In this document: positions 1 to 37,109 of the stretch, piece after piece | Layout of the letters: the number at the start of each line of letters is the position of its first letter | Position numbering within the stretch: the first letter of the stretch is position 1 | Assembly (NCBI GenBank): GCA_003649445.1 | Contig: QMRV01000023.1 | Span: forward strand, 1-37,109 | Source of the DNA: Thermoprotei archaeon | Lineage (GTDB): Archaea > Thermoproteota > Thermoprotei > Thermofilales > B15-G2 | Reading direction: 5' to 3' | DNA: 37,109 bases | Program-made: the position numbers and the translations under genes | Notes under the pieces: generated by a model | Seen by the model: only the letters and a program-made list of their open reading frames with translations | Told to the model about the DNA's origin: nothing | Databases searched by the model: none

Positions 1-1242
1 GCTGAAGACTTCTGCGAAGTTTCCTGAAACCATTGCCTGCTTAACTGCAGGACCTAGTTCGCCTTTCTCTATTAAGTAGGCCTCGCCTAAAGCTACACTA
101 AAGTCTCCTGTAACCATATTTGCCGTATGTGCACCAATAACTATTCTTACGTAAATGCCTTTAGTGACTTCAGCTAGGAGCTCGTCTAGCTTCTTTTCTT
201 CAGTGAGCTGCACTATTATATTTGAGGGAGATATTCCAGGTTCTCCTCTGAGTCCGCGGCTAGCGTGTCCAGTAGACTCTCTTCCTTCTCTCTGAGCTGT
301 GTACAGATTATATAAGTATGTTTTTAGGACACCGTTTTCAATTAGGGCGAGTTTTCTTGAGGCTACTCCTTCGCCATCAAATTTCCTAGAGGCATTTCCT
401 TCGGGCAGCAGTGGATCGTCTATGATGGTGAGTTTCTCGTCAAATACTTTTTCTCCTATTTTGCCGGCTAGGAATGATCTTTTTTCTTGAACATTGTTAG
501 CCGAAATTGCGTAGAATAGTATGAAGAAAAGTGATCCTATAGCTAAGGGGTCTAGGATTACGGGAAGCTTTTCTGTTTCTGCTTTGACTCCTTTAGCTTG
601 CCGCAGAGCAAATTCTACAGCATTTTTGACTACTTCGCTCATGTTTATTTTCTTGTAATCTCTCTCTACTTGATAGTCGTATGACGAGAACATTATACCC
701 TTTTCTTCACATATGGCTTCTGCAGCGAAGTAGGCTGAAGTACTTTTTCCGTGGGCCTCGACACCTAGGCTGTTGACTATATAGGTTTCTCTCACTGATA
801 CAGACGAGTAAAAGTCTAGAGACGATAAGCGAGGGTCGTATTTAATGTACATGTCTCTTACTCCGATTAAGTCTTTCAGCATATCGTCTACTGTGACTTC
901 AGCAGTATTCTTAGAGAAGAGGCCTTCTACTTCAGGGTATTTTTGGGGTGATGCGAATGATTTAAAGTAGGGGTCTTTTCCTCTTACTTTAGCTATTGAA
1001 ATGGCTTTCTCTATGGTTTTCTCAATAGACTCCTCGTCTAGTCTAAGTGTGTAAGCTGAGCCTATTCCGCCACCGTAAATAACTCTAATGTTGACTCCCT
1101 GCTCGCGGGAAAGCACAGAGTACTTCGGCTCATTTTTCTCAATATTTGCTGATTTTCTAGTGGAACTGACAGCAAATACTTCTGCTTGAGAAGCACCCTT
1201 CTTTTCAGCTAGCTTAACTATCTTATGTAATAGGTCTAACAT
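1..1242 (-). CDS. pmbA: TldE/PmbA-family metalloprotease subunit, 3' end outside window
   Basis: Partial gene running off the left edge. Reading the minus strand gives about 410 residues of a TldD/PmbA-family protein of the TldE (PmbA) type. In the characterised bacterial system TldD carries the metal site and TldE is its partner, and together they form a heterodimeric peptidase that trims unfolded peptides. The visible protein lacks an HExxxH motif, as expected for TldE, and ends in the conserved family region with GHASRGLRGEPGIS and a late GDFSVALGEAYLIEKGE. I chose the ATG at 1242 because GAGGTG lies 6 nt upstream; an in-frame ATG at 1248 would leave no spacer. The gene follows tldD with essentially no gap (its TGA is at 1250-1248), so the two are co-transcribed. 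Identity is firm; the substrate here is unknown. Confidence 0.93.
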   Translation of the reverse strand, partial: MLDLLHKIVKLAEKKGASQAEVFAVSSTRKSANIEKNEPKYSVLSREQGVNIRVIYGGGIGSAYTLRLDEESIEKTIEKAISIAKVRGKDPYFKSFASPQKYPEVEGLFSKNTAEVTVDDMLKDLIGVRDMYIKYDPRLSSLDFYSSVSVRETYIVNSLGVEAHGKSTSAYFAAEAICEEKGIMFSSYDYQVERDYKKINMSEVVKNAVEFALRQAKGVKAETEKLPVILDPLAIGSLFFILFYAISANNVQEKRSFLAGKIGEKVFDEKLTIIDDPLLPEGNASRKFDGEGVASRKLALIENGVLKTYLYNLYTAQREGRESTGHASRGLRGEPGISPSNIIVQLTEEKKLDELLAEVTKGIYVRIVIGAHTANMVTGDFSVALGEAYLIEKGELGPAVKQAMVSGNFAEVFS

Positions 1243-1247
1243 AATCA

Positions 1248-2645
1248 TCACCTCTTTCTACCTCCTACAACAATATCATGTATCCTTAAATAGGGTCCAC
1301 CTGTTCCCGCCGGAACTCCTTGTCCTCCCTTGCCACATGTTCCAGGTCTTATGGAGAAGTCTTTACTTACAGCGTCTACTTTGCTTAGAACTTCGAGAGT
1401 AAATCCTGAAAGCGACACGTCTCTGAGAGGCTTCGTTATCTCACCTTTCTCTATCAAATACGCTTCTTGGGCATTAAACTGAAAAGTACCTTTAGCTGTG
1501 TCGACTTGTCCTCCTCTACTACCGCAGAGAAGAACTCCGTACTTTACTTCACTGACCATTTCTTCGAAACTCCAGTCTCCGGGAGCAATGTAAGTATTAC
1601 TCATACGGACAATGGGCGGATGCATATAGTCTTGTGCTCTAGCACCGCCATTTGGCTCGAGGCCTAGTTTAGCTGCAGCTTCTCTGTTAGTAATGAATGA
1701 TACTAAAACGCCTTTGTCTACTAAAATTTTCTTTTTAGCTTTTACTCCCTCGTCATCATACTCAAAGAATCCCCAGGAATCTTTTAAAGTAGGGTCATCG
1801 TATACAGTTACTAGCTCTGAGCCAACTTTTTCTCCAAGTTTGTCTTTAAGAATAGAGCCTCCTGCTAAAACAGTGTCTCCTTCACATGCATGGCCAAAGG
1901 CCTCATGTATGAATACTCCAGTGAGATCAGGATCCGTAATTACTGTAAATCTGCCCAAGGGCGCTGGTTTAGCAGAGAGCATTGTTACGGCTTTTTCGAC
2001 AACCATTTTAGTAAAGTTCTCTAGATCTAACCTGTCTATGTACTCATAGCCGAGAGAAGCTCCTTCTCCTCTACGGTAAGACCCCAGCTTTCCTGCTTCA
2101 AATGCTACTGCTGAAAGCGATAAAACTGCTCTAGGGACTAAAGTCTTGACTAAAACTCCGTCAGAAGTGCAGGTAATGCGAAAGTCCAAGTAATCTCTTA
2201 GAGCTACAGTAGCATTAACTATTCTCTTATCTAGCTTCCGCATCATTTTACATGTCTTCATACACAGGTCTCGCTTATACTCTAGTTCTACGTCTATAGG
2301 ACTTTTTGAAGGCTTTTTAAAAGCCTCAACTTTAACGCTCTCTACTTCAGCTAACTTAACTTTATCTTTCTTATATTCGCCGATAACTTTGGCGCTTCTA
2401 ATACTTTCTTCAAGCATATTTTTAATATTATCCCATTCTAAAGTAGCGCTAGAAAAGAAAGCGAAAGCACCGTTCGCTAGAACTCTTACCCCAATACCTT
2501 CTTCCTTTCTAATAACAATAGATTCTATTCTCTCGTTGGACACTGTAATAGAAGTAGAATACAAGTCTTGGTACCTCGCTTCTACGAACTCTGCTCCTAG
2601 CTTTAATCCTTCTTCAACAATTCTTTCCAAAAGATCCTCTACCAC
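1248..2645 (-). CDS. tldD: TldD metalloprotease, catalytic subunit
   Basis: 465-residue TldD, the normal family length. The zinc site is visible as HEAFGH (H247, E248, H252) followed by ACEGD. The conserved C-terminal block contains GTCGKGGQGVPAGTGGP. In the family TldD forms a heterodimer with TldE and digests unfolded peptides inside the barrel; in bacteria it also processes some ribosomally made peptides. It is the first gene of a two-gene operon with the downstream pmbA. The start is GTG at 2645: no Shine-Dalgarno sequence is visible, and a TATA-like TTTAATAG lies about 27 nt upstream, which suggests a leaderless mRNA. Nothing in the neighbourhood points to a peptide substrate. Confidence 0.95.
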   Translation of the reverse strand: MVEDLLERIVEEGLKLGAEFVEARYQDLYSTSITVSNERIESIVIRKEEGIGVRVLANGAFAFFSSATLEWDNIKNMLEESIRSAKVIGEYKKDKVKLAEVESVKVEAFKKPSKSPIDVELEYKRDLCMKTCKMMRKLDKRIVNATVALRDYLDFRITCTSDGVLVKTLVPRAVLSLSAVAFEAGKLGSYRRGEGASLGYEYIDRLDLENFTKMVVEKAVTMLSAKPAPLGRFTVITDPDLTGVFIHEAFGHACEGDTVLAGGSILKDKLGEKVGSELVTVYDDPTLKDSWGFFEYDDEGVKAKKKILVDKGVLVSFITNREAAAKLGLEPNGGARAQDYMHPPIVRMSNTYIAPGDWSFEEMVSEVKYGVLLCGSRGGQVDTAKGTFQFNAQEAYLIEKGEITKPLRDVSLSGFTLEVLSKVDAVSKDFSIRPGTCGKGGQGVPAGTGGPYLRIHDIVVGGRKR

Positions 2646-2668
2646 GTAATTAACTAGTCTTAGTAAAA

Positions 2669-2676
2669 CTATTAAA
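2669..2676 (-). promoter_or_regulatory. TATA box for tldD-pmbA
   Basis: TTTAATAG on the minus strand, centred about 27 nt before the GTG start of tldD. That spacing is typical of archaeal leaderless transcripts, and no ribosome binding site lies between. Inferred from position and composition only. Confidence 0.45.
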
Positions 2677-2821
2677 CTCTAATTAAACTTAAGTCGCTAA
2701 ACAAAGTAATGCTTTCTACAAGCTGTAAACTTTTAGGTTTGTCTTAGAGAATTTTGCTATTTACTTTATCTAGTTTCAATACTGGAAGTACTTTAGTCAA
2801 AAGAGTTTTTGAGTAATACAG

Positions 2822-2830
2822 TTTTATAAG
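2822..2830 (+). promoter_or_regulatory. TATA box for the small coiled-coil gene
   Basis: TTTTATAAG on the plus strand, about 30 nt before the GTG at 2860. GGTGG at 2851-2855 supplies a ribosome binding site, so the leader would be about 10 nt. The 2646-2859 gap appears to contain only these two divergent promoters. Confidence 0.4.
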
Positions 2831-2859
2831 AGTTTAACAGTATTTATTTTGGTGGAAAA

Positions 2860-3297
2860 GTGAGCGAAATAATAAAAATGATTAAAGAGGCTATAGGGAA
2901 GCTCGAAAAGAAAAAAGAAGAACTTACTGTTGTAGAAGAAGAGAAATTAAAGAGATTAAGTAAAGAGCTGGAAGAACTAAAGTCTATTCCTATGGAAAAT
3001 ACCCTTCAATCTAGAATAGCACCTACTGGTCGAGGAGCGGTATTTCAACTAAGAAAAGTTTTCTACGCGACCCTTAGCGACAAAGGCTACGATAGAGACT
3101 TAAGTGTAGCAGAATGGAAGAAAACCGTATCAAAGTTAATAGACTTTATGAACGAGAAAGGATTGTCCGAGATCCCCACGAAAATAATTATAGAATATGA
3201 TGAAGTAGAAGAGAACGGTAAAAAATATATGAAGTTCAAGAGAGCCAGGATATTCTACTTTGAGCTAGCAGGATCTCATGTACTTGAATTCAAGTAG
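2860..3297 (+). CDS. Small charged protein with N-terminal coiled coil, function unknown
   Basis: 145 residues starting at GTG 2860, with GGTGG just upstream. Residues 1-42 are a continuous Lys/Glu-rich amphipathic helix that looks like a coiled coil. A short linker follows, then a compact basic alpha/beta segment from about 55 to the end (RGAVFQLRKVFYATLSDKGY near the front). There are no cysteines, signal peptide or membrane segments. I do not recognise the family. The size, charge and helix-plus-small-domain layout would fit an oligomeric nucleic-acid or regulatory protein, but that is a guess. It stands alone: the upstream gene is divergent and the downstream gene convergent. Codon use resembles its neighbours, so the ORF is probably real. 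Confidence 0.75.
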   Translation: MSEIIKMIKEAIGKLEKKKEELTVVEEEKLKRLSKELEELKSIPMENTLQSRIAPTGRGAVFQLRKVFYATLSDKGYDRDLSVAEWKKTVSKLIDFMNEKGLSEIPTKIIIEYDEVEENGKKYMKFKRARIFYFELAGSHVLEFK

Positions 3298-3308
3298 ACT
3301 TCAAACAA

Positions 3309-4199
3309 TTATGTAGGAGTAAGCTTACCTTCTCTGATACTCAGTCTCTTTACTATACGTGTGTCTTTGTCGCCTTCAGGTATAGTTACTGCAACAATAT
3401 CCACGTGCTTTTCCAAAGGTCCACGTGAAATCTTGGGTACAAGTGTTTCCTGTACTTGAAAGACTCCGGCACTGTTATTCATTTCTATTCTCACTTCTAT
3501 AGCTTTGTTTTCTCCTTCAACTATTTCAACGTTTTCAATAGAAAGCGCAGAAACTGTGTGTATGTTTATGTTACCTGTATCGAAAGCTAGTCTTCCTCTA
3601 CCTTTAGTCATGTCTGTTCCGTCAGCTATACCAACTAAAGCTGCCTCAATAGTTAAGTCTGGTATTTCTGCTCCGTGAGCGTAGATAGTGTGTAAGATAT
3701 GTCCTCTAACCTCGTACATTACTTCGTGGTCATTATATATTAGCGGAAGAAGTCTGTTAAGTATGGAGATAGCTAAGTAAACTGAGTGAAGAGGATGATC
3801 CTTGCGGTGCACTTGATTCCCTATATCATGTAGCAGTCCACCAGCCATCACTACTAAATGCGCATCGTCTTCGTCGCCTGCTTTTTCCTTCATAATATCG
3901 GGAAGAATTCCTGCTGAGAGGAGAAGGTCTAGCATCTTTAGAGCGTTAGCGGCAACTATTTTGGCGTGAACTTCGCCATGATCGTTATAGCCCAACTTCG
4001 CTACAGCAATATAGTCGGCCATATCCCAGCACGCGTTTACTTCAGCGTCTTCTTTAAGCAGACACCATAGTTTATATGCCTTAGGGTACTTTTTAAGAGA
4101 TATCTCTATTTCTCTTTCAGCTTTTCTCTGTAAGTCACTATATGAAGTCGGGACTTCGAGTTCGAAGCCCGAGCCAGTAGCAATTCTTTTAGTCGTCAT
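3309..4199 (-). CDS. HD-domain metal-dependent phosphohydrolase
   Basis: About 296 residues. The HD-superfamily pattern is clear: an early His in HGEVHA, the central LLHDIGN (H125, D126), later histidines in RKDHPLHS and GHILHTIYAHG, and a late Asp in VGIADGTDM. These residues bind divalent metal and hydrolyse phosphoesters, often of nucleotides. The C-terminal third is a beta-rich domain beginning around TVSALSIENVEI. The start is ATG 4199, with GAGGT 6 nt upstream inside the preceding gene; a TTG at 4202 is less likely. It overlaps the upstream acidic-tailed gene by a few bases, so translation is probably coupled. The substrate cannot be read from the sequence. Confidence 0.85.
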   Translation of the reverse strand: MTTKRIATGSGFELEVPTSYSDLQRKAEREIEISLKKYPKAYKLWCLLKEDAEVNACWDMADYIAVAKLGYNDHGEVHAKIVAANALKMLDLLLSAGILPDIMKEKAGDEDDAHLVVMAGGLLHDIGNQVHRKDHPLHSVYLAISILNRLLPLIYNDHEVMYEVRGHILHTIYAHGAEIPDLTIEAALVGIADGTDMTKGRGRLAFDTGNINIHTVSALSIENVEIVEGENKAIEVRIEMNNSAGVFQVQETLVPKISRGPLEKHVDIVAVTIPEGDKDTRIVKRLSIREGKLTPT

Positions 4200-4815
4200 C
4201 AAAATCTACCTCAAAATCAAAGTCAGCGTCATAGTCTACTTCTCTCTTCTTCTCCATTGAGCTTAAGGCCGACTTAGCGTCGCTGACCATTGCATGATAA
4301 AGTCTAGGCCTCTGCATTCTATACAGATCAAGTATTCGCCTCAAAGAATATGCTTCAGGCTGAAGGTTTCTCACAGCTTGACAGTATACTCTGCCGCCTG
4401 GTGCAGCAACACTTCCTCTTATATCGTAGCTATATATCTGACCCAAAATATAGCGATTAGGGTCATCTACTTCAACACGATCAGCAACTAGATGCCTTAG
4501 CTCCGCTGCAGCACCTTGACGCATACCAATTAGCCGCCTAGTCAAATAGCCCTGGCGACCAGCATAGGGATTAGTTTTAATTACTAGTGTATAGTCCTGC
4601 TTAAATATCAGTCCTTTCCGCGTTAAGCTGAGTGCGACTAAGCCCGCTTTATTCAAGTACATGTACGTAGTTATTATCGCTGATACTGCTAGCTCGTCGT
4701 GCTTTACTTTATTTCCCCCGCAGAGAGGCCTAAATCCACCTATACTTGCTCTTCGAGAGAAGAGCTCAGGATATAGGTAGACAAGACCTGCGGGCGATAT
4801 AGATAGTCTTCTCAT
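4189..4815 (-). CDS. Unknown protein with an extremely acidic, aromatic C-terminal tail
   Basis: About 208 residues, not recognised. The body is basic and Arg/Tyr-rich with many hydrophobic helices. The last 15 residues (DYDADFDFEVDFDDD) alternate acidic and aromatic residues, like tails that compete with nucleic acid or dock onto a basic partner. It is the first gene of a two-gene unit with the HD phosphohydrolase, overlapping it by 11 bp, so the two probably act together. ATG 4815 is preferred: the TATA box TTTATATA at 4850-4857 puts the transcript start near 4827, leaving a short leader. An in-frame TTG at 4824 is an alternative. Function unknown. Confidence 0.75.
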   Translation of the reverse strand: MRRLSISPAGLVYLYPELFSRRASIGGFRPLCGGNKVKHDELAVSAIITTYMYLNKAGLVALSLTRKGLIFKQDYTLVIKTNPYAGRQGYLTRRLIGMRQGAAAELRHLVADRVEVDDPNRYILGQIYSYDIRGSVAAPGGRVYCQAVRNLQPEAYSLRRILDLYRMQRPRLYHAMVSDAKSALSSMEKKREVDYDADFDFEVDFDDD

Positions 4816-4849
4816 GTACCTCAATTACCACGAGTAAAACTAGCCTAAG

Positions 4850-4857
4850 TATATAAA
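4850..4857 (-). promoter_or_regulatory. TATA box for the acidic-tail/HD operon
   Basis: A strong TTTATATA on the minus strand, about 38 nt before ATG 4815 and 29 nt before the alternative TTG at 4824. It is one of the clearest archaeal box A elements in the window. Confidence 0.6.
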
Positions 4858-4883
4858 CGTATGCTATGGCAAAAAAGTATTAA

Positions 4884-4943
4884 GCCGCTGGAAGGGAGGG
4901 AGAGGCGGGCGCGAGTCCCCTCAACTCCCTGACAGTGAGCGCA
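4884..4943. ncRNA. GC-rich hairpin, candidate structured RNA
   Basis: About 60 bp that are markedly GC-rich inside an AT-rich genome and lie between two minus-strand genes. The plus strand folds as AGGGAG (4893-4898) with CTCCCT (4925-4930), and inside that GAGG (4902-4905) with CCTC (4919-4922) plus two or three more pairs around a CGCGAG loop. GC-rich islands in AT-rich thermophile intergenic DNA often mark structured RNAs. ACA follows the stem at 4932-4934, but the spacing does not match a standard archaeal H/ACA guide, and no C/D boxes are visible. Either strand could be transcribed. Candidate only. Confidence 0.4.
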
Positions 4944-4997
4944 ATATTATTTATCCAAACTTACGCTTATATATTTTATGGAAAGAAAATCTATATA

Positions 4998-6323
4998 TTA
5001 TTTATATAGTTTGACTATGAAGAAACCCTGGGTTCCATGTTTATGTGGATACAGTCTTAGAGCACTTGGCAGATCAATTCCTGAATCTCCTATTTTATGT
5101 TCAAGCTCCATGAAATCCATGTCGTACTTCTCGGCAATAGCTTTAACATTTTGCTCATTTTCTTCAAGAGTAAGAGTACAGGTAGAATAAACTATCTCTC
5201 CATTTTTCTTAACTAGTTTAGCTGCTTCTTCAAGAATTGCCCTTTGCAGTAAAGAATATTTTTCGACGTGTTCCTGCTTTATCCAAAGCCTTATTTCCGG
5301 ACTATGTCCTAGTTTGCCCAAAGCAGAGCAATCCGGATCTACTAGTACTTTGTCTGCTTTCCTCAGCGGAGGAATTTTTGCGTCGGAAATACATAAATCT
5401 AAAAAATGATAAGCAGATAGATTTTTAGATAATTTTTTCTCTGAGAAAATTCTTCTAAAAGATATATCTAATCCTATGACATAGGCTTTTGATAACTGCA
5501 CTATATGAGTAGCTTTTCCTCCTGGAGCAGAACATAAGTCCACAACTACTTCTCCTTTCCTTGCTTTAATTTCGTGAGCTACTAGTGCCGAGGCTTTATC
5601 CTGAATATAGAATAATCCTTGATAATACTCTGGAATATGGGGAAGTCTATTTGATCCCTTGATAACCTTCAATATATCATTTAAATCATTATCTTCTTCC
5701 ACAATAACTCCTCTTTTCATTAATTTATTTTTTAGTTCTTTTACATTAATTTTAAGTGTATTAACTCTAATCCAAAGAACTGAAGGCTTATTAAATATAT
5801 CGAGAAGCTCTACCAGTTCTTCCTCTTTAAGTATTTTACTCAAGTATTCTACAACCCATGTTGGCTGAGAATATTTTACGGCGAGTTTCTCTAAAGGAGG
5901 TAAAGTCTTTAAGTACTCACTTAAATCAGCGCTTCTAAGTTTTCTTACTTCACTAAGAGATACTTCTATTCCAGCTCTCCTTAATCCTCTAGCAATCTTT
6001 CTCAACGATATATCTCGGTACCTAGCTTCATAAGTAAATGCCCGTATAAGATTTCTATCATAAGCACTGATTTCTTCAGGCGAAACACTCAATTCGTACT
6101 CGGCTATTAAGTCAAGTTCCCTGTACCTTCGTAAAACTGCTAAAGAGAATGCTGTAACAACACTCCTTAGCTGAGCTAAGTTAGGGTATTTTCTAAAGAA
6201 GTCGTCGATAACCCCTCTTAGCGAGAGCTGAAAATCTTCTACTCTAGCTAAAACTGATGCCACTATTTCTTCAATTAACATAGCTACAATATTACTATTT
6301 TTCGTACATTTAATTTTCTTCAT
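4998..6323 (-). CDS. RsmB/NSUN-type RNA cytosine-C5 methyltransferase
   Basis: 441 residues. The N-terminal half (to about 140) is helical and resembles the NusB-like/RsmB RNA-binding region. The C-terminal half is a Rossmann methyltransferase. Motif I is VVDLCSAPGGKATH (D262 region) and binds S-adenosylmethionine. Motif IV is VDPDCSALGKLG (C332). Motif VI is STCTLTLEENE (C382). In this family the motif VI cysteine attacks C6 of the target cytosine and the motif IV cysteine helps product release; both are present. The usual DPPC of motif IV reads DPDC here. The substrate is rRNA or tRNA and cannot be chosen from sequence alone. Start ATG 6323; transcribed alone. Confidence 0.92.
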   Translation of the reverse strand: MKKIKCTKNSNIVAMLIEEIVASVLARVEDFQLSLRGVIDDFFRKYPNLAQLRSVVTAFSLAVLRRYRELDLIAEYELSVSPEEISAYDRNLIRAFTYEARYRDISLRKIARGLRRAGIEVSLSEVRKLRSADLSEYLKTLPPLEKLAVKYSQPTWVVEYLSKILKEEELVELLDIFNKPSVLWIRVNTLKINVKELKNKLMKRGVIVEEDNDLNDILKVIKGSNRLPHIPEYYQGLFYIQDKASALVAHEIKARKGEVVVDLCSAPGGKATHIVQLSKAYVIGLDISFRRIFSEKKLSKNLSAYHFLDLCISDAKIPPLRKADKVLVDPDCSALGKLGHSPEIRLWIKQEHVEKYSLLQRAILEEAAKLVKKNGEIVYSTCTLTLEENEQNVKAIAEKYDMDFMELEHKIGDSGIDLPSALRLYPHKHGTQGFFIVKLYK

Positions 6324-6368
6324 AAGTCCAATAAAGCTAAGTTTATACAGACAAGATACTTCGCGTAA

Positions 6369-6860
6369 GTGAAATTTAGAGTAGTCATTTTCGACTTAGA
6401 CAGTACAATATGGGACCATGAGGTATTTCCGCCTTATCTCCACCGTTCAGAGTAATTTCAAAAGATATTATTGAAGACTCTAAGGCATTCGAGTAAAATT
6501 ATATCCTTATGTTAGAGACGCCCTAAAGGAACTTAAGTCTTTAGGCCTTATTCTAGCAATAGCTAGCTGGAACAAAGAAAATATCACACTAGAAGCTCTT
6601 GAAGCCTTTAACTTAATTGATTTTCTTTGATTACTACTGTATCGAATACCGCTCTGTGAAGAGAAAATAAATAAGAAAATCTTAGGAAAAATGAATATTG
6701 AAATATAAAATATCTTCTATTCAAATAATATATATTGATGGCAGAAATATTCACTTTTCAGAATATTGTTAGAGAAATTGGTAATGTGTATTTTATACAT
6801 ATGTTGAAGAATGTGAAAAATTATAAAGAGCTACTGAAACTAATAATGACAATAATTTAA
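6369..6860 (+). pseudogene. Decayed MDP-1-like HAD phosphatase
   Basis: No intact ORF is present, but successive frames spell a full-length magnesium-dependent phosphatase of the HAD/MDP-1 family, about 165 codons, the usual archaeal size. In order: VVIFDLDSTIWDHEVF (motif I, DxDST), PPFRVISKDIIEDSKAFE, then KLYPYVRDALKELKSLG and LAIASWNKENITLEAL (motif II Ser), FFDYYCIEYRSVKRK, INKKILGKMNIE, YIDGRNIHFSE, and ENIVREIGNVYFIHM to the TAA at 6858. Joining these takes at least six frame changes. The motif IV pair is DG instead of DD. Protein similarity is preserved while the frames are broken, so this is a fairly recent relic, not chance. GTG at 6369 was probably the old start. Confidence 0.82.
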
Positions 6861-7123
6861 GCATCTTTAAGTAAAATCTATATGCTGCAGCTATTTCAAT
6901 TAAACGACTATAGTATACTTATTTAATGCATTTATCTCATACTGATACTATTTATTTTAGGCAAAATTGCTGTGAAACTTATTTATCAACTAAAATTAGT
7001 ATATTAAATAATATGAGATATATTCTAATACTTTACATTAGATAGAATCAATAAATCTATTTTTATTTTATTCTTTAAATTTTTATCCTATATTTAAATA
7101 AATGATGATAGAAAAAGTTAAAT
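6861..7123. other. AT-rich intergenic stretch, no gene seen
   Basis: Between the HAD relic and the glycosyltransferase. It is very AT-rich, with stops in all frames. I see no coding remnant, repeat array or RNA. An ATGATGA at 7102-7108 resembles a C box but has no D box partner. The segment just before 7124 probably holds the promoter of the next gene (AAAAAGTTAAATAC). Confidence 0.5.
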
Positions 7124-7157
7124 ACTCGACTTACTACGGCATACGGCTGCGAGTTGT

Positions 7158-8717
7158 ATGAAGAAGAATATTTTAATAAAGAAAAGCAAAAGATTCAAGC
7201 CTAGGAAAAAGTTTTACTTCTTTCTACTAGGGCTGAGTCTAATATACACTACCAGCTTACTGACTTTATACAATGCTCTTCACATTAATTACGTTCTGTC
7301 TCTATCGCATCTCTTTCTTTTCGTTCACATAATATGGTTCATCATAGTACTCAACATAGCAGTCAATATGATAAGATTATACAGATATAAACCCCTTAAT
7401 TGCAAAAACTCTACTTTAAAAGAATATCCTACAGTCTCCTTAGTGACTATAGCCTATAATGAGCCTGAAGAAGTATCAGATTTATTTGTAGAAGCCGTCG
7501 CTAAAATAGACTATCCTAGAGACAAGTTAGAAGTAATAATTGTGGAAGACTTAAAGGATAGCGCTCCATCAAATGCTAATTCTTTTAATCGATTAAAAGA
7601 AAAGAATTTCGATGTAACCTATATAACGAGAAATAATAGAGACGGATTCAGAGGCGGGGCCCTTAACACTGCTTTGAAGAATATAAAATCAAAGTATGTT
7701 ATTGTCTTAGACATAGACCACTTGCCCCTGCCTAATTTAATTAAAAAGCTTGTAGGCTATGTTGAAGCGAACCCTAAGTACGATGTAATAATGTTTCCTC
7801 AAAAATTCCGCAATAAGGGAGACAATGCTATAACTTTAGCAGCTAACTTAGGCTATGAGCTAGACTACGGTGTCTTGAGAAAAGGATCCAGCACTCTTAA
7901 TTCAGCTTTCTGTGTGGGTCAAACTGGATTGGACGTACTGAAAAAATAGTTGAAGCTGGAGGATTCGATGAAACAACAATAGTCGAAGATTTAGCTACTA
8001 GTCTGAAAAAAGTGGCATCCTAAAGGGCTTAAAATAGCAATGGTAGAAGATACTCTTGCTTACGGCTTAGTGCCAGATAAGTTAGAGTCGCTTAGAAAGC
8101 AGCAGCACCGCTGGGCTAAGGGCTCATTTGATTTATTTAAAGACTTCATAAAAATGTTTGATAAACTCACTTGGACTCAAAGATTCAGTTACTTCTTCTC
8201 GATTATATGGTATCTTGTAGGTTTTGCTTCTATTATTTCACAGCTCTTTCCGCTAGCCACACTTCTGGGATTCAATTTCTTAGTTGTAACTGATGTCATT
8301 GAGTATCTCGTCATAGTAGTTAACTTAACGTTTCTTCAGGTATTACTATTTGCTTTTCCACTTACTTTGCTAGGCTACGACATATTTTCGGCTTTCAAAG
8401 GACAGGCTATAGGGCTTCTTGTAGCTGAAAGTTATACTAACGCCCTCTTCTCTTCTATTTTAGGGAGAAAAATATCATTTGAAGTGACTAGTAAGATAAG
8501 AGAGAAAGAAAAGTTTCACAAGCTACTGTGGGAAAGTAAGCTACCGCTTTTTCTTGCCTTAATAAACTCGTTTGTTCTTGTCTATGGTTTGTTCAAATGG
8601 ACCCCGCTTTTAATAATTACAGCCTTTTGGGCAGCTTACAATCTTGCATGGACTCTTACAGCGCTTTACTGTGCCGGAACAGTGGTTTTGACAGAAAGCA
8701 GCAAAGAAGCATTTTAG
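7158..8717 (+). pseudogene. Membrane GT2 processive glycosyltransferase, two frameshifts
   Basis: Together the pieces encode about 519 residues of a family 2 glycosyltransferase like cellulose or hyaluronan synthases. Two N-terminal membrane helices (about residues 18-75) precede the catalytic domain: VSLVTIAYNEPEE, DGFRGGALNTAL, VIVLDIDH (the DxD that binds metal and sugar nucleotide), TIVEDLATSL (TED-like) and QQHRWAKGS (the QxxRW motif of processive enzymes). About four more helices follow. The first frame stops at 7949. The middle segment (GGFDETTIVEDLATSL) is in a second frame, and the first frame resumes before 8040. Both shifts fall in A6 runs (7941-7946, 8006-8011) and cancel out. This could be decay, a sequencing error or slippage. 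It probably made a surface polysaccharide or glycolipid. Confidence 0.85.
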
Positions 8718-8736
8718 CGTATCGAAAAACTTAATC

Positions 8737-8745
8737 ATATATTTT
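8737..8745 (+). promoter_or_regulatory. TATA box for the FAD oxidoreductase gene
   Basis: ATATATTTT about 24 nt before the GTG at 8765, with no ribosome binding site between. This is consistent with a leaderless transcript. Confidence 0.5.
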
Positions 8746-8764
8746 ATTTGTTTTAAAATATTTT

Positions 8765-10957
8765 GTGAATAGAGTGGTTGACAAAAAGTATGATATTATT
8801 GTTGTAGGAGGAGGACTTGCAGGTGTATGCGCGGCAATTGCGGCATCAAGGCTGGGTGCTAAAACAGCACTAATACAAGATAGACCTGTTCTCGGAGGTA
8901 ATTCTAGTTCTGAAATAAGAGTTCCTGTAGGCGGCGCAGACTATGGTGGAGCTTATAGGTATTCGCGAGAAACAGGCATTATAGACGAGCTACTTACAGA
9001 AAATGCTAAACGAAATCCGACAAACTGTAGGTCTATATGGGATCATATTCTCTGGGAAGCGTGTAAACGCGAACCAAACTTAGACCTCTACTTGAACACA
9101 GTAGGCAAAAGTCCTTACGTAGAAAACGGCTTCATTAAGTGGATTATCGGAGAGCAAATAACGACAGAGAAGATTTTCCGCTTTCATGCCTTCATCTTTA
9201 TTGACGCAAGCGGAGATGGAAGAGTAGCGTATGAAGCTGGTGCAGAGTACCGTAAAGGCCGTGAAGGAAGAAATGAGTTTAATGAGTCAATGGCTCCACC
9301 GAAACCAGACAACTATACTATGGGAAACACAATAACATTTCTTCTAAAAGACGTAGGCAAACCTGTTCCTTTTGAAGCACCCGGCTGGGCTTACAAATTT
9401 CTCTCAGACAAAGACTTACTCTATAGACCTCATGTACACTTCTATCGAAACGAAACTTTCTGGTGGATTGAATATGGTGGAACTAAAGACACTATAGCAG
9501 ACGCCGAAGAAATACGCGACGAGCTAATCAAGATAGTTTACGGTGTAATAGACCATATTAAAAACAGAGGAGATCACGGAGCCGAAACATATGCAGTCGA
9601 CTGGATAGGCGTAATACCAGGGAAAAGAGAATCTAGGAGGTTTATAGGAGATTATATTCTGACGCAAAATGACGTTGTCTCACTTAAGCGTTTTCCGGAT
9701 GCTATAGCTTATACAGGGTGGCCGATAGATATTCACCCGCCAGAAGGCATTTGGAGTAAAGACCCGCCTGCCTTAATACTGCACTTAATGGGGCGGCCTA
9801 CAGTGCCCTTCCGGTGTATCTACTCAAAGAACATTAAGAACCTGCTATTTGCTGGGAGGAACATTAGTGTAACACATGTAGCTTTAGGGACAACTAGACT
9901 CATGGCTACGTGTGCTATCATAGGGCAGGCTGCTGGAACTGCAGCTTATCTCTGCGTAAAATACAGAATTACGCCGAGAGAACTTTACCGGAAATATATC
10001 AAGGAGCTTCAACAACTTCTCCTGAAACAAGACTGCTATATCCCTGGAGTCAAAAACGAAGATGAAAAAGATCTAGCTCTGAAAGCTAAAGTAAGAGCTT
10101 CCTCTCAAGCAACATTGTCTCCTCCCGAGAAGCTAGAAGAATACAAGCCGCTTGATAGAATTAGAGCGCAGTCATTTGTATTCTCAGAGAACTTCCTCGA
10201 AGTAGTCTACGTGCTCTTAAAGAATAACGCCTCTACGCCTAAGTTCATAGCGGCGCACTTAAGGAAAGGAGAATTTATAGATGATTTTAGAAGCAAGGAA
10301 GACATAAAATTGGTTAAAGTAGAAGTGCCTCCCGGCGAAAACTGGATTGAACTACCTTTTGAAGCAGAATTAGAGGCAAATAATCCTTATTGGATAATGC
10401 TCGAGCCATGTGAGTTAGTAAGCTGGGCTTTTAGCAGCGAAGAACCTTTAGGAACTCAGGCTGGAGCATGGGACAGATTAAACAACTTTGATCCCCCTAT
10501 CTACGCTATAAAGCGGCACCGAGGAACATACTTGTTTAAATTGAAGCCAGAGAGCCGTCCTTATGGACCAGAGCAAGTTATTTCAGGTCAAACTAGACCC
10601 GAAAAAGCGACAAATATATGGATAAGCGATCCCTCCAAGGGCTTTCCTCAGTGGATAGAGCTCTCATGGAGCCAGCTAGTAGAGTTTAACACAGTGTACT
10701 TGACTTTTGACAATAATCTCGATAGGCCGCTGTGGGGCTACTACGGTATTGCTCCTGAGCTAGTCAAAGACTACAGAATTCTCATTAGAGATAAGAGTGG
10801 AGGTTGGAGAGAAGTAATCCATGTAAAAAACAATTATAAGAGAAGAAGAGTGCACAGATTTAGTAAAGTAAAAGCAACGGCTCTTCGTCTTGAAGTTCTT
10901 TCAACTAACGGCGATAAATCAGCCAGAGTATATGAGATACGAATATACAACGAATAA
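8765..10957 (+). CDS. FAD-dependent oxidoreductase with C-terminal discoidin-like domain
   Basis: 730 residues. The N-terminal 430 form an FAD_oxidored-type flavoprotein: dinucleotide fold YDIIVVGGGLAGVCAA (about 9-24), RPVLGGNSSSEIRV, IDASGDGRVAYEAGAEY, PGKRESRRFIGDY, and the closing FAD motif NLLFAGRNISVTHVALGTTR. From about 600 to the end a beta-rich segment (SKGFPQWIELSWSQLVEFNT, then the end AARVYEIRI-like SARVYEIRIYNE) resembles F5/8 type C (discoidin) sugar-binding domains, and a second beta domain lies between. Relatives of this architecture are found in polysaccharide-using bacteria and may oxidise a sugar or a modified glycan. There is no signal peptide, so it should be cytoplasmic. 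Start GTG 8765. The glycosyltransferase upstream gives weak support for a carbohydrate role. The substrate is not known. Confidence 0.85.
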   Translation: MNRVVDKKYDIIVVGGGLAGVCAAIAASRLGAKTALIQDRPVLGGNSSSEIRVPVGGADYGGAYRYSRETGIIDELLTENAKRNPTNCRSIWDHILWEACKREPNLDLYLNTVGKSPYVENGFIKWIIGEQITTEKIFRFHAFIFIDASGDGRVAYEAGAEYRKGREGRNEFNESMAPPKPDNYTMGNTITFLLKDVGKPVPFEAPGWAYKFLSDKDLLYRPHVHFYRNETFWWIEYGGTKDTIADAEEIRDELIKIVYGVIDHIKNRGDHGAETYAVDWIGVIPGKRESRRFIGDYILTQNDVVSLKRFPDAIAYTGWPIDIHPPEGIWSKDPPALILHLMGRPTVPFRCIYSKNIKNLLFAGRNISVTHVALGTTRLMATCAIIGQAAGTAAYLCVKYRITPRELYRKYIKELQQLLLKQDCYIPGVKNEDEKDLALKAKVRASSQATLSPPEKLEEYKPLDRIRAQSFVFSENFLEVVYVLLKNNASTPKFIAAHLRKGEFIDDFRSKEDIKLVKVEVPPGENWIELPFEAELEANNPYWIMLEPCELVSWAFSSEEPLGTQAGAWDRLNNFDPPIYAIKRHRGTYLFKLKPESRPYGPEQVISGQTRPEKATNIWISDPSKGFPQWIELSWSQLVEFNTVYLTFDNNLDRPLWGYYGIAPELVKDYRILIRDKSGGWREVIHVKNNYKRRRVHRFSKVKATALRLEVLSTNGDKSARVYEIRIYNE

Positions 10958-11012
10958 TAAAGTTTTCAATAAAATGAAAGTTTTATAAAACTCTCGTAGC
11001 TTAAAATTCTAC

Positions 11013-11135
11013 AAACAATGTCTTTCTAAATCGACTTTACTAGAAAATAAAAATAGTAAAAGTAATTATTTAAATCGCTTCATTAAAGTTTCTGAAAACA
11101 ATGTCTAAAGAACGATATTTTTACATTTTACTAGA
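11013..11135 (+). repeat. Imperfect two-copy element upstream of frhA
   Basis: AAACAATGTCT occurs at 11013-11023 and 11096-11106. Each copy is followed by TTTACTAGA (11036-11044 and 11127-11135), spaced 12 and 20 nt. The two-part pattern repeats within the 282-bp gap between the FAD oxidoreductase and frhA, which otherwise has no gene. It may be a regulatory element or chance in AT-rich DNA. Confidence 0.35.
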
Positions 11136-11215
11136 CAATTAACTTATTATTATTGATTTACTTTAATTACTGGAAAAGCTGAAGATGGTCTATTTCTTGC
11201 TCAGGTAAGAGAGAG

Positions 11216-11226
11216 TTTATTTTTAA
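11216..11226 (+). promoter_or_regulatory. TATA box for frhAGB
   Basis: TTTATTTTTAA about 20-24 nt before ATG 11240. There is no ribosome binding site before that ATG, so frhA is probably translated from a leaderless mRNA while frhB has GGTGA. Confidence 0.5.
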
Positions 11227-11239
11227 CTAGTATTTTACT

Positions 11240-12424
11240 ATGTCAAGGAGGGTAAAGTTGAGTCTGAGGAAATATTGTCCTCTGGTTAGAATTGGGGGTG
11301 AAGCTGAGCTGGTAGTGGAGCATGATGGAGAGAAGCCTATTAAAGCATATTTTGTGACTCACGCGCCTGTCAGAGGATTCGAGAAAATGCTTGAAGGAAA
11401 GAACCCTCTTTTTGTTGTCGAGGCTGCGATGAGGATTTGTGGTATATGTCATGCTGCTCACGCTATAGCTGCGTGTGAGGCAATAGAGCATGCTGTTGGA
11501 ATAATGCCCCCGCGAGACGGCCTTTTATTGAGAGAAGCTATAGGGCTTGTTAATAGAGCTCAAAGTCATATACTTCAAGAAGTAATGGTGCTTCCCGATA
11601 TGCTTAAAAAACCTGTAAGAGAGAAGATTTATCAAAAACTAGTTAGGCTCTTTAATGATGTATGTTCTCTCTTGCTCAAAATAGGCGGTTCTTCTACACA
11701 TCCTTCTTTTCTAACTATTGGAGGTATTCTTAAAAAGCCTGCCGAAGCATCCTTTAACGAAGCAAGGAACTTAATTAAATGTATCATTAAAGATTATTTT
11801 GAAGTAAAAGAGATCCTATTAGATGAGTCTAACTGGACCAAATTGTTTACTAGTTTAAATGAAATCGATGTAAACGTAGATAAGCTTGCTTCACACTTCT
11901 TCTATGGAGACCGATATAATATAGATGTAAAAGGTATAACTACTGTAAGACAAGCTGGAAGCGATGTTTATAGAGAATCCACATCAAATATAGCTTTCTA
12001 TAAAGGGAAAGTTGTAGAAGTAGGTCCTAGAGCAAGATTAGAGACATACTTCCTAAAGAAGATGAAGGGATTAGCTGGCATACAAAAAGCTAGAATTATC
12101 GAAACAGATCTTGTTTTAAAGAGAGTAGAGGAGATATTAAGTGAAGTGGATATTTCGGCTTCCTTAAGAGCTAGAGAGCTTGTTTTTGGTAAAGGATTAG
12201 GTATAGGAGTATATGAGGCTCCTCGAGGCGTGCTTGTGCATAAAGTCGAGCTTAATGAAGAGGGCAGGGTGAGGAAGTACGAAATAGTTACTCCGACTAT
12301 GTTTAATATCCCGGTTATGGAGAAAGCAGCTACTCTGATCTCTCTAGATGCTGTTGAAATTATTCCACGTATTTTTGATCCATGTATACCTTGTTCAACG
12401 CACCTGGTTAAGGTGAGAAAATGA
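11240..12424 (+). CDS. frhA: Group 3 [NiFe]-hydrogenase large subunit, FrhA type
   Basis: 394 residues. It binds the Ni-Fe centre that splits or forms H2. The N-terminal ligand motif is RICGICHAAH (C67, C70, H74) and the C-terminal one is DPCIPCSTH (C382, C385), so all four Ni-Fe cysteines are present and the enzyme should be active. A conserved Glu sits in VRGFEKML. Gene order and partner subunits (FrhG with ferredoxin clusters, then FrhB) point to the F420-reducing subgroup, cytoplasmic. Only six residues (LVKVRK) follow the last ligand His, shorter than the usual cleaved extension, and no maturation protease gene (frhD) is in the operon. Its stop overlaps the frhG start by ATGA. A methyl-viologen-type (Mvh) large subunit is the main alternative. 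Confidence 0.92.
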   Translation: MSRRVKLSLRKYCPLVRIGGEAELVVEHDGEKPIKAYFVTHAPVRGFEKMLEGKNPLFVVEAAMRICGICHAAHAIAACEAIEHAVGIMPPRDGLLLREAIGLVNRAQSHILQEVMVLPDMLKKPVREKIYQKLVRLFNDVCSLLLKIGGSSTHPSFLTIGGILKKPAEASFNEARNLIKCIIKDYFEVKEILLDESNWTKLFTSLNEIDVNVDKLASHFFYGDRYNIDVKGITTVRQAGSDVYRESTSNIAFYKGKVVEVGPRARLETYFLKKMKGLAGIQKARIIETDLVLKRVEEILSEVDISASLRARELVFGKGLGIGVYEAPRGVLVHKVELNEEGRVRKYEIVTPTMFNIPVMEKAATLISLDAVEIIPRIFDPCIPCSTHLVKVRK

Positions 12425-13110
12425 TAGTGCTTCATGTCGATATTGGGGGCTGCGAAGGATGTTCAATAAGCATTTTTAGAGCTTCATCCATGCTTAAAGA
12501 CGTAGAGATAATTAATAAATGTACAGCAGAAAGGGAAGTAGACTTAAGCAGAAACTATGAAATAGTATTTGTAACAGGGTCTGTTTGTATCAATGATGAG
12601 GACGTAGTGGAAAAGCTGAAGTTAGTTAGGAAGAACTGTAAAGTGTTAATAGCTTTTGGGTCCTGTGCGAGCGTCGGAGGTATAACGAGGTTCTGTAGAG
12701 GTGGGCAGGAGCCGAAGCCAGAGCACAGGACATTTCTTCCCTTAAACACAGTAGTAAAAGTAGATTACGCTATTCCAGGATGTCCTCCTCCGCCACAACT
12801 AGTTAGAATGTTTTTGACGCTTTATAAAAGAAACATGTTGCAGCAGCTAGCCGTATTCAAGGCCTTGAGTACTATAAAGAAGTTGAGCGGGTTCGATTTA
12901 TTAGACGATGTAGTGCTCACAGGGCTTTGTATAGGGTGTGGCGTCTGTGAACTTTCGTGTCCGACGGGAGCAATAGAGCTGCTGGGAGGTAGACCAGACT
13001 TAATTGTAGAAAAGTGCATTAGATGCGGTACATGCTATGTGCGTTGCCCGCAGGGGTCTAAATTACTGTTTAGGTCTCTAGAAGCTAATGTAAATAAGCA
13101 TAAAGTTTAA
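12421..13110 (+). CDS. frhG: Group 3 [NiFe]-hydrogenase small subunit with two [4Fe-4S] ferredoxin motifs, FrhG type
   Basis: 229 residues that carry electrons away from the Ni-Fe centre. The proximal cluster ligands are GGCEGCS (C11, C14), FGSCASVGG and IPGCPPPP. The C-terminus carries two ferredoxin sites, CIGCGVCELSCPTGAIE and CIRCGTCYVRCPQ, as in FrhG and unlike MvhG, which lacks them. With FrhA it forms the H2-reacting core, and the ferredoxin domain passes electrons to FrhB. The start ATG overlaps the end of frhA, so translation is coupled. Cluster count and length match the family. Confidence 0.92.
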   Translation: MIVLHVDIGGCEGCSISIFRASSMLKDVEIINKCTAEREVDLSRNYEIVFVTGSVCINDEDVVEKLKLVRKNCKVLIAFGSCASVGGITRFCRGGQEPKPEHRTFLPLNTVVKVDYAIPGCPPPPQLVRMFLTLYKRNMLQQLAVFKALSTIKKLSGFDLLDDVVLTGLCIGCGVCELSCPTGAIELLGGRPDLIVEKCIRCGTCYVRCPQGSKLLFRSLEANVNKHKV

Positions 13111-13127
13111 TTTAAAGTGGTGAGCAC

Positions 13128-13967
13128 GTGAGCTTTATACCAATTACACCTGAAAACCCTATTGGAAATGTGCGTAAAGTCTACTTAGCTCAGTCTATAG
13201 ACGAACGTATAAGAAAAATGCGAGCAGGAAGCGGTGGTGCAGTAACCTCTATTCTATGCTATTTGGTTGAAAAGGGTCTAAGCGATGGAGTAGTAGTCGC
13301 TAAAAGAACTAAGGGCTTTGAAGGAGAAGCTATAGTAGCTCATACTAGAGAAGAAATACTGAAGGCTGCGGGAAGCCGATGGAATATAGTTCCTTTCACA
13401 ACTAGATTGAAAAGGACTATAGAAGAGAAGGGATTGAAGAGAGTAGCTATAGTAGGGCTTCCTTGCCAAGCACAGTTCTTGGGTCAAATGCGGTACCTTC
13501 CTCTCCTCGAAACAGATTTCGGGGAAAGAATTTTTCTTATAGTAAGTCTATTCTGTATAGGAACTTTCGCTCACGAAGTATTCTTAAGTTTTCTTTACAG
13601 TAGATACGGAGTTAAAGCTAGTCAAATAAAGGACCTCAAACTAGTAGACAGCAAGTTTATAGTAGTTTTAGAGGAAGGAGAACTTGAAGTAGAGCTAAGA
13701 GAGGCTTTAGCATACTTACAGTCAGGCTGTTTGCTCTGTACAGATTACACAGGAGTACTTGCAGATATTTCAGCAGGGTCTGCGTCACAGTTTCCCGGAT
13801 TTACTCTACTTTTAGTAAGAAGTGCTATTGGAGAGAAAGTTGTAGAAGAAGCTGTAAGCGAGAACTATATAATGGTGAGAGAGGAACCAGAAGTTCTGGC
13901 AGAGGTCAAGAAAAAGGCACTAGAAAAAATTATGAGAGCAAGCAAGTACGCTACGCAACTACTTTAA
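13128..13967 (+). CDS. frhB: F420-reducing hydrogenase beta subunit, FrhB family
   Basis: 279 residues of the coenzyme F420 hydrogenase/dehydrogenase beta family: flavin- and iron-sulfur-containing proteins that reduce F420 or use its reduced form. Typical landmarks are AGSGGAVTSILCYLVEKG, VAIVGLPCQAQ, SLFCIG and QSGCLLCTDYTGVLADISAG; these cysteines are the likely [4Fe-4S] ligands. There is no N-terminal ferredoxin domain, which matches FrhB and not FpoF. Start GTG 13128, with GGTGA 4 nt upstream. It closes the frhA-frhG-frhB operon and overlaps the end of the convergent nuoM by 9 bp. Related FrhB proteins also serve other enzymes, so F420 as the substrate is a strong inference, not a proof. 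Confidence 0.9.
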   Translation: MSFIPITPENPIGNVRKVYLAQSIDERIRKMRAGSGGAVTSILCYLVEKGLSDGVVVAKRTKGFEGEAIVAHTREEILKAAGSRWNIVPFTTRLKRTIEEKGLKRVAIVGLPCQAQFLGQMRYLPLLETDFGERIFLIVSLFCIGTFAHEVFLSFLYSRYGVKASQIKDLKLVDSKFIVVLEEGELEVELREALAYLQSGCLLCTDYTGVLADISAGSASQFPGFTLLLVRSAIGEKVVEEAVSENYIMVREEPEVLAEVKKKALEKIMRASKYATQLL

Positions 13968-15503
13968 GGCGGTAACAAGCTCTACTAACGCTTTGAGACT
14001 AGGCGTAGTGAATTTTACTAAGGACAGCACTATCCATGGAGCGAAGCCTATTAGCACTATGAACACTGCTAAGCCGAGCATACCAGCTAGCATCCACTTA
14101 TTTGCTTCTTTTGCTTCAACTTCGATTTTCTCTTTGTACCAGAACACTTGCCAGAAGTATCTAAGTGAGTATGCTGCACTGATTAGAGTTGCTATAGCCA
14201 TGAATACTGCTATGTAAAGAAAGCTCGGGTTTACTGAAGCTATTGATGCAATACCTGCTATGATCATGAACTCCGATATGAAACATGGAAGTGGAGGAGC
14301 TCCAGCTATACTGAATATCGAGATTATTCCAGCGATTCCGGTATACGGCATTTTGTCCATTAACCCGCTCATTTTAGTTATGTCTCTCATATGAGTCTGG
14401 TGCATTACTGAGCCGCCGACAAGGAAGAAGAGTCCTTTGCTCCAAGCATGTGCTACTAAGTGGAATGCTACACCAAAGAGAGCTAGAGGATTAGCTCCAG
14501 CTAGTAGCGCATATGTGCCTGCTGCTTCGCCTGCGAGAATGTAGCCCATGTGTGATATACTTGAGTAGGCGATAATTCTCTTGACATCTACTTCTTTAAG
14601 TGCCATGAATCCTCCGTAAAACGCAGTAATTACGCCCAGTAGAGCCAGCGGTACCAGTATACTGGATGCCTCAGCCAAAGTGAGCGCAGGATTCTGCGCC
14701 AGTATAGTTAAGAAAGATATTCTTAGAATGGCATAAGCACCGGCCTCAATTATTATTCCGCTTAAGAGAGAAGACATAGGTGCAGGCGCCTCGCCGTGAG
14801 CATCTGGTAGCCATGTGTGCACGGGGAAGATAGCCATTTTTACAGCAAAGCCGAACGTTAGGAAGGCGAAGATGTAGATCCAGAAGGCAGCTATTTTGTC
14901 GTATAGCTGTTTTATCATGAATAGCTCTAATCCTTGGCCGCCGGTGAGCATCGCGAGCAGACCTAGGGCGACAATTATGAAGACTGCGCCCGCATGAGTG
15001 AATATGAAGAACTTAAACGCTACTTTAGCTGGATCTCGGTAGCCCCAGCGAGCTATGATGAAGTATGATGGTACTAGCATAAATTCCCAGAAAATGTAAA
15101 ATGCAAGGAGGTTTGCTGAAATGAATACTCCGAGCAAGCCTGTGTATAGCAGTGACAGTAGCGCGTAGAAGACTGGTTTTTCTCTTGTGATATATCCGCA
15201 GGAGTACAGTGCGGAGAACAGGAAGAGTATTGAAGTTGTTACCACTAGAACATAGCTTAATCCATCGATAAACAGTGTGAATTTAATGTTTGCTGCCTGC
15301 GGAGTGATTAAGTTTATCCATGCGTAAGACTCAGTGTAGATATTTGAATATCCTAGGTTAAAGAAAGCGTAGCTGTATAGAATTACTTCGAATACACTTA
15401 TTAGCAGTAGTAGCGCTAAGCCTATTTTTTCGGCTTTTTTCTCGGCTAAGTATATTATTGGAGCCGATACTACTGGAATTAAGAGACTTAACAAGAGGAT
15501 CAT
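13959..15503 (-). CDS. nuoM: Complex I-like antiporter subunit M of group 4 hydrogenase
   Basis: About 514 residues with around 14 membrane helices, an ion-translocating subunit of the Mrp-antiporter type. Conserved features: FWEFMLVPSYF (TM5 Glu), GFAVKMAIFPVHTWLPDAH (TM7 Lys, codon 14838-14840), GIIIEAGAYAILR (TM8) and GAPPLPCFISEFMII (TM12). At the TM8 position where bacterial NuoM has a channel Lys, this protein has Glu (codon 14745-14747), and TM12 reads SEF, as in NuoM. ATG 15503 is chosen because GGGGTG lies 7 nt upstream; an upstream in-frame GTG at 15512 is the alternative. It is the last gene of the 11-gene operon, overlaps nuoL, and meets frhB tail to tail. Confidence 0.92.
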   Translation of the reverse strand: MILLLSLLIPVVSAPIIYLAEKKAEKIGLALLLLISVFEVILYSYAFFNLGYSNIYTESYAWINLITPQAANIKFTLFIDGLSYVLVVTTSILFLFSALYSCGYITREKPVFYALLSLLYTGLLGVFISANLLAFYIFWEFMLVPSYFIIARWGYRDPAKVAFKFFIFTHAGAVFIIVALGLLAMLTGGQGLELFMIKQLYDKIAAFWIYIFAFLTFGFAVKMAIFPVHTWLPDAHGEAPAPMSSLLSGIIIEAGAYAILRISFLTILAQNPALTLAEASSILVPLALLGVITAFYGGFMALKEVDVKRIIAYSSISHMGYILAGEAAGTYALLAGANPLALFGVAFHLVAHAWSKGLFFLVGGSVMHQTHMRDITKMSGLMDKMPYTGIAGIISIFSIAGAPPLPCFISEFMIIAGIASIASVNPSFLYIAVFMAIATLISAAYSLRYFWQVFWYKEKIEVEAKEANKWMLAGMLGLAVFIVLIGFAPWIVLSLVKFTTPSLKALVELVTALK

Positions 15504-15504
15504 A

Positions 15505-17541
15505 TTATACACCCCATAGGACGAGAATTACTACAGCTAGAAGAATTACTAAACCTAAAAACGTGTAGGTGAGGAAGGATGAGAGTCTTCCAGTGTGTGC
15601 TTTCCTAATGAATCCTCCTAATTTAACTGCTCCATCGGCTATGATGTAATTAAGAGCGTCGAGAGCTCTGTCTACCAAGTAAGTTAGCGATGAAATAGCT
15701 TTTGCTAAAAGAACACTTCCAGTGACCTGTACAGCATTGAGTGCTCTTTCTACATACCAGCTGGCGGTACTACATACTTTAACGAAACCTCTTGCCAATA
15801 TTTGTTCGTAAAGGTAATCGAAGTAGTATCCGTTGACGAGTACAGTATTAAGTTTTCTAACAAATCCATATTTGTAGAATAGTTCTGGCGGATATTTTCT
15901 AGCTCCGTACACTGAATGCACTATTCCTATTGCTATCAAGGCTAAGAGAGTAGACATTACTGGGGTTATTATGTTTTCTTCGCTATGAGCATGTTCAATT
16001 AAGTAGACTGTTATGAGAGATTTTTTGAGTGGTCCAAAGAAGTGTTCAAAGAGTCCTGAAATTATAGCACCTGCAGCTAATATTAAAAGGGGTATAAGCA
16101 TTACTGGAGGCGACTCGTGTGGATGATGCTTTTTCACGTGTTCGCTTTCAGGTACGAGAAATGTTAGATAAATCATTCTGAAAGTGTAGAATGCTGTAAG
16201 GAAGGCTGTTATAGTTAAGAGTAGCGATATTATGTATTGCCCCGATATGTTAGCTACTTCTAAGATAAGATCCTTGCTCCAGAATCCGTTAAATGGAGGT
16301 ATTCCGGCTAAACCGAGGGCTCCGATAAGCATTGTTGCGAAAGTTATCGGCATATATTTCCTAAGTCCACCCATCAGTCTCATGTCTCTGCTTTCAACTG
16401 CATGTATTACGCTAGCGGCAGATAGGAAGAGGAGGGCTTTAAATATTGCGTGGTTCTCTAAGTGGAAGATTCCAGCGTACCATCCTTCCCATTCCTCTGC
16501 AATGAATCCGGCTAAGCCCAGCGCTGAGAACATGTAACCTAGCTGCGAAATAGTGGAGTAAGCTAATACTCTCTTTATGTCATTAGCTACAACGGCCATA
16601 GTGGCTGAAAGGAATGCTGTAAGTGAGCCTATCAGTGCTACGGCGAGGAAGAATTCGTGTATGGCGTGTGCTTCAATGGGGGTTGCGTAGAGAACTTTAG
16701 GGTAGAAAAGTGTCAGTGTTTCGAGCCTGGCTACTAAGTATACTCCGGCTTTGACCATTGTTGCTGCGTGAATTAGTGCCGAGACTGTAGTTGGGCCCTC
16801 CATGGCATCGGGGAGCCATACATGCAATGGAAGCTGAGCCGATTTTCCTATAGCGCCGCCCAGCGCTAAGAGTAGTATTAGAGGTAGAATATACTTTAAT
16901 GCGTGCACGTGTTCCGAGAACACTAAATAGTCTAGTGAGCCTACATGGAGCATTATCAAGGCAATTCCAGCCAGTAGAAGAACGTCACCTAGCCTGGTGG
17001 TAATAAATGCTTTTATTCCGGCTTTAGATGCTTCTTTCCTTTCGTACCAGTGTCCTATAAGTATACAGGAGCATATTCCAACAATTTCCCAGCCGATGTA
17101 AAGTAGGAAGAAGTTTGCGCCAAGCACTAGTATGAGCATACCTCCTACAAATAGCAGCAAGAAAACGTAGTAGCGAATGAGTCTTTTATCACCGTGCATG
17201 TAGCCCTTGGAGAACAAGAAGACCATGGATGATATTAGTGAGACAACGAACACCATTACTATGCTCAATGGATCTAGTAAGAATTTCAACTCAAATAGTT
17301 CTGTCTTGAAAGGCGCGTATGTCAATGAACTTAAGTCTACCACTATGTATGCTCCTTTTTCGGCTACTTCAGTGAAGTACGTGTAGACTAAGGAGAGCGA
17401 GAACGCTAATACTATAAAGGAGACGGCTATCGCAAAAATCTCAGCGATTTTTCTTGAAGCGCGTGAAAGTAGTATTACCAGCGGTATAGCTGCAAACGGT
17501 ATTATCAGTATTGATGCGGTCTCTAGACTCAACGATAGCAT
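15505..17541 (-). CDS. nuoL: Complex I-like antiporter subunit L of group 4 hydrogenase
   Basis: 678 residues, about 16 membrane helices, the distal antiporter-like subunit with the long C-terminal lateral helix region typical of NuoL. Seen: YIGWEIVGICSCILIGHWY (TM5 Glu), GGAIGKSAQLPLHVWLPDAM (TM7 Lys), LIHAATMVKAGVYLVARL (TM8 His), GIPPFNGFWSKDLIL (TM12 Lys). All ion-path residues are conventional here, unlike subunits N and M. The His-rich loop HVKKHHPHESPP lies near residue 480. Start ATG 17541, with GGGGTGA 5 nt upstream. A 132-bp gap with its own TATA-like box separates it from nuoN, so nuoL-nuoM may also be transcribed separately. Confidence 0.94.
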   Translation of the reverse strand: MLSLSLETASILIIPFAAIPLVILLSRASRKIAEIFAIAVSFIVLAFSLSLVYTYFTEVAEKGAYIVVDLSSLTYAPFKTELFELKFLLDPLSIVMVFVVSLISSMVFLFSKGYMHGDKRLIRYYVFLLLFVGGMLILVLGANFFLLYIGWEIVGICSCILIGHWYERKEASKAGIKAFITTRLGDVLLLAGIALIMLHVGSLDYLVFSEHVHALKYILPLILLLALGGAIGKSAQLPLHVWLPDAMEGPTTVSALIHAATMVKAGVYLVARLETLTLFYPKVLYATPIEAHAIHEFFLAVALIGSLTAFLSATMAVVANDIKRVLAYSTISQLGYMFSALGLAGFIAEEWEGWYAGIFHLENHAIFKALLFLSAASVIHAVESRDMRLMGGLRKYMPITFATMLIGALGLAGIPPFNGFWSKDLILEVANISGQYIISLLLTITAFLTAFYTFRMIYLTFLVPESEHVKKHHPHESPPVMLIPLLILAAGAIISGLFEHFFGPLKKSLITVYLIEHAHSEENIITPVMSTLLALIAIGIVHSVYGARKYPPELFYKYGFVRKLNTVLVNGYYFDYLYEQILARGFVKVCSTASWYVERALNAVQVTGSVLLAKAISSLTYLVDRALDALNYIIADGAVKLGGFIRKAHTGRLSSFLTYTFLGLVILLAVVILVLWGV

Positions 17542-17577
17542 GTAGTCACCCCTTTAGCACTCACAGTATCTTTCAAT

Positions 17578-17587
17578 TATTTAAAAA
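17578..17587 (-). promoter_or_regulatory. Internal TATA box before nuoL
   Basis: TTTTTAAATA on the minus strand, 37-46 nt before the nuoL ATG, inside the only sizeable gap of the operon. It would give a short leader containing the GGGGTGA ribosome binding site. Confidence 0.4.
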
Positions 17588-17673
17588 TCTAGCTATAGAG
17601 TAAGTATAATCTGATAAGGATCGCGCTCTCTAGTGTAAAGAGATCTATTAAACAAAAGTAAAGAATCGCTTAT

Positions 17674-19188
17674 TTATGTAAAGAAGCAGGCGAAGAGGTT
17701 CGGATACATTCCTGCAAGAACTAAAAGCGCTACGAGTAGTATTAGTGGAGCCACTAGCTTAAGGTCGGTTTTTCCAAAGCTGGTTCCGGGGCTTTCGTAG
17801 ACGCAGAAGTACTGTATTATACGTAGTCCATAGGCAGCTGAAACCACGAATAGAAGCGCCGCTATAACAGCTACGTAGACTAGAATAGTGTTCGCAGTCG
17901 AAGCTACTGAGGATATCACGAAGAATTTCGCTACAAAGCCTGCAAGTGGCGGGACTCCAAAAACTGACATTATGCTTATCGCAGTCAACATAGTGATCAA
18001 GGGAGCTTTCTTAACTAAGCCCTTGGCTTCATCTAAAGTATACACTCCTTTTTCTTCGACTAAGCCTATTAAGGCTACAGCTGTAGCTAGAGAAATATTG
18101 CTCACTGCAATAAAATAGGCTAATGGAAGAGCATAACTGGCCGTAGCGCCTACAGGTGGAGTTTTGGATGCAACGAAGAAGAGAGACAGCAGAACAACGT
18201 AGCCGGCGTCGGCTACAGCGCTGTAGCCGAGAATTCTTCGAAGCCTTCTTTGAGCCAGAGCGGAGGCTTCGCCTACGAGGATTGATAAAATAGAGAACAC
18301 AATGAGTATTATCATCGGTAAGGTGAGTACCCCTAGTGAAACTGGAAGAAGACTGTATACTCCGATTATTCTTGCTACAGCATATGCGCCAGCAGTTTCC
18401 AGTGTTAAAACCATTAGCGGAACCGCGTACGGCTTAGAGCCTGTGTAAACGTCGGGTAGCCACATATAAAATGGTGGAAGACCTATTTCTATGCCTAATC
18501 CAGCTAAAATTAAAGCGAATGATAGAAGAACTAAAGCTAGGCCTGTACCTTTAACTTTACTGATCAAGTTTACTACAGTATCGAAGTTAAGTATTTCAAT
18601 AGACGGCCTAGCTAAAGAAGCTACAGCCATGTATACTAGTACTACCGCTACTAGCATGAATATTGACGAAACTACAGCCATGAAAATCATTTTTATCAAA
18701 GCTTCACCGCTTTCTTCACTAGTCTTATACGACAGTACTCCTATTACGCTAGCTGTAGCAGCTTCCCACATGATCAAGAATATGAGGAAGTTATTAGATA
18801 CCGTAACTAAGATAGACGTCGCTATAAGTGACATAGCTAAAGCCACGAAATCTCCGCTTTCTTTTTTCTCGAGGTCTATTCTTTGTACTACATGGATTAG
18901 CATAAGGAAAGCTGCAGTGAGTATGATGAAGTTTATGAAGAGTGAGAGTGAGTCTACAGCAACGGCTGTGAAAATTCCTGCTCCGAAGTAAACTACTTTA
19001 GATGCACTTGAGGCGTATTGACTAAAAGCCTGATAGAAGAAAATTAGAGCCACAATGTATGTGGCAATAATCCATAAAGTGGAAAGCAGCTTTCTTCTGG
19101 CCTCAGTAAGCTTAGATGCTAACGCATATATTATTGAAGAGGCGTATATGGAAGCTATTTCCAGGATTATACATGAAGGTATATTCAT
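17674..19188 (-). CDS. nuoN: Complex I-like antiporter subunit N of group 4 hydrogenase, channel lysines replaced
   Basis: About 504 residues, around 14 membrane helices, an antiporter-like ion pump subunit. TM5 has LIMWEAATAS (Glu kept) and TM12 has GVPPLAGFVAKFFVIS (Lys kept). The TM7 motif, normally F-K-(hydrophobic) before PFHxWxPD, reads GLGIEIGLPPFYMWLPDVY: Lys is replaced by Glu (codon 18487-18489). TM8 LTLETAGAYAVAR also has Glu (codon 18397-18399) where NuoN has Lys. ATG 19188 follows GGGTGAT at a good spacing; GTG 19197 is an alternative. The assignment as N rests on PDVYTGSKP and length. It sits before L and M, as usual for the third antiporter copy. Confidence 0.88.
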   Translation of the reverse strand: MNIPSCIILEIASIYASSIIYALASKLTEARRKLLSTLWIIATYIVALIFFYQAFSQYASSASKVVYFGAGIFTAVAVDSLSLFINFIILTAAFLMLIHVVQRIDLEKKESGDFVALAMSLIATSILVTVSNNFLIFLIMWEAATASVIGVLSYKTSEESGEALIKMIFMAVVSSIFMLVAVVLVYMAVASLARPSIEILNFDTVVNLISKVKGTGLALVLLSFALILAGLGIEIGLPPFYMWLPDVYTGSKPYAVPLMVLTLETAGAYAVARIIGVYSLLPVSLGVLTLPMIILIVFSILSILVGEASALAQRRLRRILGYSAVADAGYVVLLSLFFVASKTPPVGATASYALPLAYFIAVSNISLATAVALIGLVEEKGVYTLDEAKGLVKKAPLITMLTAISIMSVFGVPPLAGFVAKFFVISSVASTANTILVYVAVIAALLFVVSAAYGLRIIQYFCVYESPGTSFGKTDLKLVAPLILLVALLVLAGMYPNLFACFFT

Positions 19189-19193
19189 GTATA

Positions 19194-19505
19194 TCACCCT
19201 TTAAGCTTACTCATTTCATCAGGAGATTTCACCTTAAACTTCCTGTAAATAAGCATTATACATGCTAAAAGTATTCCAGTTATACTTGAGTCAAGGAATA
19301 CCAGAAGCACGATGAATGTTTGACCTACTACTATACCTAGATAGCTACTAGAGAAAAGCAATATTCCTAGTAAAACCATCGCTGAAAGCACTATAATTTC
19401 AAGTGAGATTAGTATTTTTGCCCAGTTTCTCTTGGATAGTAGTCCATAGATTCCTACGGCCATCAGTATTACGCTAAAGTATAGATACGTGTTTAAGTAA
19501 TTCAT
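19194..19505 (-). CDS. nuoK: Complex I-like subunit K of group 4 hydrogenase
   Basis: 103 residues, three membrane helices, part of the ion path next to subunits J and N. E36 in ILISLEIIVL matches the conserved TM2 Glu of NuoK. In TM3 (GQTFIVLLVFLDSSITGILL) the second conserved Glu, expected 14 residues after the GQ glycine, is absent; an Asp sits one helical turn earlier. The C-terminal SPDEMSKLKG echoes the NuoK end. ATGA overlap with nuoJ upstream and TGA/GTG contact with nuoN downstream show coupled translation. Confidence 0.9.
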   Translation of the reverse strand: MNYLNTYLYFSVILMAVGIYGLLSKRNWAKILISLEIIVLSAMVLLGILLFSSSYLGIVVGQTFIVLLVFLDSSITGILLACIMLIYRKFKVKSPDEMSKLKG

Positions 19506-19951
19506 TTCTTCTCACCCTCTTTAATGATTACTCTAAGGCTTAAAGCTAAAGCTAAAATAAAGACTCCGTGAGCTAAGATAAGAGGAAGAGCGCTTTTATG
19601 TAAACCAAGTATCATTTCGGGAACTTCTCCTCTTAATTCAACTCTACTAAACACTGCTAGAAGTGTTAAAGCAAAGATAGAGGCTACTGTTAATCCTAGA
19701 GATTTTTTCTCTCTTTTTTCTTCTCTGGCAAGAGAGTATAGTGTAGCAATAAATGCGAAAGAGCCTAAGCTGAGAGCTAGAGCCATTAATGCTAATGCTA
19801 GAAGCTGAACATGAATCATGAATCCGGCTAATGATATGCTGAAAACTACGAAATATAGTAGAGATCTAGGAGGTCTTTTCTCTTCAATTGCCATTACTGC
19901 TGAAAATAAGGCTGTTATTCCTAATATTATAGATACCGCGACATTTATCAT
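19502..19951 (-). CDS. nuoJ: Complex I-like subunit J of group 4 hydrogenase
   Basis: 149 residues with about five membrane helices, typical of NuoJ in number and spacing. It sits between the iron-sulfur subunit I and subunit K and overlaps both by 4 bp. The sequence is weakly conserved, so the call rests on helix pattern, length and position. HVQLLALALMALALSLGSFA is the third-helix region that contains the pi-bulge in complex I structures. Methanogens often have two J genes; this has one. Confidence 0.8.
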   Translation of the reverse strand: MINVAVSIILGITALFSAVMAIEEKRPPRSLLYFVVFSISLAGFMIHVQLLALALMALALSLGSFAFIATLYSLAREEKREKKSLGLTVASIFALTLLAVFSRVELRGEVPEMILGLHKSALPLILAHGVFILALALSLRVIIKEGEKK

Positions 19952-20340
19952 CGTCTAACACCTCTTTTTAAAGGCTTGACCTTTTCTTTAGGAGTAACTA
20001 TCTTTAGGGTATCTTTATTATATGTAGCTAGCTCAAATTCTCCTGAAGGCTTTATTGCACCGAACCTGCATGCTTCGATGCATTGGTGACAGAAAATGCA
20101 ACGGTCTAAGTAGAATATGGGAATTCTTCTCTTTACTTCTTGAATTGTTATCATTTCAATTGCGCCGCTAGGACAGTAAATTGCACAGAGTCCGCAGCCT
20201 ACACATTTATCTACATCGTAGACTATTTTCCCTCTTATATTATGTGAAGGCTTCGGAGGCTCGAATGGGTACTGCTCTGTTACAGGCTTCTTAAAAACTG
20301 ATTTAATTACAGCCGGAATTAGTTTCGGGACGACTCTCAT
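19948..20340 (-). CDS. nuoI: Ferredoxin-type [4Fe-4S] subunit I of group 4 hydrogenase
   Basis: 130 residues with two [4Fe-4S] motifs, CVGCGLCAIYCPSGAIEM and CIFCHQCIEACRFGAIKP, the electron wire between the external donor and subunit B. An N-terminal amphipathic stretch docks to the membrane arm in relatives. Because NuoE, NuoF, NuoG and FpoF are missing from the operon, this is the likely point where ferredoxin delivers electrons. It overlaps nuoH and nuoJ by 4 bp. Confidence 0.93.
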   Translation of the reverse strand: MRVVPKLIPAVIKSVFKKPVTEQYPFEPPKPSHNIRGKIVYDVDKCVGCGLCAIYCPSGAIEMITIQEVKRRIPIFYLDRCIFCHQCIEACRFGAIKPSGEFELATYNKDTLKIVTPKEKVKPLKRGVRR

Positions 20341-21326
20341 AGTATTACACCCGGTAGAGCTTTAATAATAAATAAAATAGATAGAGAAAGGAATGATAGC
20401 GGTATTATGTATTTCCAGAAAATATCTAGCAGATTATATATTCTGATTCTAGTAGAGGCTGCTTCTATAGCGAAAAGCATAAAGAGAACGAGCATTGCTT
20501 TAATGAGCATTTCGATAGTGCTAAGCGGCACAAATATAGCTGAAATCGGGGGTATGAGAACGCCGAAGAATAATGAAGCTGTGAAAAATGATACATAAAC
20601 CATCTGAATATCTCTGAAAAGATCTAGGAAGGCTAGTTTTCTTCCCGAAATCTCTGTAATATAACCTGCTACTAGTTCTGTTTCAGCGTGAGGGATATCG
20701 AAGGGATCTTCTTCTAAGTCTGCCTGCTGAGAAAGCAAGAACAAGATGAATGCGAGTATATGAGGTGCTAGTAGAAGGGGATTTTTGAGAATTGTTGAGG
20801 GAAGTTTTTGAGCTATCGTCGCTATGCATAGACTTTCTGCCTCAAATGCCGGTACAAGCGCTAATGTTATGGCAGCTATATCGAAGCCCACTATTTGTAA
20901 TAAGAGTCTCACTGCGCCAGCTTTAGTGAAGGAGCTTCTGAAAGTCCATCCAACGAGATATAAGAGAAGAGAAGCCATGGATGATAAGAAGAGTACTAGT
21001 AGTAGGTCTCCTTCAAACGAGAAGATAGGTGTACCCATTACTGGGACGAAGAACAGGCTGAAAATGAAGAGCGTAGGTGCCACAAGTAGAACTACTGTAA
21101 GAAGTCTCTGGTCGCCTGTAGTGACTTCGATGTCTTCCTTAAAGAGGAGCTTGAGGAAATCGGCTAAAGGCTGAAGAATTCCTCTAAAGCCAGTGTATGT
21201 AGGACCAAGCCTACTTTGCATTCTTGCTACTAGTTTTCTTTTGTACCATTCAAAAAATATTGCGAGCGCCACTAAGTAAGCGAGTCCGGGAAAAACTATT
21301 ACCTGAATTAATTTAAAGTACTCCAT
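20337..21326 (-). CDS. nuoH: Complex I-like subunit H of group 4 hydrogenase, membrane anchor
   Basis: 329 residues, about eight membrane helices. The signature YKRKLVARMQSRLGPTYTG (near residue 30) and FDIPHAETELVAGYITEISG (acidic loop near residue 220) match the NuoH/HycD family that joins the peripheral arm to the membrane arm and lines the first half-channel. In complex I the counterpart loop binds quinone; in group 4 hydrogenases it couples H2 chemistry to ion transfer. ATG 21326 follows GGTGAG. The nuoD stop is 4 nt upstream. Confidence 0.93.
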   Translation of the reverse strand: MEYFKLIQVIVFPGLAYLVALAIFFEWYKRKLVARMQSRLGPTYTGFRGILQPLADFLKLLFKEDIEVTTGDQRLLTVVLLVAPTLFIFSLFFVPVMGTPIFSFEGDLLLVLFLSSMASLLLYLVGWTFRSSFTKAGAVRLLLQIVGFDIAAITLALVPAFEAESLCIATIAQKLPSTILKNPLLLAPHILAFILFLLSQQADLEEDPFDIPHAETELVAGYITEISGRKLAFLDLFRDIQMVYVSFFTASLFFGVLIPPISAIFVPLSTIEMLIKAMLVLFMLFAIEAASTRIRIYNLLDIFWKYIIPLSFLSLSILFIIKALPGVIL

Positions 21327-21330
21327 TTTC

Positions 21331-22494
21331 TCACCTTCTCCAATATTTCTTCTTTATCTCCTCAAGAGATAGTTTCATTACTTTACCGGAAGAAACATCT
21401 ATGAAAGTAAGTCTATCTGTACACGAGAAACAGGGATCTATGGACACGAGTATAGCGGGGACATCCGCTATTGTATGGCCGATGAAGGTTGGAGCTATAG
21501 CCAGTATATTTGCGAAAGTAGGTGTCCTGACTTTGAGCCTATAGGGCTTGACATCTCCTTTACAGAACACGTGGTGTAGGAGCTCTCCTCGAGGTGCTTC
21601 TACTCTACTTACTCCTTCTCCTGCAGGAAGTCTCGCTGGAACTCTAACTCTGATATCTCCTTGAGGAAGATGTTTTAGAGCATAGCGTATTATGTTAATA
21701 GACTCAAGGGTTTCATCAACTCTTACCATCATGCGCGCCCATGAGTCACACTCCTTGTAAGTTATCACGTTGAATGGTATTTCATCAAAAGCTGCATAAG
21801 GATCATGTGCTCTCACATCGTAGTCTACACCCGATCCTCTTGCAGTAGGCCCGACGGCGCATCTTTCAATAGCGTCTCTCGGCTTCAGAATACCTATATC
21901 GACCATTCTTTCTCTGTAGAGAGGATCTTCCTCGAGCACTTTCTTATGGAACTTTGTGTCCTTCTCTACCTTATCCAGAATCTTCAATATTTTTTCTTTC
22001 TGAGTATCATTTATATCACGTCTAACTCCTCCAATCGTATTAAACGCGGAAGTCACTCTGTTTCCTGTGACATCTTCTATTATATCCATTATTGCTTCAC
22101 GGTCTCTCCAAAGATACATGAACTCTGTCTCCCAGCCGAGAAGCTCTGCTGCGACTCCGAGAATTAAGAGGTGGCTGTGAATACGGTTTAGTTCATGCAC
22201 TATTACTCTTAGGTACTTGGCTCTCTCGGGAACTTCTATTCCGGCCATGTCTTCTACTGCCTGTACGTAGCATAGGGTATGTGCTACATTACAGATACCG
22301 CATATTCTTTCGGTTAAGTAAATATTCTGAATAAAGTTCTTGGTTTCTGCAAGCTTCTCTATACCGCGGTGAATATAACCTATCTTAACGTCAACGTCTA
22401 CAATTATTTCGCCGTCTACTTTAAATCTAAATCTCTCAGGCTCGTGTAGAGCTGGGTGCTGAGGTCCGAAGAGCAAGTCTACAGCATACGACAT
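21331..22494 (-). CDS. nuoD: Group 4 [NiFe]-hydrogenase large subunit, NuoD-like
   Basis: 387 residues. Overall like NuoD/FpoD/EchE (GPQHPALHEPERFRFKVDGE at the N-terminus, IGYIHRGIEKLAE, NRIHSHLLILG). It has the Ni-Fe ligand motifs that true complex I has lost: RICGICNVAH (C65, C68, H72) and DPCFSCTDR (C355, C358), followed by a 26-residue tail resembling the group 4 extension. It should therefore hold a Ni-Fe centre and catalyse H2 production or uptake, facing the cytoplasm. ATG 22494 has GAGGTGAT close upstream. Gene order is A-B-C-D-H-I-J-K-N-L-M. An inactive relative is unlikely with all four cysteines kept. Confidence 0.92.
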   Translation of the reverse strand: MSYAVDLLFGPQHPALHEPERFRFKVDGEIIVDVDVKIGYIHRGIEKLAETKNFIQNIYLTERICGICNVAHTLCYVQAVEDMAGIEVPERAKYLRVIVHELNRIHSHLLILGVAAELLGWETEFMYLWRDREAIMDIIEDVTGNRVTSAFNTIGGVRRDINDTQKEKILKILDKVEKDTKFHKKVLEEDPLYRERMVDIGILKPRDAIERCAVGPTARGSGVDYDVRAHDPYAAFDEIPFNVITYKECDSWARMMVRVDETLESINIIRYALKHLPQGDIRVRVPARLPAGEGVSRVEAPRGELLHHVFCKGDVKPYRLKVRTPTFANILAIAPTFIGHTIADVPAILVSIDPCFSCTDRLTFIDVSSGKVMKLSLEEIKKKYWRR

Positions 22495-22498
22495 GCCA

Positions 22499-22939
22499 TC
22501 ACCTCTTCTTCCTTAAAGGGAAGTAGTCTTTCGGAAAATGTTCGGGCAAAATAAATGATTTTTTCAGCTTATCATTTCCTTTAAACACTATTCCAAATAG
22601 ATCGTATACTTCACACTCATTGAAAAGTGCTCCTGGAATAACTCCGACTATTGAAGGCAGCTCGGGTTTACTTGGATTCACTTTGGCTTTAAGCACTAGT
22701 GCTACCTTTGGGCTGTACAGCCATAAATCGTAGAATACTTCAAGATAATCTATGTAATCAACAGCTGAAATCGTGGTTACATGTATATCTCCAAAAGAAT
22801 CTTTAAGAGCCTTAACTGCCTTGTCCACCACTTCAGCTTTAACTTCGACTATGTAAAGTCTATCTCTTTTCTTCTTTATGTCTACCAGGTACTCTCTTAG
22901 GCAGCCTTGCAGTTTTTCAAGGAAACTGTTTCTGCTCAT
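22499..22939 (-). CDS. nuoC: Complex I-like subunit C of group 4 hydrogenase
   Basis: 146 residues, the 30-kDa subunit/NuoC family. The family signature is visible as FNECEVYDLFGIVFKGN (residue 110 region), then LPEHFPKDYFPLRKKR at the end. It is a structural subunit of the peripheral arm that clamps B and D together. It is separate from nuoD, unlike the fused CD of some bacteria. The start ATG overlaps the nuoB stop by 4 bp. Confidence 0.93.
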   Translation of the reverse strand: MSRNSFLEKLQGCLREYLVDIKKKRDRLYIVEVKAEVVDKAVKALKDSFGDIHVTTISAVDYIDYLEVFYDLWLYSPKVALVLKAKVNPSKPELPSIVGVIPGALFNECEVYDLFGIVFKGNDKLKKSFILPEHFPKDYFPLRKKR

Positions 22940-23373
22940 TTAGCTTCACCCTTAAGCTTCTGAAGAAGTAAAACGACACCTTTTATAATAGCTTCAGGGC
23001 GTGGAGGGCATCCTGGCACGTAAACATCTACAGGAATCACCGTGTCTACTCCTCCTTTAATGGTGTAGCCTCCTCTAAAGACTCCTCCGCTGCATGCGCA
23101 TGTTCCAACAGCTATTACGAATTTGGGCTGTGGAACTTGCTCATATATTCTCTTGACTCTCTCGGCCATTTGCTCTGTTACAGGTCCTGTCACTAAGAGT
23201 ACGTCTGCGTGACGCGGGGATCCGACGAGCTTTATTCCAAATCTCTCTACGTCAAATCGCGGAGTTAGCGCAGCCAGTATTTCTATGTCGCAGGCATTAC
23301 AGCTACCTGTATTTATGTGATAGATCCAGGGGGACTTTATTCTAGACCATAGAGCTAGTCGATAGAGAGACAT
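22936..23373 (-). CDS. nuoB: Group 4 [NiFe]-hydrogenase small subunit, NuoB-like
   Basis: 145 residues holding the [4Fe-4S] cluster closest to the active site. Ligands: NTGSCNACDIEILAAL (C25, C28), GTCACSGG (C92) and VPGCPPRPEAI (C122). Complex I NuoB has a tandem CC where this has CxxC followed by D, the pattern of group 4 hydrogenases such as Ech, Mbh and formate hydrogenlyase. RFDVERFGI and RHADVLLVTGPVT are typical of that group. Start ATG 23373, with GAGGTGA upstream. This supports the reading of the D subunit as a real hydrogenase. Confidence 0.94.
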   Translation of the reverse strand: MSLYRLALWSRIKSPWIYHINTGSCNACDIEILAALTPRFDVERFGIKLVGSPRHADVLLVTGPVTEQMAERVKRIYEQVPQPKFVIAVGTCACSGGVFRGGYTIKGGVDTVIPVDVYVPGCPPRPEAIIKGVVLLLQKLKGEAK

Positions 23374-23377
23374 AGCT

Positions 23378-23707
23378 TCACCTCAATATAATCAAGCATG
23401 CAATAAGCACAATCATCAAGTACAAAGATAGAATAGGGTAAAAGATAGGAGATGATCTCAAGAATATTAGAAGAAGGCCTGTTATTACAGGAACAGAATC
23501 AAAAATAGCGAAAACGAGAATATACTTAAAGTAGGTTATGGAGAAGTTATCTAAAGTAAACATTTCCCTCTCGCCGCAGGCGAAAATTCTTCTCTTGTCT
23601 CCTTCCTTAGGGTTCTTAGGAGCAAGTTTACCTGCGGTAATATAAGTGAGAGCGAGCAGAACAAAGGTCAGTATCAAGGATATAACCATAATTAATCCTT
23701 CCTCCAT
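23378..23707 (-). CDS. nuoA: Complex I-like subunit A in a hydrogenase operon
   Basis: 109 residues, three membrane helices. NuoA landmarks are present: ACGEREMF (the Cys-Gly-Glu loop that in complex I touches the quinone cavity), then FKYILVFAIFDSVPVITGLL for the FY...AI.FxIFD motif. It is the first gene of the operon. NuoA is characteristic of complex I and is not part of the well-known minimal group 4 hydrogenases (Ech, Hyc), so its presence here is informative. Start ATG 23707, with GGAGG 6 nt upstream inside a hairpin. Identification is good but the sequence is divergent. Confidence 0.82.
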   Translation of the reverse strand: MEEGLIMVISLILTFVLLALTYITAGKLAPKNPKEGDKRRIFACGEREMFTLDNFSITYFKYILVFAIFDSVPVITGLLLIFLRSSPIFYPILSLYLMIVLIACLIILR

Positions 23708-23710
23708 AGT

Positions 23711-23730
23711 CTTCCTCCACGGGGAAGAAG
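23711..23730 (-). promoter_or_regulatory. Hairpin covering the nuoA Shine-Dalgarno sequence
   Basis: On the mRNA, CTTCTTCC then CCGT then GGAGGAAG form an 8-bp stem (one G-U pair) with a four-base loop. The 3' arm is exactly the nuoA ribosome binding site (GGAGG, 23714-23718). Folding would hide it from the ribosome, so this may be a thermosensor or another translational switch for the first hydrogenase gene, or it may be chance. Confidence 0.5.
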
Positions 23731-23846
23731 AGCTTAGAATACTAATAGTTAACGGTGGGTTATCTCAATAAAAGCTAAAGAATATTTACCTATAGTAAAA
23801 TCTCAGCAAATATTTTGTCCAACGGTCCGCTGAATACTGTAAAACT

Positions 23847-25094
23847 CTACTTTAGCTCGATACCTTTTGTCTCTGGGAATAGCCAGATGAGAGCCGAGGC
23901 GATGTAAGCTGAAAGTGCCGCCCCCCAACTCCAGTGGAGCGAGAGCCAAGCCACTAGCACTGGACTAATGAAGTTTATTCCCCTGCCAGTGTTGAAGATA
24001 AAACCGAGAGCAGTACTTCTAACTTTTGTCGGGAAGAGTTCTGAAAGAACAGCGCCGAATCCGCTCCAGAAACCAGTGAAGAATCCTAAAAAGAGTCCTG
24101 CGGCTAGCATTAGTAAGGGGTCTTTTATTAAGAGGACGTATGCTAGGATCATAGTGGCTTCAGAGGCAGTAAATATTGTCTATGTTATTCTTCTGCCGAG
24201 CTTGTCTTGCAAATATCCGTAGGAGATGTATCCGAGCCAAGCTCCTACTTGAGTTACTATCAACCACTCGGCGCTCCTTACTACGGTAAATCCTCTTTCT
24301 TTAGCTAAAAACACTGGAACCCAGCTCCAGAACATCCAGTAAGAAAACATGGCTAAGACGTCTATCGCTAAACCAATCAGTGTTCTGAAGACAAGCTTCC
24401 TTGAAAAGAGATAGAGCAGGCTTATTCTATGCTTTTCTTTATCTTTACTCTGTAGCCATAGCGTAGACTCAGGCACCTTAGATCGAACATATATGACTAA
24501 CAGTACAGGAATACTTGCCGCAGCAAAAGCAGCTCTCCAGCCGAATATTGGGTATATGAGAATAGTGTCTGCGATAGCTATGAGTACTCCGAGGGGCCAA
24601 CCAGACTGCACTAAGCCCACTGCGAAGCCTCTTTTTTCAGCTGGGACAATTTCTGCTACTAAAGTCATGCCAGTGCTCCATTCTGCTCCCAGCCCTAATC
24701 CTACAATAAAGCGGAAGAGTATTAGCTCGTAAAAGGTTCTTGAGAGAGCTATCCCTATAGTTGCAGCACCATAAATAAGCAGTGATGTCATTAGCACTTT
24801 AACTCTGCCGAATTTATCAGCGAGTATGCCAGATCCTATTCCTCCTATAACTGTTCCTATTAGTCCCACCGATATAGCTAGCCCAAAGGCTATTCTGTCG
24901 ATATTGAGCGTGGTCATTACTGGTATAGCTAACATGGAAAATAGCATGAAGTCGAAGGCCTCAAAAGCCCACCCTAACATTACTGCTACTATAGTATGTA
25001 GTGCCTCGCCTTTTAGACTAGTTTCCTCACCGTATATCTGTGTGTCTTCTTCTCCAGAGTATAATGCATCGCCCTTAAGGCTACTTGAAAACAT
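23847..25094 (-). pseudogene. MFS transporter interrupted by a single in-frame amber codon
   Basis: Reads as one 415-codon major facilitator superfamily protein of the metabolite:H+ symporter type (12 helices) but for TAG at 24180-24182. Before it: FEAFDFMLFSMLAIPVM (TM1), ADKFGRVKVL (loop 2-3 signature), FIVGLGLGAEWSTGMTLVAE (TM4), WPLGVLIAIADTILIY, up to LQDKLGRRIT. After it, in the same frame, TIFTASEATMILAYVLL continues through ELFPTKVRSTALGF to a normal end FPETKGIELK. A one-base change (for example TGG to TAG) explains the stop. The product, if truncated, would lack the last four or five helices. TATA TTTATACTT at 25115-25123 suggests a leaderless ATG 25094. Substrate unknown, probably an organic acid or sugar. 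Confidence 0.82.
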
Positions 25095-25114
25095 GGAACT
25101 AGTTTAGCTAAAGA

Positions 25115-25123
25115 AGTATAAAT
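25115..25123 (-). promoter_or_regulatory. TATA box for the MFS gene
   Basis: TTTATACTT on the minus strand, centred about 25 nt before ATG 25094, with no ribosome binding site between. Promoter sequence looks intact although the gene is interrupted. Confidence 0.45.
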
Positions 25124-25199
25124 TCTCATTTTAAAAGTACTGTGAAAAAGAAGTTTACTGTAAGTATGCTTAAAGTATACTTTTGCCAAAAAATAGCTT

Positions 25200-26474
25200 T
25201 TACTTCTCAATTATTTGGAATATTCTTTTGAGTAACATCCAGCCATGGTCAATTAGCCCTAAACTTCCTTTGCAGAAACATTCTTTCTCTGAAAACAGAG
25301 ATAATCCATCAGGAGTTATGTTAGGAGAGTACACTATAAATGGTACTGGGTCGTCTGTATGTGCTTTTACGCTATAGGGAGTAGCGTGGTCTGAAGTTAC
25401 TAGAATGGCTACTTTACTCAAGTCTATCTTCTCTATGAGAGGCTTAATGAAGCACTCGTCAATTAGTTCTATGGATTCTACTTTTCTCTCGAATTCTCCG
25501 TCATGTCCAGGTTCATCGGGTCCCTTGAGGTGTACATAGACTACATCATTTTCTCTCAGCAGGATTAGAGTTTTATCTAGCATGATGCTGTATTCTTTCC
25601 TCTTGTCCGGTAAGAGGTCTACTTCAGCTACGCTCATTTGAGTTAGTCTTGCTATTCCTTTCTCTACAGGCATCTCAGCTATAGCGGAGAACTTTTTCCC
25701 TGAATATAGCTCAGAGATTGGAGGTACTTTAGGCAGCTTGTTTCCGGCGTCGCGAAGTAGTATCATGTTTGCGGGAAGAAGCCCTCTCTTTTTTCTCTCT
25801 ATGTTTACTCTGTGATCTTTGAGCGCTTCAAATACTTTCTTCGTGAAGATATTTGCTAGCTCAGCAGTTCTTTTGGCTTCAGGACTGTCGTCTAGTGGAG
25901 CACAGGGAGCAACTACTGGCTCATAGCTCTTGACGGCAACTGAAATAGGACCTTCTTTCCTATATGCAGGGTCGGTGTTACTCACGTTTCCAGAGAGCTT
26001 ATATTTGTCGCTTCCTATGACAACGACTGCCCTATGACCCACCGTAGCTACGACTTTAGCGTATGCATCGTATTTTCCCAAGTTGATGTATTCTACCGAC
26101 TTAGCCAGTTCCTTTGCTTCTTCTGATGTTAAAGTTCGTCCGCATCTTCTATTAATAATTCTTCTGCCGCTGTCATCAACTGTAGCAAAATTAGCCCTAA
26201 AAGCCACTTCGTACTCCTCCCTAATTCTTATGCCCGCTCCTAGAGCCTCAATGGGTCCTCTTCCTGTATACTGCTTGTGCGGGTCGTAGCCTAGAATAGA
26301 AAGCACAGCTGCGTCGCTTTCAGGGGCTATTCCTCTAGCTATGGTGAAAACCATGCCTCCTTTCGATTTCTTGGCAAGAGAGTCTAGTGAAGGTTTTTTA
26401 GCTACTTCATAGGATGTAGGCTTGTCTACGAGTCTGTCAGCTGCCCCGTCCAATACTAGATATAGTAGTTTCAT
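25200..26474 (-). CDS. apgM: Cofactor-independent phosphoglycerate mutase, archaeal ApgM type
   Basis: 424 residues, in the normal range for archaeal ApgM, which interconverts 3- and 2-phosphoglycerate in glycolysis and gluconeogenesis. It is an alkaline-phosphatase-superfamily enzyme. LYLVLDGAADR (D9) and the phosphorylated Ser region APESDAAVLSILGYDP (S53) give the first metal and nucleophile sites; YTGRGPIEALGAGI, LKGPDEPGHDGE and LVTSDHATPYSVKAHTDDPV give the remaining metal ligands. It is transcribed alone. Start ATG 26474. No disagreement with the family was seen. Confidence 0.94.
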   Translation of the reverse strand: MKLLYLVLDGAADRLVDKPTSYEVAKKPSLDSLAKKSKGGMVFTIARGIAPESDAAVLSILGYDPHKQYTGRGPIEALGAGIRIREEYEVAFRANFATVDDSGRRIINRRCGRTLTSEEAKELAKSVEYINLGKYDAYAKVVATVGHRAVVVIGSDKYKLSGNVSNTDPAYRKEGPISVAVKSYEPVVAPCAPLDDSPEAKRTAELANIFTKKVFEALKDHRVNIERKKRGLLPANMILLRDAGNKLPKVPPISELYSGKKFSAIAEMPVEKGIARLTQMSVAEVDLLPDKRKEYSIMLDKTLILLRENDVVYVHLKGPDEPGHDGEFERKVESIELIDECFIKPLIEKIDLSKVAILVTSDHATPYSVKAHTDDPVPFIVYSPNITPDGLSLFSEKECFCKGSLGLIDHGWMLLKRIFQIIEK

Positions 26475-26600
26475 TGAGAAGAAAATAGGGAATTAGTAAT
26501 TAAACTTAGTGTTTTCGATAAGGCATGTTTTAGACGGTTTACCCTAGTCCTATTGAAAGGTATTGTTTATTAAGCGGTATTTTTCTAAAAAATGGAGTAA

Positions 26601-26606
26601 GGTGGA
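26601..26606 (+). promoter_or_regulatory. Ribosome binding site of atpA
   Basis: GGTGGA five nucleotides before ATG 26612. A TATA-like TTTATTAA lies about 45 nt upstream of the start, so this gene has a real leader, unlike several others here. Confidence 0.5.
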
Positions 26607-26611
26607 CTTAA

Positions 26612-28414
26612 ATGAGTGTTGAACGCCGAGGAGTCATAAGAAAGGTTAGCGGGCCTGTAGTTGTTGCTGAAGGTATTCCCGATATCAAGTTAGGAGAAGT
26701 AGTCGATGTTGGTAGAGAAAGACTTATCGGTGAAGTCGTTAGAATTTCTGAAAACTTCTTCACAATACAAGTCTACGAGTCCACCAGTGGAATTAAGCCT
26801 GGAGAGCCAGTTTATGCCACCGGTAAGTTACTTGTAGCCGAGCTTGGCCCTGGCTTAATGAGCACTATTTTCGATGGAGTCCAGAGACCCTTAGAGGAAA
26901 TACTCAGAAGGGCTGGAAGCTTTATCAAAAGAGGAATAAAGGTAAATGCGCTTCCAAGAAATAAAAAGTGGTATTTCAAGCCTACTGTCTCTAAGGGAGA
27001 GAAAGTGGAAGGAGGAGATGTTCTAGGTATAGTAAAGGAAACACCGTTAATAGAGCACAAAGTAATGGTTCCTCCAGGTATTAGTGGAGAAGTAACGAAA
27101 ATTGAGGAAGGAGAATTTACTATAGAAGAGCCTGTAGCGGTGCTTGAGAAAAACGGCAGAGAAATAGAAGTTAAAATGTATCACGAGTGGCCTGTGAGAG
27201 TTCCTAGACCCTATAAGAGGAGATTGCCTTTAATAGTGCCACTCGTTACAGGCCAAAGAGTACTAGACACGTTCTTCCCAATAGCTAAAGGTGGCGCAGC
27301 TTGTATACCAGGAGGCTTCGGCACCGGAAAAACTGTCACTTTACATAAAGTAAGCATGTATAGTGACGCTGATATAGTTGTCTACATTGGATGTGGAGAA
27401 AGAGGTAATGAGATGTGTGAGCTGTTAACAGAGTTTCCGAAGCTAATAGACCATAGAAGCAAGCGTCCGCTAATCGAAAAGAGTATAATGATAGCCAATA
27501 CATCTAACATGCCTGTCTCGGCCCGTGAGGCGAGCATCTACATGGGAGTAACTATGGCTGAGTACTACAGAGACATGGGCTACGACGTCGCCTTAATAGC
27601 CGACTCTACTTCTAGATGGGCTGAAGCTCTCAGAGAGATATCGGGTAGACTTGGAGAAATGCCTGTAGAAAGAGGATTTCCTGCCTACCTGCCTGACAGA
27701 ATAGCCGAATTCTATGAGCGAGCCGGCCGAGTAGAGTGCTTAGGCAGACCAGATAGAGTAGGCTCGCTTACAATAATGGGTGCAGTTTCTCCTCCAGGCG
27801 GCGACTTCAATGAGCCTGTTACAATACATACTCTGAGGTTCGTTGGAGCAATGTGGGCTCTGTCGACAGATCTAGCTTACAGAAGACACTTCCCTGCAGT
27901 AGACTGGCTCAAGAGCTTCAGTCAGTACGCTGATATAGTTGAAGAGTGGTGGAGAAAAGAAGTAGCAGAAGACTTCGCGCAATACAGACGCAGAGCGCTT
28001 AACCTGCTCACAGTGGCTTCTGAAATAGAAGCTATAGCCTCTATAGTCGGTGAAGGAGCCTTACCAGACGACCAGAGGCTAATTCTCCTCGCAGCAGAAA
28101 TAATTAGGGAAGGTTTCCTTGTACAGACAGCGCTCGAAGGAGTAGACGTCAGGTGCTCGCCGGTAAAACAGTACTGGATGCTGAAAATGATGATGGATTT
28201 CTATGATAAAGCCTATGTATTGATCAAGAACAGAGTACCTATCGACGAAATAGCCGAGCTGCCCGAAGTCTTCGAGATGATGAGAGTCAAAGATGATGAA
28301 AGAGATCTAGAGGCAGTAAAAGACCTCTACGAAAGAGTTATGAAGGCTCTAGAAAATATTGCTAAGAAGTATAATATTTCACTAGAAGCTTTCAAAGAGG
28401 TGGGTTTAAGGTGA
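26612..28414 (+). CDS. atpA: A-type ATP synthase catalytic subunit A
   Basis: 600 residues, the normal length for the catalytic A subunit of archaeal A1AO ATP synthase. The P-loop is GGFGTGKT (about 234-241). Other landmarks are the non-homologous insert after residue 115, [46 protein letters not shown] and the C-terminal [13 protein letters not shown] [20 protein letters not shown]. It makes or hydrolyses ATP, driven by rotation of the central stalk. First gene of atpA-B-D-C; its TGA overlaps the GTG start of atpB. No intein. Confidence 0.97.
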
Positions 28415-29820
28415 GTGAGGAGTTTAGGTATATTAAAGAATATCAAGGTAAGTGGTATAAAGGAGCACGAGAGATCAGAGGCTCATTGATGTTTGTAGAA
28501 AAAGTGGGAAATGTAGGATACGATGAAGAAGTTAAAATAATAGGAACAGATGGCAGAGAAAGAGTAGGAAGGGTTCTTGAAACCAGTCAAGACGAAGTAG
28601 TAATCCAGATACTAGGCGATAGGGCTGGTCTGACAACAGACTGTCTTATTCACTTCACAGGAACTACGTTCAAAATAAGGGTTTCTGAAGAAGTTCTTGG
28701 AAGGATGTTTAATGGACGCTTTGAGCCAATAGACGGCTTGCCTCCAGTAATGTTTGGTGAGAAAAGAGAGATAACAGGAGAGCCGATAAACCCTGTCGCA
28801 AGAGAGTATCCACATGATTTTATTCAGACAGGAATATCTGCCATAGACGGAAGCCTAAGTCTCGTAAGAGGACAAAAGCTGCCAATATTCAGTGTATCTG
28901 GTCTTCCTCACAATATGCTTGCAGCACAAATAGCTAGACAGGCTACTGTAAGAGGAAAAGAGGAAGAATTCGCAGTAGTCTTCGCGGGAATCGGTCTAAG
29001 AAGCGCTGAAGCAGAGTTCTTCGTAAAAGAGTTCACAGAATCCGGCGCCATCGAGAGATCAGTAGTAATCCTAAATCTGGCAGAAGATCCTGCAGTAGAA
29101 AGACTCATGACTCCAAGAATAGCTCTTACAGTAGCCGAGTACCTTGCTTTCGAGTTAGAAATGCATGTACTAGTCATATTGACTGATATGACAAACTACT
29201 GTGAAGCTCTACGCGAAATGAGCGCAGCAAGAGGAGAAATTCCAGGCAGAATGGGCTACCCAGGATACATGTATTCTGACCTAGCCACAATATACGAGAG
29301 AGCAGGAATAATTAAAGGCAAGAAAGGCAGCATAACGTTGCTCCCGATTCTTACAATGCCCGGCGGAGATTTAAGACATCCAATACCAGACCTTACAGGA
29401 TATATTACTGAGGGACAGATAATACTTAGCCAGGAGCTTCATGCTCGCGGAATATATCCACCTATAAACGTTCTGCCGAGCCTAAGCAGATTAATGAAAG
29501 CTGGCATAGGTCCTGACAAAACAAGAGAAGACCACAAGTATGTTGCAGAGCAGCTCTACGATGCTTATTCCAGAGGAGTAAAAGCAAGAGATTTGGCAAG
29601 AATCGTAGGAGAAGTTGGACTAAGCCCGAGAATGAGAAGATTCCTCAAATTTGCTGATGAGTTCGAAAACAGGTACGTTAAACAAGGAGTAAGAGAAAAT
29701 AGAAGTATTGAAGAGACCTTAGATATCGCCTGGGAAGTCCTATCACTACTACCCGAAGAAGAGCTAGTAAGAATACCGAAACACATCATATCAAAGTACC
29801 ATCCTGCACATAGTGGATAG
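28411..29820 (+). CDS. atpB: A-type ATP synthase regulatory subunit B
   Basis: 469 residues, family length. It alternates with A in the headpiece. The P-loop is degenerate (SGLPHN), as expected for B. Conserved stretches: [56 protein letters not shown] and [20 protein letters not shown]. Start GTG 28411 overlaps the atpA stop. The next gene, atpD, begins 2 nt after the stop codon. Confidence 0.97.
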
Positions 29821-29822
29821 CC

Positions 29823-30431
29823 ATGAGTACTACTTCTTTAAGATACTTACCTGCATCAAGGGGAACGCTCCTTAGACTGCGCCAGCAGCTAGAGCTAGCG
29901 AGAAGAGGGAAAAGTGTTCTCGAGATGAGGAGAGATCAGCTCATTAAGGAGATATTTGCTATGCTAGATAAGCTGAAGATGAGAGCTAAAGTAGAGGAAA
30001 AGTACATTAAGGCCTTAGAGGAAGTTAATCATCTCAGGTTAAACAGAAGAGAACCCGAGTTTTCTTCGATAGCTTCGCTTGTGAAGCCTCCAATTATAGA
30101 CGCGCTTATGGTCAGCGTGCAGGGCGTACCTGTACCTCAGGTGAGAATATTAAAAGAACCTGATTTTTCTCAAGTAAGGGATCCTGAGTACCGTTCAGCG
30201 CTTGTAGCGCTATGGGAAGCTATTAAAAATCTTATTGAGATAACAAATATAGAGATGGCTGTAGAAAGGCTCTGTGCCCAATTAAGCTACATTAATAGAG
30301 TAGTAAATAGTCTTGAAGAAAACTTCATACCTACTCTAGAAGAAACTATAAGGTACATTGAGGAAAAAATTGAAGAAGAAATGCTCGAAGAATTTGTTAG
30401 ACTAAAGAGGTATAGTAGGGTGGGAGTATAG
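29823..30431 (+). CDS. atpD: A-type ATP synthase central stalk subunit D
   Basis: 202 residues, the D (rotor) subunit that forms a long antiparallel coiled coil inside the A3B3 ring. Visible: ASRGTLLRLRQQLELARRGK at the N-terminal helix, KRDQLIKEIF-like RRDQLIKEIFAMLDK, and the C-terminal helix RRVNALE-like NRVVNSLEENFIPTLEETIR. ATG 29823. Its stop TAG overlaps the proposed start of atpC. Confidence 0.93.
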   Translation: MSTTSLRYLPASRGTLLRLRQQLELARRGKSVLEMRRDQLIKEIFAMLDKLKMRAKVEEKYIKALEEVNHLRLNRREPEFSSIASLVKPPIIDALMVSVQGVPVPQVRILKEPDFSQVRDPEYRSALVALWEAIKNLIEITNIEMAVERLCAQLSYINRVVNSLEENFIPTLEETIRYIEEKIEEEMLEEFVRLKRYSRVGV

Positions 30432-31369
30432 AGGATTATTTAGCTATTCGGGCTCATGGCCTTAAATTGCATCTTCTTAGAGAAAGAGACTACGAAGACC
30501 TAGCTTATGGTAGAAGAAGCTTAAGAGATATAGGTTACTTGGAAGCTCCAGAGGAACAGTATGAAATAAGCGAAATTTTAGGTAAAATTGCCTTAAAGTA
30601 TATTGAACGCATAAATTTCTTGTCAAAAATACCTAGTATATACTCTACTTTCTTTAAAGCCTTCTTAGAGGAACTTGAAGTGGAGAACATTAAGGCTAAA
30701 ATAAGATTCATTTACGGCGAAGAAAAGGAAATAGAATTCTTTTACCCATACTACAATTTCGTATCGGCTGAGAAGTTAACTAAAGTTAAATCTCTAAAGG
30801 AAATAGAGAATCTTCTCAAGAAAACTCCTCTTCAATTGCCCTTAACCAAAATAAGCAGACACGGGCTTGATGCTGTTCTCATGTCTCTTGAGTCAAAGTA
30901 CTTCTCATATTTAAGAAAAGAAATTAAAGCGAATTTTCTAAAGAAAATGAAGATAGTAGATTTAATAGACTATGAAGGTCTATCAAGACTACTCTATTGG
31001 CTAATGATACTCGGCGAGAATGCTGTTAAAAACCTTGACAAACTATTTATTCAAGGCTTCTATTCAAAAGATGTAACTTACTTTCTCTCACTAGAGCGTT
31101 TATCTAAAAAACTCGGACTAAAGTATGAAGAAGTAGTCGAGTGCAAAAAATCTGGAAGAATATCAAAAGTGCTAGCTAGCTTAGATAAGATGCTTTTAGC
31201 CAGAGCCAGAACAAAAGCTCTATTTAACCCGATATCGATACTCTATGTCTACTACTATATGCTGCTCTGTAGAAACGAGCGTAAAAATCTCGAAAAAATA
31301 GTTATTGGCCGCGAGCTTAAGCTTCCGCCACAGATAGTACTATCTTCGCTTACCCTGTTTTCGCTTTAG
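30428..31369 (+). CDS. atpC: A-type ATP synthase subunit C, probable non-standard ATA start
   Basis: About 313 residues of the subunit C (d-like) that links the central stalk to the membrane ring; all alpha-helical. The first normal start codon is a TTG at 30467 with no ribosome binding site, but the reading frame stays open upstream and encodes EDYLAIRAHGLKLHLLRERD, which resembles the conserved N-terminal helix of subunit C. Taking ATA at 30428-30430 gives a start that overlaps the atpD stop (ATAG), placed 3-6 nt after GGGTGGGAG. The annotation therefore uses 30428 with a question mark; 30467 is the conservative choice. The C-terminus overlaps the convergent atpK by 4 bp. Confidence 0.78.
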   Translation: MEDYLAIRAHGLKLHLLRERDYEDLAYGRRSLRDIGYLEAPEEQYEISEILGKIALKYIERINFLSKIPSIYSTFFKAFLEELEVENIKAKIRFIYGEEKEIEFFYPYYNFVSAEKLTKVKSLKEIENLLKKTPLQLPLTKISRHGLDAVLMSLESKYFSYLRKEIKANFLKKMKIVDLIDYEGLSRLLYWLMILGENAVKNLDKLFIQGFYSKDVTYFLSLERLSKKLGLKYEEVVECKKSGRISKVLASLDKMLLARARTKALFNPISILYVYYYMLLCRNERKNLEKIVIGRELKLPPQIVLSSLTLFSL

Positions 31370-31725
31370 ATTTTTCCTAGTATCATTATAGCTACTAGTA
31401 GCCCGTATATCGCTATACCCTCGGCTAGACCTCCTAGAATCAAAATGTATGTTTTTAGTTCAGGACGTTCAGCTGAAGCAGCGAAACCGGCTTTAGCTAC
31501 AGCTGCTAAAGCTATTCCTGAGGCTAAACAGCTCATCGAGACAGCTACTGCCGCTGCAAGGAAGGGGAATGTTTCGGCTGTAATTATTGCTGACTTAGCA
31601 GTAGTCTTTACTGGCGCTGGAGGAGGGGTTTTGCTCGCATACGCGTGAAGGGTTACTACTGCTAGTGTTGCTATTAGGTTTATGATGATTAGTAGCTTGA
31701 CTACTGTTTTCTCGGAAATTTTCAT
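31366..31725 (-). CDS. atpK: A-type ATP synthase membrane rotor subunit K (proteolipid c)
   Basis: 119 residues from ATG 31725 (GTG 31734 also possible). An N-terminal hydrophobic signal-like helix ending near LHAYASK is followed by a two-helix hairpin. The ion-binding Glu is in the last helix, GGLAEGIAIYGLLVAIM. The other helix, CLASGIALAAVAKAGFAASA, is the Gly/Ala-rich partner. One hairpin per protomer, so a c-type ring. I do not see a clear Na+ signature to choose between H+ and Na+. It is transcribed alone from TTTATAAA at 31757-31764. Confidence 0.93.
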   Translation of the reverse strand: MKISEKTVVKLLIIINLIATLAVVTLHAYASKTPPPAPVKTTAKSAIITAETFPFLAAAVAVSMSCLASGIALAAVAKAGFAASAERPELKTYILILGGLAEGIAIYGLLVAIMILGKI

Positions 31726-31756
31726 ATCAATCACGCAGAAGACTAGCTCTTTTCAT

Positions 31757-31764
31757 TTATAAAC
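31757..31764 (-). promoter_or_regulatory. TATA box for atpK
   Basis: TTTATAAA on the minus strand, about 35 nt before ATG 31725. This is a classic box A, which fits the high expression expected of the rotor ring subunit. Confidence 0.55.
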
Positions 31765-31868
31765 ATTGCCTTGTAGTTCTAAACATCTAGTCAAGAGGAA
31801 ATAATACTAGAGTAATAAAAGAGAAAAGAATTATTTAACTAACGGAAATTGCCTTAAGAAAACTATAG

Positions 31869-34385
31869 TTACTTAGTTTTAATTTCAGGTGCTATTTCTA
31901 GTGGCTCGTAGAGCATACCTCCTCCTTCAAAGAATTTCGTTGAGAATTCATAGTATACTAGTCTTAGTGCTTGTATTCCCACAGCGAAGCCTTCTATTCC
32001 CAATACTATTACGTTTGCGAAGAGAAAGCTTGCAAGCGGGTTTATCATATGCGCCATTGTTTCTGCTAGTACTCCGAATATTTCGTGTGCTATAGCAAAG
32101 GCAGCTAACCTAATATAAGATAGAGAGTTAGCTGGATAAGCTATAATCATTTCCATTAGCTCTACTATACTATGCATTAAACCTTCTTCTTTCTTTTCAA
32201 TTATCTTCTCTAAGAAACCTGAAGCAAGTACTAGGAATATTGATAGCACTGCTACAATTGTTGCTGGCAGAACTTCGGGCAGCAGAGCTGCTGATAAATC
32301 GAATCCATGTTCAATTATATTGTAGGCTATATATACTCCAGCCGAGTAGTACATTATCCCAGCGACTCCTGTTCCTCCAAGTAAAGCGCCAATATAGTCA
32401 TGTGATAGAATCTTATTTACTACACTCAAGGCCATTGCTAGCAAAAGCTGTATTACTCCGAATATCAGCGCAGTAGCTATTATACCTTCTAGGTCGTGAA
32501 TAGGGCTCAGAAAGATGGGCTCCCAGACCTCCTTTAAGAATGCTACTCCGTAAAGAACTCCAAAGAATACTGCTGACAGACCGCAAAACATCATTAAAAC
32601 CCCTAGAACCGCTACTTGCTCCTTATTCATACCTAGGACTTCTTTACGTGTAATGTAAAGATAGGCTCCAAGACCAGCTATTATTGCTCCTAAGCCTACG
32701 TCGCCGAACATCAGTCCATACATTAGCGTGAAAAGTATAGTAAAGAAGAGCGTTGGGTCTATCTCCCAGTAACTCGGTATTCCTCTAGCCAAGGTTAGTG
32801 CAGCGAAGTACTTTAATGGACCTTTATGTCTCAAGTATACTGGAGGCTTGTCTTCAACGCGAGGTTTTCTTGTCTTTAAGTAAATTATTCGAGGAACTCT
32901 GCTTTTAATAGTAGTTTCGAGCATAGAGGCATATTTCTTTGGGATCCAGCCGATTGCATAGATAACTCTTTTTTGTCTAAATATTCTAAGCTCACCTACG
33001 AGGCTTTCTGCCTTAATACAGGCTTCTAGGAAGGATTCTCTCGAAATCAATTCTTCTGCTAGCTCAGTGAAGTTTGCTAAAACTTCTTTAGCTTCCACAA
33101 TAATCTTTGGGAGATCCTTTTCTTCAACTAACTTAGCAAAATCTACTTTTGATGAAATTTCGGCTAATTTCTTTAAACATTCTTCAGCTTCTTCGGTCAC
33201 TTCACTTAACTCCATTAATTCTTCTCTAAGTGAGATTTTCTTCGCCGGAATTTCTCTTTTTTCAATAGCGGATATTTTTTGAGTAATTTTACCGTAATTT
33301 AAGGCCTCGGCTACTTCAAGGTATCTGTTGTCCACTTCTCTCTTAATAATCGTAGCTAATGAGAGAATTTTAAGAAGATCATAGCGATCTTTTAACCTTT
33401 CTTTAAGTTCCTCTTCTTTGAGCAGCTCTACATCGCCTATAAACTGGCTTAAGAAAATAGTACGTTCTTTTTCTTCGAGTGCTATAAGACCTTTTTCTAT
33501 AATTTCTCTTACTTTGTCGACAGTACTTTGAGGGAAATTCAGTTTAGCAAGTAAGTCTATATTCTTACTAGAGGATAGTCTCATAACTAAATCCAAGGAC
33601 ATTACTGTTGTTAACAAGTTTCGGGCTGTGTTCAACTCTTCGTGGAGTCGGCGACATACATTATAGGCTTTTTCGAGAATTTCTAGTCTAGTGGCATATT
33701 CGAGTTCTATTGAAGACTTAATTAAACTCGCTATTTCTTTAAGTACATCGAAGGCCCTAGCCTTTATTTTCACTAGCTCTTTTTCAATATTTTCTAGGGC
33801 ATTTTCAGAAGTAGTATAGCAGTACTCAGGTAACTTATATACGCTGAAGCCTTGCTTACTCAACTCGTTTTCAACTTCCTTTTCTAAGGCTCTCCTATAG
33901 GCTACAATGAGTAGAGTAGAAGTGTTTACCTTAACAGCATTAATTACGGCCTTAAGTTTTTTAAGAGATTCTATATCCTCTAGCTCTTTTTCACCTATGT
34001 AGAGTTTTAACACTACAGGTTTCTCTTTAATAGAAAATACCCTGGGTTCTATTTTTAGAGTTTTCAGTACTTCTACTACTTTTTTCAAAAATAGTTTATC
34101 AGAGTACTCTTTGCACAACTTAGCTAACTCGACTACGAGAGGATCGTCTCTAGGCAAGTATCTTCTTGCTTCTTCCAATGCTTTTTCTATGTTTATTTCA
34201 TCTATGCTAACTCTTTTCTTAAGTATATCTGAGAAAAGCTTGGGCATTGATAGTTCGAGTCTATAGGCATGAGGGTCTAAGTGCACTGCTCCAACGCTTA
34301 TTAAGGCATCGATAAGTTTATCTTTGTATTCTGATGGTACTAATACTCTGAAATGAACCATTTCCTCGGGTCTGATAACTGTCAT
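31869..34385 (-). CDS. atpI: A-type ATP synthase membrane stator subunit I (a)
   Basis: 838 residues, longer than the 620-700 typical of archaeal subunit I. The first 530 or so are a soluble arm rich in charged helices that binds the peripheral stalks. After that about eight membrane helices follow, starting near the FFTILFTLMYGLMFGDVGLG region. The essential Arg facing the rotor Glu is in NSLSYIRLAAFAIAHEIFG. The extra length lies in the N-terminal coiled-coil arm. It is divergent from atpF, with a TATA-like CTTATAAAG about 30 nt upstream of ATG 34385. Transcribed as a single gene. Confidence 0.95.
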   Translation of the reverse strand: MTVIRPEEMVHFRVLVPSEYKDKLIDALISVGAVHLDPHAYRLELSMPKLFSDILKKRVSIDEINIEKALEEARRYLPRDDPLVVELAKLCKEYSDKLFLKKVVEVLKTLKIEPRVFSIKEKPVVLKLYIGEKELEDIESLKKLKAVINAVKVNTSTLLIVAYRRALEKEVENELSKQGFSVYKLPEYCYTTSENALENIEKELVKIKARAFDVLKEIASLIKSSIELEYATRLEILEKAYNVCRRLHEELNTARNLLTTVMSLDLVMRLSSSKNIDLLAKLNFPQSTVDKVREIIEKGLIALEEKERTIFLSQFIGDVELLKEEELKERLKDRYDLLKILSLATIIKREVDNRYLEVAEALNYGKITQKISAIEKREIPAKKISLREELMELSEVTEEAEECLKKLAEISSKVDFAKLVEEKDLPKIIVEAKEVLANFTELAEELISRESFLEACIKAESLVGELRIFRQKRVIYAIGWIPKKYASMLETTIKSRVPRIIYLKTRKPRVEDKPPVYLRHKGPLKYFAALTLARGIPSYWEIDPTLFFTILFTLMYGLMFGDVGLGAIIAGLGAYLYITRKEVLGMNKEQVAVLGVLMMFCGLSAVFFGVLYGVAFLKEVWEPIFLSPIHDLEGIIATALIFGVIQLLLAMALSVVNKILSHDYIGALLGGTGVAGIMYYSAGVYIAYNIIEHGFDLSAALLPEVLPATIVAVLSIFLVLASGFLEKIIEKKEEGLMHSIVELMEMIIAYPANSLSYIRLAAFAIAHEIFGVLAETMAHMINPLASFLFANVIVLGIEGFAVGIQALRLVYYEFSTKFFEGGGMLYEPLEIAPEIKTK

Positions 34386-34412
34386 TAATGATCACATTAA
34401 AGTAAAGAGGGA

Positions 34413-34422
34413 GCTTTATAAG
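34413..34422 (-). promoter_or_regulatory. TATA box for atpI
   Basis: ACTTATAAAG on the minus strand, about 30 nt before the atpI ATG, in the 124-bp gap shared with the divergent atpF operon. AT-rich AAATTTAAATTTA at about 34470-34482 may serve the other direction. Confidence 0.5.
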
Positions 34423-34509
34423 TTTTAACTATGTTCTCCTACATATAAAAGTCTCAGCTAATTACTAAAATTTAAATTTAGGTAGTTAATCCATTAAAGG
34501 GGATAAAAT

Positions 34510-34830
34510 TTGAATATTATCGCTGTCGGTAAAGGACATGCTGTTGAGAGCTTGAAGTTACTTGGCTTTGATGTATGTAAGGTTAGGGAGCTAAGTGAAG
34601 AAGAAGCCATGAAGGTATGTGAAAAAGCATTAGAAGCAAAAGCAATAGTTATAGAAGAAGAAGTATACAAAGCCTTTAAACATAAAATAAATCCCGTGAC
34701 ATCTGGGATGAAAAATCCTCCAGTGCTTATTGTGGTGCCAAGTATTGAAATCAGGGAGACTAGCAGATTAAAAGAACTTTATTCACTTTTATCGCAAGCT
34801 GTAGGGGTGAAGTTGAGATGGGTGAAGTAG
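34510..34830 (+). CDS. atpF: A-type ATP synthase central stalk subunit F
   Basis: 106 residues, the small Rossmann-like subunit F that sits on the D rotor and can regulate hydrolysis. Start TTG 34510, with AAGGGG about 8 nt upstream. Seen: IIAVGKGHAVESLKLLGFD at the N-terminus, IVIEEEVYKAFKHKINPV in the middle, and PVLIVVPSIEIRE. It overlaps atpH by 13 bp in another frame, which shows coupled translation. Confidence 0.88.
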   Translation: MNIIAVGKGHAVESLKLLGFDVCKVRELSEEEAMKVCEKALEAKAIVIEEEVYKAFKHKINPVTSGMKNPPVLIVVPSIEIRETSRLKELYSLLSQAVGVKLRWVK

Positions 34831-35129
34831 GCTTTATATCAATTCTAATTGAAGAAGAGAGAAAGGCTGAACTTATCATTGAAAACGCTAAAAAGAAAGC
34901 CGAGGAAATAATTGAAGAGGCTAAAAGAAAGGCTAAAGCATTAATAGAGGAAAGAACTAAAATAAACGAAGATGAAATAATAGAGAAAGAATTAAAGTAT
35001 ATTGAAAAGGAAGTAGAGGAACTAAAAAAGAAGCTAGATACTGATATAAGCAATCTACGTGAGCAAATAAATAAAAAGAAAGCTGATATAGTAAACATGC
35101 TTTTGCAACATATTCTTTTCTTAGGGTGA
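34818..35129 (+). CDS. atpH: A-type ATP synthase peripheral stalk subunit H
   Basis: 103 residues, almost entirely charged coiled coil (KKKAEEIIEEAKRKAKALIE). In archaea subunit H pairs with subunit E to form the two peripheral stalks that stop the headpiece from turning. The call rests on composition, length and position between F and E. ATG 34818 has a GGGGTGA just upstream, inside atpF. Confidence 0.85.
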   Translation: MGEVGFISILIEEERKAELIIENAKKKAEEIIEEAKRKAKALIEERTKINEDEIIEKELKYIEKEVEELKKKLDTDISNLREQINKKKADIVNMLLQHILFLG

Positions 35130-35135
35130 AAAAAT

Positions 35136-35786
35136 ATGAGTGAGCAAGTTAGTATAGAAGAAAAAGAAATAGTTGAAGCTCTTTTAAAAGAAGTACGCGA
35201 GTCTGCTCAAAAAGAAGCTGAGAAAATACTTAAGGAAGCAGAAGAAAAAGCTAAAGAAATATTAAAAGAAGCTGAGGCTAGAGCTGAAGAAGAGCTTAAA
35301 AAGAAAATAGAGAGAATAAAGAAGAGGGTGCGCAGCGAAGTTTCCAGTAAAATCGCTTTAGAAAAAATGAGAATTAGAAGAGAGTATCTAATGGAAAAAG
35401 AACGCATAATAGAAGACTTACTTAGTGAAGTATCGGAGAAAATAAGAAGACTTATTGAAAAAGATCGTGAGAAGTACAAGTTATGCCTACTGAATCTGAT
35501 AATTGAAGCTACTCTAAATATGCAAAATGAAAAACTATTCGTAGTTACTACAAAAAGAGACACCAAATTAGTGGAGGAAATACTTCCTGAGGCAGAAAAG
35601 CTTCTTTTAAAGAAATACTCTCGTAAAGTTAGGCTCAGACTAGCTGAAGAGAAGATAGAGGCTTTAGGTGGAGTAATCCTCAGAGACAAGGATAGTAAAG
35701 AAATATACAATAACACGATTGAAGCACGAATTAATAGAGTAAAAACGGAAGTACTGCCTAAAATACTTTCAGAAATAGTTAAGTAG
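35136..35786 (+). CDS. atpE: A-type ATP synthase peripheral stalk subunit E
   Basis: 216 residues. The long N-terminal half is a coiled coil (AEKILKEAEEKAKEILKEAE), and the C-terminal half is a globular domain that binds the B subunit (KYSRKVRLRLAEEKIEALGG and NTIEARINRVKTEVLPKI). ATG 35136 follows the atpH stop by 6 nt, with GGGTGA before it. The E/H stalk pair is placed together with F here. Confidence 0.93.
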   Translation: MSEQVSIEEKEIVEALLKEVRESAQKEAEKILKEAEEKAKEILKEAEARAEEELKKKIERIKKRVRSEVSSKIALEKMRIRREYLMEKERIIEDLLSEVSEKIRRLIEKDREKYKLCLLNLIIEATLNMQNEKLFVVTTKRDTKLVEEILPEAEKLLLKKYSRKVRLRLAEEKIEALGGVILRDKDSKEIYNNTIEARINRVKTEVLPKILSEIVK

Positions 35787-35906
35787 TTCCCCCTCACCTT
35801 AAAGTTTCACAACTATTTCTCTGAAATAATTTAAGTAAAATAAAGCTTTATTCAAGCCTCTAGCACTAAACTATAATAGCTAAGTAATTTAATTAAAGTG
35901 TGTAGT

Positions 35907-36920
35907 ATGACGCTAAAGGTTGCTCTATCATTGGTACTTAATGCTCATTACAGAGGATATATTTACGAAAAGATAGATGAGTTAATTGAAGTTTATAAAA
36001 GTGTATTAAGACTTATTGATAAGTATGGATTTAAGGCTACTCTCTTTATTAGTGGTGCTACTGCTGAAGCTATTGGAGGAGACGAAGAGCTGTTGAAGAT
36101 AATCAAAGATGGTCTTAAGAAAGGACATATTGAAGTCTGCAATACTACTTTTAGTTATGCTATTTTAGCGAAGCTCCCGTTGAAAGAAGCTAGAGAACAA
36201 GTAAAATTGGCTAATGAGACCTTAGCTCAAGTCTTTGAAGAAGTTTCTAAGGGATTCTATCCACCTGAGTCTTTTTTCGATCCTCTTCTTCCAATGATCT
36301 TGAGAGAGCTAGATTTCTCATGGATTCTGTTAGACCCCGAAAAGTGTAGACATGAATATGGTGAGGTAATTCCTCATGTTCCTTTAGAATTCAGAGGTGT
36401 AAATGAAAGTAAGATACGTGGAGTCTTTTTATGCAACAAATGGAGCGACTTAAAGCATTTAATGATGCTAGACGAGCTTCCTCCTCCCCCGCGCTTAGTA
36501 ACCGTTATGTTTTCTGAAAAAGATATATTTACTCTGGGAGAAGCCGAGAAGAAACTTGTTTTGCTTAAAGCATTATCTGAGCGAATTGAAGCAGAGTCCG
36601 TACTTGTGACAGAATATATTGAGGAGGTTCCTCCAGCAGAAGAAGCTGTTATAGGAAGCCCGAATCCTCTATGGAGGCTTGAGGAGCTATGGAATGAAGC
36701 GAGGGAAAGTATTAGAATTCTAGAAAGCTTAGCTAGAACTAAGCAGAGTGTAGATGCATTTACACTACTTAATAAAGCTATTAGAAGTCTCTACTTATCT
36801 GAGACTTCGAGTACTTACTACGAGTCGAGAAATAAAACAGGATTGCTGGAGCTATACTCATGTGAAAAAGCTTTGGAAGCAATTAGCTTGGCTAGACAAG
36901 CTCTGAAAATACTATCATAA
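35907..36920 (+). CDS. GH57-like (glycoside hydrolase/deacetylase barrel) protein
   Basis: 337 residues from ATG 35907; GTG 35898 is an alternative start. The order of motifs resembles family 57 glycoside hydrolases and related deacetylase barrels: AHYRGYIYEKIDELIEVYKS, FISGATAEAIGGDEE, KKGHIEVCNTTFSYAILAKL (Glu in the barrel), KGFYPPESFFDPLLPMIL, and LDFSWILLDPEK, followed by a helical C-terminal region. A hydrolase or transferase acting on alpha-glucans or another sugar is likely; the exact reaction is not. No signal peptide. It is transcribed alone, 111 bp after atpE. The catalytic residues should be checked against a structure before a glycosidase is claimed. Confidence 0.75.
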   Translation: MTLKVALSLVLNAHYRGYIYEKIDELIEVYKSVLRLIDKYGFKATLFISGATAEAIGGDEELLKIIKDGLKKGHIEVCNTTFSYAILAKLPLKEAREQVKLANETLAQVFEEVSKGFYPPESFFDPLLPMILRELDFSWILLDPEKCRHEYGEVIPHVPLEFRGVNESKIRGVFLCNKWSDLKHLMMLDELPPPPRLVTVMFSEKDIFTLGEAEKKLVLLKALSERIEAESVLVTEYIEEVPPAEEAVIGSPNPLWRLEELWNEARESIRILESLARTKQSVDAFTLLNKAIRSLYLSETSSTYYESRNKTGLLELYSCEKALEAISLARQALKILS

Positions 36921-36941
36921 TACTCGAAAACAATAATAGAA

Positions 36942-36955
36942 ATGTATATATACTC
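36942..36955 (+). promoter_or_regulatory. TATA box for the gene at the right edge
   Basis: A run of ATGTATATATACTC, one of the strongest box A elements in the window, about 25 nt before a GTG at 36971. It supports a gene starting here. Confidence 0.5.
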
Positions 36956-36970
36956 CCTTTGAGAGAGGCT

Positions 36971-37109
36971 GTGGCGATAGACAGCATGAGTGAGGGATCA
37001 GACAGTAACAGTAGTAGTATAAAGTTTAAGAAAACTCTTACACATACACAAGTAACTCCAGTATTCTTAGGAACAATTCTTCTATTGCTCACTGCAGCAA
37101 TACTCTACA
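36971..37109 (+). CDS. N-terminus of a membrane protein, cut by the window edge
   Basis: 46 codons with no stop before the edge, so a partial gene. The start is GTG 36971 (leaderless from the TATA box) or ATG 36986. It begins with a short Ser/Asp-rich cytoplasmic stretch (SEGSDSNSSSIKFKK), then a hydrophobic segment (VFLGTILLLLTAAIL) that looks like a first membrane helix. The family cannot be told from this. Confidence 0.55.
   Translation, partial: MAIDSMSEGSDSNSSSIKFKKTLTHTQVTPVFLGTILLLLTAAILY

Follow-up and report, generated by a model that had tools for sequence, protein, structure and literature searches.

The window, meaning the whole stretch of 37,109 nucleotides that was analysed (contig QMRV01000023.1 of a Thermoprotei archaeon), carries an operon whose product is very probably an Hfo-type [NiFe] hydrogenase, membrane-bound and ion-translocating, for which we infer activity, electron donor, direction, ion and stoichiometry. 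Sequence-based support comes from the gene set, the nickel-iron ligands, the family placement, the homology of three membrane subunits to NuoA, NuoJ and NuoK, and two maturation genes in a related genome. Hfo is the 11-subunit Fpo-like [NiFe] hydrogenase of Bathyarchaeia, assigned to HydDB subgroup 4g (Loh, Herve and Brune 2021, PMC7886697). A novel family was considered and ruled out, the kind having been described by Loh et al.; judged by its genes and motifs, the window's complex is a member of it. An earlier, sequence-only reading of this DNA had named the existence of a described family sharing these 11 genes and ligands as evidence against its own proposal, and Hfo is such a family. Beyond the known kind, two features were unexpected: a charge swap in the N subunit and F420-type neighbours.

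An eleven-gene operon

Eleven open reading frames, in the order A-B-C-D-H-I-J-K-N-L-M, form one packed operon on the minus strand at window positions 13959-23707. All of the nuo-type genes (A-D and H-N) that the sequence-only reading had assigned to one operon were found, but the span it had given, 21331-23707, holds D, C, B and A and omits the other seven. Intergenic gaps are -8 to +4 bases throughout, with the sole exception of 132 bases between N and L, and therefore further genes cannot fit inside the operon; within it there is no NuoE/F/G, FpoF/O or Mbh-type Na+ module.

Pfam and NCBIfam name every subunit except J. The A gene (23378..23707), of NuoA type with an ACGE motif at residue 43, lies barely over the cut-off of Pfam Oxidored_q4 (23.7 bits against 23.3), and its NCBIfam match falls below the cut-off. 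It is followed by B (22936..23373), a hydrogenase-type small subunit; C (22499..22939), of the 30 kDa type (Complex1_30kDa, 83 bits); the catalytic large subunit D (21331..22494); and H (20337..21326), of NuoH type (NADHdh, 218 bits). The I subunit (19948..20340) was recognized by Pfam and by its two four-cysteine cluster motifs. J (19502..19951) is a very divergent NuoJ-type subunit without a match above any curated cut-off in Pfam or NCBIfam, and was identified by profile alignment. K (19194..19505) matches Oxidored_q2 at 46 bits. The three antiporter-like genes are N (17674..19197), a NuoN relative; L (15505..17541), assigned by Pfam and, by eye, a NuoL-like C-terminus; and M (13959..15512), of NuoM type (NCBIfam NDH_I_M, 312 bits, cut-off 264).

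The same eleven genes in identical order were found in Thermoprotei archaeon isolate B15_G2 (locus L043), whose D is 94% identical to the window's, which excludes a single-genome oddity. The ATPase, phosphoglycerate-mutase-like (named by eye) and MFS-type neighbours are likewise common to both.

Relatives were represented by 80 loci, the best of 397 confirmed relatives. A lies directly before B, together with a hydrogenase-type D, in 57 of these best 80 loci, or in 54 if three with weak A scores near 30 bits (L053, L061, L078) are dropped. The complete gene set was present within the available stretch in 24 of the best 80, many others ending at contig ends. Two of the loci, L003 and L004, are two places on one contig, and L009 and L010 are close in every score. 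The sequence-only reading had regarded a hydrogenase with a NuoA-type subunit as exceptional, a view contradicted both by these counts and by Loh et al. (PMC7886697). As such a subunit is usual among the relatives, NuoA most simply predates the loss of the Ni-Fe site.

Catalytic and electron-transfer subunits

The D subunit contains cysteines at residues 65, 68, 75, 212, 249, 311, 355 and 358. Its L1 and L2 motifs read RICGICNVAH and DPCFSCTDR, and a C-terminal tail of 26 residues extends beyond R361. Both ligand pairs noted by the sequence-only reading, C65/C68 and C355/C358, were borne out and do not vary across 19 aligned sequences. D matches Pfam Complex1_49kDa at 248 bits and NiFeSe_Hases at 56, and exceeds the cut-off of the NCBIfam NuoD model PRK06075 (383.8 against 360). 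Among solved structures its scores were 312 bits for MbhL, 276 for HycE and 236 for the best complex I chain. Neither the L1 nor the L2 pattern was matched by any of 30 complex I-type D proteins from Thermoproteota (L102-L131).

The B subunit (motif GSCNACDIE; cysteines C25, C28, C92, C94 and C122) has the C-x-x-C that had been reported where complex I has C-C: the two complex I B subunits compared read ACC and SCC at this place. B matches Pfam Oxidored_q6 at 126 bits, and its best match in the PDB is MbhJ (203 bits), followed by HycG (148) and Nqo6 (130). The best solved match to D and B alike is thus the Mbh of Pyrococcus (PDB 6cfw). Ferredoxin is presumed to dock at I.

Two maturation genes were found in G001, the genome of locus L043: a HycI-type peptidase (41.5 bits, cut-off 23), which fits the C-terminal tail of D, and HypD (447 bits, cut-off 25). 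Both are genes that a processed, Ni-loaded D would need.

One complex I-type D protein from Thermoproteota, L122, retains a single L2 cysteine.

Membrane-arm subunits

Profiles of A, J and K were aligned with complex I profiles by hhalign. The A profile matched 11 complex I NuoA sequences at 97.6% when built from 57 rows (the window and hydrogenase loci) and at 93.7% when built from the five window-clade rows. For J the value against NuoJ was 98.1% with 49 rows and 65.6%, over 29 columns, with the window-clade rows only; for K against NuoK it was 99.4%. Controls with mismatched partners gave at most 1.9%. By these profiles A, J and K are relatives of NuoA, NuoJ and NuoK, J from the window-clade rows alone being the weakest case, and the profile comparison of NuoA and NuoJ that the sequence-only reading had looked to came out in its favour. 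Structure models added little: that of A (mean pLDDT 76.5) had no Foldseek match, hence no VIA-align comparison, and that of J (75.8) returned NuoJ/ND6 chains as its top seven Foldseek matches, none of them significant (best E 0.11).

Against solved chains, H scored 114 bits with NdhA, 98 with Nqo8, 68 with MbhM and 36 with HycD, and by eye its acidic quinone-chamber loop is retained. The peripheral arm would accordingly be classed as hydrogenase-like and the membrane arm as complex I-like, with H nearer complex I, and D and B nearest Mbh, in which we know of no NuoA-type subunit. This make-up, with subunits of NuoA, NuoJ and NuoK type, agrees with the energy-converting [NiFe] hydrogenase on a complex I frame that had been predicted.

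Charge reversal in the N subunit

All 23 N subunits examined from the clade, namely 18 Bathyarchaeal sequences, four of the window's clade and the window's own, have acids at the positions of E. coli NuoN K217 (TM7) and K247 (TM8), the central lysines of its presumed ion channel. Both positions are lysine in every one of the 11 complex I NuoN sequences (E. coli, Sinorhizobium and nine archaeal). The positions of E133 and K395 are retained in the same 23 subunits and therefore anchor the alignment. Proteins were assigned to L, M or N by their best phmmer score; L021 (isolate AUK163) and L144, also classed as N, have lysine at TM7.

In the N tree, for which the TM7 and TM8 columns were named for removal, the Hfo N subunits form one clade (15 rows, 100/99, starred) that is sister to NuoN plus L021 (98/96, starred). 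At TM7, 16 N-like proteins of other hydrogenases, hand-picked by gene position and tree, have lysine in eight, threonine in six, serine in one and glutamate in one (L013). With lysine in half of these outgroup proteins and an acid in a single one, the lysine-to-acid change looks derived in Hfo.

In the accessible part of a study of E. coli NuoN (PMC13073174), K247A severely reduced both activities, marking K247 as essential, whereas K217A approximately halved electron transfer and left pumping largely intact. Going by that part of the study, the swap in Hfo amounts to a natural experiment at K247, a position that complex I of E. coli cannot do without. No report of a lysine-to-acid swap in N was found in a limited search of partly available, open-licence literature.

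The window and the rest of its clade retain the key residues of L (E144, K229, K399) and M (E144, K234, E407). Loss of the TM8 lysine of M was considered as a marker and rejected as not diagnostic, the lysine being absent also from seven of nine complex I M subunits (five G, two E).

Phylogenetic placement

The D tree comprised 82 proteins and was rooted on three distant group 3-type sequences with long branches. Sixteen complex I-type D proteins formed one clade (100/100, starred) within the group 4 hydrogenases. A branch of 67 rows (96/90, starred) united the complex I rows with the remaining hydrogenase rows except L090 and L091, leaving outside it eight Mbh or Mbh-like rows and two Hyc-type rows. 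As those eight Mbh or Mbh-like rows, four of them from Thermococcales, made up a clade of their own without the window (100/99, starred), membership of Mbh was ruled out. The window's D fell with Bathyarchaeal Hfo, three Bathycorpusculum loci included, in a clade of 27 rows (93/99, not starred).

Its H likewise fell with Bathyarchaeal Hfo (18 rows, 100/96, starred; 59 proteins). A joint tree of B, C, D, H and I from 34 loci, with B absent in three rows, recovered the window and Bathyarchaeal Hfo as a nine-row clade (100/99, starred), outside a weakly supported group of other 4g rows and complex I (82/92). The B tree (145 columns, outgroup split) placed the window's B in a small starred set with L043 only and did not recover the Hfo clade; its eight complex I sequences formed one clade (100/98, starred). 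Of the B, D and H trees to which the sequence-only reading had looked, then, D and H, and also the joint tree, put the complex in the Hfo clade, with D outside Mbh, but B did not. In the H and B trees the outgroups did not lie on one side of a branch.

In approximately unbiased (AU) tests on D, joining complex I with Mbh was rejected (p 0.0109), and three other partners were not: Hfo (p 0.331), the Culexarchaeia-type rows with L021 (0.289) and the Asgard/Wolframiiraptor-type rows (0.215). With five joined subunits, complex I with Hfo gave p 0.27 and complex I with L021 p 0.36; the best tree joined complex I to the Culexarchaeia-type rows with support of 67/20. The H tree leaves the branching order around complex I open. 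Complex I was sampled from E. coli, Sinorhizobium and genomes of one archaeal phylum, with one Haloarcula plasmid NuoCD added in the D tree, and the trees left out true Fpo (Methanosarcina) and Ech sequences. Within this sampling, such hydrogenases appear to be the group from which complex I arose, with several candidates for its nearest sister and no special claim for the window, which sits deep within its own clade.

Arm swapping was also considered and rejected. The D subunits of L003, L011, L013, L014, L028 and L046 lie near the window's clade, and the H subunits of five of these (not L003) form a separate clade; forcing those five H sequences together with the seven of the window's clade was not rejected at 0.05 (p 0.0845).

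Neighbouring genes

A FrhA-FrhG-FrhB set, of the F420-reducing [NiFe] hydrogenase type, lies at 11240..13967 on the plus strand, convergent with M, and is not counted in the complex. Ni-Fe motifs were seen in its sequence, and its matches (TIGR03295 260 bits, TIGR03294 197, PRK09325 190) are each under the respective cut-off. On the other side of the operon, genes for the A and B subunits of an A-type ATPase (26612..29820, plus strand; open reading frames named by eye) encode the presumed user of the ion gradient; an AtpA homologue was within the available stretch in six of the best 80 of 397 relative loci.

FrhB homologues were found in 13 of the same best 80 of 397, many of which end early. 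In six Bathyarchaeal loci (L009, L010, L012, L017, L037, L040) the gene follows N at a distance of 15-131 bases, in the same orientation, and in three others (L044, L049, L051) it is 186-895 bases upstream of A. Three of these nine homologues were scanned (L010, L017, L044) and contain Fer4, FrhB_N, FrhB_C and two CBS domains. At L028, an FrhB homologue that has Fer4 but no CBS domain begins 6 bases after B-C-D-I. The FrhB-type genes beside nine Bathyarchaeal Hfo operons are suggestive, hinting at F420 as another electron partner. No pairing of a CBS domain with FrhB or Bathyarchaeia was found in a search of the open-licence literature.

Proposed working and alternative explanations

In the proposed working, reduced ferredoxin would load the two four-iron clusters of I with electrons, which would move on to B, by way of its proximal cluster, and reach the Ni-Fe site in D to reduce protons to H2. 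Subunits H, A, J and K would relay the free energy released to the three antiporter-like subunits (N, L and M), and the resulting ion gradient would be consumed by the A-type ATPase encoded nearby. When H2 is plentiful the complex might run in reverse. H2 activity is here a prediction, because no member of subgroup 4g had been biochemically characterised as of Loh et al. (PMC7886697). Counting against the Hfo reading, besides, are the gene order after K, the unfused C and D, the B tree, the FrhB-type genes next to several Hfo operons and the lack of mention of the Hfo-like enzyme in the available part of a P. delaneyi proteome study (PMC8105010). Our more tentative suggestion, which we would rather doubt than expect to hold, is a re-wired membrane arm in Hfo: N may not pump protons as NuoN does, or may carry another ion such as Na+, and, with FrhB-CBS proteins as partners, Hfo would be a machine of its own, linked to ions and F420, and not a frozen ancestor of complex I.

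A different electron route would exchange electrons with F420 through FrhB-type subunits and, with the adjacent FrhAGB, build an F420/H2/ion device not dependent on ferredoxin alone. The FrhAGB set abutting M, the FrhB homologues beside nine Bathyarchaeal loci and the one 6 bases after B-C-D-I at L028 speak for it; but such homologues occur in only 13 of the best 80 of 397 loci, and the window's own FrhB lies on the opposite strand within an FrhAGB set that scores under the curated cut-offs, so that we consider this route unlikely, though a serious competitor of ferredoxin on its own. It is less probable still that complex I descends directly from an enzyme of which this complex is a living remnant. 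The nesting of complex I among these 4g-type hydrogenases with Mbh outside, and the position of the clade's N as sister to NuoN plus L021, lend partial support to the sequence-only reading, which placed such an enzyme possibly near the ancestor of complex I. The window itself gains no special standing from them: the three sisters that were not rejected have similar p values on D (0.331, 0.289 and 0.215, with 0.27 for Hfo on the five joined subunits), the branching order is left open by H, and N has an apparently derived lysine-to-acid change. We give very little credence to a quinone-reducing complex I that merely retained its cysteines. Such an enzyme would agree with the PRK06075 match of D and the acidic loop of H, but it is opposed by four ligands in both motif contexts, the CxxC of B, the C-terminal tail and HycI and HypD in the related genome, as well as by an L1/L2 pattern found in 0 of 30 complex I-type D proteins from Thermoproteota, L122 keeping its one cysteine. 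We thus prefer the reading as an ion-translocating, Hfo-type [NiFe] hydrogenase. It enlarges, by a new branch from archaea, the set of hydrogenases in which all eleven parts of the complex I frame occur.

Comparison with known systems

The closest known system is Bathyarchaeal Hfo, which like the window's complex has the 11 subunits and the L1/L2 motifs, lacks FpoF/O or NuoEFG in its operon, and shares one clade with it in the D and H trees. The window differs in the order N-L-M, where Bathyarchaeal operons have L-M-N (A to K run as in Fpo/Nuo), and in its separate C and D, which are fused in the Bathyarchaeal loci examined. Its D has the 26-residue tail, whereas six D proteins of the Bathycorpusculum-type clade stop at the L2 arginine. 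The window's clade consists of Thermoprotei MAGs, in contrast to the Bathyarchaeia of published Hfo.

Hfo-like complexes of nearly the same organisation were reported in Methanomethylicus mesodigestum and Pyrodictium delaneyi, and the gene order of Hfo relatives was called "almost identical" to that of Fpo/Nuo (PMC7886697); these two complexes are likened to the window's through the published description. A Methanomethylicus sp. locus (L064) and loci of Methanomethylicia/Methanomethylicota (L034, L057, L071) fall in other 4g clades of the D tree. The available part of a proteome study of P. delaneyi discusses group 1g and type 3 hydrogenases, not the Hfo-like one (PMC8105010). A group 4 complex I-like hydrogenase is described in Asgard archaea in the accessible portion of PMC11291895; Asgard-type loci L058 and L067, which are not sequences of that paper, fall in another clade of the D tree than the window. 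Culexarchaeia and Bathy-6 MAGs are the subjects of PMC9723716 and PMC11697101, each available in part.

Mbh differs in its Na+ module, MbhABCF (PMC7886697), a module that the window's operon lacks, and Hfo has already been proposed to link hydrogenases and complex I more closely than Mbh does (PMC7886697). Respiratory complex I and Fpo share with the window the eleven core subunits, including those of H, A, J, K, N, L and M type, but the window's complex keeps the Ni-Fe ligands and the CxxC of B, and has acids in place of the N lysines.

Arrangement and possible exchange of the two arms

The Fpo-like [NiFe] hydrogenase of 11 subunits (Hfo) is also encoded in a split form. At L007 (528-10412), the membrane-arm genes A, H, J, K, N, L and M are divergent from B-C-D-I, and the covered portion of L002 shows A and H likewise divergent from B-C-D-I. 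The D subunits of five further relatives (L011, L013, L014, L028 and L046) lie near the window clade in the D tree, and their H subunits form a separate clade in the H tree. This mismatch suggests that peripheral arms were exchanged between membrane arms; a forced union of the two H clades was not rejected at 0.05 (p 0.0845).

Neighbouring genes

An FrhB homologue adjoins the Bathyarchaeal Hfo operons at nine loci: L009 (11940-13445), L010 (18537-20042), L012 (9369-10892), L017 (18315-19874), L037 (18400-19944), L040 (18411-19961), and L044, L049 and L051, where it lies upstream of A. All three homologues scanned (L010, L017 and L044) displayed a Fer4-FrhB architecture with two CBS domains. 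The window carries an FrhA-FrhG-FrhB set with Ni-Fe motifs (11240-13967), convergent with the M gene. Also beside the operon, an MFS transporter gene (23847-25094) is apparently broken into ORFs 24180-25094 and 23847-24152; its counterpart in the closest named locus, L043 (8270-8731), is apparently short as well.

Central residues of N and relationship to complex I

Glu and Asp/Glu replace the central lysines of NuoN in 23 of 23 N subunits, comprising that of the window (17674-19197) and 22 relatives, among them L043, L006, L007, L010 and L075. Lysine occupied both positions in complex I NuoN (11/11).

Separately, a complex I-type D in genome G221 (L151, 8575-9690) lacks the L1 pattern and retains a single ligand cysteine in L2, DPCLGEIDR.

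The hydrogenase L021 of Thermoprotei isolate AUK163 (8739-14878) has an N subunit that clusters with NuoN in the N tree (branch supports 98/90*). When five joined subunits were analyzed, grouping L021 with complex I gave p 0.36. The L021 hydrogenase is a candidate closer relative of complex I.
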